From Lachnospiraceae bacterium (GTDB lineage Bacteria > Bacillota > Clostridia > Lachnospirales > Lachnospiraceae), in assembly GCA_024684055.1 (NCBI GenBank), contig JAIKXN010000118.1:1-44606 (forward strand): a DNA stretch of 44,606 nucleotides, given 5' to 3'. Shown in pieces: positions 1-44,606 of the stretch (the first letter of the stretch is position 1; each line of letters begins with the position of its first letter). Made by a program: the position numbers and the translations under genes. The notes beneath the pieces were generated by a model. The model saw nothing but the letters and a program-made list of their open reading frames with translations. It was not told the origin of the DNA and did no database searches.

Positions 1-135
1 GTTTGAAAAGAGAAGCGTTTAGGGTATTATTCCAAATGTTGTCAATTCAAAATCTTATGGCAAAAGAATAAAAATCATGTATAATGGGAAAAGAAAGACA
101 AGCGCTCAGGGTGCTTGATTTGAAAGGAGAATCCC

Positions 136-429
136 ATGGAACCCATACAAAGCATTGATGCGGAAGACGATCAGTTCGCATATCGTTACGATACCCAACT
201 TCTGATAGACAGAAGAGACAAGGATCTTGATGAGGATGAAATATCCGATTACATTACAACCCATTTCGAAGGCAATTCGCTTATTGCCGCAGGAGATGAA
301 GATCTTATAAAGATTCATTTTCATACGAACGAACCCTGGAAGATACTTGAATACTGCAACACTGTCGGAGAGATTTATGATATTGTTGTAGAAGACATGA
401 TCAGACAGGCAGACGGCCTTCAGGGATAA
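136..429 (+). CDS. Stand-alone FakA/DAK-type middle-domain protein (small)
   Basis: A 97-residue protein that resembles the domain following the DhaL-like kinase domain in FakA/YloV-type fatty acid kinases (often annotated 'kinase to dihydroxyacetone kinase'). The resemblance is in the run YRYDTQLLID, then a GDEDLIKIHFHTNEP stretch near residues 53-68, then an EYC..VGEIYDIVVEDM segment. No kinase domain is encoded beside it, so it cannot phosphorylate by itself. It may bind a lipid or protein partner, but that is inference. The start follows an AAAGGAGA ribosome binding site, and a strong terminator follows, so it is probably monocistronic. The family call rests on motif recall only. Confidence 0.6.
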   Translation: MEPIQSIDAEDDQFAYRYDTQLLIDRRDKDLDEDEISDYITTHFEGNSLIAAGDEDLIKIHFHTNEPWKILEYCNTVGEIYDIVVEDMIRQADGLQG

Positions 430-445
430 ATAACGAATTTCGTAA

Positions 446-508
446 CCCTCTTTGCTTTTAAGGTCCCCGGTGTTAAGGCGGACAGAAAAGCGAGAGGGTC
501 TTTTTTTT
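446..508 (+). terminator. Rho-independent terminator after the FakA-like gene
   Basis: CCCTC at 446-450 and the following TTGCTTTT pair with AAAAGCGAGAGGG (about 486-498). A small inner GTCC/GGAC stem sits in the loop, and eight T residues follow at 501-508. Confidence 0.8.
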
Positions 509-631
509 GTTTTATTCGGTATTTTCCGGGAGGAAAAAGAAGGACTTTGGTTTTAACGGTAAGATTGAATTCAGGGCTTTAATGAAGTAAAATAAAAAGA
601 AGAGGGAATTCTGTGAAAGGGTGGTAAAAAT

Positions 632-1525
632 ATGGATTACAGCAGATATGAAATTTACGATTTCGATAACCTGAGTGCTTTTAACATGTCTACCGGATGG
701 AAAGAAAGAAGTTATAAGACTCACTGGCACTCATACGGCGAAATACTTGTAGTGGGACCGGGAAAACCCAACAAGTATTCCATAGAGAGAAATATCTATG
801 ATCTGTCCGAAGGCGATATAGTGATTGTTTGGCCGACCAAAATGCACGGGATCATCGATGCCGACAGAGCGAAAGCACTGGTCATTCAGTTCAGCAACAA
901 TTTTATAAATTCGCTTCATGATCTGAGGCGTATCATGAACCTTTACAGGAATCTGCATATCATCAAAAAAAGCGCACACCCCGAACTTGCGGAAAAACTT
1001 CTTGCGTATACGGACAGAATGAAAGAAACCTTTTTTGCCGAAGATCCGACCAACAGGGAAATACAATGCTGCATGCTTCTTATGGAATTTATGCTTACTC
1101 TTGAAGAATACAAGGGCGAGCTTATTTCGGATATAGATGAGGAAGAAAAACTCAATATCAACGCGGATGTTACCAAACGAATGGTAATGGTTACGGATTA
1201 TATTAAAAACAATCTCACGTCAGATGATCTTTCACAGGCTGCCATGGCTGAGATGGCAGGTATTAGCAGGGATTATTTTTCGAGAATTTTCAAGAATGTC
1301 ACGGGACTTAATTACAACAAGTGGATGAATACCATAAGACTCGAGAAAGCCTGTGAACTTTTGTCGGAAGACGGAAGGACGCTTACGGAAGTGGCAATGC
1401 TTTCCGGATTTAAGAGCATACCGAGTTTTAACAGGGTGTTCAGGGAAGAAAAAGGAATGTCACCCGGTGAATACAGAACTCTTTTTGCGGGTAATGTCAA
1501 ACAGGATCCCGATAACAAAATATAA
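632..1525 (+). CDS. AraC family transcriptional regulator
   Basis: A 297-residue regulator. The N-terminal half is cupin-like (HWHSYGEILVV near residues 31-41; the loop EGDIVIVWPTKMHGI), which usually binds a sugar or other small ligand. The last 100 or so residues form the two helix-turn-helix units of AraC/XylS, including AAMAEMAGISRDYFSRIF and the signature LSGFKSIPSFNRVFREEKGMSPGEYR. It sits about 100 bp upstream of a GH10 xylanase in the same direction, so control of xylan or xylo-oligosaccharide use is the natural inference. The start follows a GGGTGG site. Confidence 0.9.
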   Translation: MDYSRYEIYDFDNLSAFNMSTGWKERSYKTHWHSYGEILVVGPGKPNKYSIERNIYDLSEGDIVIVWPTKMHGIIDADRAKALVIQFSNNFINSLHDLRRIMNLYRNLHIIKKSAHPELAEKLLAYTDRMKETFFAEDPTNREIQCCMLLMEFMLTLEEYKGELISDIDEEEKLNINADVTKRMVMVTDYIKNNLTSDDLSQAAMAEMAGISRDYFSRIFKNVTGLNYNKWMNTIRLEKACELLSEDGRTLTEVAMLSGFKSIPSFNRVFREEKGMSPGEYRTLFAGNVKQDPDNKI

Positions 1526-1622
1526 CTTTTGCAAAGTCGAAATATAAGAAGAACTTTAAAATGAGATAAATATAGAATATAAGAGTACCGAAAATTGGTG
1601 AAACTTATATCGGAGGGTTCAA

Positions 1623-2822
1623 ATGGATTTATCTCACAGAAAAGTCAGTAAAAATATTCAGTTTAAAGATGCAGCGGGAAACATTCTCGCAAACACGGAA
1701 ATAAAAATAAAGCAGACCAATCATGAATTTCTTTTCGGATGCGGCGCTTTTGATTTTATGCCCTACGTAATGAAAGGCGAGGAGAATTTTAAGCAGATAA
1801 CCGAAAGCTGGCTTGAAATTTTCAACTATGCAACTCTTCCTTTTTACTGGGGTAATTTCGAACGTGAAGAAGGAAAGCCGGATACCGAAGTATTGATGAA
1901 AACGGCGCAGTACCTTAACTCCAAAAATGTTAAGGTTAAAGGTCATCCTCTTTGCTGGCATACAGTATGTGCGGACTGGCTCATGAAATACGACAATGCA
2001 ACGATCCTGCAAAAGCAGCTTGAACGCATTGACAGAGAAGTAGGCGGATTTAAGGGCGTGATCGACATGTGGGATGTAATTAACGAAGTGGTGATAATGC
2101 CCATATTCGATAAGTATGACAATGCGATTACAAGGATCTGCAAGGAAAAGGGCAGAGTCGGACTCATTAAAGAGGTATTCGACAGAGCGTATTCCAACAA
2201 TCCCGATGCGGTTCTTCTGCTTAACGATTTCAACACATCGATTAATTACGAAATTCTTATCGACGGATGTTTAAACGCGGGTGTTCCCATAAGTGCGATA
2301 GGTATTCAGTCACATCAGCATCAGGGATACTGGGGTAATGAGAAAGTTTACGAAGTTCTTGAGAGATTCTCTCAGTTCGGACTCCCCATTCATTTCACGG
2401 AGAATACTCTTATTTCCGGCGATATAATGCCTGCGCATATCGTGGATCTTAACGACTGGCAGGTTGATGAGTGGCCTTCCACTCCCGAAGGAGAGGCAAG
2501 ACAGGCAAAGGAAATCGAAGAGATGTACAGGATCCTTTTTGAGAATCCTCTTGTTCAGGCAATCACCACATGGGATTTCAAGGACGGTGCATGGCTTAAG
2601 GCTCCGAGTGGCTATTTAAGACTCGACAATTCAAAGAAACCATCGTTTGAGATGTTAAAAGATCTTGTGAAAAATGAATGGTGGACTGATACTTCCGTTA
2701 AGACCGATGAAATGGGCTTTGCAAAGGTTGAAGCATTCAAGGGCGAATATGAGGTAACCGCAGGCGAAAGAAGCGTTAAAGCCAATCTTACGGACAGCAA
2801 GAATATGCTCATTGAATTCTAA
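1623..2822 (+). CDS. Endo-1,4-beta-xylanase, GH10, without signal peptide
   Basis: A 399-residue glycoside hydrolase family 10 protein that should cleave beta-1,4-xylosidic bonds. Conserved GH10 features are visible: GHPLCWHT near residue 107, the acid/base Glu155 in WDVINEVV, IGIQSHQHQG near 227 and the nucleophile Glu260 in HFTEN, then TTWDFKDGAW. The usual TELD motif at the nucleophile is TENT here. No signal peptide or lipobox is present, so it is probably cytosolic and acts on imported xylo-oligosaccharides. A small beta-rich segment precedes the barrel and another (about 355-399) follows it. The start has a GGAGGG site seven bases upstream. An AraC regulator precedes it and a terminator follows. 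Confidence 0.9.
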   Translation: MDLSHRKVSKNIQFKDAAGNILANTEIKIKQTNHEFLFGCGAFDFMPYVMKGEENFKQITESWLEIFNYATLPFYWGNFEREEGKPDTEVLMKTAQYLNSKNVKVKGHPLCWHTVCADWLMKYDNATILQKQLERIDREVGGFKGVIDMWDVINEVVIMPIFDKYDNAITRICKEKGRVGLIKEVFDRAYSNNPDAVLLLNDFNTSINYEILIDGCLNAGVPISAIGIQSHQHQGYWGNEKVYEVLERFSQFGLPIHFTENTLISGDIMPAHIVDLNDWQVDEWPSTPEGEARQAKEIEEMYRILFENPLVQAITTWDFKDGAWLKAPSGYLRLDNSKKPSFEMLKDLVKNEWWTDTSVKTDEMGFAKVEAFKGEYEVTAGERSVKANLTDSKNMLIEF

Positions 2823-2865
2823 AAATTTCCGAAAAGAAATCTGACGGAATTAATGTTTATATTAC

Positions 2866-2902
2866 GGCACTTTTGAAGGAAACTCCAAAGGTGCCTTTTT
2901 TT
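2866..2902 (+). terminator. Terminator after the xylanase
   Basis: GGCAC (2866-2870) pairs with GTGCC (2891-2895). The stem extends inward through TTTTGAAG/CTCCAAAG with G-U pairs, and seven T residues follow. Confidence 0.8.
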
Positions 2903-2944
2903 GAAAAAAATACTTTGTTTTCGTGTATTCATCGTTTCCGTTTG

Positions 2945-2973
2945 TTTACATTAAAAAACACTCAAGTTATAAT
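2945..2973 (+). promoter_or_regulatory. Sigma-A promoter for the nicotinamidase-like gene
   Basis: TTTACA at 2945-2950, a 17-base spacer, and a perfect TATAAT at 2968-2973, placed about 40 bp before the start codon of the cysteine hydrolase. It may also drive the EAL and DUF1538 genes downstream. Confidence 0.75.
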
Positions 2974-3010
2974 ATAAATGTTGGATTAAAGCGTTATATG
3001 GAGAAAAAAT

Positions 3011-3511
3011 ATGAAAACATTAATAGTGGTTGACATGCAGAACGATTTTATTGAAGGAATGCTCGGAACACCCGAGGCGGTTGAGATCGTAGATAATGTC
3101 AAAAAGAAGATCAAAGAATATAAAGACAGGGGAGATCGTATCATCTTTACCAGGGATACACATCAGGAAAACTATCTTTCCACAAATGAGGGAAAGCATC
3201 TTCCGATCCCTCACTGCATTGAAAATACCGAAGGCTGGGAACTGGCTGACGGGATTTATGTGGAAGGCTGTGACATTGTTAACAAGCCTTCGTTCGGATA
3301 TACGGGCTGGAAGGATTATGATTTTGATGAAATTGAAATTGTCGGTCTTTGCACTGATATCTGCGTGGTTTCCAATGCACTTGTATTAAAAGCGCTTTTC
3401 CCGGAAATTAAAATCTCGGTCGATGCAAAGTGCTGTGCCGGCGTTACTCCCCAGGGACATGATGCCGCACTTACGACCATGAATATGTGTCAGATTGAAG
3501 TTTTAAGATAA
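3011..3511 (+). CDS. Cysteine hydrolase, isochorismatase/nicotinamidase family
   Basis: A 166-residue protein of the isochorismatase-like hydrolase fold. The catalytic triad is readable as Asp8 (VVDMQNDF), Lys92 (NKPSFG) and Cys118 (CTDICVVSN). The metal-binding set of nicotinamidases is suggested by Asp49 and His51 (RDTH) and His68 (IPHC). It probably deamidates nicotinamide to nicotinate in the NAD salvage pathway, although other small amidases share this plan. The start follows a TATGGAGA site. The EAL gene begins 18 bases after its stop, so the two may be co-transcribed. Confidence 0.82.
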   Translation: MKTLIVVDMQNDFIEGMLGTPEAVEIVDNVKKKIKEYKDRGDRIIFTRDTHQENYLSTNEGKHLPIPHCIENTEGWELADGIYVEGCDIVNKPSFGYTGWKDYDFDEIEIVGLCTDICVVSNALVLKALFPEIKISVDAKCCAGVTPQGHDAALTTMNMCQIEVLR

Positions 3512-3529
3512 ACCGTTTGAGGGCAAAAA

Positions 3530-5707
3530 ATGAGTAAAAACAAAAAGTCCAAAAGAAAAAGACTTGGCAGCCACAGAATATGGATCACGTTGCTGTTTTG
3601 TCTGATCGTTACGATCATTGCGAATATATTTATTGTTTTCTTCGCAAGTTCGTTTGCGTCATATATGATGAATACCAAAATAGTCGACCAGTATGAAGCG
3701 GCTTCGTATATGGCAAAACTGTATGAAAATTCCGATGATGAAGAAGGTGCTGTCGAACTGTTAAAAGAAGACGATAAGACATTTTTTATCATGGATAAAC
3801 ATGGCAATATTCTTTATCAGAACGGCGAAAATACCATGGGAACGACAAGCGGCAAAATGGAAATCAGTGTTTTTAACAATGGTTTCTTTACCAAAGAAGA
3901 GACTATCAGGGTATATGTTGATAAAGTAACCGAAGGTTTCCTTGAACCGAACGAAGACGGAGAGATTTCAATCGATTTCGGCAAGATTCTTGCATTTGCC
4001 CAGAATGTCCCGAAGGATTCAAATATTAAAGTGGACATAAAGAGAACTTCGGTTGAAATGCCGATATGGCTTGCGATCGAAGTAAAAAACGGAACGCAGA
4101 TCTTTTATTCCAAAGCCGCATTTACGGTTTCGCTTTCGGACATTACATTTATCGCTACTTTTGCACTTGCCGGAGCGGCGCTTGTATTCTGCGTGCTCAT
4201 CCTTATGCTTGCGAATATGATTTCAACGCTTATCAGTCAGCGTAAAATGAGAAAGATATTTTACCATGATCATGTTACGCGCGGTCATAACTGGATGTGG
4301 TTTATGAAAGAAACCGAGGCGATTCTTAAGAAGAGGAAGACAAGGCAGATCAGATTCGCCGTAATTGATATAGTTTTTGTAAAATACAGAAATTACTGTT
4401 CATGCCATTCGATCGCAGACGGTGAGCAGATGCTGATCAAGATCGATAAGATACTGAAACAGAACATGAGATTCAACGAGGTTACCGCGCACTATGGTTC
4501 CGCCAACTTCTGTGCCATGCTTGTATGCAAAGACGATGCGGAACTCAAGCAGAGAATTGAATTCATAATGGATCAGCTGCAAAAGATAGATAACGAGCAC
4601 AGGATTTCTTATCATGTGGGTGTTTATGCCATTGAGCCGATCAAAGACAAAAACGGAAAGTTTATAAAGAAAAACGAAGAAGATATTGATATCGAAGAAT
4701 ATTACAACAATGCATGTACTGCCAGATCGACTATCATTGAGGATGATACCGAAATAGCTTTCTTTGATGAGAATCTTCTTAAAGAACAAAAGTGGATCGA
4801 TACCGTAATGGATAATTTCGACAAAGCCATAGAAAATGAGGAATTTGTCGTTTACTATCAGCCGAAATTTAATCCCAAGAACGATGAATTAAGCGGTGTT
4901 GAAGCACTTATAAGATGGGATTCTCCGGAGTTTGGGTTTAAAGCACCCGGCTCGTTTATTCCCATACTTGAGCAAAACGGAGCGATCCCCGAAATCGACC
5001 ATTACATGATAACTCATGTGGCCAGGGACCAGAAAAAATGGCTTGATGAGGGATATCACTGCGTACCTGCTTCGGTTAATGTTTCGAGAGCACACTTTAT
5101 CGAAAACGATCTTGCAATGCAGATCAAAGAAGCGGTAGACAAAGAAGGATGTCCGTATCATCTTATTGAAATCGAACTTACCGAGAGTGCATTCTTTGAT
5201 GACAAGAATGCAATGCTTGATACGATAAAGAAATTAAAAGAGATCGGCTTCATGGTTTCCATGGACGATTTCGGCTCAGGCTATTCATCTCTCAATTCGC
5301 TCAAGGATATGCCGCTTGATGTGCTTAAACTTGATGCGGGATTCTTCAGCGGAAGCGAAGATGATGAGAGAGGCGAGATAGTGGTTTCCGAAGCTTTGAG
5401 GCTTGCCAGAAATCTTAAAATGATCACTGTTGCCGAAGGAGTTGAACACCGCGAGCAGGTTGATTTCCTTGCGAAGCACGGCTGCGATATGATCCAGGGG
5501 TATATTTATGCAAAGCCCATGCCGGGCGATGAATATGTACATGTGATGAAGAAGACTGAAGCTTCTTTGGAAGAAACAGCTGATTCCGAAACTAATGAAG
5601 CAGCAGGAGAAGCCTCCCAAAAAGAAACTTTGAATGGGGAAGTGATAAGCTCCGAGGCTTCTGAAGAAATTATTAACGAAGATACTCAAAACCAATCCGC
5701 GGAATGA
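3530..5707 (+). CDS. Membrane EAL-domain c-di-GMP phosphodiesterase with degenerate GGDEF
   Basis: A 725-residue protein. A membrane segment at about 17-42 is followed by a roughly 160-residue extracytoplasmic sensor region and a second membrane segment at 203-232. A GGDEF-like domain (about 240-410) has HYGSANF at 321-327 where RYGGDEF should be, so it is not expected to make c-di-GMP. The EAL domain (about 425-670) keeps EAL at 458-460, ELTES, MDDFGSGYSSL, LKLD and VAEGVE, so phosphodiesterase activity is likely. The last 50 residues are acidic and low complexity. Its TGA stop overlaps the ATG of the DUF1538 permease, indicating translational coupling. Confidence 0.88.
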   Translation: MSKNKKSKRKRLGSHRIWITLLFCLIVTIIANIFIVFFASSFASYMMNTKIVDQYEAASYMAKLYENSDDEEGAVELLKEDDKTFFIMDKHGNILYQNGENTMGTTSGKMEISVFNNGFFTKEETIRVYVDKVTEGFLEPNEDGEISIDFGKILAFAQNVPKDSNIKVDIKRTSVEMPIWLAIEVKNGTQIFYSKAAFTVSLSDITFIATFALAGAALVFCVLILMLANMISTLISQRKMRKIFYHDHVTRGHNWMWFMKETEAILKKRKTRQIRFAVIDIVFVKYRNYCSCHSIADGEQMLIKIDKILKQNMRFNEVTAHYGSANFCAMLVCKDDAELKQRIEFIMDQLQKIDNEHRISYHVGVYAIEPIKDKNGKFIKKNEEDIDIEEYYNNACTARSTIIEDDTEIAFFDENLLKEQKWIDTVMDNFDKAIENEEFVVYYQPKFNPKNDELSGVEALIRWDSPEFGFKAPGSFIPILEQNGAIPEIDHYMITHVARDQKKWLDEGYHCVPASVNVSRAHFIENDLAMQIKEAVDKEGCPYHLIEIELTESAFFDDKNAMLDTIKKLKEIGFMVSMDDFGSGYSSLNSLKDMPLDVLKLDAGFFSGSEDDERGEIVVSEALRLARNLKMITVAEGVEHREQVDFLAKHGCDMIQGYIYAKPMPGDEYVHVMKKTEASLEETADSETNEAAGEASQKETLNGEVISSEASEEIINEDTQNQSAE

Positions 5708-7251
5708 AAACAGCATTAATAGCAAAGATAAAAGAATCCGTCACATCCGTAATGCCTGTGACGATTCTTGTTTTAATCGCATATTTTACGCCATTTGTGT
5801 CGATTGAAAAAGAGGAACTTGTTCTCTTTCTTGTTTCGACGGTTTTTCTTGTACTCGGAATAGCTTTATTTAATAACGGTGCCGACCTTGCAATGACACC
5901 GATGGGTTCAAGAATAGGTACCGGTCTTATGAAATCCGGAAGACTCGGTATCCTTCTTCCCGTGGCTTTTCTGATGGGACTTTTTATTACGATCGCAGAA
6001 CCTGATCTGTCGGTACTGGCAAATCAGGTCGGAAATGTTATCAATCCGAGAGTTTTGACTGTAACGATCGGAATAGGTGTCGGAAGCTTTCTGCTCCTCG
6101 GCGTTTCGAAAATTGTATTCAATCTGGATCACACTCAGATTCTTATGTTGTTTTATATGTTTGTTTTTGCTTTTACCGCGCTGGTTTTCGAAAGAGGCAA
6201 AAACACGCTTCTTCCGCTTTGCTTTGATGCCGGAGGCGTTACAACGGGACCTGTTACCGTTCCGTTTATCATGGCGCTCGGAGTCGGAATTTCAAGAAGT
6301 GTCGGCGGCAGGAAAGCACAGGAAAACAGCTTTGGCCTTGTGGCGCTCTGCTCTGTGGGACCGATTCTCGCGATGCTTGTCTTATCTTTATTTTCCCAAG
6401 GAAGTATTTCTTATACAATACCGGATTTCTCGGTAAGCGGCAGCATTCCGGGCTTTATTGCCGGTATTATTATTCACACGGTTAAGGAAGTTTTTCTTGC
6501 ACTTGCCTTAATTGTTATCTTTTTCCTTATCCTTCAGGTTACAGTGCTTAAAATGAGCAGGCTGAGACTTATCAGGATCTTCGCAGGTATTATTTATACA
6601 TTTACGGGACTTGTAATGTTCCTTTCGGCCGTAAGCGTCGGCTACATGAGCGTCGGCTACAAGATCGGAGTTGAACTTGCTTCAACTGATAAAACCGCCG
6701 TTATCATATTCGCATTTGTTCTCGGAATGGTAACGGTGCTTGCTGAACCGGCAATTCACGTCCTCAATAACCAGGTAGAAGAAGTCACAAACGGAAACGT
6801 TAAGAAAATACATATGATGACGGCTTTGTCGTTTGGTGTCGGAATATCGGTCGGACTTTCGGTATTAAGAGCGTATTTCGGATTTTCGCTTCTTTATTAC
6901 CTGATTCCCGGATATCTTTTATCCCTCGGGCTCTCATTCTTTGTTCCGAGACTCTATACTGCGATTGCGTTTGATTCCGGCGGTGTGGCCAGCGGTCCAC
7001 TTACTTCGGGATTTGTGCTTCCTATGGTGATCGGTGCCTGCAGCGTTTTTAAAAGCGAAAATGAGATACTTGAATTTGCCTTCGGTATAGTCGCAATGGT
7101 GGCAATGACGCCGCTTATAGCGATTCAGCTTCTCGGTTTCAGAGCCATAGTGGCCAAGAAAGCGAGAGATTCAATGAGCATGAAGAGAATATTCTCTTCG
7201 GATGACAATATCGTCGTCAATTTTGACTGGTCAGACAAAGGAATAGGATGA
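5704..7251 (+). CDS. DUF1538 family integral membrane permease, internally duplicated
   Basis: A 515-residue, highly hydrophobic protein with about 12 membrane segments. It consists of two related halves. GADLAMTPMGSRIG, AEPDLSVLANQV and FDAGGVTTGPVT (near residues 59, 98 and 175) recur as VGYKIG, AEPAIHVLNNQV and FDSGGVASGPLT (near 318, 346 and 422). This matches the two-repeat layout of the DUF1538 permease family, whose substrate I do not know. The start codon overlaps the stop of the EAL gene. Two PII-like genes follow (the first after 24 bases), which points to control of a transport step by nucleotide-binding PII-like proteins. A short charged tail follows the last helix. Confidence 0.82.
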   Translation: MKTALIAKIKESVTSVMPVTILVLIAYFTPFVSIEKEELVLFLVSTVFLVLGIALFNNGADLAMTPMGSRIGTGLMKSGRLGILLPVAFLMGLFITIAEPDLSVLANQVGNVINPRVLTVTIGIGVGSFLLLGVSKIVFNLDHTQILMLFYMFVFAFTALVFERGKNTLLPLCFDAGGVTTGPVTVPFIMALGVGISRSVGGRKAQENSFGLVALCSVGPILAMLVLSLFSQGSISYTIPDFSVSGSIPGFIAGIIIHTVKEVFLALALIVIFFLILQVTVLKMSRLRLIRIFAGIIYTFTGLVMFLSAVSVGYMSVGYKIGVELASTDKTAVIIFAFVLGMVTVLAEPAIHVLNNQVEEVTNGNVKKIHMMTALSFGVGISVGLSVLRAYFGFSLLYYLIPGYLLSLGLSFFVPRLYTAIAFDSGGVASGPLTSGFVLPMVIGACSVFKSENEILEFAFGIVAMVAMTPLIAIQLLGFRAIVAKKARDSMSMKRIFSSDDNIVVNFDWSDKGIG

Positions 7252-7275
7252 TAAAAGGAAAGGAGAAGCACTTAA

Positions 7276-7650
7276 ATGGAAAAAAGTAACGAAAACGTGG
7301 CTCCGGTAAGGCTTGAGATGCTTGTCACGATAATTCCTAGAAAAAAAGAAGATTATTATCTCGATCTGCTTCAGTCTTTCGATGTTAACATCCAGACAGG
7401 TGTATTGGCGGAAGGAACGGCGGAAGCGACGATGCTCGAAGTTCTGGGCATGTCGGACAGCGAAAAGGCTGTTATTTTCAGCATAGTAAGGGAAGACAGG
7501 CTTGAGGAGATAGAAGAGGTGCTTGAAAAGAAATTTTACACAATTAAAGGCGGAAAGGGCGTTGCGGTCTCCATACCGCTAAGCAGCGTATTTGGAGTAA
7601 CTTCTTACGGGTTTATGATAAATGAGATGCCCGGAAGAAATACCAATTGA
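7276..7650 (+). CDS. PII-like regulatory protein 1
   Basis: A 124-residue protein with the alternating strand-helix pattern of the GlnB/PII-like superfamily: VRLEMLVTIIPRKKEDYYLDLLQS at the start, AVIFSIVREDRLEEIEEVLEKKF in the middle and GGKGVAVSIPLSSVFG near the end. The typical GlnB uridylylation site is not evident. It sits directly behind the DUF1538 permease and is probably co-transcribed. By analogy with GlnK-AmtB it may gate the permease in response to a nucleotide or metabolite, which is inference. Confidence 0.7.
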   Translation: MEKSNENVAPVRLEMLVTIIPRKKEDYYLDLLQSFDVNIQTGVLAEGTAEATMLEVLGMSDSEKAVIFSIVREDRLEEIEEVLEKKFYTIKGGKGVAVSIPLSSVFGVTSYGFMINEMPGRNTN

Positions 7651-7671
7651 CACCTCAAAGAAGAGAAAGAA

Positions 7672-7719
7672 AGATAAAAGATAAAAAAGATAAAAGATAA
7701 AGAAGATAAAAGATAATGT
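7672..7719 (+). repeat. Three tandem 16-bp AGATAAAAGATAAARA units
   Basis: Units at 7672-7687, 7688-7703 and 7704-7719 are nearly identical. They lie in the 198-bp gap between the two PII-like genes. The rest of the gap is also purine rich with no other visible element before the GGAAGGAT ribosome site of the next gene. Confidence 0.75.
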
Positions 7720-7848
7720 AAGATGAATAAAAAACACAAGCAGAAAAGATATACCGATATGTCGCCTGAAAAGAGATAAAACAGCAGTGAAACTGAAAGA
7801 ATGAATTAATGATATGTCGGGACAAAATTTTATGGAAGGATACCGGTT

Positions 7849-8160
7849 ATGAAGAATTCGGATTATCAGATGATAATATGCATAGTTAATGAAGGTTACT
7901 CACAGGTGGTTATGGAGGCAGCCAAAGAAGCGGGTGCCGGAGGAGGAACCGTCATTCACGGAAGAGGAACTGCGAATAAGGAAGCCGAAAAAATGTTCGG
8001 AATAGTCATTCAGCCTGACAAGGAAATCGTACTTATCATTGTCAAAAATGCGATCAGAGACAAAATTCTGGAGGCTGTCAACAAGGAAACCGGACTTGAA
8101 ACGGCCGGAGGCGGCATCGCATTCTCTTTGCCGGTCGACAGAACAATAGGATTATCATAA
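7849..8160 (+). CDS. PII-like regulatory protein 2
   Basis: A 103-residue protein closer to canonical PII than its neighbour. QMIICIVNEGYSQVVMEAA is the first strand-helix unit, GGGTVIHGRGTAN (residues 32-44) is the T-loop region, and EIVLIIVKNAIRDKILEAV with GGGIAFSLPVDRTIGL closes the fold. Its association with a DUF1538 permease in the same operon suggests that the two PII-like proteins work on that transporter. The start follows GGAAGGATACCGGTT. A bidirectional terminator closes the transcription unit. Confidence 0.75.
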   Translation: MKNSDYQMIICIVNEGYSQVVMEAAKEAGAGGGTVIHGRGTANKEAEKMFGIVIQPDKEIVLIIVKNAIRDKILEAVNKETGLETAGGGIAFSLPVDRTIGLS

Positions 8161-8246
8161 TAGGCTGAATTAAAGCAAAAGATATAAAAGTTAAATCAGG
8201 ATTTAACATTAGAAATGAACGAAAACGATGAAAAATTAATCAAAAA

Positions 8247-8274
8247 AATAGGAAATGCGATTGCATTTCCTATT
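8247..8274. terminator. Bidirectional terminator between PII-like gene and aldolase
   Basis: A perfect 12-bp stem AATAGGAAATGC / GCATTTCCTATT around a GATT loop, with an A-tract to the left and a T-tract to the right. It can terminate both converging transcription units. Confidence 0.88.
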
Positions 8275-8299
8275 TTTCTTATATGGTTTTAAAACTTTA

Positions 8300-9268
8300 T
8301 TAAGCCTGTCCGTTTGATCCGAGAACGTCAACGATTTTATGAGCAACCATATCCTTAACAGCCTGACGAGCGGGCTTTAAGTACTGGCGGGGATCGAAGT
8401 GATCGGGATGCTCAGCGAAGTACTTTCTGATGTTACCTGTCATTGCAAGACGGATATCGGAGTCGATATTGATCTTACATACGGCAAGAGTAGCAGCTTT
8501 ACGAAGCTGTTCTTCGGGAATACCTACTGCATCGGGCATATTTCCGCCGTACTGGTTAACCATTGCAACGAATTCCTGAGGAACTGAAGATGAACCGTGA
8601 AGAACGATGGGGAATCCGGGAAGTTTCTTCATGCACTCTTCGAGTACGTCGAAACGAAGGGGCGGGGGAACAAGGATACCTTTTTCGTTACGTGTGCACT
8701 GTGCAGCTGTGAACTTGTATGCACCGTGTGATGTTCCGATTGCGATTGCGAGTGAGTCACAACCTGTTCTTGAAACGAATTCTTCAACTTCTTCGGGACG
8801 AGTGTAGCTTTCCTTACCTGCTTCTACAACTACTTCGTCTTCGATACCTGCAAGAGTACCAAGTTCTGCTTCTACTACTACGCCGTGAGCGTGAGCATAT
8901 TCAACAACCTGCTTTGTAAGAGCGATGTTATCTTCGAAAGACTTTGAAGAAGCATCGATCATAACTGATGTGAATCCGCCGTCGATACATGATTTGCAAA
9001 GTTCGAATGAATCGCCGTGATCAAGGTGAAGTGCGATGGGAATGTCGGGATGCTCGATAACAGCAGCCTCAACAAGCTTTACAAGGAAAGTGTGGTTAGC
9101 GTAAGCACGTGCTCCCTTGGATACCTGAAGGATTACAGGGCTCTTTAATTCATCTGCAGCTTCTGTGATTCCCTGTACGATTTCCATATTGTTTACGTTG
9201 AAAGCACCTACAGCATAACCGCCGTTATAGGCTTTCTTAAACATTTCTGTTGTGGTAACTAAAGCCAT
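8300..9268 (-). CDS. fba: Class II fructose-1,6-bisphosphate aldolase
   Basis: A 322-residue glycolytic enzyme that splits fructose 1,6-bisphosphate into glyceraldehyde 3-phosphate and dihydroxyacetone phosphate. Class II zinc motifs are clear: ALHLDHGDS, EAELGTLAGIEDE, AIGTSHGAYKF, VLHGSSSVP and CKINIDSDIRLA. Length and order fit the clostridial FbaA-like subtype. The start has a consensus AGGAGG upstream. The gene has its own promoter and terminator. Codon use is strongly biased, as expected for a highly expressed gene. Confidence 0.96.
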   Translation of the reverse strand: MALVTTTEMFKKAYNGGYAVGAFNVNNMEIVQGITEAADELKSPVILQVSKGARAYANHTFLVKLVEAAVIEHPDIPIALHLDHGDSFELCKSCIDGGFTSVMIDASSKSFEDNIALTKQVVEYAHAHGVVVEAELGTLAGIEDEVVVEAGKESYTRPEEVEEFVSRTGCDSLAIAIGTSHGAYKFTAAQCTRNEKGILVPPPLRFDVLEECMKKLPGFPIVLHGSSSVPQEFVAMVNQYGGNMPDAVGIPEEQLRKAATLAVCKINIDSDIRLAMTGNIRKYFAEHPDHFDPRQYLKPARQAVKDMVAHKIVDVLGSNGQA

Positions 9269-9333
9269 TTTAAAACCTCCTGAAATAAGAAATTTATTGC
9301 TCCCCTCACTGTCTGAAGGGCGCGTCTTTATAG

Positions 9334-9342
9334 ATTATAGCA
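9334..9342 (-). promoter_or_regulatory. Extended -10 promoter for fba
   Basis: On the minus strand TGCTATAAT forms an extended -10 (TATAAT at 9334-9339, TG at 9341-9342), about 65 bp before the fba start. I do not see a good -35 at 17 bp. Confidence 0.6.
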
Positions 9343-9402
9343 TAAAGATTGGAAATTTACTACAAAATAATTCACTAAAATATAGGGCAATTGTCTAAAA
9401 TT

Positions 9403-9434
9403 TATCATGTAGATTCTTTAATTTCTATATGATA
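9403..9434. promoter_or_regulatory. Imperfect inverted repeat, possible operator of the export operon
   Basis: TATCATGTAGA (9403-9413) and TCTATATGATA (9424-9434) are reverse complements with one mismatch and a 10-bp gap. The right arm contains a TATGAT that could serve as the -10 of the adaptor gene at 9480. Confidence 0.4.
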
Positions 9435-9479
9435 AAATCCTTTTTGGACATAAGGCATTGAGAGTAACAGGAGTATAAA

Positions 9480-10523
9480 ATGCGACCGAAATATTATTTG
9501 GCTGCATCTTTTGCAGCAGGTTTTGTATTAATCTTAGGCGGTTGTCAGACAACCGACATTCACGAGCTCGAAGAAATTCCCAAAGAACTTACAAAGACAA
9601 CTTTATCTGAAACGGTAGAGGTCCAGAAGGGTGATGTTCAGCCCGAAATACAGATGAGTCTGGTTCAGAATGCGATGGTTTATCATAATTATTCCGTTGA
9701 TGCGGAAAAACTTGAGTTTTCTGAACTGAATGTGTCGGTCGGCGACTATGTTAAAGCCGGCCAGGTTCTTGTTGTGTTCAAATCCGAAGCCATTTCAAAA
9801 GAACTCGAAAAGGCTCAGGACGATCTGGCGAGCGACAGGCTTCTTATTGAACATACGAAAAGGATCAAGGACATTATGGTCGATCCCGATAAGCCGGATG
9901 ATGAAAACAATAAGGCACTGGCAGAATCTTACGACAGACAGATCGCAATGATTCAGGATGATATAAAGTTGAAGGAAATTCTTGTTCAGGAGAAACAGAG
10001 AGCGCTGGATAAATGCATAATCCGCGCAAAGGAAGACGGAACGATTACCTTTATCAATACCGCTCTTAAAAACGGAATTGTTGTTGCCGGAACAGACCTT
10101 ATTACGGAAGCTTCCGGTGATATCGGTTTCTGGGCGGAAGTGACGGAGGACTATGATTTTGAGGTCGGTCAGGTATTTAAAGCCACGTCGCCTTCCATGG
10201 AAATGGATGTGGAGGTAACGGATGTTAAGGTAAACGAATCGGGAAGCAGGACGGTTTCTTTAAAACCAGCGAGCGAGGATGTAGTATCCGTAGGCAACGA
10301 CAGGTTTGAAGTCCTCATTTTAAAGGATCCGATTAAAGACGTTGTTTACGTGAACAGCGAAACGGTTTTTTATTCGGCGGGCAGAGATAAATCCTATGTT
10401 TACATCATGGATGAAAACGGCTTCAGAATTCCCAAGTATGTGGAAGTCGGAGAAATCGTCGGAGACATGATCATTATCAAAAGCGGACTTGAAGGCGGAG
10501 AAGAGGTGTGCGTAAATGGTTAA
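9480..10523 (+). CDS. Lipoprotein adaptor of an ABC exporter (HlyD/MacA-like), small
   Basis: A 347-residue protein with a lipoprotein signal (LGGC, lipidated Cys22). It has the layout of a membrane-fusion adaptor: a lipoyl-like half (NVSVGDYVKAGQVLVVFKSE near 82-101), a helical hairpin (about 102-178), the return half (CIIRAKEDGTITFI), and a beta-barrel plus C-terminal region (VGEIVGDMIIIKSGLEGGEEV). It should sit on the outer face of the membrane and dock on the permease encoded two genes downstream. It overlaps the next adaptor gene by 8 bases. Confidence 0.82.
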   Translation: MRPKYYLAASFAAGFVLILGGCQTTDIHELEEIPKELTKTTLSETVEVQKGDVQPEIQMSLVQNAMVYHNYSVDAEKLEFSELNVSVGDYVKAGQVLVVFKSEAISKELEKAQDDLASDRLLIEHTKRIKDIMVDPDKPDDENNKALAESYDRQIAMIQDDIKLKEILVQEKQRALDKCIIRAKEDGTITFINTALKNGIVVAGTDLITEASGDIGFWAEVTEDYDFEVGQVFKATSPSMEMDVEVTDVKVNESGSRTVSLKPASEDVVSVGNDRFEVLILKDPIKDVVYVNSETVFYSAGRDKSYVYIMDENGFRIPKYVEVGEIVGDMIIIKSGLEGGEEVCVNG

Positions 10524-12801
10524 AAAATCCGTATTAAAAAAATTATCGCTCGGGCTTGCCGTTCTTTTTGCACTGACGGCATGTACTCCCGCACAAAAAG
10601 CTCCCGAACTTCTGGAGCCGGTTGGTTCTGCGCCGACATATCGCCCCGCTTTCAGGACGGATATCGGTGCACCGAAGGTGCTTATAGGCAGAATTCAGGG
10701 AAAAGAGTATGCTCATTTTTTTGAAAAGAATCTTAAAATTGACAAAGTGAATGTTGAAGTTGGTCAGTATGTACACGAAGGCGACGTCCTCGTTGAGGCC
10801 GACCTTGAAGCTCTTCAGAATGAGTATTCCGAATTGCAGACTTCCCTGACATCGCTTAACAGACAGCACGAATTTGACGTAAAGAATCATGATTTTGCGA
10901 TTAAGAAACTCAATATTCAGAAGGAAGAAGCACAGTACCTTGAAAACATGGGCGCTTTTGTAATGCAGAAAGCGGCGGATGTTCAGAAATCCATTGATGT
11001 GGAAGAGGAATCTTTTTCCTATAATAATGATCTTTATGAATTCAACAAAAGAAAACTTAATGAGAGTATTTCCGAAACCGGAAAGCTTATCAACGAAGGA
11101 TATATTAAGGCAAAACATGACGGATACGTTACATACGTAAAGGATTTAAGAAACGGGCTTTACACCGGAGACTGTGAGAATATAGTTACCGTTACGGATG
11201 ATAACGAGACCTACATCGGCGGCGGAGTGGATACAAGATCTTACGCATACAAGAATTATAAGATCAAGGTAGCTCTTTCCGGCGGCAAAAAGGTTCCCAT
11301 AGAGGAAATACCTTATACGGATGCCGAAATGGCTTTTGCAAAGGCACAGAATTTTTATGCGGAACAGAGATTCCGCTTTACTGAGGAAACAGATTTCAAA
11401 CTTGGCGATTACGTTGTGCTTGAATTCTTTCTTAAGGATAAAAACAATGTTCTTGTAGTCGGAAAGGATTCATATTCCACCGATGAAAGCGGAAATTTCG
11501 TATATATAAAGAAAGACGACGGAAGCCTTGAAAAAAGATATTTTGAAATGGGCGATCTGGATGACTGGTACGCAGAGGTTTTAAGCGGAATTGAGGAAGG
11601 CGAAGAAGTTCTTTATACTCAGTCTGCAGCACTTCCTGCCATGACCGGTGAATATGAAGTGGTTTTGAATCAGTTTAAGAATATCGAATCGGCAAAAGGA
11701 ATCAAAAAGACCGACAGAGCGACATACAATTATTATTCTCCCGACAAAGGCGAGGTAGTGGAAGTATATGTTCATTCGGCACAGAAGATCCAGAAGGGCG
11801 ATCCTCTTATGAAAATCGCAGTTGATTCCCAGAAAGGAAGACTTGTTGAGATTCAGAACAGGATTAAAAACGAGAATACCGATTATGAGACTTATTTAAA
11901 AGATTTTGACAAGAATCGCGAGAGCAAATACAAAGAAGCGTATGACAGCGGACATGCGATAGATATAAAAACAGATCTTCTTAACAGTTTAAAGAAGCAG
12001 TTAAGCTCTCCGGATATTTCCGAAGCAGAAATGATCACGCTTTCAAGAGAAAAAGCGGAACTTGAAGCGGCCATTAATGCAGACAGTTATACAAAGGCAT
12101 ATGCGGAAATCGAACTTGAAAAAATGGATGCCGAGAAAGAGTTCAAAAAAGCATCGCATGAAAGTACGATAAACTCGCTTAACAAGTCTCTTGAAGTTGC
12201 GCGAAAAGAGAATGACGGAACAGGTTACAAAACGATATATGCCAGATATGACGGCGAGGTTACCCAGGTCAAAAAAGAAGTGGGACACAAAGTTAATGCA
12301 GGCGATTCGCTTGTTGAGACCGCTGACAGATTTGAAAAGATAATCAAACTTTCAACCAAAATTCAGGAAAGACGCGGATTCAAAATGACGATCACAGCCG
12401 ATGAAACAGAGTTTGAGGCGGATGTTATCAAAGGAAATGACAGCATGTTTCCAATCCTCTTCACTGAGAATGAGAGAGTTTATCTCATAAAACCCTCACA
12501 ACCTGACACGGGATTTTATCTTGAAATGGAAGATGACAGTTTCTTTAATGTATCGAGTGCAATGGGCGAACTTCAGTATCAGTTTGAAAGCATAATCGTG
12601 GATAATGTTTACCGCATTCCTCTGGATTATGTTTTCGAAGAAATTTCATTCGATAATCAGAAATACAATTATGTCTGGGTTAAAAATGGAGATGAAGCAT
12701 ATAAAAAATATGTTACGCTCGGAAGCGACCATGAAGTCGGAAGTTCAACAAACCCTGTTGTGATCAACGGATTATCGGTAGGAGATGTACTAGTAAAGTA
12801 G
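10516..12801 (+). CDS. Large lipoprotein adaptor with two tandem HlyD-like units
   Basis: A 761-residue lipoprotein (LTAC lipobox, Cys23). Two complete adaptor units can be read in tandem. The first has VNVEVGQYVHEGDVLVEAD near 78, a coiled coil, then YIKAKHDGYVTYVKD and a barrel. The second begins near 410 (SPDKGEVVEVYVHSAQKIQKGDPLMKI), has a long coiled coil (about 440-570), then TIYARYDGEVTQVKKEVGHKVNAGDSLV and a second barrel ending LGSDHEVGSSTNPVVINGLSVGDVLVK. This is about double the usual MacA length. It ends in TAG, one of only two genes in the window with that stop. Confidence 0.8.
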   Translation: MVKKSVLKKLSLGLAVLFALTACTPAQKAPELLEPVGSAPTYRPAFRTDIGAPKVLIGRIQGKEYAHFFEKNLKIDKVNVEVGQYVHEGDVLVEADLEALQNEYSELQTSLTSLNRQHEFDVKNHDFAIKKLNIQKEEAQYLENMGAFVMQKAADVQKSIDVEEESFSYNNDLYEFNKRKLNESISETGKLINEGYIKAKHDGYVTYVKDLRNGLYTGDCENIVTVTDDNETYIGGGVDTRSYAYKNYKIKVALSGGKKVPIEEIPYTDAEMAFAKAQNFYAEQRFRFTEETDFKLGDYVVLEFFLKDKNNVLVVGKDSYSTDESGNFVYIKKDDGSLEKRYFEMGDLDDWYAEVLSGIEEGEEVLYTQSAALPAMTGEYEVVLNQFKNIESAKGIKKTDRATYNYYSPDKGEVVEVYVHSAQKIQKGDPLMKIAVDSQKGRLVEIQNRIKNENTDYETYLKDFDKNRESKYKEAYDSGHAIDIKTDLLNSLKKQLSSPDISEAEMITLSREKAELEAAINADSYTKAYAEIELEKMDAEKEFKKASHESTINSLNKSLEVARKENDGTGYKTIYARYDGEVTQVKKEVGHKVNAGDSLVETADRFEKIIKLSTKIQERRGFKMTITADETEFEADVIKGNDSMFPILFTENERVYLIKPSQPDTGFYLEMEDDSFFNVSSAMGELQYQFESIIVDNVYRIPLDYVFEEISFDNQKYNYVWVKNGDEAYKKYVTLGSDHEVGSSTNPVVINGLSVGDVLVK

Positions 12802-12814
12802 AGGATACATAAAA

Positions 12815-15664
12815 ATGATAAGATTTATCAAATATAAAATACTGAATAAAAGATGGCTGAATTTATGTCTTCTTACCGGAGTTATTCTTCTTTCCGGATT
12901 CCTTTGTGTTTATCCCATGTTTAAAGAAGGAAGCTTAAACAGGAAAATGCAGAGTCTTTTCCATGAATACATTGAGAAAAACAAAGAATTTCCGGCTGCC
13001 GTATGGACAAGAGGCGAAGTGACGGGAGAGAGTTATTCCGATGTCGATTCCGTTATTGCATTCATGGACGAACTTGCAGCCACATGGGGCAGATATCTTG
13101 ATATTCCGATGATGGAAAAGGAGCAGATAATCGAGATCAATGCAGGTTACGGAGAAGAAAGTCTTACCGGAAAATCCAGACAGATAACTCTTGATTATGT
13201 CAATAATTTAAAAGATCATGCGGATATCGTCTGCGGAGTCTGGCCCGATGAGGCAGGATCTTCCGATAACGAAATGGTCAAAGAGGCTTTAAATGCAGGT
13301 GCGCTTCCCTGTGTGGTTTCAGCGGCCACATATGAAAGAGACAGCATTACTCTCGGCCAGACTTTCAGGGCAACTCTTAATAAATCCAATGACAAAAACG
13401 AATTTGTAATGGTCATTGTCGGAATTATCGAAGAAAAAGACGACGGTGTTCCCTTCTGGCAGAAAAGGCTTGAAAAATACAACAGAAGCCTGTTTTTCAG
13501 TAAAGACGATTACTCGCTTCTTATGAAGAGTTACAGTATCGGAACGATGTATTATCAGGAATATGTCACGCTTGATTATACATATATCAATTACAACAAT
13601 GCCGAGGACTTTTACTCATATCTCGTACAGTTTCAGAATATAGATCCCGAGTTTGGAAGCAATTTCAAAAATATAATAAGTTCGTACATGGAAAGCAAGA
13701 AAACCATAAGTGCAATCCTCTTTACTTTTGAAATTCCCATTGTGGCAATGCTTCTTTTATTCATTTTCATGATTTCGGGCAGAATCCTTGAGATGGAAAC
13801 AAATGAGATCGCAATGCTCAAGAGCCGCGGCGTCAGCAGAGGAAAGATCATAATTCTTTATATCATACAGTCTGCGATCATTTCGTTTGTCGGTTCGATC
13901 ATCGGACTTCCTCTGGGTTATTTCTTCTGCAAACTCGGAGCGGGAACGGATTCATTCCTTGGATTTACGCTTAAGGATACAAGCATTTATTCTCCCAATC
14001 TTACAATGCTTGTTTTTGCGGGAATAGCATTCGGACTGTCAATGCTTTTTATGATCATTCCGGTTATTCCCATTTCGAAATATACGATCATTGAAAGAAA
14101 ATCACATAAAAATGAAGGCAAGGCCAAGCCTTTATGGGAAAAGTTTTTCCTTGATATTCCTCTTCTCGGATTGTCAATCTATCTTTTGTTTAACTATCTT
14201 AAACAAAGAGAAGCAATCTCGCTGGCGATTGTATCGGGAGGACAGATTGACCCAATCATTTTCTTGGATTCTTCGCTTTTTATTTTGGGATGCGGTCTGT
14301 TCGCATTAAGAATACTCCACCTTCTTACCAACCTTATTTACAAGATCGGCAAGAAGAAATGGAAACCCGCTGAATACGTTGCATTTTTGCAGATAATAAG
14401 AACAACCAAAAAACAGGGATTCATTTCCGTATTTCTTGTAATGACGATCGCGCTCGGAATTTTCAATTCCAATCTTGCCAGAAGCGTTAACGAGAATATG
14501 GAGAGAAGAATAGATTATAATGTCGGATGTGATTATATTCTGGAAGAAAAGTGGGAGATCATATTAAAGAAACTCGGCTCGAACGGACCTACCTACTGGC
14601 GTTACAAGGAACCCGACATAAACAGATTTGAACCGCTCAAAGCTCTTGGCGTCGAAAGCATGACAAGAGTTGTAAAAGACAAAAATACCGAAGTGACGGT
14701 CGGAAGACAAAAAGAACTCGGATGTACTCTTTATGCGGTCAACACCAGGGAATTCGGTCAGACGGCATCGCTTAAGGACGGACTTAACGACAAACACTGG
14801 TATAACTACTTAAACGATCTGTCGCAAAAGCCCAACGGTGTGATCATTTCCAGAAACCTTGCCGAAAAATATGAACTTAACGTCGGCGACAAGATTGAGT
14901 ACGGAAGATATTCGCCTGTTGAATCGAATAAGCTTTATGCATCCGCAAAGCCTGAAATAGTCGGAATAGTCGATTCCTTCCCGGGATTCGAATCAAAGAT
15001 ATATCTTCTTCAGGATGACGGAACATATAAGACAAAAGACAATTATCTGCTTGTTGTAAATTATACAAGCGAGGTCGAGACATTTTCGCTTCGTCCTTAC
15101 GAAATATGGATGAAATTAACTCCCAATGCGGACTATAAGGAAATCGATGCGTTCTTGCGCGAAAATGACATAAAGACCGATTCGACCACAAGCAGAGCGA
15201 AACTTATTCAGGATCAGAGGGATTCGACACTTATTCAGATTACAAACGGTATGTTCTCTATAGGATTTGTTATTTCGCTGACCGTTTGTGCGGTAGGATT
15301 CCTGATTTACTGGATACTTACCATAAGAGAAAGAGAACTCATTTACGGTATTTACCGTTCCATGGGTATGACAATGGGAGAAATGTTCAGAATGCTTGCA
15401 CTTGAACAGATGTTTTCATCACTGTTTGCGTGTGCGGCCGGTTTCGGAGTCGGCATTCTTACAACGTTCCTGTTTACGAAACTTATTTCCATTGTTTATC
15501 TTCCGAGAGAACACAACATACCTCTTGAAGTTATCTTCAAAGCCGCGGATGCAGGCAAGATGGTTGCAATTGTATTAATTGTATTCCTGGTATGCTTTAT
15601 GATAATTTACAGAATTATTAAGAACATGAATATTACCAAGGCTATTAAACTTGGTGATGACTGA
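12815..15664 (+). CDS. ABC exporter permease with two FtsX modules
   Basis: A 949-residue permease of the MacB/LolC-type (FtsX) class. An N-terminal membrane helix (about 14-32) precedes a large extracytoplasmic domain (33-300). A first FtsX module (about 303-425, with NEIAMLKSRGVSRGKI as the coupling segment) is followed by further helices near 450-540. Then comes a second outside domain (about 570-800) and a second FtsX module (about 805-940, with RERELIYGIYRSMGMTMGEM). Both halves of a usual dimer are thus joined in one chain. The next gene, an ATPase, starts within 14 bases of this stop. Substrate is unknown. Confidence 0.85.
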   Translation: MIRFIKYKILNKRWLNLCLLTGVILLSGFLCVYPMFKEGSLNRKMQSLFHEYIEKNKEFPAAVWTRGEVTGESYSDVDSVIAFMDELAATWGRYLDIPMMEKEQIIEINAGYGEESLTGKSRQITLDYVNNLKDHADIVCGVWPDEAGSSDNEMVKEALNAGALPCVVSAATYERDSITLGQTFRATLNKSNDKNEFVMVIVGIIEEKDDGVPFWQKRLEKYNRSLFFSKDDYSLLMKSYSIGTMYYQEYVTLDYTYINYNNAEDFYSYLVQFQNIDPEFGSNFKNIISSYMESKKTISAILFTFEIPIVAMLLLFIFMISGRILEMETNEIAMLKSRGVSRGKIIILYIIQSAIISFVGSIIGLPLGYFFCKLGAGTDSFLGFTLKDTSIYSPNLTMLVFAGIAFGLSMLFMIIPVIPISKYTIIERKSHKNEGKAKPLWEKFFLDIPLLGLSIYLLFNYLKQREAISLAIVSGGQIDPIIFLDSSLFILGCGLFALRILHLLTNLIYKIGKKKWKPAEYVAFLQIIRTTKKQGFISVFLVMTIALGIFNSNLARSVNENMERRIDYNVGCDYILEEKWEIILKKLGSNGPTYWRYKEPDINRFEPLKALGVESMTRVVKDKNTEVTVGRQKELGCTLYAVNTREFGQTASLKDGLNDKHWYNYLNDLSQKPNGVIISRNLAEKYELNVGDKIEYGRYSPVESNKLYASAKPEIVGIVDSFPGFESKIYLLQDDGTYKTKDNYLLVVNYTSEVETFSLRPYEIWMKLTPNADYKEIDAFLRENDIKTDSTTSRAKLIQDQRDSTLIQITNGMFSIGFVISLTVCAVGFLIYWILTIRERELIYGIYRSMGMTMGEMFRMLALEQMFSSLFACAAGFGVGILTTFLFTKLISIVYLPREHNIPLEVIFKAADAGKMVAIVLIVFLVCFMIIYRIIKNMNITKAIKLGDD

Positions 15665-15677
15665 TGACGGTGAAAAT

Positions 15678-16364
15678 ATGGAAAGTATAATCAAAACAAT
15701 CGATATTCATAAGAGTTTCCCACTCGGAAATCACGAGATGCTTGAGGTTTTAAAGGGTGTTGATTTTGAAGTTCAGCCAGCGAGCCTTACTATTTTAAAA
15801 GGCCGTTCCGGTTCCGGAAAAACAACGCTTTTAAATATCTTAAGCATGCTTGACGATCCCACTTCGGGTAAAGTCATTATAGACAATACCGATGTGGGAA
15901 GCATGAGTGTTAGAAAAAGAGAACTCATGAGAAGATACAACGTGGGATTTATTTTTCAGTCTGTTGCACTCGTTCCCATCATGAGCGCGTACGAGAACGT
16001 GGATTTCGGACTGAAACTCGCGGAATACAAGGGAGACAGGGATGCAAGAATCAAGGAAGTGCTGTCCATAGTCGGCCTTGAAAAAAGGATTAACCACATG
16101 CCTTCGCAGATGTCCGGCGGTGAGCAGCAGAGAGTGGCAATTGCCAGAGCCGTTGCGCACAAGCCCAAGATCATTTTTGCCGACGAACCTACCGGCGCTC
16201 TTGATACCGCAACAGGTCTCGGGATCATCTCTCTTTTCAAGAAACTTATCGAAAAAGAGGGCATTACCATAGTTATGACCACGCATGACCCCAACCTTAT
16301 GAGTTTCGGCGACGCTGTTTATGAAATGGAAGACGGAGAATTAAGATATGTACCCGGAGAATAA
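15678..16364 (+). CDS. ABC transporter ATP-binding protein 1 (MacB/LolD type)
   Basis: A 228-residue ATPase, complete for the family: Walker A GRSGSGKTT (42-50), Q-loop FIFQS, signature MSGGEQQRVAIARA, Walker B IIFADEPTGALD and switch TTHD. I chose ATG 15678, preceded by GACGGTGA, because the protein then begins like related ATPases. In-frame TTG 15651 and ATG 15657 are alternatives that would overlap the permease gene. It should energise the double-FtsX permease together with the second ATPase. Confidence 0.88.
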   Translation: MESIIKTIDIHKSFPLGNHEMLEVLKGVDFEVQPASLTILKGRSGSGKTTLLNILSMLDDPTSGKVIIDNTDVGSMSVRKRELMRRYNVGFIFQSVALVPIMSAYENVDFGLKLAEYKGDRDARIKEVLSIVGLEKRINHMPSQMSGGEQQRVAIARAVAHKPKIIFADEPTGALDTATGLGIISLFKKLIEKEGITIVMTTHDPNLMSFGDAVYEMEDGELRYVPGE

Positions 16365-17286
16365 TACCACAGTTGAAAACGAGAATATCGAAGAAGTTAA
16401 AAAAGACAATATCCTTGTCTGCGACGGACTGGTTAAACTGTATAAAACCAAAGATGTTGAAGTAATGGCTCTTCAGGGACTCGAACTTGAAATAGGAAGG
16501 GGAGAACTTGTTGCGATCATCGGAAAGAGCGGCAGCGGAAAATCCACACTTCTTAACATGATCGGAGGACTTGAAAAACCCACTACCGGAAAGCTTTACG
16601 TTGACGGAAACGATCTGTTTGCCATGCCTGAAAAAGGACTCGTTGAGTACAGAAGACATACTGTCGGCTTTGTCTGGCAGAACAGCGGACAGAACCTCTT
16701 CCCGTATCTGACTGCACTGCAGAATGTTGAAGCGCCGCTCTACTTTGAAAATATGAGTCAGAAGAAGAGAAAAGAAAAAGCTTTAAGCCTTATGAAGATG
16801 ATCGGAATAGATCATAAAGCAAATTCTTATCCGACTCAGATGTCCGGCGGTGAACAGCAGAGAGTTGCCATAGCCGTGGCGCTTGCGCACGATCCGAAGA
16901 TACTGCTTGCGGACGAGCCTACCGGTGCGGTTGATTCGAAAACTTCCAACATGATCCAGGATATCTTCAGGAAGATAAATCAGGAAACGGGGATCACGAT
17001 CATCATAGTTACGCATGATATAAGCCTTGCGAACAAGGTTTCCCGAGTTATCATGATTGCCGACGGAAAGATAAGTACCGAGAAGATCATGAAGGAACAG
17101 TATCGTCAGCAGCTTGACAAACTTACGACGGAAAGTCTTGCCGAAGTTGAATCGCACGAGGAATATTCGATCCTTGATAAAGCGAGAAGAGTTCAGCTCT
17201 CGCAGGAAGCGCTTGAGATGGCTGGCATCGATTCGAACAAGGTCAGAGTAGAAGTTAAAGACGGAAAGATCATTATATCAAAGTGA
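16348..17286 (+). CDS. ABC transporter ATP-binding protein 2 with C-terminal extension
   Basis: A 312-residue ATPase with Walker A GKSGSGKST, signature MSGGEQQRVAIAVA, Walker B LLADEPTGAVD and switch VTHD. All are intact, so it should hydrolyse ATP. About 25 extra residues precede the ATPase core. About 75 follow it (QQLDKLTTESLAEVESHEEY, then ARRVQLSQEALEMAGI and VRVEVKDGKIIISK), an unusual tail for a LolD-like protein. The start overlaps the first ATPase by 17 bases and has a GGAGAA site. It probably forms a heterodimer with ATPase 1 on the fused permease. A terminator follows. Confidence 0.88.
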   Translation: MYPENNTTVENENIEEVKKDNILVCDGLVKLYKTKDVEVMALQGLELEIGRGELVAIIGKSGSGKSTLLNMIGGLEKPTTGKLYVDGNDLFAMPEKGLVEYRRHTVGFVWQNSGQNLFPYLTALQNVEAPLYFENMSQKKRKEKALSLMKMIGIDHKANSYPTQMSGGEQQRVAIAVALAHDPKILLADEPTGAVDSKTSNMIQDIFRKINQETGITIIIVTHDISLANKVSRVIMIADGKISTEKIMKEQYRQQLDKLTTESLAEVESHEEYSILDKARRVQLSQEALEMAGIDSNKVRVEVKDGKIIISK

Positions 17287-17297
17287 TCATCAAAAAA

Positions 17298-17320
17298 ATC
17301 GACCTCAGGGTCGATTTTTT
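17298..17320 (+). terminator. Terminator of the ABC export operon
   Basis: ATCGACC (17298-17304) pairs with GGTCGAT (17309-17315), followed by a run of T. It is flanked by an A-tract, so it may also stop minus-strand transcription. Confidence 0.82.
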
Positions 17321-17389
17321 ATGTGGAAAAACTGTATTGTGCTTTTAGTTTTGCAATATTTTGTTTTTCGTTAAATGAAAATATCACGG

Positions 17390-18076
17390 TTACATATGAA
17401 ATCGTTTTTTGAATTCCGAAATAACGGTACGTCCTCTGAATATTGCGAGACCGAAAAATGCAAGTCCGTTTATAACAAGACATATCGACCATGCGATGGG
17501 CGGAACACCGTCATTGATGATAAGGATAACCAGCCACGGGACAACGCCTGCGAACATGTTTAGGAACATGTATATGAGCGAATGATCGGTGAAATGTTTG
17601 TCTACGAGAGAGAGTACAAAGTTTGCGATCATGTTTGCGCTGCAAAGGATCGGAATGATGTAGATCGGAGTAATACCGAGGAACGGGACATCCCACGCAA
17701 GGTAAATAAATGTTTCCGTAAAAATCGAAAGAAGCGAGACCGTTACAAACGATAAAAACAAAGTTTTCAGGAGATTGTAATGCTTCCTTAAAATGAATTC
17801 CAAAAGCCAGCCCGAAACGAGAAGCCATCCGACAACGATGGGGCTCCAGGTAGGATGCGGAATGTTCAGAAACAGATAATCCACGGCAAGATTGATGATG
17901 CATACCGCTATCACGCTGAATGACACGATCTTAAATGCGATGTGTCTTTTGCGGTATTTGTCTTCGATCTTTGGCCAGTGCTCCTTTTCGCCTTCGCCTG
18001 TCAGAAGATTCTGGCAGAGAGGGCATTTTTCATGATTTCCGCCTATATTAATTTTGCAGTGAGGACAGTATTTCAT
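17390..18076 (-). CDS. Zinc-ribbon integral membrane protein (DUF6320-like)
   Basis: A 228-residue protein. It begins with a zinc ribbon (CPHC at residues 4-7 and CPLC near 18-21), a short linker, then about six or seven membrane helices from residue 48 to 215, and a basic tail. I recognise it as similar to DUF6320 proteins, with no known reaction. The start has an AAGGTAG site. It follows the condensation-type acyltransferase and the alpha/beta hydrolase in the same direction, so it is probably the last gene of that minus-strand unit. Confidence 0.6.
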   Translation of the reverse strand: MKYCPHCKINIGGNHEKCPLCQNLLTGEGEKEHWPKIEDKYRKRHIAFKIVSFSVIAVCIINLAVDYLFLNIPHPTWSPIVVGWLLVSGWLLEFILRKHYNLLKTLFLSFVTVSLLSIFTETFIYLAWDVPFLGITPIYIIPILCSANMIANFVLSLVDKHFTDHSLIYMFLNMFAGVVPWLVILIINDGVPPIAWSICLVINGLAFFGLAIFRGRTVISEFKKRFHM

Positions 18077-18113
18077 TTTCTACCTTCTTACAAATTAAAT
18101 ATCCGAAGTAAAA

Positions 18114-19370
18114 TTAATCATAAAGTTCCGTGGAATAAAGAGTTATATCCACGCCTTCATCGGCGAGACCTTTTATAAAGTCTCTTAAAACCTGCGTGCT
18201 TTTGTATGCGCTGCTGATTCCGAGTGTAAGTTTGTCATTATACGTGCTGCAGACAACAAACAATGCGGATGTCGAGCAGAAAGCACAGTAGGAATCGATA
18301 TATTCGGTAAGTTCGTCAGGTACCTTCAGACGTCCCAGATTGGAAAGAACGGCAGTAACCTTACGGTTTGTTTTTTTGGTAACCATGTTAACTACGGGAT
18401 TCTTTATGAAAAGCGGTACCAGTCTTATGAAGAAGAAATTTTCCAGTTTTTCGTAATTGTACATTCTTTCTTCGACCGCTTCCGGTAAAAGTTCCTTCTT
18501 TAAATTCTCATTGAATTCGGTTGCTACATTTTCGAATGTGTCACCGTTTTTGAAACTGTGACTGACGTTAACCGAATTAAAGAAATTTCTCGATGTATTT
18601 GAAGGATAGTAGTTTCTTAGATTGACGGGCATGCTTATTGTGACGGGTTTAATCCGTTTTAATACCGGCATGTCCTTGTATATGCTCATCATAAGTCTCG
18701 AAGCGATATATGAAGTTAATGAAACATTTGCTTCATGAGCTTTGTTCAATATGTCGCTGACACTCATGTGTACTTCCATGAACTGGATCTGGTTGTAAGG
18801 AAGTTTGGCACCTTTCAAGTGATATGCGTTTCTTGTTCTTTTCTTTTTTGCGGAAACGTTTTTCTTTGAGTAATAATGCCTGAAGCTGTCCTGCGAAAGA
18901 TCGGCTTCGGAAGCACCGCTTGTCATGGTAAGATCGGGGATCTTTTTGGGATGTTTTAATTTAAGATAGTGATAAACGATCAGATTTAAAAATTCGATTG
19001 CGCCGTTGCCGTCGGCGATTGCATGGAAGAAATCCAGATTGATCCTGTTGTGATAATATGTCACGCGGTAATGAAGTTTGCCGAATGTTTTATAATCGAT
19101 AAGCATGGGGCAGGGACGGTCATTTTCTTCGCATACAACAGGTGTGTCATCGGTCTGTTCCATGTAATGCCAGAAGAGTCCGCGCAAAATAGTAACCTGA
19201 TACTGCGGTCTTTCTTTTGCGGCCGCATTAACAGCTTCTTTTAAAACACTTTCTTCAATTTCTTCCTTTAAGGTACAACTCATTCGAAAAGATCTTGTGT
19301 CGCGTTCATTGGCGCTTGCCAGGAAAACTTTTGCGACATTATCCATTCTGTACCATGTATCGTGTGCCAT
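18114..19370 (-). CDS. Condensation-type O-acyltransferase (alcohol acetyltransferase/PapA-like)
   Basis: A 418-residue protein of the condensation-domain/alcohol acetyltransferase fold. The catalytic motif is HAIADG (His116, Asp120), and the later segments ASRLMMSIYKDM, SMPVNLRNYYPS and VTAVLSNLGRLKVPDE match the floor-loop and latch regions of the fold. Such enzymes move acyl groups from a CoA or carrier protein to an alcohol or amine. No membrane segment is evident. It lies between the hydrolase and the zinc-ribbon membrane protein. Its nearness to the ACP/ketosynthase operon makes it a candidate tailoring acyltransferase there (inference). The ribosome binding site is weak. Confidence 0.78.
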   Translation of the reverse strand: MAHDTWYRMDNVAKVFLASANERDTRSFRMSCTLKEEIEESVLKEAVNAAAKERPQYQVTILRGLFWHYMEQTDDTPVVCEENDRPCPMLIDYKTFGKLHYRVTYYHNRINLDFFHAIADGNGAIEFLNLIVYHYLKLKHPKKIPDLTMTSGASEADLSQDSFRHYYSKKNVSAKKKRTRNAYHLKGAKLPYNQIQFMEVHMSVSDILNKAHEANVSLTSYIASRLMMSIYKDMPVLKRIKPVTISMPVNLRNYYPSNTSRNFFNSVNVSHSFKNGDTFENVATEFNENLKKELLPEAVEERMYNYEKLENFFFIRLVPLFIKNPVVNMVTKKTNRKVTAVLSNLGRLKVPDELTEYIDSYCAFCSTSALFVVCSTYNDKLTLGISSAYKSTQVLRDFIKGLADEGVDITLYSTELYD

Positions 19371-19406
19371 GTCTTTAACCTGCGTTAAAAATTCAGTTTG
19401 AATGTA

Positions 19407-20399
19407 TCAGTATAATTCTTCAATAAATTTGGAAATCGATTCCATAGCTTTAAAAGTTTTTGCAAAGGGCATCATCTGGAATACATGCCAGGCATCCTCA
19501 TATTCTTCGAGAGTGACCGTGACGCCCTGCTCTATAAGCCTGGCATAAAGATTGTATGAATCGGATTTCAAAATTTCATTTGAACCCACCTGTATCATAA
19601 AGGGAGGAAAATCCGTAAAGTCAGCATTGATCGGACTGTATTTTACATCGGAATAATCGAAATCGAAATCCTCGATAATGGGATTGTCCTTTTCGGATTC
19701 GTTGTAATGCGTGTTTAATCCGACGTAAGAATATCTGGCAGAAGCTATATATTCTTTAGTGAGAATGGGGTCGGATTCTTTGCATGTTTTGTATGATTCG
19801 CCGGACATTGTCATGTCGGTCCAGGGGCTCATAAGAACGATTCCTTTCGGAAGAAGTCTTCCCTGAGATTTAAGTTTGAGTACGAGCTCGAGAGCAAGGT
19901 TTCCGCCTGCCGAATCTCCGACAACGATGATCTCTCGGGCGCCGAATCCCATATGCATAAGATAATTCCATATCGTGAGAGCATCTTCTATTGCAGCGGG
20001 ATAGGGGTTTTCCGGAGCGAGTCTGTATTCAAAAGACATTACCGGAATTGATGTGAAAGAACATAATTTTGAAGCGACAACTCTTGCATATTTAAGACTG
20101 CCGCATGTATATCCGCCGCCGTGACAGTAAAGAATGGCACGGCGCTTGTCATGTTTATATTCGGGTCTAACCCATTCGCAAGGAATTCCCTTGACTGAAA
20201 GAGGAGCGGTATCTATGTTTGCGGAATGGGAAGAAAGACCGCCGAACAGATCCTGACCGGCACGCTGTTTTTTGATATCTTCGAGCAGGATCGAATTGCC
20301 TGAGGATGAAACGGAGTGTATTGTTTTCACTGCTTTCATGACAGGCGACATTGAATGATCTGAATTCTCTAAGTTGGGGAATTTGATTAATCTGCTCAT
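19407..20399 (-). CDS. Alpha/beta hydrolase, hormone-sensitive-lipase (HSL) type esterase
   Basis: A 330-residue esterase. The oxyanion motif HGGGYTCGS starts at residue 93, the nucleophile is Ser163 in GDSAGGN, and the expected acid and histidine lie in QVGSNEILKSDS and DAWHVFQMMPF near the C-terminus. This is the HSL (family IV) layout; it hydrolyses short to medium acyl esters. No signal peptide is seen, so it is probably cytosolic. An AAGGA site precedes the start. It is transcribed with the acyltransferase downstream (37-bp gap). Confidence 0.88.
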   Translation of the reverse strand: MSRLIKFPNLENSDHSMSPVMKAVKTIHSVSSSGNSILLEDIKKQRAGQDLFGGLSSHSANIDTAPLSVKGIPCEWVRPEYKHDKRRAILYCHGGGYTCGSLKYARVVASKLCSFTSIPVMSFEYRLAPENPYPAAIEDALTIWNYLMHMGFGAREIIVVGDSAGGNLALELVLKLKSQGRLLPKGIVLMSPWTDMTMSGESYKTCKESDPILTKEYIASARYSYVGLNTHYNESEKDNPIIEDFDFDYSDVKYSPINADFTDFPPFMIQVGSNEILKSDSYNLYARLIEQGVTVTLEEYEDAWHVFQMMPFAKTFKAMESISKFIEELY

Positions 20400-20504
20400 G
20401 ATATTTCCTTCCGATTTTTTACGGGTTTATTATAGCACAAATGCCGATAAAATCATAACGATTCACAATATTTTTACATACTTGTCAAAAATACCTTTTT
20501 TTCG

Positions 20505-21083
20505 TTACCTGGCAAGGTTTGAAAGCATTACGTCCACAACACCGTCAAGCATTTCTATACCGTGTTCGAGAGTGTCCACGGGATCGTCGCTGCTTTTTCC
20601 TCTGAGCCATTCGACGGTAGTCTCCGCAAATATTTTCGAGAAAAAGTACGCGAGTCTTTTTTTGTCTTTTTCACTGACTTTTCTGCCCGTGGGTATTATT
20701 TTGTCTTCGCAGAGGTTATTGATATTCTGATAAGCCATTGAAGAAACCACATCCACGATATAATCGCCGAAAGCATCCCTTCCCATTGAATTGAAAAGGT
20801 TTCTTATGAAAATTTCGTTTTTTCTTGCGTAAGCTCCGATGATACGAAGATTGGATTTCCAGGATTCGCTCGAGGAGAAATCGAGATTGACGAAAAGCTT
20901 TCCTGCCTTTGCATAAATGATCTCTTCTTTCAGAGCATACAGGTCCTGATAGTAATAATAGAACGTGTTTCTGTTGATGCCGCAGTTATCGCAGACTTTC
21001 TTTATGGTTATTTTATCCATGGGCATTTGTTGGGCAAGTTCGACAAAGCTGTCCATGATGGCTTTTTTGGTAAATTGAGACAT
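20505..21083 (-). CDS. TetR family transcriptional regulator
   Basis: A 192-residue regulator. The N-terminal helix-turn-helix is clear (ITIKKVCDNCGINRNTFYYYYQDLYALKEE, residues 25-54 in several short pieces), typical of the TetR/DhaS-like group. The rest is the helical ligand-binding domain. It is divergent from the flavoprotein-acyltransferase-ACP-ketosynthase operon, with a 217-bp gap that holds repeated GTTAAC elements. It is therefore a candidate regulator of that operon and of the hydrolase/acyltransferase genes downstream of it. Confidence 0.87.
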   Translation of the reverse strand: MSQFTKKAIMDSFVELAQQMPMDKITIKKVCDNCGINRNTFYYYYQDLYALKEEIIYAKAGKLFVNLDFSSSESWKSNLRIIGAYARKNEIFIRNLFNSMGRDAFGDYIVDVVSSMAYQNINNLCEDKIIPTGRKVSEKDKKRLAYFFSKIFAETTVEWLRGKSSDDPVDTLEHGIEMLDGVVDVMLSNLAR

Positions 21084-21158
21084 TTATCGCACCTTTCTTA
21101 ACAGATAAAAAATGTGAAGAGCACTGATAATAGGACAATTCGGATAAAAACCCCGTTT

Positions 21159-21187
21159 TTAACAAAAGTTAACATTAAGTTAACATT
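21159..21187. promoter_or_regulatory. Cluster of GTTAAC-type repeats, candidate TetR operator
   Basis: The inverted repeat TTAAC-AAAA-GTTAA (21159-21172) overlaps two direct copies of AGTTAACATT (21167-21176 and 21178-21187) that are 11 bp apart. It lies about 75 bp upstream of the TetR start and 115 bp upstream of the flavoprotein start. Confidence 0.45.
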
Positions 21188-21300
21188 CGATTTAGGCATT
21201 TAGGGGTGATTTGTCTGAATTTCATACATATAATACCAAATGTTTATTGAAAAAGGAATATCTATGATGAAAAATAATCACGATTGGCAGGTGTATTATT

Positions 21301-22047
21301 ATGAAGATTTTGCTTTTGAACGGAAGCATGAGAGGAAATTCGAGTTCATCGCTTAAGGTGGCCGAAGCTTTCGTTCGGGGAATTGTAAGTGAAGACAAAA
21401 ATGCCGAAGTGATCAAGGTTAATCTTCGGGACAAAAATATAGAGCACTGTTACGGCTGCTTTTGCTGCTGGAAAATAAACAAAGGACAGTGCATCATCCG
21501 CGATGACATGGATGAGATAAGAAAACTTGTTCTCGAATCAGATGTTATCATAGAAAGTTTTCCTCTTTATTTCTTCGGGCTTCCTTCCAAAATGAAAGCG
21601 TTCATGGACAGGATGATCAATTTCGTTTCGGAATACAGAGCCGTGAACGGAGATGAGGCGACGGGAAGATTCCTGCATGACATGAGATATCCCGAACTTT
21701 TAAAAAAGAAACTTGTTCTGGTATCGGCCTGCGGATATGAGGAAACCGTGGACTGTTACGATTCGGTAATAAACCAGTTTGACAAAATCTGCGGACACGA
21801 TAATTATACGAGGATCTTTGTTCCTCAGGGAGGAATGCTTGCGGAAGAGACTTTCGAAAACAAAGTTGCAAGATACCTTGTAAAATTTGAGGAAGCCGGA
21901 AAAGAATTTGTTCGAAACGGAAAGCTTTCCGAGGAAACGGAAACGAAGCTTCAGATTCCGATGCTCGGACACAATACATTTTCGAGAGCAATCAACATGA
22001 ACTGGGATGAACCGGGCGTAGGCCCTTACGGAAAGGTAGTTAAGTGA
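21301..22047 (+). CDS. NAD(P)H-dependent FMN flavoprotein (flavodoxin-like fold)
   Basis: A 248-residue protein. The N-terminus MKILLLNGSMRGNSSSSLKVAE is the FMN phosphate-binding loop of the NADPH-dependent FMN reductase group. It is followed by a Cys-rich YGCFCCWK segment near residue 46 and a ESFPLYFFGLPSKMKAFMDRM helix typical of this family. It is probably a soluble quinone or FMN reductase that reduces a small substrate. It is the first gene of the lipid/polyketide-type operon. Its TGA shares one base with the ATG of the next gene, so both are coupled. Confidence 0.8.
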   Translation: MKILLLNGSMRGNSSSSLKVAEAFVRGIVSEDKNAEVIKVNLRDKNIEHCYGCFCCWKINKGQCIIRDDMDEIRKLVLESDVIIESFPLYFFGLPSKMKAFMDRMINFVSEYRAVNGDEATGRFLHDMRYPELLKKKLVLVSACGYEETVDCYDSVINQFDKICGHDNYTRIFVPQGGMLAEETFENKVARYLVKFEEAGKEFVRNGKLSEETETKLQIPMLGHNTFSRAINMNWDEPGVGPYGKVVK

Positions 22048-22763
22048 TGTTAAAAAAATTAAACTGGGCATTCGAGGCCGTAATAGTAGCATTTCTTTAT
22101 ATAGGTACCTGGCCGGTCCTTCGAATCCTGTATCCGAGAAGAATTATCTGGGAAGACAAAAAAGCATCTCAGAAAGTCATGAAACAGCCCTGCGTAATAT
22201 ATTCGAATCATACGGGCTATTCTGACGGACTTTTTACATTTGATATTTTAAGAAAATACAATCCGTACACTTTCATAGGAAAAGACTGGTACGAAAAAAA
22301 CTATTTTTTCCACAGACTCTTAATGCACAGAAGATACATACCTCTGGACAGGGAACAGATGGATACTTCCTGGCTTATGAAGGGCAAGAAAGTCGTTGAT
22401 GACGGATGCAGCATTTTCTTCTTCCCCGAAGGACATACCAGCAAGGACGGACTTCTTCTTGAGTTTCAGCCCGGATTTCTGATGCTGGCAAAGCAGGGAA
22501 ACATACCTCTGGTTCCGATCTGCCTTGACAGAAAAGTCGATTTCTTCAAGCCGGTAAGGGTTATCATAGGCAAGCCGATCTACATCGATTTTTCCAAAGA
22601 ACCCGGAAGACCTTCGATCGTTTTGAAAAAATTTGCAAACGAATGCAGGGATTCGATCATAGATCTTAAGGACAGATACGGCAATCCGAAGTTTGTCACA
22701 AAGGACGTAACCGATTACAGAGAAAGAAAAGCAGCCCAAAACTCAGATGCTGCAAACGCTTAA
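22047..22763 (+). CDS. PlsC-like 1-acylglycerol-3-phosphate O-acyltransferase
   Basis: A 238-residue acyltransferase of the lysophospholipid acyltransferase family. Motif NHTGYSD (His55, Asp60) is the catalytic HX4D block and FFPEGHTS (126-129 for FPEG) the third block; VPICLDR fits block four. A hydrophobic N-terminal helix (about 8-28) would anchor it to the membrane. I prefer ATG 22047, which overlaps the preceding TGA, over GTG 22044. It may transfer the acyl chain built by the following genes onto a glycerolipid or another acceptor. Aryl-polyene clusters also carry such an enzyme, so the role need not be phospholipid synthesis. Confidence 0.85.
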   Translation: MLKKLNWAFEAVIVAFLYIGTWPVLRILYPRRIIWEDKKASQKVMKQPCVIYSNHTGYSDGLFTFDILRKYNPYTFIGKDWYEKNYFFHRLLMHRRYIPLDREQMDTSWLMKGKKVVDDGCSIFFFPEGHTSKDGLLLEFQPGFLMLAKQGNIPLVPICLDRKVDFFKPVRVIIGKPIYIDFSKEPGRPSIVLKKFANECRDSIIDLKDRYGNPKFVTKDVTDYRERKAAQNSDAANA

Positions 22764-22787
22764 GGCGTAAAACAAAAACGATTTTTA

Positions 22788-22806
22788 CGAAAGTCACTAG
22801 CTTTCG
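22788..22806. other. Short hairpin upstream of the acyl carrier protein gene
   Basis: CGAAAG (22788-22793) and CTTTCG (22801-22806) form a 6-bp stem with a 7-base loop, followed by A rather than T residues. It is therefore not a plus-strand terminator. Its function is unknown. Confidence 0.4.
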
Positions 22807-22849
22807 AAAAAATAAATGTAAAGTGTAATTATTTTAAAGGAGAGAAAAA

Positions 22850-23098
22850 ATGAACGAGAAAGAACTCGCAATTGCGGCCAGAATCAAAGAAATGTTGTCA
22901 GAGAATTTAAGAATTCCTGCAGAAGAACTTGATTATGAAATCCCTCTTTTCGGAGACGGAATCGGACTCGATTCGGTTGATTCACTTGAAATTATTGCGT
23001 GCATCGACAGCGAATACGGTGTTGCCATGACAGGCGTTGCAAAAGAGAATTTCTACAACATTACAAGTCTCACAAAATACGTTGTTGAGAACATGTAA
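22850..23098 (+). CDS. Acyl carrier protein of the type II synthase operon
   Basis: An 82-residue carrier protein. The phosphopantetheine attachment site is Ser42 in GLDSVDSLEI, and the four-helix layout and acid-rich surface match ACPs. The motif is LDSVDS rather than DSLDSLD, a shift often seen in specialised carriers. A consensus AAAGGAGAG site lies upstream. It sits between a PlsC-like acyltransferase and the double ketosynthase, so it most likely carries the growing chain made by the genes downstream. No phosphopantetheinyl transferase is encoded in the window. Confidence 0.93.
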   Translation: MNEKELAIAARIKEMLSENLRIPAEELDYEIPLFGDGIGLDSVDSLEIIACIDSEYGVAMTGVAKENFYNITSLTKYVVENM

Positions 23099-23105
23099 AA
23101 AATTT

Positions 23106-23131
23106 TTCGCGGGGGATTTTTCTCCCGCGAA
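23106..23131 (+). other. GC-rich hairpin between ACP and ketosynthase genes
   Basis: TTCGCGGG (23106-23113) pairs perfectly with CCCGCGAA (23124-23131) around a GGATTTTTCT loop. There is no T-run after the stem, so it could be a weak attenuator or an mRNA 3' stabiliser that keeps ACP message abundant relative to the ketosynthase. Confidence 0.55.
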
Positions 23132-23317
23132 TTATTGAAATACGAAGTTTGAAAAGATTTTGAAAATGAAACTTTGTATTCACGATTTCGGAACGGTTTT
23201 GACACGATGCCCTTATATAATGGGTGATGCAGCGTTTAAAAACCGTTTGTCAGACGAGAAAAATTCGGCACTGCCGATGAACATAAAAATTTTTCACGAA
23301 ACAAAGGAGTTTGAGAA

Positions 23318-25702
23318 ATGGGAAATATAAACGCCAGATGCGTTGTTACCGGACTCGGAATGGTAAACGCAATAGGAAAGAATGTTGACGAATGCTGGGA
23401 GAATGCTCTTAAAGGAACTCCCGGGATCGACAGAGTAAAGAGTGTAAATTCGGATGCCTGCTACGCACATCTCGGTGCTGAAGTAAAAGATTCCGACATA
23501 GAAAAGAACGATAAAGTCGACAGAGTATCTGTTCTCTGCCTTCAGGCTTCAAAGGAAGCTTTAAAAGACGCAGGCATTACAGAAGGAAGCATTGATGCTT
23601 CGAGAATGGGCGTTATCATGGGAAGCTGCGTCGGCGGTGTCGTAAGTATCGAAAACTACATCGAAAAAGGCGAGAAAACAGAAGACATCAACAAGATGTC
23701 GATCGCATCGATTGCAAACCATGTAGCTGACATGGCAGGAGCAAAAGGTGTTGTTACGAATATAGGAAATGCATGTGCTGCAAGTACAATGAGTGTTGCA
23801 TATGCATGTGAACTTATCAGAGCAGGCGTGGGCGATGTGTTTATCGCAGGCGGTGCGGATGCATTTGCATCAGTTCCTTTTGCGGGATTTACCGCACTTC
23901 ATGCACTTTCCGAAAATCCCTGCTCACCTTTCAACCATTCAAACGGTATCACACTCGGCGAAGGCGCAGGCGCTATCATCGTTGAGTCTTATGAGCATGC
24001 AGTTAAAAGAGGCGCTCATATTTACTGCGATGTTTTATCCGCAGGTATAAGCTCCGACGCACATCATATTACCGCTCCCCGTCCCGACGGGATCGGTCAG
24101 ATGTATGCGATAAGAAGAGCGGTTGAAAAGTCGGGAATCAAATATGAAGAACTCGATTATGTGAACGCTCACGGAACGGGAACGGCTAAGAATGACGAAG
24201 CTGAATTCCTTTCACTTCATACGATTTTCGATGACGTTAACGACCATTTAAGCGTTTCTTCCACAAAGGCAATGGTTGGTCATTGTCTCGGCGCCGCAGG
24301 TGCCATCGAAGCGGTATATGCAATCAAGGCGCTTACGGACAACAAGGTTCCGCCCACAATAGGATATACGGCTGAGGATCTTGAAACACTTAAAGAGAAA
24401 GCCGGAAAGATCGATTTCATGCCCAATGAAATGAAAGAAAAAGAAATGAATTACGTAATGAGCAATTCATTCGCATTCGGCGGAAGCAATGCAAGTATCA
24501 TCTTTGCAAAGAACGAAGGAAACATGGGCGAAAAGGAAAATGATGAAGATATCTATGTAACGGGTATCGGTATCGTTTCGCCTGTCGGAAACGGTCTTGA
24601 GAATTACATTGCAAAGGTTAACGGCATTGTTAAGAACGAAGAAGTAAATCTTGTTTCCGAACTCGGAAAAGAAGATTTTGACAAATACGATATCAAGCTT
24701 GCATTTTACCGTAAACTCGACAAACTTTCCACGATGCAGGTTGTATCGGGTATCGAAGCTATCAAAGATGCAGGTTTTGAATTCAATGATGAAAATGCCG
24801 AGGACTTCGGTATGATAATCGGTACCGGTGACGGCCCCATTACCACTGTTTATGAATTCCAGGAGCATATTTCAAAAGAAGGAACACAGAACGGCTCCGC
24901 ATTTAACTTCCCCAATACCGTTTACAATGCGGCAGGCGGATATCTTTCGATCAAGACAGGCATGAGAGGCTACAATGTTACAATCACAAACGGCAATCAG
25001 TCAGGTCTCGGCTCGGTATGTTATGCCGCAAACGAAATCAGACAGAGCAGAGCAAAAGCAATGCTTGCTTCGGGAAGCGATGAAAACAGCGATGTAATGA
25101 AGAAGCTTTATACACAGCTCGGTCTTGTTGCCGATGCAAAGGGCGGTATCTACGAGAATGAAAAAGGTATAGCTCTTTCGGACGGTTCCGTAACGCTTGC
25201 ACTTGAGAGCGCATCAAACGCAGCTTCACACAACGCAAAGAAATACGCAAAGATTGCAGGATATGCAATGACACACGAAGGTGTCGGATACGGTAACATC
25301 AAGGGCTCCGATGCAGGTCTTGAAAATGCCGTAAAGGAAGCTTTAAAGGCAGCAGATATCGACGCAGACAAAATCGATGCGATCTTCGGTTTCGGTAACG
25401 GTCTTGAAGAAGTTGACAGCATTGAAAAGAATGTTTACGGCAAACTTTTTGACAAAGAAATGCCCGTGATCAACGTTAAGGATTATGTGGGCGAAGCCAG
25501 AGCGGCAGCAGCAACACTCGGTGCAGCTCATGCGGCACTTACTCTTTCCGGAGACCTTTCAAAAGAGCAGGACGCATACTTCATGAAGGACGGAAACGTT
25601 CGTACAGGAAAGGTTAATACGGAAGGTTTTGAATACGTACTTGTAACATCATACGCTACGGGCGGTTCATACAGTGCGGTTATTCTTAAGAAAGTCAACT
25701 GA
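23318..25702 (+). CDS. Fused ketosynthase and chain-length-factor-like protein (KS-KS')
   Basis: A 794-residue protein made of two FabF-like ketosynthase domains. The first (about 1-400) is complete: Cys153 in GNACAAS, His285 in NAHGTGT, Lys317 and His322 in TKAMVGHCLGAAG, and SFAFGGSN. It should condense malonyl-ACP with an acyl chain. The second (about 411-794) keeps the fold (YVTGIGIVSPVG; SYATGGSYS) but ungapped alignment puts Asn560 at the Cys, Phe692 at the first His and Glu726 at the second His; only Lys721 remains. That fits a non-condensing partner like the KS-beta/chain-length factor of type II polyketide and aryl-polyene systems. KS-CLF joined in one chain is known from PUFA synthases, but there within larger megasynthases. 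The start follows AAAGGAG. Confidence 0.9.
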   Translation: MGNINARCVVTGLGMVNAIGKNVDECWENALKGTPGIDRVKSVNSDACYAHLGAEVKDSDIEKNDKVDRVSVLCLQASKEALKDAGITEGSIDASRMGVIMGSCVGGVVSIENYIEKGEKTEDINKMSIASIANHVADMAGAKGVVTNIGNACAASTMSVAYACELIRAGVGDVFIAGGADAFASVPFAGFTALHALSENPCSPFNHSNGITLGEGAGAIIVESYEHAVKRGAHIYCDVLSAGISSDAHHITAPRPDGIGQMYAIRRAVEKSGIKYEELDYVNAHGTGTAKNDEAEFLSLHTIFDDVNDHLSVSSTKAMVGHCLGAAGAIEAVYAIKALTDNKVPPTIGYTAEDLETLKEKAGKIDFMPNEMKEKEMNYVMSNSFAFGGSNASIIFAKNEGNMGEKENDEDIYVTGIGIVSPVGNGLENYIAKVNGIVKNEEVNLVSELGKEDFDKYDIKLAFYRKLDKLSTMQVVSGIEAIKDAGFEFNDENAEDFGMIIGTGDGPITTVYEFQEHISKEGTQNGSAFNFPNTVYNAAGGYLSIKTGMRGYNVTITNGNQSGLGSVCYAANEIRQSRAKAMLASGSDENSDVMKKLYTQLGLVADAKGGIYENEKGIALSDGSVTLALESASNAASHNAKKYAKIAGYAMTHEGVGYGNIKGSDAGLENAVKEALKAADIDADKIDAIFGFGNGLEEVDSIEKNVYGKLFDKEMPVINVKDYVGEARAAAATLGAAHAALTLSGDLSKEQDAYFMKDGNVRTGKVNTEGFEYVLVTSYATGGSYSAVILKKVN

Positions 25703-25741
25703 TGCAGTAACATATGTAAGGTGAATAACATATGATGCATC
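25701..25741. other. Imperfect palindrome between the ketosynthase and ketoreductase genes
   Basis: GATGCA-GTAA-CATATG (25701-25716) faces CATATG-A-TGCATC (25729-25741) across a 12-base centre. It begins at the ketosynthase stop codon and could be an internal operator or a processing hairpin in the 101-base gap. Confidence 0.45.
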
Positions 25742-25803
25742 GGCAGGACTGAATAACGAAAGCATGATATGTTTTCACCTCGGAAAAGTATAAGAGGTGA
25801 ATT

Positions 25804-26550
25804 ATGGAAAATACTGAAAAGAAGATAGCTCTTGTAACCGGCGCAAGCCGCGGTATCGGCCGTGCATGTGCCATCGCACTCGGCAAAAAAGGGTATCTTG
25901 TGGTTATAAATTACAACTCAAATGAAGATGCCGCTTTGGAAGTTAAAGGCATTATCGAAGAAGCAGGCGGAGAAGCAGACATTTACAAGGCAAATGTTTC
26001 CGATCTTAACGAAGTTAAACTCATGTTCAGAGAGATAAGCAAGAAATTCGGAAAGATCGATGTTTTGGTAAACAATGCGGGAATCGTTAAGGACGAATAT
26101 GTTCTTATGATGACACCCGATGTGATTGACAAATGCCTGGACCTTAACATTAAAGGTTATATGTACTGCTCACAGCAGGCAGCCCTTAAGATGTTCTCAA
26201 AGAAAAAAGGCTGCATCATAAATGTTTCATCGGTTAGTTCCAAACTTGCTGTTGCGGGACAGAGCGTATATTCGGCTACCAAGGGTGCGGTTAACTCAAT
26301 GACCGCAACAATGGCAAAAGAACTTGCTCCTTACGGAATCAGAGTGAATGCCGTTGCACCCGGATTTATCGCTACGGACATGGTTGACAAGCTTCCCGAA
26401 GACAAGAAACAGGAATACCTTGATACGATTCCTTTCAAGAGATTCGGTACACCCGAAGAAGTCGGCGATGTCGTTGCAATGCTTGCAAGCGATGAATGCG
26501 CATATATTACAGGTCAGGTCCTTGTGATCGACGGTGGTTTAAGTCTTTAA
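25804..26550 (+). CDS. 3-oxoacyl-ACP reductase (FabG-like ketoreductase)
   Basis: A 248-residue short-chain dehydrogenase that reduces beta-ketoacyl-ACP with NADPH. Nucleotide-binding GASRGIG at 13-19, NNAG at 90-93, Ser143, and the YSATK pair Tyr156/Lys160 are all present, and the C-terminus YITGQVLVIDGG is typical of FabG. It lies in the ACP-ketosynthase operon, and supplies the first reduction after each condensation. A TAAGAGGTG site precedes the start. Confidence 0.93.
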   Translation: MENTEKKIALVTGASRGIGRACAIALGKKGYLVVINYNSNEDAALEVKGIIEEAGGEADIYKANVSDLNEVKLMFREISKKFGKIDVLVNNAGIVKDEYVLMMTPDVIDKCLDLNIKGYMYCSQQAALKMFSKKKGCIINVSSVSSKLAVAGQSVYSATKGAVNSMTATMAKELAPYGIRVNAVAPGFIATDMVDKLPEDKKQEYLDTIPFKRFGTPEEVGDVVAMLASDECAYITGQVLVIDGGLSL

Positions 26551-26602
26551 TTCTTTTATAAAGATAAGACAGGATTAAGAATAAAGAAAAGGTAATACCG
26601 AT

Positions 26603-27046
26603 ATGATGAATATTAATGAAGTTCAGAAAAGGATCAAACAGCGTCCTCCTTTTCAGATGATAGAAAAGGTAATAGAGATCAGAGGCGGTGAATACGCAAA
26701 GGGAATCAAAAACGTATCCATCAACGAGCCTTATTTTATGGGGCATTTTCCCGATGCACCCATTATGCCCGGCGTGCTTATTGTGGAAGCATGCGCACAG
26801 CTTTGTTCCGTAACCATTGAAAGTGACGGTACAGACGAAGGCAAGATTTATGTTCTTTTGAAATGTGACGAATTCAAATTCGTTAAACCGGTACTTCCCG
26901 GAGATACATTAACAATTGAAGTCACAAAAGACGGAGGCGGAGCGGGACTCGTGAAATTCGACTGCAAGGCCTTTGTTGACGGAGAAATCCGCGCTAAAGG
27001 AAAACTCGCATTTTGTGCGGTAGATAAGGAGAATATTTATGGGTAA
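26603..27046 (+). CDS. 3-hydroxyacyl-ACP dehydratase (FabZ-like)
   Basis: A 147-residue hotdog-fold dehydratase that removes water from 3-hydroxyacyl-ACP to give the trans-2-enoyl form. The catalytic motif GHFPDAPIMPGVLIVEACAQ gives His48 and Glu62. The early RPPFQMIEKV segment is also typical of FabZ. With no enoyl reductase in the operon, the double bond formed here would remain unless a reductase from elsewhere acts. The stop codon overlaps the start of the transacylase gene by 8 bases. Confidence 0.93.
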   Translation: MMNINEVQKRIKQRPPFQMIEKVIEIRGGEYAKGIKNVSINEPYFMGHFPDAPIMPGVLIVEACAQLCSVTIESDGTDEGKIYVLLKCDEFKFVKPVLPGDTLTIEVTKDGGGAGLVKFDCKAFVDGEIRAKGKLAFCAVDKENIYG

Positions 27047-28004
27047 GCGTGTATTCATGTTTCCCGGACAGGGATCGCAGTATATCGGAATGGGCAAAGA
27101 ATTCTATGAGAATTTCGACTGTGCAAAGAAGATATTTGACAAGGCAGGTGAAATAACCGGACTTGATGTTGCGAAAATGTGCTTTGAAGAAAATGACAAA
27201 ATTAACATCACCGAGTATACACAGATCTGTATGCTGACAGTAGAAGCTGCTTTGTTCGCGGTTTTGAAAGAGAAGGGTATTAAATATGATATCACGGCAG
27301 GCTTAAGTCTCGGTGAATACGCTGCTTTGATCGCAAGCGGTGCAATGAGCATGGAGAGTGCTTTCGATATCGTAAGAAAAAGAGGCATCTACATGCAGAA
27401 TGCGGTACCTGAAGGCGGCGGAATGAGCGCTGTTCTCGGACTTGATCCTTCGGTTATCGAAGAAGTATGCAATGAAGTAATGAAGAATAAGGATATGTAC
27501 GATAAAGGGGACAGCTCACTTCCTTTCACGGTTTCCGTGGCAAACTACAATAACCCCAAGCAGACCGTAATTACCGGAAGAAAAGATGCGGTAAGTGCTG
27601 CAGGACAGATCCTTGCAGACAAGGGCGCGCTTAAAGTTGTTGAACTTAACGTAAGCGGTCCTTTCCATTCAAAACTTCTTGAAGGTGCGGGAGAAAAACT
27701 TGCAGAGGCTTTAAAGGATGTGGAGCTTAATGACATCGAAGTTCCTTACATTGCAAACGTAAATGCCGAATATGTAACAGACAAAAACGAGATTAAGGAA
27801 CTGCTTAAGAAACAGGTTTCATCATCGGTAAGATGGCAGCAGTCACTTGAATTAATGATAAAAGACGGCGTGGACGAATTCATTGAAATCGGACCGGGCC
27901 ATACACTTACGGGATTTGTAAAGAAAATTGACAGATCGTTAAAGACAGTCAATATTGATACGCTTGAAGATTTCAACAAATTTATCGAGGCACAGGCAAA
28001 TTAA
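27039..28004 (+). CDS. Malonyl-CoA:ACP transacylase (FabD-like)
   Basis: A 321-residue transacylase that loads malonyl units onto the ACP. FPGQGSQYIGMG at the start, the active Ser90 in GLSLGEY, the arginine in IVRKRG and His210 in SGPFHSKL form the normal active site, and EIGPGHTLTGF near the end is typical. It overlaps fabZ by 8 bases and has an AAGGAGAATATTT site. It probably serves only this operon's ACP, as a housekeeping copy would be expected elsewhere. Confidence 0.93.
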   Translation: MGKRVFMFPGQGSQYIGMGKEFYENFDCAKKIFDKAGEITGLDVAKMCFEENDKINITEYTQICMLTVEAALFAVLKEKGIKYDITAGLSLGEYAALIASGAMSMESAFDIVRKRGIYMQNAVPEGGGMSAVLGLDPSVIEEVCNEVMKNKDMYDKGDSSLPFTVSVANYNNPKQTVITGRKDAVSAAGQILADKGALKVVELNVSGPFHSKLLEGAGEKLAEALKDVELNDIEVPYIANVNAEYVTDKNEIKELLKKQVSSSVRWQQSLELMIKDGVDEFIEIGPGHTLTGFVKKIDRSLKTVNIDTLEDFNKFIEAQAN

Positions 28005-28037
28005 TTTCAAATCTGTCCGTGATAAGGAGAGAATAGT

Positions 28038-29735
28038 ATGGGATTATTTAACTTTAATAAAACCACAGTCAAGAAAACAGGCGATATAACGGTTTCTCCG
28101 GAATCCATAATATGCCCGGTATGTAAAAAGGAAATATTTAAGGAAGAAGCCAAAAGAATGAAGTATGTCTGCCCCGAATGTAATTATTACTTCAGGGTCA
28201 GAGCCAATAACAGAATTCGTATGGTTGTGGATGAAGGTTCTTTTGAATCATGGTTCGAAGACGTTACGAGCGGCAATCCCCTTAATTTTCCGGATTACGA
28301 AGGAAAGATAGCGGATACTGTTGAAAAGACAAAACTTTCCGAAGGTGTTACCGTTGGAAAGGCTTCGATCAGAGGCGAGAAGATCGTTCTCGGAGTCATT
28401 GATTCCCGTTTCCTCATGGGAAGCATGGGACATGCTGTAGGAGAGAGAATTACCGCGGCAGTTGAAAGAGCGACAGAAGAAAAACTTCCGGTTATTCTTT
28501 TCTGCTGTTCGGGCGGCGCACGTATGCAGGAAGGTATTATATCTCTTATGCAGATGGCAAAGACAAGCGCTGCATTAAAGAAACATTCCGATGCCGGACT
28601 TCTTTATATTTCTGTTCTTACGGATCCGACAACAGGCGGTGTAACGGCTTCCTTTGCAATGCTTGGCGACGTTATCCTTGCAGAGCCCAAAGCATTGATC
28701 GGATTTGCGGGACCCAGAGTTATCGAGCAGACGATCGGCGAGAAACTTCCCGAAGGTTTTCAGCGTGCGGAATTCCAGCTTGAACACGGATTTGTCGATG
28801 CGATCGTGGAAAGAACAAAATTAAGAGACACGCTTGCGAAACTCGTAAAGATGCATAATATCAAAGGCGGTTATTCGAATTTCAATCCCGAACTCGACAA
28901 TGTAAGATACGATGCTACCGAACTTATGAAAGAAAGAGCGGTCAAAAGCAAACCCTTACAGGTATGGGATAAAGTATGTGCGGCAAGACAGCTTTTCAGA
29001 CTCCAGTCTGAAGATTATATAAATACCATTTTTGATGATTTCATCGAACTTCACGGCGACAGATATTTCAGAGACGATCCTGCCATCATGGGCGGAATCG
29101 GATACCTTGACGGACAGCCCGTAACTGTTATCGGTGTCAATAAAGGAAAGAGTCTTGAAGACTGCAAGAAGCATAATTATGGTATGCCTTCACCCGAAGG
29201 ATACAGAAAAGCGTTAAGACTCATGAAACAGGCCGAGAAATTCAAGAGACCAGTAGTCACATTCGTAAATACATCGGGTGCATATCCCGGACTTGAGGCT
29301 GAAGAGAACGGACAGGGTGAAGCAATCGCGAGAAACCTTTTTGAAATGGCAGGTCTTAAGACTCCCATTTTAACGATCATGATCGGTGAAGGCGGAAGCG
29401 GCGGAGCTTTGGCGCTGGCTGTCGGAAACGAAGTCTGGATGGAGGAAAATGCAACGTATTCAATCCTTTCACCCGAAGGCTTTGCGTCAATCCTCTGGAA
29501 AGATTCAAGCCGTTCCATGGAAGCAGCGGAAGTTATGAGAATAACAGCGGCTGACATGAAAGAACTTAAAATTGTCGAGGAGATCATCCCCGAATACGGA
29601 ATGGCCGATGAACAGGCTCTTTCATCCATTTCACAGTACCTTAAAGGTCACATGAAGGAATTCTTAAAGAAAATGAGCGAAAAGAGTGAAGATGAAATAG
29701 TCAGCGAACGTTATTCACGATTCAGAAAATTCTGA
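28038..29735 (+). CDS. Fused acetyl-CoA carboxylase carboxyltransferase (AccD-AccA)
   Basis: A 565-residue fusion of both carboxyltransferase subunits. The N-terminal part is AccD: a four-cysteine zinc ribbon (CPVC and CPEC, residues 26-50), then [11 protein letters not shown] and [13 protein letters not shown]. From about residue 310 it is Acc[37 protein letters not shown] and [12 protein letters not shown]. It transfers carboxyl from biotin to acetyl-CoA to give malonyl-CoA. The biotin carrier (AccB) and biotin carboxylase (AccC) are not in this window, so it must borrow them. It is the last gene of the operon, starting 33 bases after fabD with an AAGGAGAG site. Confidence 0.93.
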
Positions 29736-29743
29736 TATAATAT

Positions 29744-29770
29744 AAAGTGCTTGTTTTTACAGGCACTTTT
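29744..29770 (+). terminator. Terminator of the synthase operon
   Basis: AAAGTGC (29744-29750) pairs with GCACTTT (29763-29769), with an additional TGT/ACA pairing inside and T residues after the stem. Confidence 0.7.
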
Positions 29771-29869
29771 ATTTATTATAAAAATGTTTCTTTTTAAAAA
29801 GGATTTAAAGCCCGGTTAAACGGGAGAAAGGAATGATCCGACCTGAAAATCGGATTTAAAGGGGAGATA

Positions 29870-31072
29870 ATGAAAAAGAATGTTATGAAAAGCCTGGCAG
29901 TAATGCTTGCTTTCTCAATGCTTGCCGGATGCACTTTTACAACATCAGGAAACAATCAGGGACTGGACGATCCTTCAGGGGCAGCAGATCCGGTAATTAC
30001 CGAGGCTGATACAAACGAAACTGATACTTCGGAAACCAATAAGCCGTCTGATGCGGACAATGAGACTGATAACCAAGAGAACACGGAAAATGAACAACAG
30101 CCGGAAGTGAAAATCTTACCCGATAAAATAGATGCAGATCATGAAGTCCGTCAGGACCATGCCGCAATGGATGTTACCGTAACCGCAACCGATAAGGATG
30201 AAAAAACTCTCTGGAGCAAAGTCTTCGAGGATATTAATATCGGACAGTACGATACATATACCGAAATCGGATTAAAAAACGATGCATATTACATTGCGGT
30301 AAACGGAATACTTTATTGCCTGAATATTTATAACGGAGAAGAACTCTGGTCTTACGGTGATGAAAAAGGAAACGGAGTCGGTTGCTCATGCGTATACGAT
30401 TTTGATGAAAACGGCACTATTTATATCGCCGGCTATGAATGTCCCGACCTTGTCGTGATCGATAAAGACGGTAAGGAACTTCAAAGATACGACAGTTTTA
30501 CAAACAAAGACGAAGTAAAAAACTTTTTCTGGAAAAGCGGTCTTTACTATGAAGACGGAAAAGCCAGATATACATTCTACAATAATGCAAAATGTATTGT
30601 AGCGGATCCCGAGACGGGAATTGCAAAGGAAGAAGAATTTGACGACAATGTCCTGATCGAAAAAATCGACAGAAAATGGGAACTTCTTCATTATTGTTCC
30701 GACAAGGACATGGAAATTCAATATGCAAAGGAACTTGACGGAGAATGCACTTTCAGCGTGAGTGATGATTTTGTAATGGAATTCCATTTCTCCGACGGCG
30801 ATGAAAAGTACGACTGCGAGTATGTTTACTGCGTTTTAAGACCTGTGGATCTGTATGAAGGAATAAATGATTCGTATTACGGAGTATGGTGTCTTGAAGG
30901 AATAGCAGATAAGAACAATAAGTTTGCTTTCCAGGAATCCGACCCCGATACGCTTGATCTTATCTGGTTCAGATTCGATGATAACGGAGATCCCGTCGGC
31001 ATGACTTCATTTGAATTCATGGACGCTGAAGTTCTTAAATATCATCAGGACAGACTTGAGCAGAATCAGTAG
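29870..31072 (+). CDS. Lipoprotein with PQQ-like beta-propeller repeats
   Basis: A 400-residue secreted lipoprotein (LAGC lipobox, Cys at about 21). A Thr/Asn/Asp/Glu-rich linker (about 25-80) precedes beta-propeller-like strands such as YYIAVNGILYCLNIYNGEELWSYG and GTIYIAGYECPDLVVIDKDGKEL. Only a few blades are recognisable, so the fold is partial or divergent. No function can be named. It ends in TAG. Two small hairpins (CCCG/CGGG and ATCCGA/TCGGAT) lie in its 5' region at about 29814-29857. It follows a GGGGAG site. Confidence 0.65.
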   Translation: MKKNVMKSLAVMLAFSMLAGCTFTTSGNNQGLDDPSGAADPVITEADTNETDTSETNKPSDADNETDNQENTENEQQPEVKILPDKIDADHEVRQDHAAMDVTVTATDKDEKTLWSKVFEDINIGQYDTYTEIGLKNDAYYIAVNGILYCLNIYNGEELWSYGDEKGNGVGCSCVYDFDENGTIYIAGYECPDLVVIDKDGKELQRYDSFTNKDEVKNFFWKSGLYYEDGKARYTFYNNAKCIVADPETGIAKEEEFDDNVLIEKIDRKWELLHYCSDKDMEIQYAKELDGECTFSVSDDFVMEFHFSDGDEKYDCEYVYCVLRPVDLYEGINDSYYGVWCLEGIADKNNKFAFQESDPDTLDLIWFRFDDNGDPVGMTSFEFMDAEVLKYHQDRLEQNQ

Positions 31073-31138
31073 ACTGCATTAAATATTTAACCAAAGTTTG
31101 TGATGACATAAATATGCGATAAGAAAGGAAAAATTATT

Positions 31139-31663
31139 ATGGCACAAAACCCCATTGTAACGATCACCATGGAAAACGGAGATGTGATAAAGGCTGAACT
31201 TTATCCCGAAATCGCTCCTCAGTCCGTATACAATTTCATTTCCCTTATTAACAAGGGATTTTACAACGGACTTATTTTCCACCGTGTGATCAACGGATTT
31301 ATGATCCAGGGAGGAGATCCCGACGGAAACGGAACGGGCGGCCCCGGATACAGCATTAAGGGCGAATTCGAAATTAACGGTTTCGAAAACAATCTTAAGC
31401 ACACTGAAGGCGTTCTTTCGATGGCAAGAGCTTACGATCCCAACTCAGGCGGAAGTCAGTTTTTCATTATGCACAAGACTTCTCCTCATCTTGACGGGTC
31501 TTATGCAGCTTTCGGCAAAGTATTCGAGGGAATGGATTTTGTTAATGCAATCGCCGAATGCGACACCAATCCTTTTAATGACAGACCTCTCAAACCCCAG
31601 GTTATGAAGACGGTTACCGTAGATACTTTCGGAGTTGATTATCCCGAACCCGACAAACTGTAA
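31139..31663 (+). CDS. Peptidyl-prolyl cis-trans isomerase, cyclophilin type
   Basis: A 174-residue cytosolic cyclophilin that catalyses proline isomerisation. FHRVINGFMIQGGDP and GTGGPGYSIKGEF near residues 47-75 and SQFFIMHKTSPHLDG with FGKVFEGMDFV further on are the family core. There is no signal peptide. The start follows AAGAAAGGA. The gene stands alone between a lipoprotein gene and a long intergenic stretch. Confidence 0.93.
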   Translation: MAQNPIVTITMENGDVIKAELYPEIAPQSVYNFISLINKGFYNGLIFHRVINGFMIQGGDPDGNGTGGPGYSIKGEFEINGFENNLKHTEGVLSMARAYDPNSGGSQFFIMHKTSPHLDGSYAAFGKVFEGMDFVNAIAECDTNPFNDRPLKPQVMKTVTVDTFGVDYPEPDKL

Positions 31664-31805
31664 TTAAAAAACGAATACAGGCAGGAAAAAGGTTGAAAGG
31701 CGGACAAAAGAAGTGCATGTGCATGCCCGTTCATAAATTGTTCATATTTTAATTACAAATTGTTAATTTACTCATCATTATTTGTTAATTTGAATTAAAT
31801 ATAAT

Positions 31806-31917
31806 AATTATCGTAGAAAGCAGATAATCATGCATAGATTACACTAAATAATACTTATGTCACAGTTTTTCAGATCTAATGCCCGGTAACAATAGTTACC
31901 GGGCATCCTCCTTTTTT
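31806..31917 (+). ncRNA. Candidate small RNA ending in a strong terminator with UCCUCC
   Basis: The 444-base stretch 31664-32107 has no gene. A TATAAT at 31800-31805 in very AT-rich DNA precedes about 110 bases that end in a 12-bp hairpin and TCCTCCTTTTTT. There is no good -35 at 17 bp, so the promoter is weak evidence. The stretch may instead be the 3' part of the cyclophilin transcript. Confidence 0.3.
31879..31917 (+). terminator. Strong hairpin terminator in the long intergenic region
   Basis: A perfect 12-bp stem ATGCCCGGTAAC / GTTACCGGGCAT around AATA (31879-31906), followed by CCTCC and six T residues. Confidence 0.75.
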
Positions 31918-32008
31918 ATGGACATTTTTCCCATCAAAGTATGATAGAATAAAAACAGATTAATTGCTGCAGTTTTAATCTGAGATCGCATTAAGGAACA
32001 GAATAACA

Positions 32009-32072
32009 GAAGAGTAAAAGATTAAAAGAATAAAAGAATATAAGAATAAAAGAATATAAGAATATAAGAATA
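32009..32072 (+). repeat. Octamer tandem array, about eight WAAGAATA units
   Basis: From 32025 to 32072 six units of AAAGAATA or TAAGAATA are in exact 8-base register; two more degenerate units (GAAGAGTA, AAAGATTA) precede them from 32009. The array ends 35 bases before the start codon of the flavin reductase family gene, in its presumed leader. Confidence 0.85.
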
Positions 32073-32107
32073 TACATTGGTTACATTAATGTAGAATGGG
32101 GTATAAA

Positions 32108-32674
32108 ATGAAAAGGAAATCAGTCGATCCCGTATACTCGATGTGCGTTCAGCCTTCGTTTATAATCGGAACAAACAATGAAGACGGTTCAGAAAACTTC
32201 GCACCAATAACATGGGTCAGCGTAACTCACGAAGAAGGTGACGGTTATCTTTTGGTCATAAGTATGTTCGGAACCAAAAGAACGAAGCAGAATGTTATAA
32301 GAACGGGGGTGTTCAGTGCAAATCTTGTAAGCGTGGAGATGCTGCCGCTCATGGATTATTTCGGCTCCAAACATGCAAAGGACGGAAAGAAGAATGATGT
32401 CGAATACAGCGTCAGTCGCGGAATCGCTCTGGATGTTCCCACACTGGACGACAGCCCGTGGGTATATGAATGTGAGGTTGAAAGAAGCGTGGAGATGGGA
32501 GATTCAACCACATTTTTCTGCCGCATAAGAAATATTCAGATGGATGAGAGACTGTCGCCCAAGGATATATTTGACCTGGATCTGACTCTGCTTGATCCCG
32601 TTATTTATTCCGGCAGGTATCACAGCCTCGGCAAGATGCTCGGTGAGATCGGGGATTTTCGCAAAAATGTATGA
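32108..32674 (+). CDS. Flavin reductase family protein (FMN-binding split barrel)
   Basis: A 188-residue protein with the split-barrel flavin reductase pattern: PSFIIGTNNEDGSENFAPITW, then YLLVISMFGTKRTKQNV and FSANLVS, with the short C-terminal part containing IYSGRYHSLGKMLGEIG. It probably binds FMN and reduces flavin or a small substrate. I chose ATG 32108 because GGGG lies six bases upstream; an in-frame ATG at 32096 has no such site. An octamer repeat array lies in its leader. Confidence 0.8.
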   Translation: MKRKSVDPVYSMCVQPSFIIGTNNEDGSENFAPITWVSVTHEEGDGYLLVISMFGTKRTKQNVIRTGVFSANLVSVEMLPLMDYFGSKHAKDGKKNDVEYSVSRGIALDVPTLDDSPWVYECEVERSVEMGDSTTFFCRIRNIQMDERLSPKDIFDLDLTLLDPVIYSGRYHSLGKMLGEIGDFRKNV

Positions 32675-32680
32675 TACGCC

Positions 32681-32713
32681 TTGCAACAAGTGAAAGCCAA
32701 ATTGCAACAAGTG
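32681..32713. promoter_or_regulatory. Direct repeat TTGCAACAAGTG, candidate LytTR operator
   Basis: Two identical 12-base copies at 32681-32692 and 32702-32713 are exactly 21 bp apart, the two-helical-turn spacing used by LytTR-domain regulators. TACGCC and GGCGTA flank the pair as an outer inverted repeat. The site is just upstream of the operon that encodes a LytTR protein. Confidence 0.65.
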
Positions 32714-32780
32714 TTGGCGTATATGGTATCTTTACTGACATGACCTTATGATTAACTTAGTTTTTCATGGAGGTATGCGG

Positions 32781-34280
32781 ATGAGAAAGATATGCAAAAC
32801 GGGCGAGATTAATACGACAGGCGAGGTAAACAGTAAAAGCACCCAAAGAAATACAGGCTGTGCAAACAATGAAAGCGCAAAAAGAAATAAAGGCTGTGTA
32901 AACAGTAAAAGCCAAAAAGGAAAGACAAGTAATTTAAGACTCTTTCTGTTAATTATTACAATTATATTCCTGACAAATAACATAGTTTTCGTTCACGCCG
33001 CAAACCCTGCGTCGATCAATGATTATATATGGGATTTTCAAAAAGAAACGAAATGCGAGTGCGTAAGCGCGGTTACAGTAACCGGAAAAGGAATCGAATA
33101 CTACGGTGATGAGAATGCTCTTTATCAGATAGGATCGATGACGAAGGCTTTTACCGGACTTGCTGTCTTAAAAATCATAAACGAAGGTTTTATAGACGAG
33201 GATGACAGTGTCAGTGAACTGCTTCCCGGATTCAGTGCATTTTACGATTCAAAGCCTGTTGAAATAACGGTAGGTCAGCTGCTTTCGCAGACGAGCGGGT
33301 ATACCAACAAAGAAAAAGATTATCCGGCTGCATCAGAGGACATGTCCCTGGCGGAATGGGTTGGAAGTATTACCGGCAAGGAACTGAGTTCAAAACCCGG
33401 AGAGAAATACGCATATTCGAATGTGAATTACAATCTTCTCGGTGCGATCATAGAGAGGGTGAGCGGGAAATCATATGAAGAATATATGTATGAAGAAATC
33501 CTTATTCCGCTCGGGTTAAACGATACATATGTCGGAAAGCCCGACGACGAAGGAAGGATCGTATCGGGCAAAAGAGCGGGATACAGAAGGGCTTTTAAAT
33601 ATGATATTCAGGTTTTCGAAGGAAGGATTCCTGCGGGATATTTTTATTCGAATACTTCCGATATGGCAAGATGGATGCTGATCTGGCTCGGCGAAGCAGA
33701 TATTCCTGAAGAATACACCATACTTATTAATACTGTTAAGAAACGGCTCAAAGGAACGGGAGATTATTATTCGGGATGGGAACTCTTCGAAGGGGGCGTG
33801 ATCGGCCATTCCGGAGGAACATCGAATTATTCGTCCAGAATGGTTTTCTCGGATGACGGAAAAACAGGAGTCTGCGTTCTTACGGATATGAATGTCGCAG
33901 CATCCACTGACGGCCTCTGCAACGGTATTTTCAGACTTATAACCGAAGGAAATGCCGACAGGATCCCGACGGATGTATGGACGGTCTTTGATATTGTTTT
34001 CAGCATTCTGTCTCTTATTGGGATTATAATGATCGTTGTGGAAATTAATTTGAAAAAGCGTTCCATTATTCTGGTACTTGGAGCAGCAGCATTAATCCTC
34101 CTTCTGACCGTTTGCATTGTTATGCCGGCTGTATTCGGAGCAGGACTCGGAGAAATAATGTTTATATGGGCGCCTTACAGTTTCTCGGGCGGCATTATCA
34201 TACTTGCGTTTGTCGTAATCGCAGCAGTAATAAGTATTTTTATAAAGAGAAAAAATGAGAATAGAAAAAAGACTGGTTGA
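32781..34280 (+). CDS. Membrane serine hydrolase, class C beta-lactamase/DD-peptidase family
   Basis: A 499-residue protein. The active-site set of the family is present: SMTK (Ser119, Lys122), YSN (212-214) and HSG (343-345). The N-terminus is an unusual 50-residue hydrophilic segment with three 12-residue repeats containing Cys27 and Cys39, then a membrane segment (about 52-73). The catalytic domain should be outside, and three more helices lie near the C-terminus. It may act on wall peptides or D-amino-acid esters; resistance to beta-lactams cannot be inferred. I chose ATG 32781 because GGAGG lies seven bases upstream; ATG 32748 and 32775 are alternatives. It overlaps the LytTR gene by 26 bases. 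Confidence 0.85.
   Translation: MRKICKTGEINTTGEVNSKSTQRNTGCANNESAKRNKGCVNSKSQKGKTSNLRLFLLIITIIFLTNNIVFVHAANPASINDYIWDFQKETKCECVSAVTVTGKGIEYYGDENALYQIGSMTKAFTGLAVLKIINEGFIDEDDSVSELLPGFSAFYDSKPVEITVGQLLSQTSGYTNKEKDYPAASEDMSLAEWVGSITGKELSSKPGEKYAYSNVNYNLLGAIIERVSGKSYEEYMYEEILIPLGLNDTYVGKPDDEGRIVSGKRAGYRRAFKYDIQVFEGRIPAGYFYSNTSDMARWMLIWLGEADIPEEYTILINTVKKRLKGTGDYYSGWELFEGGVIGHSGGTSNYSSRMVFSDDGKTGVCVLTDMNVAASTDGLCNGIFRLITEGNADRIPTDVWTVFDIVFSILSLIGIIMIVVEINLKKRSIILVLGAAALILLLTVCIVMPAVFGAGLGEIMFIWAPYSFSGGIIILAFVVIAAVISIFIKRKNENRKKTG
32826..32930 (+). repeat. Three 36-bp in-frame repeats in the serine hydrolase gene
   Basis: Units start at 32826, 32862 and 32898 (the last shortened) and encode VNSKSTQRNTGC, ANNESAKRNKGC and VNSKSQKGKTS. 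Confidence 0.85.
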
Positions 34281-34698
34281 AGACCAACCGCTTACCGTCA
34301 TAATTGAATATCCCAAATGGAATGAATCCGTGGATGCACTGGCAAGAAAGATTGGCATGATGGACATTTCTTTTGTGGGAAGGACCGATGAAAAAAGTGT
34401 CAGCGTCAGCATTTCCGACATCTATTACATAGAAAATGTCGAAAGAAAACTTTTCATTTATACAAGAGAGAATGTTTACAGGTTTGACGGCAGTATGTCT
34501 GATGTTGAAAAAAGAATGGAAGATACGGGGCTTGTCAGAATATCCAGGACCTGTATCATGAACACGGATTATCTTAAAGAGATCAAACAGATAAGAAACA
34601 GCCATCTGGAAGCTGTTATGGATAATGACGAGAAACTGATCGTATCGAGGAAATATCTTCCGGCGATCAAGAAGATCTTTAAAAAAGAGGGAATATGA
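34255..34698 (+). CDS. LytTR-domain DNA-binding regulator
   Basis: A 147-residue protein with a short N-terminal segment and a LytTR DNA-binding domain (about 45-142): VSVSISDIYYIENVERKLFIYT, then LVRISRTCIMNTDYLKEIKQI and KLIVSRKYLPAIKKIFK. There is no receiver domain, as is usual in LytTR-DUF3021 pairs. It lies in an operon with the serine hydrolase upstream and DUF3021 downstream (4-base overlap). It probably binds the 21-bp-period repeat ahead of that operon. Confidence 0.88.
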   Translation: MRIEKRLVEDQPLTVIIEYPKWNESVDALARKIGMMDISFVGRTDEKSVSVSISDIYYIENVERKLFIYTRENVYRFDGSMSDVEKRMEDTGLVRISRTCIMNTDYLKEIKQIRNSHLEAVMDNDEKLIVSRKYLPAIKKIFKKEGI

Positions 34699-35096
34699 AA
34701 AGAATTTTAAGAGATACATGCATACTTTTTGCATTAATGACATTAAGTGTATTTGCAATATCCATAATATGGATGGGGATGACGGATGAGATCAAACTTG
34801 TGCTTTATCTTTTCGTGCTCTCACTTATTATTTCTTCAGCCAACTACTTTTTGGATGAGTTTACATCGCTTCCGATAATATGGAGTTACATAGTAAAATA
34901 TTTTGTTGCGACTGCCCTTGTAATGCTTCTCGGATTCATTGTGGGCTGGTTTTACAAAAGCAATTTCTGGATGGCCTTTATCTATGTCGGGATCGTCTTT
35001 GTTCTATGGTATTTTATCGATGCGGTAAAAACCAAAAAAGACATCGATTACATAAATTCAAAAATACAAAATATGAGAAAGAAGCGCAACGAATAA
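34695..35096 (+). CDS. DUF3021 family membrane protein
   Basis: A 133-residue protein with four membrane helices (about 8-28, 36-54, 67-88 and 93-112) and a basic C-terminal tail. It overlaps the LytTR gene by 4 bases, the usual arrangement for DUF3021 proteins. These are thought to control the activity of the partner LytTR regulator at the membrane, an inference from the constant pairing. Confidence 0.82.
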   Translation: MKRILRDTCILFALMTLSVFAISIIWMGMTDEIKLVLYLFVLSLIISSANYFLDEFTSLPIIWSYIVKYFVATALVMLLGFIVGWFYKSNFWMAFIYVGIVFVLWYFIDAVKTKKDIDYINSKIQNMRKKRNE

Positions 35097-35100
35097 TGCG

Positions 35101-35129
35101 TTGACCGCCCAAATAAAATGTATTATACT
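35101..35129 (+). promoter_or_regulatory. Sigma-A promoter for the DUF1858 gene
   Basis: TTGACC at 35101-35106, a 17-base spacer and TATACT at 35124-35129, 33 bases before the start codon. Confidence 0.78.
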
Positions 35130-35161
35130 TGCAGTTAACTATTAAAACGGAGGTAAATAAA

Positions 35162-35359
35162 ATGGCTGAGTTTACAAAAGATATGACAATCGGTGAAATT
35201 ATAAATGCAGATCCCAATGCGGTTCCCATTCTTATGAGTGCCGGAATGCACTGCATCGGATGCCCCGCAGCTCAGGGAGAAACTCTTGAAGAGGCAAGTA
35301 TGGTTCACGGTATCGATGTTGACGCACTTGTATTTGCACTCAACAAAAAAGAACAGTAA
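35162..35359 (+). CDS. DUF1858 domain protein, two-cysteine small protein
   Basis: A 65-residue protein: [42 protein letters not shown] is the DUF1858 signature with its CIGC pair near residue 31. The family is widespread in anaerobes and is often linked to redox or hybrid cluster proteins, but the exact role is unknown. ATG 35162 is chosen because of the CGGAGG site upstream; the reading frame is open earlier. It has its own promoter and terminator. Confidence 0.85.
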
Positions 35360-35444
35360 TTTTTTATCGAAGGACTCTGGGAAAAATCATTTTCCGAAAG
35401 GAAAGTTTATCTTTGCAGTCTGAATGAAAAAGGACACAAAAAAA

Positions 35445-35465
35445 GACCGGATTTCCGGTCTTTTT
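35445..35465. terminator. Bidirectional terminator between DUF1858 and mecA
   Basis: GACCGG (35445-35450) pairs with CCGGTC (35455-35460) around ATTT, with A residues to the left and five T residues to the right. Confidence 0.82.
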
Positions 35466-35488
35466 ATTGTGTGAGCCAAAGCTCATTG

Positions 35489-36208
35489 TCAGTCTTTTTT
35501 GCCGCCCATTCTTTCGACAACATTGCCTTCTGCGATGAGTTCGGTATTCTCGCTTAAATAGCTTTCGAAATAGCTGTCGCTTTTAATCGTCTTTCCGTAC
35601 TCGAGAAGAGTAATGCAGTTCTGTCTGAAGTTGGGATCGGGCGTACCATCCATATAAAGTTTTAAGTAATATAAGTTTTTGGACTTATCAAAATAAAGTG
35701 AACTGCAATGGTCATAAGTTGCGCTTATTGCCTTGCAGGCATCGATGACGCCTTCCGCTTTGGAGAACGAATAGATGATGGCATTTGCTGCCGGCATTTC
35801 TTCGATCGACTGTGCGGGAAGTGCTTCTCCGCCTTCGGGGAATAATGCATTTATCAGATTCTTGAAGCTTTCCGATAAATCGGACTGTTCTTCATTGGGA
35901 GGATTTTTCATCTTTTCATAAACTGAAGGAGAGAAGTGCGAATAGGAAGGATTAAGTTCCTCAGGCTCCTCAACTTTTGTAATGAATAAAACTGCGGATG
36001 TTCTTAAAGGTATTACATCTATCTTAAGAGGAACATTGTTTGCGTCAAAGCCTAAATTGTTGTAGGCGAGACGGATTACTTCTGCGAAAAGCTTTCTTAT
36101 CTCTGCCGAGTTGTAAGACATTTCGCGAAGGTTAAGATGACGATCCTCCAAATCCTGCTCTGTCAGTATGCACTTTATTTGATTGTCGTTTATTTTGTTG
36201 ATTTTCAT
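35489..36208 (-). CDS. mecA: Adaptor protein MecA (ClpC adaptor)
   Basis: A 239-residue protein. The N-terminus (KINKINDNQIKCILTEQDLEDRHLNLREM, in short pieces) and the C-terminal half with FSKAEGVIDACKAIS match MecA/YpbH, which deliver substrates to the ClpC protease. The central linker (about 75-125) is acidic and variable. The final region with NTELIAEGNVVERMGGKKD is lineage specific. The start has a GAGGG site. Convergent with the DUF1858 gene. Confidence 0.88.
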   Translation of the reverse strand: MKINKINDNQIKCILTEQDLEDRHLNLREMSYNSAEIRKLFAEVIRLAYNNLGFDANNVPLKIDVIPLRTSAVLFITKVEEPEELNPSYSHFSPSVYEKMKNPPNEEQSDLSESFKNLINALFPEGGEALPAQSIEEMPAANAIIYSFSKAEGVIDACKAISATYDHCSSLYFDKSKNLYYLKLYMDGTPDPNFRQNCITLLEYGKTIKSDSYFESYLSENTELIAEGNVVERMGGKKD

Positions 36209-36317
36209 AGGCGACCCTCGTGCAATTTTTTCTTTATTTTAATATATATCGGCATAAAAAGCAAATATATTTAGACAGGGACTTTGTGGAAAATACACAA
36301 ACGAAAATAAAAAGCTC

Positions 36318-36346
36318 TTGTAATTTTGCACAAAAAGATATATAAT
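36318..36346 (+). promoter_or_regulatory. Promoter in the long leader of the GH18-like gene
   Basis: TTGTAA at 36318-36323, a 17-base spacer and TATAAT at 36341-36346. It lies in a gene-free stretch of 463 bases (36209-36671) and would start transcription about 320 bases before the gene. Confidence 0.6.
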
Positions 36347-36348
36347 AC

Positions 36349-36407
36349 AATCACGATGCATGACAAATCATGTACCCGAAAGGGGGTCGAAGTGATTTTC
36401 ATTTTTT
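36349..36407 (+). ncRNA. Candidate structured leader RNA
   Basis: Two adjacent hairpins, TGCATGA/TCATGTA with loop CAAA (36357-36374) and CCC-GAAA-GGG (36375-36384), lie between AATCAC and GTGATT that could close them, and a T-run follows at 36402-36407. The expected transcription start is near 36353, so the closing stem may be incomplete. Further small hairpins occur at 36410-36456. Confidence 0.25.
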
Positions 36408-36637
36408 CGTTTTCGCATTTCTGCGAACGTCTTGTTAAGCGCGTGCATTTCGCACAATTTCCCTAATTTTTTAAAGAGTTAATATTTGGTACTGTTTAAG
36501 CATCGGAAAATAAATGTAGCATTGCCTTTTTGATATTTCATCACGTTCCTTTTGGTATTTAAATCCCTCGAGCCGGCTTTATTCTGCCGAACGAATGCCA
36601 AAAATGAAAAGGTAATGACTACATTTTATTTTTTTGA

Positions 36638-36643
36638 TATAAT
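36638..36643 (+). promoter_or_regulatory. Second, proximal -10 box for the GH18-like gene
   Basis: TATAAT at 36638-36643; the -35 at 17 bp is ATGACT, a weak match. An AAAGGAGG ribosome site and ATG 36672 follow. Confidence 0.5.
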
Positions 36644-36671
36644 AATCGGTGTGTGCAAAGGAGGCTTAAAG

Positions 36672-38549
36672 ATGAGACCTGAACAAAGCAGAAGGAATTC
36701 TTCGAACGAAGTAAGACGAAGAAGTTCTTCCGGCGAACGAAATTCAATGGATGCGGGAAGAGTCAGAAAGACCCGTACAAGAAGAAGAATTAAAAGCAGA
36801 AAACGCCCGAACGAAGTGGCAAGACGCAGAAGAAAGAGAAAATTCTTTGAATCTCTCGGGAAGGTTATCCCCGTTTTTGTTGCGATCGCACTTATTATCG
36901 GCCTGGTAAGCTTTTTCTACGGAAAAGAACTGGTGGAAAAATACAGATATTCCGGAAAATATGCGGATCTGCAGGAATATTTCGGAGTTCTTCACGATTA
37001 TCAGGTTGCGATGATAGTGGATAATGCCAAAGTCGAAGAAAAGGCTGTATTTTATAAAAACAATTATTATCTGTCTGAAGACGATGTGAAGCATTTCTTT
37101 ACGGATCATTTCTATGTAAATATCAACGAGCAGAATGCATTTTATACGACTCAGGATGTAATAGTAAGAGCCGATCTTAATCAGTCCGAGGATTTCTGTT
37201 ATTATTACGGCGACGAAAAAAGGGAACTCGGATGCGCACCCGTTATCACCAACGACGGAAAGACTTATTTTTCACTTGATTATCTGAAAATTTTCGTGTC
37301 GATGAAAGTCGATATTTACGACAATCCCAAGAGGATGGTCATTTATACAAAAGATACTTCTCTTCAGAAAGCCGAGATCAACAAGGATACCCAGGTTCGT
37401 TACAGAGGCGGCGTAAAGAGCGATATCTTAAAGGATGTCAAAGTCGGAGATACCGTTTACGTTCTCGAAGAAATGGAAGACTGGGCAAAGGTTCAGACAA
37501 CCGACGGATTTATCGGGTATGCGGAAATTAAGAAATATGACAAAAAATCGTCCGAAGGCGTCAGCGTGGAGCAGTGCAGCATTCCTCTTGAATTCACGCC
37601 GATAAAGACGGACGGAAGGATCAATATGGCGTTCCATCAGCTCTTTGATGCGAATGCCAGCGATTTCACGGATGTTCCCGCAGATGCCGGAATTAACGTT
37701 ATCTCGCCCACTTTCTTCAGAGTCGGCGACAATGACGGCACAATAAAGAGCGTGGTAAATAACCGGTATATCGAAAATGCGCATAATGCGGGCGTCAAGG
37801 TCTGGGCTTTGTGGACAGACGTTGATGACGAAGTAGATCTGTCGGTAATGCTTTCCTCGTACGAAAAGAGAAAGCAGTTCATAGATTCCATGATCACGCT
37901 GACAAAGGAAAACAATATAGACGGCATCAATCTCGACTTCGAAAAAATCCCTTCTTCGGCGGGTAAGGACTGGGCGGAATTTTTAAGAGAACTTTCGGTT
38001 GAAACCCACAAAGAAGGAATAGTGCTTTCGGTCGACAACTATGCGCCTACGGCGTCCACTCTTCATTATGCAAGAGACGTTCAGGGTCAGGTTTGCGATT
38101 ATGTTGTCGTGATGGGTTACGACGAGCACTGGGCAAGCGGCGGAGTGGCAGGAAGCGTTGCTTCGATCGGATTTGTTCAGGAAGGCATTTCGAAAACAAT
38201 CGACTGCGGCGTAAGCCCGGACAAGATCGTAAATGCGATTCCTTTCTATACGAGAGTATGGAAGACAAAGGACGGAAGCGTAACCTGCGATACGATGTCC
38301 ATGCAGTCAACGGCAGAGTGGTGCACGGAATGCGGCGTCGAACTCAACTGGGATGACGGCACATGTCAGTACTACGGCGAAAAGGAAATGAACTCGATTC
38401 TTTATCAGGTATGGATGGAGGATCCCGAATCGATAAAGGCCAAACTTTCCGTTATGGAAGCGCAGGGTTGCGCAGGCGTTGCGGAATGGAAACTCGGATT
38501 TGATACACCCGAGGCATGGGCAGTGATCCAGGAGTATTTAAACCGTTAA
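36672..38549 (+). CDS. Membrane-anchored GH18-like protein with SH3 domain
   Basis: A 625-residue protein. A strongly basic 65-residue N-terminus (many Arg pairs) precedes one membrane helix (about 70-90), so the rest should be outside the cell. A beta-rich region resembling copper amine oxidase N-terminal-like domains (about 100-235) and an SH3-type domain (about 242-300, VGDTVYVLEEMEDWAKVQT) follow. The C-terminal GH18 domain has DGINLDFE (417-424) with the general acid Glu424 and VVVMGYDEHW. The closest plan is YaaH/SleL-like wall hydrolases acting on N-acetylglucosamine. ATG 36672 is chosen for its AAAGGAGG site; the open frame extends upstream to 36552 without one. Confidence 0.85.
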   Translation: MRPEQSRRNSSNEVRRRSSSGERNSMDAGRVRKTRTRRRIKSRKRPNEVARRRRKRKFFESLGKVIPVFVAIALIIGLVSFFYGKELVEKYRYSGKYADLQEYFGVLHDYQVAMIVDNAKVEEKAVFYKNNYYLSEDDVKHFFTDHFYVNINEQNAFYTTQDVIVRADLNQSEDFCYYYGDEKRELGCAPVITNDGKTYFSLDYLKIFVSMKVDIYDNPKRMVIYTKDTSLQKAEINKDTQVRYRGGVKSDILKDVKVGDTVYVLEEMEDWAKVQTTDGFIGYAEIKKYDKKSSEGVSVEQCSIPLEFTPIKTDGRINMAFHQLFDANASDFTDVPADAGINVISPTFFRVGDNDGTIKSVVNNRYIENAHNAGVKVWALWTDVDDEVDLSVMLSSYEKRKQFIDSMITLTKENNIDGINLDFEKIPSSAGKDWAEFLRELSVETHKEGIVLSVDNYAPTASTLHYARDVQGQVCDYVVVMGYDEHWASGGVAGSVASIGFVQEGISKTIDCGVSPDKIVNAIPFYTRVWKTKDGSVTCDTMSMQSTAEWCTECGVELNWDDGTCQYYGEKEMNSILYQVWMEDPESIKAKLSVMEAQGCAGVAEWKLGFDTPEAWAVIQEYLNR

Positions 38550-38550
38550 A

Positions 38551-39588
38551 ATGAAAACCATAATAAGTGTTATAAGTGAAGACAATATAAACGACGAAGA
38601 GATCAAAAAAGCCGGAGAAATAATCAAAGCCGGCGGACTTGTCGCATTTCCGACCGAAACGGTTTACGGACTCGGCGGCGATGCGCTCAATCCCGAATCT
38701 TCGAAAAAAATATATGCCGCAAAAGGAAGACCTTCGGACAATCCTCTGATAGTTCATATCGCAAAGAAAGAAGATCTTTACAAAATTGCGGAAGATGTCA
38801 GCGAAAATGCGGAAGCCGTGATGGATGCTTTCTGGCCGGGACCGCTTACGCTTATATTTAAGAAGAAAAGCGTGGTTCCTTACGAAACAACGGGCGGACT
38901 TGATACTGTGGCGGTAAGATTTCCGGTTCATAAAGTGGCGGCGGAATTTATAAAAGCCTCGGGCGGATTTGTTGCGGCTCCGAGCGCCAATCTTTCGGGA
39001 AGACCGAGCCCCACGCTTGCGAAATACGTTATCCAGGATATGGACGGCAGAGTCGATATGATCATCGACGGCGGAAACATTCCCATCGGACTTGAATCCA
39101 CGATAGTCGACATGACTTCGGATTCGCCCATGATCTTAAGACCGGGATTTGTTTCAAAGGAAATGCTTGAGGAAGTTATTAATCAGGTAAACGTCGATCC
39201 GACAATTCTTGATTCGAACTGCAAGGAAAGACCGAAAGCTCCCGGCATGAGATACAGGCATTACGCCCCGAAGGCCGATATGCTCATAGTAAGAGGAGAA
39301 GCCGGAAAAGTGGCGGCCGAGATCAACAGGCTTTCAAAAGAAAAAGAAAACTGCGCGGTAATATGTGCAAAAGAACACGTACATATGTATGAAGGCATGA
39401 CGGTTAAAAATGTGGGAAGTCTTGAAGATTACGACGAGATCGCTTCCAACATTTACAGGGTATTAAGAGAATGCGACGACGAAAACGTAAGTTACATTCT
39501 TTCCGAAAGTTTTTCGGATAAAGGAATAGGCGCGGCATTAATGAACAGGCTGATTAAGGCTGCGGGACACAATATTATCGATGTATAA
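38551..39588 (+). CDS. ywlC: L-threonylcarbamoyladenylate synthase (Sua5/YwlC type)
   Basis: A 345-residue protein that makes threonylcarbamoyl-AMP for the t6A modification of tRNAs that read ANN codons. The YrdC core is clear: GGLVAFPTETVYGLGGDA, KGRPSDNPLIVHI, FWPGPLTLI, VAAPSANLSGRPSPT and GLESTIVDM. The extra C-terminal domain after APGMRYRHYAPKA is the Sua5 form. It begins one base after the stop of the GH18-like gene and ends just before rpiB, so these genes are probably co-transcribed. Confidence 0.93.
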   Translation: MKTIISVISEDNINDEEIKKAGEIIKAGGLVAFPTETVYGLGGDALNPESSKKIYAAKGRPSDNPLIVHIAKKEDLYKIAEDVSENAEAVMDAFWPGPLTLIFKKKSVVPYETTGGLDTVAVRFPVHKVAAEFIKASGGFVAAPSANLSGRPSPTLAKYVIQDMDGRVDMIIDGGNIPIGLESTIVDMTSDSPMILRPGFVSKEMLEEVINQVNVDPTILDSNCKERPKAPGMRYRHYAPKADMLIVRGEAGKVAAEINRLSKEKENCAVICAKEHVHMYEGMTVKNVGSLEDYDEIASNIYRVLRECDDENVSYILSESFSDKGIGAALMNRLIKAAGHNIIDV

Positions 39589-39601
39589 CGGAGGTATTTC
39601 A

Positions 39602-40030
39602 ATGAAAGTATCAATAGCCAGCGATCACGGCGGATTCGTGTTAAAGGAAGCCGTAAAGAAACATCTTGAAGAGAAAGGCATCGAGGTAAAGGACTTCGGA
39701 ACCGACAGTCTTGCATCCTGCGATTATCCCGATTTCGGAAGACCTGCTGCGCAGGCGGTTGCCGACAAAGAAGTTGATTTCGGTATTCTCATCTGCACAA
39801 CCGGCATCGGAATGAGTATGGTCGCAAACAAGATTAAAGGGATCAGGGCAGCTCTTTGTTCAGACAGCGTATCGGCATCTCTTACAAGACAGCACAACAA
39901 TGCAAACGTTCTTGTTATCGGTGCGGGAATCGTAGGTGAAATACTTGCGATGAATATAGTTGATACATTCCTCGGAACTGATTTCAGCAATTCCGAAAGA
40001 CATCAGAGAAGAATCGACAAAATAGAATAA
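39602..40030 (+). CDS. rpiB: Ribose 5-phosphate isomerase B
   Basis: A 142-residue enzyme interconverting ribose 5-phosphate and ribulose 5-phosphate in the pentose phosphate pathway. SDHGGFVLKEAVKKHL near the start, the catalytic cysteine in CTTGIGMSMVANK, CSDSVSASLTRQHNNANVL and the end HQRRIDKIE are typical of RpiB. ATG 39602 is chosen for its CGGAGG site; an upstream in-frame ATG at 39581 overlaps the previous gene. Sua5-RpiB-Upp-dCMP deaminase is a common order in clostridia. Confidence 0.95.
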   Translation: MKVSIASDHGGFVLKEAVKKHLEEKGIEVKDFGTDSLASCDYPDFGRPAAQAVADKEVDFGILICTTGIGMSMVANKIKGIRAALCSDSVSASLTRQHNNANVLVIGAGIVGEILAMNIVDTFLGTDFSNSERHQRRIDKIE

Positions 40031-40078
40031 TTTATAATAATCAGACTAAAATAAAACTATATAGGGAGGAAACACACA

Positions 40079-40708
40079 ATGGGCAAGGTAGTATTAATGG
40101 ATCATCCTTTGATTCAGCACAAAATCGGTTATATCAGAAGAAAGGATACGGGTACCAAGGATTTCAGACAGACGATAAGCGAGATCGCGATGCTTATCTG
40201 CTATGAAGCAACCAGGGATCTTCAGCTTGAAGAGGTCAGCATCGAGACGCCTATTTGTGAGACAACGGTAAAGGAACTTAAGGGTAAGAAAATGGCCATA
40301 GTTCCTATTTTGAGAGCGGGTCTCGGAATGGTGGACGGAATGCTTACGCTTATTCCCGCCGCAAAGGTCGGACATATCGGTCTTTACAGAGATCCCGAAA
40401 CACATGAACCTGTAGAATATTACTGCAAGCTTCCCGAGGACTGTTCACAGAGAGAGATCTTCGTGGTTGACCCCATGCTTGCAACAGGCGGAAGCGCATC
40501 CGCAGCAATCACGATGCTTAAGGCAAAGGGCTGCAAAAACATTCACTTCATGTGCATTATAGCTGCACCCGAAGGAATCGACAGACTTACAAAAGATCAT
40601 CCCGACATTGACATCTACATCGGCGCAAAGGATGAGAAACTCAATGATCATGCTTACATCGTTCCCGGACTCGGTGATGCCGGAGACAGAATTTTCGGTA
40701 CAAAATAA
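40079..40708 (+). CDS. upp: Uracil phosphoribosyltransferase
   Basis: A 209-residue enzyme that converts uracil and PRPP to UMP. The type signature is [12 protein letters not shown], the PRPP loop [12 protein letters not shown], and the end [19 protein letters not shown]-like segment ([14 protein letters not shown]) is typical. A GGGAGG site precedes the ATG. It lies between rpiB and a pyrimidine deaminase gene, so this is a small pyrimidine-salvage neighbourhood. Confidence 0.96.
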
Positions 40709-40725
40709 GCGAAAAAATACCGTAT

Positions 40726-40754
40726 TTGAAAAAAAGAAAAACTTATTGTATTAT
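40726..40754 (+). promoter_or_regulatory. Promoter for the dCMP deaminase gene
   Basis: TTGAAA (40726-40731), 17-base spacer and TATTAT (40749-40754). Near it, AAATAC-C-GTATTT forms a palindrome over 40715-40727. Confidence 0.55.
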
Positions 40755-40795
40755 TTTAATACTGTCGGTATGGCAGGATGATTGAGGGGTAGGCT

Positions 40796-41278
40796 ATGAA
40801 TAAAAGAGAAGATTACATTTCATGGGACGAATATTTTACCGGAATAGCAATTCTTTCGGGACTTCGTTCCAAGGATCCCAATACCCAGGTGGGTGCATGC
40901 ATAGTAGACAGGAACAACCGAATTCTGTCGGTAGGCTACAACGGCTTCCCGAACGGATGCAGCGATGATCTGTTTCCGTGGGCAAGAGAAGGCGATGTTC
41001 TCGATACAAAGTATGCATTCGTGGCGCACAGTGAACTTAACGCAATACTTAATTACAGGGGTGGCAATCTTGAAGGAGCAAAAATCTATGTTTCTCTTTT
41101 CCCCTGCAACGAATGTGCCAAAGCGATAATCCAGTGCGGTATCAGGGAAGTTGTTTATGATTCCGACAAGTACAATAACACACCGACCAACATTGCTGCC
41201 AAGAAGATGTTTGAGGCAGCAGGCGTAAAGTGCATTCAGTACAAAAAATCGGGAAGAAAGATTACGATAGAAGTTTAA
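40796..41278 (+). CDS. Deoxycytidylate (dCMP) deaminase family protein
   Basis: A 160-residue zinc deaminase. The zinc site is HSE (His78, Glu80) plus PCNEC (Cys104, Cys107), and NTQVGACIVD with GYNGFPNGCSDD is the ComEB/dCMP deaminase form. It converts dCMP to dUMP, the precursor of dTMP. The HAE motif is HSE here, seen in part of the family. A GAGGGGTAG site precedes the ATG. The wall hydrolase gene begins five bases after its stop. Confidence 0.92.
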   Translation: MNKREDYISWDEYFTGIAILSGLRSKDPNTQVGACIVDRNNRILSVGYNGFPNGCSDDLFPWAREGDVLDTKYAFVAHSELNAILNYRGGNLEGAKIYVSLFPCNECAKAIIQCGIREVVYDSDKYNNTPTNIAAKKMFEAAGVKCIQYKKSGRKITIEV

Positions 41279-41283
41279 GTTTT

Positions 41284-42486
41284 ATGAAAAAAGTTTTATG
41301 CAAAAGTCTCGCGTTCATACTCGGTCTTGTGCTTGCCTTTTCGGCGCTGTCTGTCAGGGTAAACGCCACGGGCGGACTGCTTGATCAGATCAATCAGGCC
41401 GAACAGCAGAAAAAACAGACCGAAAAGCAGAAAGAAGCGGCAGAAGAGAACAGAGACGACAAAAAGGATGAACTGAATCAGCTGCAGTTTCAGCAGGGTT
41501 CGCTTAAAAATCAGCTGGATTCGTTCAATGCCGATCTGGAAAACGAAAACAGAAAATACAACGAAATTCTTGCCGACATAAGCGACAAAAAGGATGAGAT
41601 CGAGGCGAAAAAGGCTGAACTTGCCGAGGCGATCGCCGAGGAAGAAGAACAGTATGCGACAATGAAGAAACGTCTTCAGTATATTTACGAACAGCCTGAT
41701 GACATCTATCTTGCCATGATTCTTTCAAGCAAGGATTTCTCGACTTTCTTAAATCTTGCCGATTATATTTTCATGATTTCCCAGTACGACAACGGTCTTC
41801 TGGAAGATTACAAACAGACCACCGTTGAAGTTTCCGAAAAAGAGGCGGAACTTGAAAAAGAACTGGCGGATCTTGAAGAACTTGAAGCGTTAAGCATGGA
41901 AGAACAAAGCAGGATCACGACGCTTATTAATACAACGAATGATTTTGTAAAACAGTATTCGGTGCAGATTGACGATGCAAGCGAGGAAATTGCAAAACTC
42001 GAACAGGAAATTGCCGACAAAGAAGCTGAGATAAAGGCTCAGGAAGCAGATATCGAGGAACTTAAGAAAAGATATGAAGAGGAATTAAGACTCTCGCAGA
42101 TAGCTTCACAGTCGTCAAGAAGGGATATTTCGGAAGTGAAATTCGCCGATAACGACAGATATCTGCTTGCGAATCTTATCTACTGTGAGGCGGGCGGCGA
42201 ACCGTATGAAGGTCAGCTTGCAGTTGGCGCGGTAGTAATAAACAGACTGCTTTCAAGCTGTTATCCCGACTCGGTATATGATGTAATCTATCAGAGAAGC
42301 CAGTTTTCGCCGGCCGGAAGCGGAAGACTTGCTCTTGCGCTTGCCAAAAACTCGGCAACGGCATCGTGTTACCGTGCGGCAGACGAGGCGATGTCCGGAG
42401 TGACCAATGTCGGAAACTGCGTATATTTCAGAACGCCGATTCCCGGACTTACCGGAATCCAGATAGGAAATCACATATTCTACTAA
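41284..42486 (+). CDS. Secreted wall hydrolase: PcsB-like coiled coil plus SleB domain
   Basis: A 400-residue secreted protein. A signal peptide (1-28, ending VNA-TGG) is followed by a long coiled coil (about 30-275) like that of PcsB/CwlO-type wall hydrolases, which FtsX-type complexes may regulate. The C-terminal domain (about 288-400) is the SleB hydrolase: YLLANLIYCEAGGEPYEGQLAVGAVVINR carries the catalytic Glu, with QFSPAGSGR and NHIFY at the end. This domain cuts the glycan strands. ATG 41284 is chosen because the signal peptide begins there; the frame is open upstream into the deaminase gene. Confidence 0.87.
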   Translation: MKKVLCKSLAFILGLVLAFSALSVRVNATGGLLDQINQAEQQKKQTEKQKEAAEENRDDKKDELNQLQFQQGSLKNQLDSFNADLENENRKYNEILADISDKKDEIEAKKAELAEAIAEEEEQYATMKKRLQYIYEQPDDIYLAMILSSKDFSTFLNLADYIFMISQYDNGLLEDYKQTTVEVSEKEAELEKELADLEELEALSMEEQSRITTLINTTNDFVKQYSVQIDDASEEIAKLEQEIADKEAEIKAQEADIEELKKRYEEELRLSQIASQSSRRDISEVKFADNDRYLLANLIYCEAGGEPYEGQLAVGAVVINRLLSSCYPDSVYDVIYQRSQFSPAGSGRLALALAKNSATASCYRAADEAMSGVTNVGNCVYFRTPIPGLTGIQIGNHIFY

Positions 42487-42492
42487 AATAAA

Positions 42493-42518
42493 AAAGACTT
42501 CGCTTGAAGTCTTTTTTT
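42493..42518. terminator. Terminator between the wall hydrolase and DUF402 genes
   Basis: AAAGACTTC (42493-42501) and GAAGTCTTT (42506-42514) around GCTT, with A and T tracts on either side, so it works for both converging genes. Confidence 0.88.
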
Positions 42519-42520
42519 CT

Positions 42521-43000
42521 TTATTCGATGTAAGAATCGAGGATATCCGAATATTTGTTGAAGTTTCCCGAATAAACCGTTTTAAGAAGTTTGTCAGCCC
42601 TGAAAAGCGATTTTCTTAAAAGGTCGTCATCGATAAGCCCTTTCTGATGTGCCTCGGCGAGCTCGTCCATGTCGAGAAGCCTTATTTCGCCGGTTTCGCT
42701 TATCGTTACGTCAAGGAGAAGATCCAGGGTGGTGCAGGAATTGTTCTCTTTGTCAAAATAGAATTCGACTATGTCGCAGTACCACTTAAGAAGAGAATTG
42801 TCTTTCCTTAAGAATTTGCTTATTTTATATCCGAACTCGGGAAGATACAGCGAATAGCCGTGGTCGATGTCCTTTCTGGGATTAATCGCATTCCATCTGG
42901 TAACGATCTTGCTGTCGTCCGCATAAATAACAGTGTCCTTGTTTAAAAGAACATTTTCATCGGGAATAAGTCTTTTACGATAGAGAATCAGATCACCCAT
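42521..43000 (-). CDS. DUF402 domain protein (nucleoside diphosphatase-like)
   Basis: A 159-residue protein. WYCDIVEFYFDKE, LDLLLDVTISETGEIRLLDMDEL and the AEAHQKGLIDDDLL helix form the DUF402 fold, which in related proteins binds divalent metals and removes phosphate from nucleoside diphosphates (Ntdp/FomD-like). The reaction here is unproven. A GGGAGA site precedes the start. Divergent from the ATP synthase operon. Confidence 0.8.
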   Translation of the reverse strand: MGDLILYRKRLIPDENVLLNKDTVIYADDSKIVTRWNAINPRKDIDHGYSLYLPEFGYKISKFLRKDNSLLKWYCDIVEFYFDKENNSCTTLDLLLDVTISETGEIRLLDMDELAEAHQKGLIDDDLLRKSLFRADKLLKTVYSGNFNKYSDILDSYIE

Positions 43001-43142
43001 ACGTTTTCTCCCATATATTGCGCCACTTTGCCCAAAAAGATACTATATTTAAAAAGTTTACACAGATTGGGGGTAAAAGTCAAACAAAAAAGTCCGATAT
43101 ATAAAAAAGATGAAATTAGGCATTTGATCGGCTCAAATTTGC

Positions 43143-43171
43143 TGGACAAACCGTCTGAAAATTTGTATAAT
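43143..43171 (+). promoter_or_regulatory. Sigma-A promoter of the ATP synthase operon
   Basis: TGGACA at 43143-43148, a 17-base spacer and a perfect TATAAT at 43166-43171, about 40 bases before the first gene. Confidence 0.78.
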
Positions 43172-43211
43172 TTTTTTGTGTATGCAAAAGGTGTATTAAG
43201 GGGTATCGAAT

Positions 43212-43424
43212 GTGTCAAAGATTGTCAAAATGCTTTCTTTTATTTCCCAGTTCACCTTAATAATGCTGGTTCCGACTGCAGGGCTGTTTTTCCTCGGTCT
43301 TTATCTGGACAGGAAATTCGGCACGTCGTTTCTTTGCATTATTTTCTTCTTTTTGGGAGCAGCCGGCGGCATGACCGGTATTTACAAACTTGTCAGGAGT
43401 ACCTTTAAGGATCACGAAGAATGA
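43212..43424 (+). CDS. AtpZ/AtpI-like small membrane protein of the ATP synthase operon
   Basis: A 70-residue protein with two membrane helices (about 13-30 and 38-58) and the LGLYLDRKFGTS turn typical of AtpZ/AtpI proteins, which help c-ring assembly or magnesium uptake. The start is GTG at 43212, with AAGGGGT upstream; an overlapping ATG at 43210 is in another frame. The next gene overlaps by 4 bases. Confidence 0.8.
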   Translation: MSKIVKMLSFISQFTLIMLVPTAGLFFLGLYLDRKFGTSFLCIIFFFLGAAGGMTGIYKLVRSTFKDHEE

Positions 43425-43879
43425 AATTTTTCAGGCAGACGCTGAGAGAGCTTCAGATCGGCGTAATTATTTGCGGAATACTTAATATTCTGATAGGAAT
43501 GTGGTTTCCAAAAGACAGACTTGCATATGTTCTGGGCGGAATACTCGGAACAGTGACCGCGCTTGTAATGAGTCACAATATGGCAAATGCCATAGTAAAA
43601 GCCGTTTCGGATGAGAGCAAAGCGGTTTTCCGTGTCAGGGCGGCTTACATTTTCAGATATCTGCTCGCGATCATCGTAATGGTTGTGGCATGCATTTCGC
43701 CTTATGCGAATCCGATAGCGACTTTTATCGGAATATTTTCATTGAAATTTGCGACGTATCTTACGCCGCTCATACATAAAATAAATTTAAAAATCAACCC
43801 GAATGCCTTGGAGTCGGACGGCTCGGAGGATTTGGAGGAGGAAAACATTGACGACACACCTGATGTTAGCGGGCGCTGA
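43421..43879 (+). CDS. ATP synthase subunit I-like membrane protein
   Basis: A 152-residue protein with about four membrane helices (13-29, 35-52, 76-93, 98-115) and an acidic C-terminal tail. Position between the AtpZ-like gene and atpB and the helical pattern match the AtpI/ATP synthase I family, proposed to aid assembly of the c-ring. It overlaps the atpB start by 32 bases if TTG 43848 is used there. Confidence 0.78.
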   Translation: MKFFRQTLRELQIGVIICGILNILIGMWFPKDRLAYVLGGILGTVTALVMSHNMANAIVKAVSDESKAVFRVRAAYIFRYLLAIIVMVVACISPYANPIATFIGIFSLKFATYLTPLIHKINLKINPNALESDGSEDLEEENIDDTPDVSGR

Positions 43880-44465
43880 TGGCGTCGACTTCATGATCCA
43901 CGGGATTTTTTCCTACAATCTGTTCGGACATGAAGTATGGATTACAACTTCACATGTATGTTTGCTTATAGTAGTTGTCTGTCTGCTTATCTTTTTCTTT
44001 GTGGGCGGACAGGTGTTTAAACATGCGAAAGCCGTTCCCGGTTATTTCCAGTGTGCGCTTGAATTTGCGGTTGAATTCCTTTACGGAATAACCGATGGCG
44101 CAATGGGCTCGAAGGGCAAAGGCTTCAGAAACTACATAGGCGTTCTCTTTATATTCATTTTATTCTCGAATATATCCGGTCTGCTCGGACTCAGACCCCC
44201 GACGGCAGACTACGGAGTAACACTTCCTCTGGGACTTATTACTTTCTCACTTATCAGAATAAATGAAGTCAGATTCAACAGTCCGTGGGCAATCTGGAAG
44301 GACAAATGTTCACCCCTTCCTCCCTGGCTTCCCATCTGGCTTCCCATTAACATCATCGGCGACTGTGCCGTTCCGGTATCGCTTTCGCTGCGTCTTTTCG
44401 CAAACATCCTTTCCGGTACCGTTATGATGGCACTTGTTTACGGTCTCCTTGCAAAGATTGCTTAG
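43848..44465 (+). CDS. atpB: ATP synthase F0 subunit a, interrupted by in-frame TAG
   Basis: Subunit a forms the proton channel against the c-ring. This reading frame gives 205 residues with the usual helices and the essential arginine in SLSLRLFANILSG. It then meets TAG at 44463-44465, just before the conserved last helix. In the same frame the missing end continues immediately (see next entry), so the product as read would be truncated and probably inactive. I chose TTG 43848 because GGAGGAGG lies six bases upstream; ATG 43863 is an alternative. Whether the stop is a true mutation, a sequencing error or a recoded codon cannot be settled here. Confidence 0.85.
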   Translation: MTTHLMLAGADGVDFMIHGIFSYNLFGHEVWITTSHVCLLIVVVCLLIFFFVGGQVFKHAKAVPGYFQCALEFAVEFLYGITDGAMGSKGKGFRNYIGVLFIFILFSNISGLLGLRPPTADYGVTLPLGLITFSLIRINEVRFNSPWAIWKDKCSPLPPWLPIWLPINIIGDCAVPVSLSLRLFANILSGTVMMALVYGLLAKIA

Positions 44466-44606
44466 GGATGGCCTGCCGCACTTCATGTTTACTTCGATTT
44501 GTTCTCGGGGGCAATCCAGACATACGTATTCTGTATGCTCACGGTAACTTATATCGGAAGCGCTATAGGCGATGCGGAAGAAACCGTATTCCGAAGACTC
44601 TTTAAG
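44466..44606 (+). other. atpB: In-frame continuation of atpB after the TAG, cut by the window end
   Basis: Directly after the TAG the frame encodes GWPAALHVYFDLFSG, then AIQTYVFCMLTVTYIG, the normal last helix of subunit a with its conserved Gln, and then a charged tail. No further stop or frameshift is seen before the window ends. Confidence 0.85.

What the first reader, a model, noticed from the sequence alone, without database searches (positions are those of the whole stretch)
23318..25702. Single-chain ketosynthase plus chain-length-factor-like domain with an Asn-Phe-Glu site
The protein joins an intact FabF-like ketosynthase (Cys153, His285, His322) to a second ketosynthase fold in which all three catalytic residues are lost (Asn560, Phe692, Glu726 by ungapped alignment), while Lys721 stays. 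In type II polyketide and aryl-polyene systems the KS and CLF are separate proteins, and PUFA synthases carry them inside megasynthases. A compact KS-CLF didomain in a gut Firmicute operon is uncommon. The Asn at the Cys position, followed by Gln, differs from the usual Gln of CLFs.
Basis: partly seen in the sequence, partly recalled or inferred. Interest (0 to 1): 0.82.

Follow-up and report, generated by a model that had tools for sequence, protein, structure and literature searches.

The report
Single-chain ketosynthase–chain-length-factor in a lipid operon
A bacterium of the Lachnospiraceae carries one protein that fuses a carbon-chain-building enzyme to an inactive, probably length-setting partner, inside an eight-gene operon that looks built to make an unusual, probably unsaturated, lipid chain; several related genomes keep it where ordinary fatty-acid synthesis genes were not found.

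Summary
The ORF is real: 794 codons at 23318-25702 (+), an intact ketosynthase half (C153, H285, K317, H322) fused to a second ketosynthase fold lacking the Cys and both His. AlphaFold2 (pTM 0.85) packs the halves together; the best PDB match over the whole chain is the PfaC KS-CLF didomain 6riw (TM 0.77), while single FabF chains reach about 0.44. Both halves branch apart from FabF and form one fused lineage with proteins of Priestia (cyl-like cluster) and Streptomyces. The 'Asn-Phe-Glu site' is no signature: position 560 is S/A/N in 14/8/6 of 28 homologues; Gln561 is invariant. The operon (flavoprotein, PlsC, ACP, KS-CLF, KR, DH, MAT, AccDA) is kept in 29 related loci as far as contigs reach and has no recognised enoyl reductase. 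In 15 genomes its FabD is the only one found; in 6 of 15 no other ketosynthase was found, in 8 of 15 no FabK. Best reading: a highly reducing type II synthase making a polyene-type acyl chain that PlsC puts on a glycerolipid. Rival: it has become the clade's fatty-acid synthase. New variant of a known kind.

The parts
20505..21083 (-). TetR-type regulator (TetR_C_8; TetR_N below its cut-off), divergent from the operon
   Evidence: Pfam; TetR-like gene beside the operon in many relatives, in L. eligens, G027, G047 and G103
21301..22047 (+). Flavodoxin-fold FMN reductase-like protein with C-x2-C-x2-C-x7-C, perhaps an iron-sulfur flavoprotein; first gene of the operon
   Evidence: Pfam; motif in 22 of the 23 relatives where the script found the gene (29 examined), and in L. 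eligens and G027; the Fe-S reading of the motif is recalled knowledge
22044..22763 (+). PlsC-type acyltransferase (PF01553)
   Evidence: Pfam; conserved neighbour
22850..23098 (+). Acyl carrier protein, 82 aa, GLDSV phosphopantetheine site
   Evidence: Pfam; motif in 23 of the 23 relatives where the script found the gene (29 examined)
23099..23317 (.). 219-base leader between ACP and KS-CLF with a GC-rich hairpin; predicted RNA structure stronger than shuffles (z -4.35)
   Evidence: no Rfam match
23318..25702 (+). Single-chain KS-CLF, 794 aa: KS half residues 1-405, CLF half 406-794 (cut chosen for the trees)
23774..23776 (+). KS nucleophile Cys153
24995..24997 (+). Codon of Asn560 (FabF Cys position in the CLF half; not conserved)
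25804..26550 (+). FabG-type ketoreductase
26603..27046 (+). FabZ-type dehydratase
27039..28004 (+). FabD-type malonyl-CoA:ACP transacylase; only PF00698 match found in this genome
28038..29735 (+). Fused AccD-AccA carboxyltransferase, 565 aa

Best explanation
[quoted passage not shown] Shown by sequence: the KS half keeps its catalytic residues, the CLF half has lost the Cys and both His, and the operon encodes an elongation set (ACP, KS, KR, DH, MAT, carboxyltransferase) without an enoyl reductase of a known family. Inferred: AccDA (with biotin subunits from elsewhere) makes malonyl-CoA; FabD loads it on the operon's ACP; without a FabH in the operon, a starter arises by decarboxylation of malonyl-ACP or from exogenous acyl-ACP; KS condenses, FabG reduces, FabZ dehydrates, and because no enoyl reductase acts the chain grows as a polyene; the CLF half forms the far end of the tunnel and sets the length; PlsC moves the finished acyl chain to a glycerolipid. 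The flavoprotein would modify or partly reduce the chain or serve redox. TetR controls the operon.
For: Catalytic residues and their loss. Didomain packing: pTM 0.85, whole-chain best match 6riw PfaC KS-CLF, TM 0.77 against 0.43-0.45 for FabF chains. Fused KS halves one clade (99/99; 100/99 without Rahnella), the FabF rows with two FabF-like KS types in another (98/92; 91/90); with E. coli aryl-polyene proteins added, the KS C_RS05580 (ApeO by gene order) falls in the fused-KS group, 99/99. Fused proteins outside Lachnospiraceae sit beside KR, DH, ACP and MAT genes in Priestia, Rahnella and two of four Streptomyces clusters read, with a GCV_T-family gene in Priestia and Rahnella. Core gene order kept in 29 loci as far as contigs reach. 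No FabK-strength hit in 8 of 15 genomes; a FabI query found only the operon's own FabG in 10 of 18 and nothing in 8. L. eligens operon has PlsX; G027 has two PlsC and a patatin, G047 a PlsC and a patatin, as the E. coli APE cluster has a lysophospholipid acyltransferase. The operon coexists with a separate fab cluster in G047 and G103, so it is not simply a FAS duplicate.
Against: No product is known; no starter ligase, thioesterase or exporter is assigned in the window's own operon. The only FabD found and in 14 of 15 genomes the only full AccA lie here, which would also fit a primary fatty-acid role. 7 of 15 genomes have FabK, so an enoyl reductase could act in trans. G027 (99% complete) has KS-CLF as its only KS match (6 of 8 candidates scored) and also FabK and a second FabZ. 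The placement of ApeO with the fused KS rows rests on a long branch (1.9), and with Rahnella or half-size ApeC in the tree the CLF clade is weak. The acidic tunnel residue reported for ishigamide KS-CLF was not located here (paper passages). Two of four Streptomyces clusters read list no KR or DH.
Confidence: 0.6

Rival explanations
1. The KS-CLF operon has taken over primary fatty-acid synthesis in this clade: KS-CLF replaces FabF, and the enoyl reductase is either FabK in trans or, where FabK is missing, the operon's flavoprotein.
For: In 15 of 15 genomes the only FabD found is the operon's, in 14 of 15 the only full AccA. In 6 of 15 no other PF00109 ketosynthase was found; the weak extra hits in 4 of these 6 (and in G007) are thiolases. 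G027, 99% complete, has no other KS match but has FabK. PlsX or PlsC lie in the operons. The whole protein scores 477.6 against the fabF cut-off 493.75, best stretch 7-396.
Against: Two genomes (G047, G103) keep a separate fab cluster beside it. 23 of 150 Lachnospiraceae have no KS match at 1e-20, so some of these bacteria seem to live without making fatty acids and a sole KS need not be a FAS. No FabH hit in 11 of 15, no FabK in 8 of 15. The KS half does not group with FabF. A KS split by a contig end can be missed by the PF00109 search: it missed the FabF fragment on the own genome's C173.
Confidence: 0.2
2. A PUFA-like or mixed pathway: FabZ/FabK acting in trans reduce some double bonds, giving a partly unsaturated long chain, as in PUFA synthases.
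For: Closest whole-chain fold is PfaC KS-CLF; FabK is present in 7 of 15 genomes.
Against: 8 of 15 genomes have no FabK hit; sequence identity to PfaC is only 19%; no isomerase activity of the DH was tested.
Confidence: 0.12
3. An aromatic type II polyketide synthase.
For: KS-CLF architecture.
Against: No cyclase or aromatase among the ten operon-side proteins scanned; FabG and FabZ in the operon; the aromatic KS-alpha and KS-beta of L162 fall outside the fused clades.
Confidence: 0.03
4. An ordinary FabF with a decayed, non-functional second copy.
For: The second half evolves faster (KS 91-93% against CLF 76-79% in the eleven nearest relatives).
Against: The CLF half is full length in 27 of 29 loci (the other two cut by contig ends), with many invariant positions including G559, Q561, S562, G563, and shares a fused lineage with Priestia and Streptomyces.
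Confidence: 0.02

Closest known systems
PfaC KS-CLF didomain of PUFA synthases (PDB 6riw)
   Same: KS and CLF on one chain, same packing (TM 0.77 by query length)
   Different: PfaC is part of a megasynthase (recalled); here the chain is stand-alone, 794 aa, 19% identity, in a dissociated type II operon
Aryl polyene ApeO-ApeC with ApeQ, ApeP, ApeE/F, ApeD
   Same: KS-CLF, KR, DH, ACP, lysophospholipid acyltransferase and no listed ER; KS half groups with C_RS05580, ApeO by order
   Different: ApeC is a separate, half-size protein (240 aa in E. coli); no aryl starter ligase, MMPL or LolA gene among the operon-side proteins scanned here
Granadaene cyl-type clusters; Priestia pBM500 and Rahnella plasmid cyl-like clusters
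   Same: single-chain KS-CLF (809 and 727 aa), KR, DH, ACP and MAT in both plasmid clusters
   Different: no GCV_T (CylF-type) protein among the operon-side proteins scanned here; PlsC, flavoprotein and AccDA instead. The cyl-like label rests on the GCV_T neighbour and is mine
Streptomyces clusters with a fused KS-CLF (L048, L157, L049, L156)
   Same: fused KS-CLF with MAT and ACP; KR and DH also in L048 and L157; three of the four (not L156) were in the trees and share the lineage
   Different: two extra separate KSs and a KSIII there; products not looked up
FabF of type II fatty acid synthesis
   Same: KS half fold and catalytic residues
   Different: separate clade; here fused to a CLF

Membership tests
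KS-CLF (KS-alpha/KS-beta) | Active KS with Cys-His-His and Lys | tested here: met
   28 of 28 rows keep C153, H285, K317, H322
KS-CLF (KS-alpha/KS-beta) | Partner KS fold without the nucleophilic Cys | tested here: met
   N/S/A at 560 in 28 of 28
KS-CLF (KS-alpha/KS-beta) | KS and CLF pack as a pseudo-dimer | tested here: met
   AF2 pTM 0.85; 6riw TM 0.77; a prediction, not a structure
KS-CLF (KS-alpha/KS-beta) | Gln at the Cys position of the CLF (recalled) | tested here: not met
   Gln is one residue later and invariant, 28 of 28; the annotated CLF of L162 also lacks Gln in that column in a pairwise alignment, so it is not universal
KS-CLF (KS-alpha/KS-beta) | CLF sets product length | not testable with these tools
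   needs assay
Single-chain KS-CLF lineage of cyl-like and Streptomyces clusters | Both halves monophyletic with them | tested here: met
   KS 100/99, CLF 100/99 without Rahnella; with Rahnella KS 99/99, CLF 91/46; CLF clade not clean once half-size ApeC is added
Highly reducing type II PKS | KS-CLF + ACP + KR + DH, no ER in the cluster | tested here: met
   the flavoprotein's activity is unknown
Highly reducing type II PKS | Conjugated polyene product | not testable with these tools
   -
Granadaene (cyl) cluster | CylF-type aminomethyltransferase in the cluster | tested here: not met
   none among the ten operon-side proteins scanned
PUFA synthase | KS-CLF inside a multidomain megasynthase | tested here: not met
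   794-aa stand-alone chain
Housekeeping FabF | NCBIfam fabF equivalog cut-off and position among FabF | tested here: not met
   477.6 of 493.75 bits for the whole protein; KS half outside the FabF clade. The broader PRK07314 subfamily cut-off is passed (458.4 over 387)

The most novel reading that the evidence does not exclude
A polyketide-type KS-CLF has replaced FabF as the only carbon-chain elongating enzyme for membrane lipids in a clade of Lachnospiraceae, with a flavodoxin-fold, probably iron-sulfur, protein as a new kind of enoyl-ACP reductase where FabK is absent.
Probability: 0.12. Interest if true: 0.85.

Novelty: new variant of a known kind. Interest (0 to 1): 0.5.

Why it matters
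It gives a natural one-chain KS-CLF of 794 residues, convenient for structure and chain-length work, and points to a lipid pathway in gut and rumen bacteria that I did not find described in the held library. The genome pattern (the only FabD found lies inside a KS-CLF operon, kept where FabF, FabH and FabK were not found) makes a simple question testable: can a polyketide-type synthase stand in for fatty-acid synthesis, or do fatty-acid auxotrophs keep it for one special lipid?

Tried and rejected
Rejected: Asn560/Phe692/Glu726 as a conserved site. Rejected: the weak 25-bit ketosynthase hits in G005, G007, G008, G010, G013 as extra KSs; their ORFs are thiolases by Pfam (320-324 bits). Rejected: FabI as a hidden reductase; hits at 1e-15 were the operon's own FabG, 27-31% identity, in 10 of 18 genomes, none in 8. 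Rejected: cyl cluster membership (no GCV_T protein among those scanned). An AU test (fused KS plus rows named FabF as one clade, p 0.00046) is not used: the held set wrongly left out ApeO and the FabF-like rows inside those clades. VIA-align listed only single-KS rows over about residues 1-403, so it says nothing on the second half. Literature: listings for fused KS-CLF showed no stand-alone fused KS-CLF; a type II PKS catalogue and NaPDoS2 had no fused CLF in the passages found. This covers only the held open library. Not followed: cavity residues (no coordinates available), AccB/AccC location, FabG active-site counts (my pattern was too strict to use). The 15-genome table uses 14 of the 29 related loci, picked by me without a fixed rule, mostly with long flanks, plus the own genome; completeness is told only for G000 (95.02%) and for G012, which I take to be G117 (100%) from equal contig lengths and coordinates. 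G103's KS-CLF match ends at query residue 746. The PF00109 search missed the FabF fragment on G000:C173 that the protein search found, so 'no other KS' in draft genomes means none found.

Full report
OBSERVATION. The reading frame 23318-25702 (+) encodes 794 aa (P0001). Pfam gives two stretches each of the ketoacyl-synthase N and C domains. An AAGGAG stands just before the ATG in the printed sequence.

HOW CONSERVED. The genome-contig scan gave 29 loci, all titled Lachnospiraceae: MAGs, several with ruminant-stomach names and one from horse faeces, and one titled Lachnospiraceae bacterium G41. 27 of 29 hold the whole protein; the other two are cut by contig ends. In 28 rows (27 plus P0001) the KS catalytic residues are invariant, while position 560 is S 14, A 8, N 6; 692 is F 20, L 8; 721 is R 15, K 13; 726 is E 26, D 2; Gln561 is invariant. 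In L. eligens, G027, G047, G103, Priestia, Streptomyces (three) and Rahnella the Cys column holds A, M, A, T, N, H and Q in the multiple alignment; the pairwise alignment agrees except for two of the three Streptomyces CLF halves, where it has a gap or a shifted register. So the Asn is a loose position and the Asn-Phe-Glu triad is no signature. Asp505, which aligns with FabF Ile108 by the printed alignment (the FabF number is counted by me), is invariant in the 28 near relatives but not in the wider set.

PHYLOGENY. Three trees were built. With 51 rows the fused KS halves form one clade, 99/99; nine FabF-named rows and three FabF-like KSs another, 98/92; the fused CLF halves 91/46. Without the three long Rahnella rows: fused KS 100/99, fused CLF 100/99, FabF group 91/90. 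With three E. coli aryl polyene proteins added, the KS C_RS05580 joins the fused KS group, 99/99, on a long branch; the fused CLF halves are then not one clean clade (Priestia splits off beside the half-size C_RS05640). The names ApeO for C_RS05580 and ApeC for C_RS05640 follow from gene order and the description of the cluster in PMC8253772 (passages); the letter-to-locus match is my inference. PfaC and ishigamide sequences were not in the trees.

WHERE ELSE. tblastn in plasmid records found single-chain KS-CLFs in L. eligens (54.6%, 99% of the query), Priestia megaterium (34%) and Streptomyces (about 29-33%). Priestia's lies beside a GCV_T-family gene, KR, DH, ACP and MAT; a Rahnella plasmid has an unannotated 727-aa fused ORF, two PF00109 stretches, in a similar setting; Streptomyces clusters add MAT, ACP and two separate KSs, two of the four read also KR and DH. 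Of 150 Lachnospiraceae genomes at least 90% complete, 5 have the fused protein (G000, G117, G047, G027, G103) and 127 have a KS match of any kind at 1e-20.

OPERON. Flavoprotein, PlsC, ACP, KS-CLF, FabG, FabZ, FabD, AccDA, all on the + strand. In the 29 loci the counts are flavoprotein 23, PlsC 24, ACP 25, KS-CLF 29, FabG 26, FabZ 26, FabD 25, AccDA 23; the missing ones lie beyond contig ends. L. eligens has ACP, KS-CLF, FabG, FabZ, FabD, AccD, a flavodoxin-family protein and PlsX. G027 adds two PlsC, a patatin and an AMP ligase; G047 a patatin and a PlsC. The flavoprotein motif C-x2-C-x2-C-x7-C is in 22 of 23 relatives where the script found the gene.

WHAT ELSE THE GENOMES HAVE. For 15 genomes (own plus 14): FabD (PF00698) one match each, always at the operon (15 of 15); full AccA one each in 14 of 15, G004 having a second; other full-length PF00109 proteins in 9 of 15, none found in G001, G005, G008, G010, G013, G014, the weak extra hits in four of these six (and in G007) being thiolases; a strong FabK hit in 7 of 15; a FabH-type C-domain in 4 of 15. 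FabI: nothing but the operon's FabG in 18 genomes. In FabK-positive G003, G007 and G011, and as far as read in G002 and G009, the order is FabK-FabG-FabF-FabZ-acyl ligase, with an ACP-like gene in front seen in G003 and G007, and no FabD, ACC or FabH there (FabG, FabZ and ligase of G003 checked); in the window's genome the like cluster seems split over C1 and C173. G004 has FabH, AccDA, FabZ, FabF, FabG, FabK and ACP but no FabD in the stretch read. These clusters would have to draw malonyl-ACP from the KS-CLF operon's FabD (inference). G117, 100% complete in about 10 contigs, lacks FabK and has one other KS, in an NRPS-FabH-KS cluster. G027, 99% complete, has KS-CLF as its only KS match, and FabK beside FabZ and a DegV protein. 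G103 has a fab cluster with FabF, FabG, FabD, FabK, AccA, an AccD-like protein and an ACP-like gene, and G047 one with at least FabF, FabG and FabK.

INTERPRETATION. The pieces fit a dissociated, highly reducing KS-CLF pathway: the aryl polyene system has the same KS-CLF, KR, DH, ACP and a lysophospholipid acyltransferase without a listed ER (PMC8358021 passages), and the cyl pathway is described as KS, KR and DH cycles yielding twelve alkenes (PMC6985545, section 7 read). The product is inferred, not shown. The rival that this became the clade's fatty-acid synthase is kept open by the sole-FabD pattern and by G027. At least 60 of 62 rumen butyrivibrio drafts are reported to have FabD, F, G, Z and K (PMC4478896 passages), so the window's clade differs from them.

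NOVELTY. Fusion as such is known in PfaC; compact single-chain forms exist in databases under general names. The Lachnospiraceae operon with PlsC, flavoprotein and AccDA, and its persistence where classical FAS genes were not found, I did not find in print in the held library. I rate it a new variant of a known kind, interest 0.5.

Noticed in passing
G000 contig C54 (L044:2-8424); G117 C9 (L154): A second cluster in the same genome: NRPS-like protein with an adenylation domain, epimerase, metallo-beta-lactamase-fold lactonase-like protein, F390-synthetase-related ligase (TIGR02304), FabH-type KSIII, ACP and a FabF-like KS. Product unknown.
   Followed up: partly
G003 C9 (L113:3827-9160); G000 C1 end and C173 start: ACP-FabK-FabG-FabF-FabZ-acyl ligase cluster without FabD, FabH or ACC; in the window's genome the like cluster seems split over two contigs.
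   Followed up: partly
window 23099-23317: Leader between ACP and KS-CLF with a GC-rich hairpin right after the ACP stop; folding energy z -4.35. Gap length varies among relatives.
   Followed up: no
window 17390-20399 (-): DUF6320 protein, a 418-aa protein that looks acyltransferase-like by eye without Pfam or NCBIfam match, and a hormone-sensitive-lipase-type hydrolase, kept beside the operon in nearer relatives.
   Followed up: partly
window 9480-17286: MacB/FtsX-type export set: two adaptor-like proteins (by eye; the first has no Pfam match), a 949-aa permease and two ABC ATPases (by eye).
   Followed up: no
window 5704-8160: DUF1538 membrane protein followed by two small proteins that look PII-like by eye; the first of them has no Pfam match.
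   Followed up: no
window 1623-2822: GH10 glycoside hydrolase after an AraC-like regulator (by eye).
   Followed up: no
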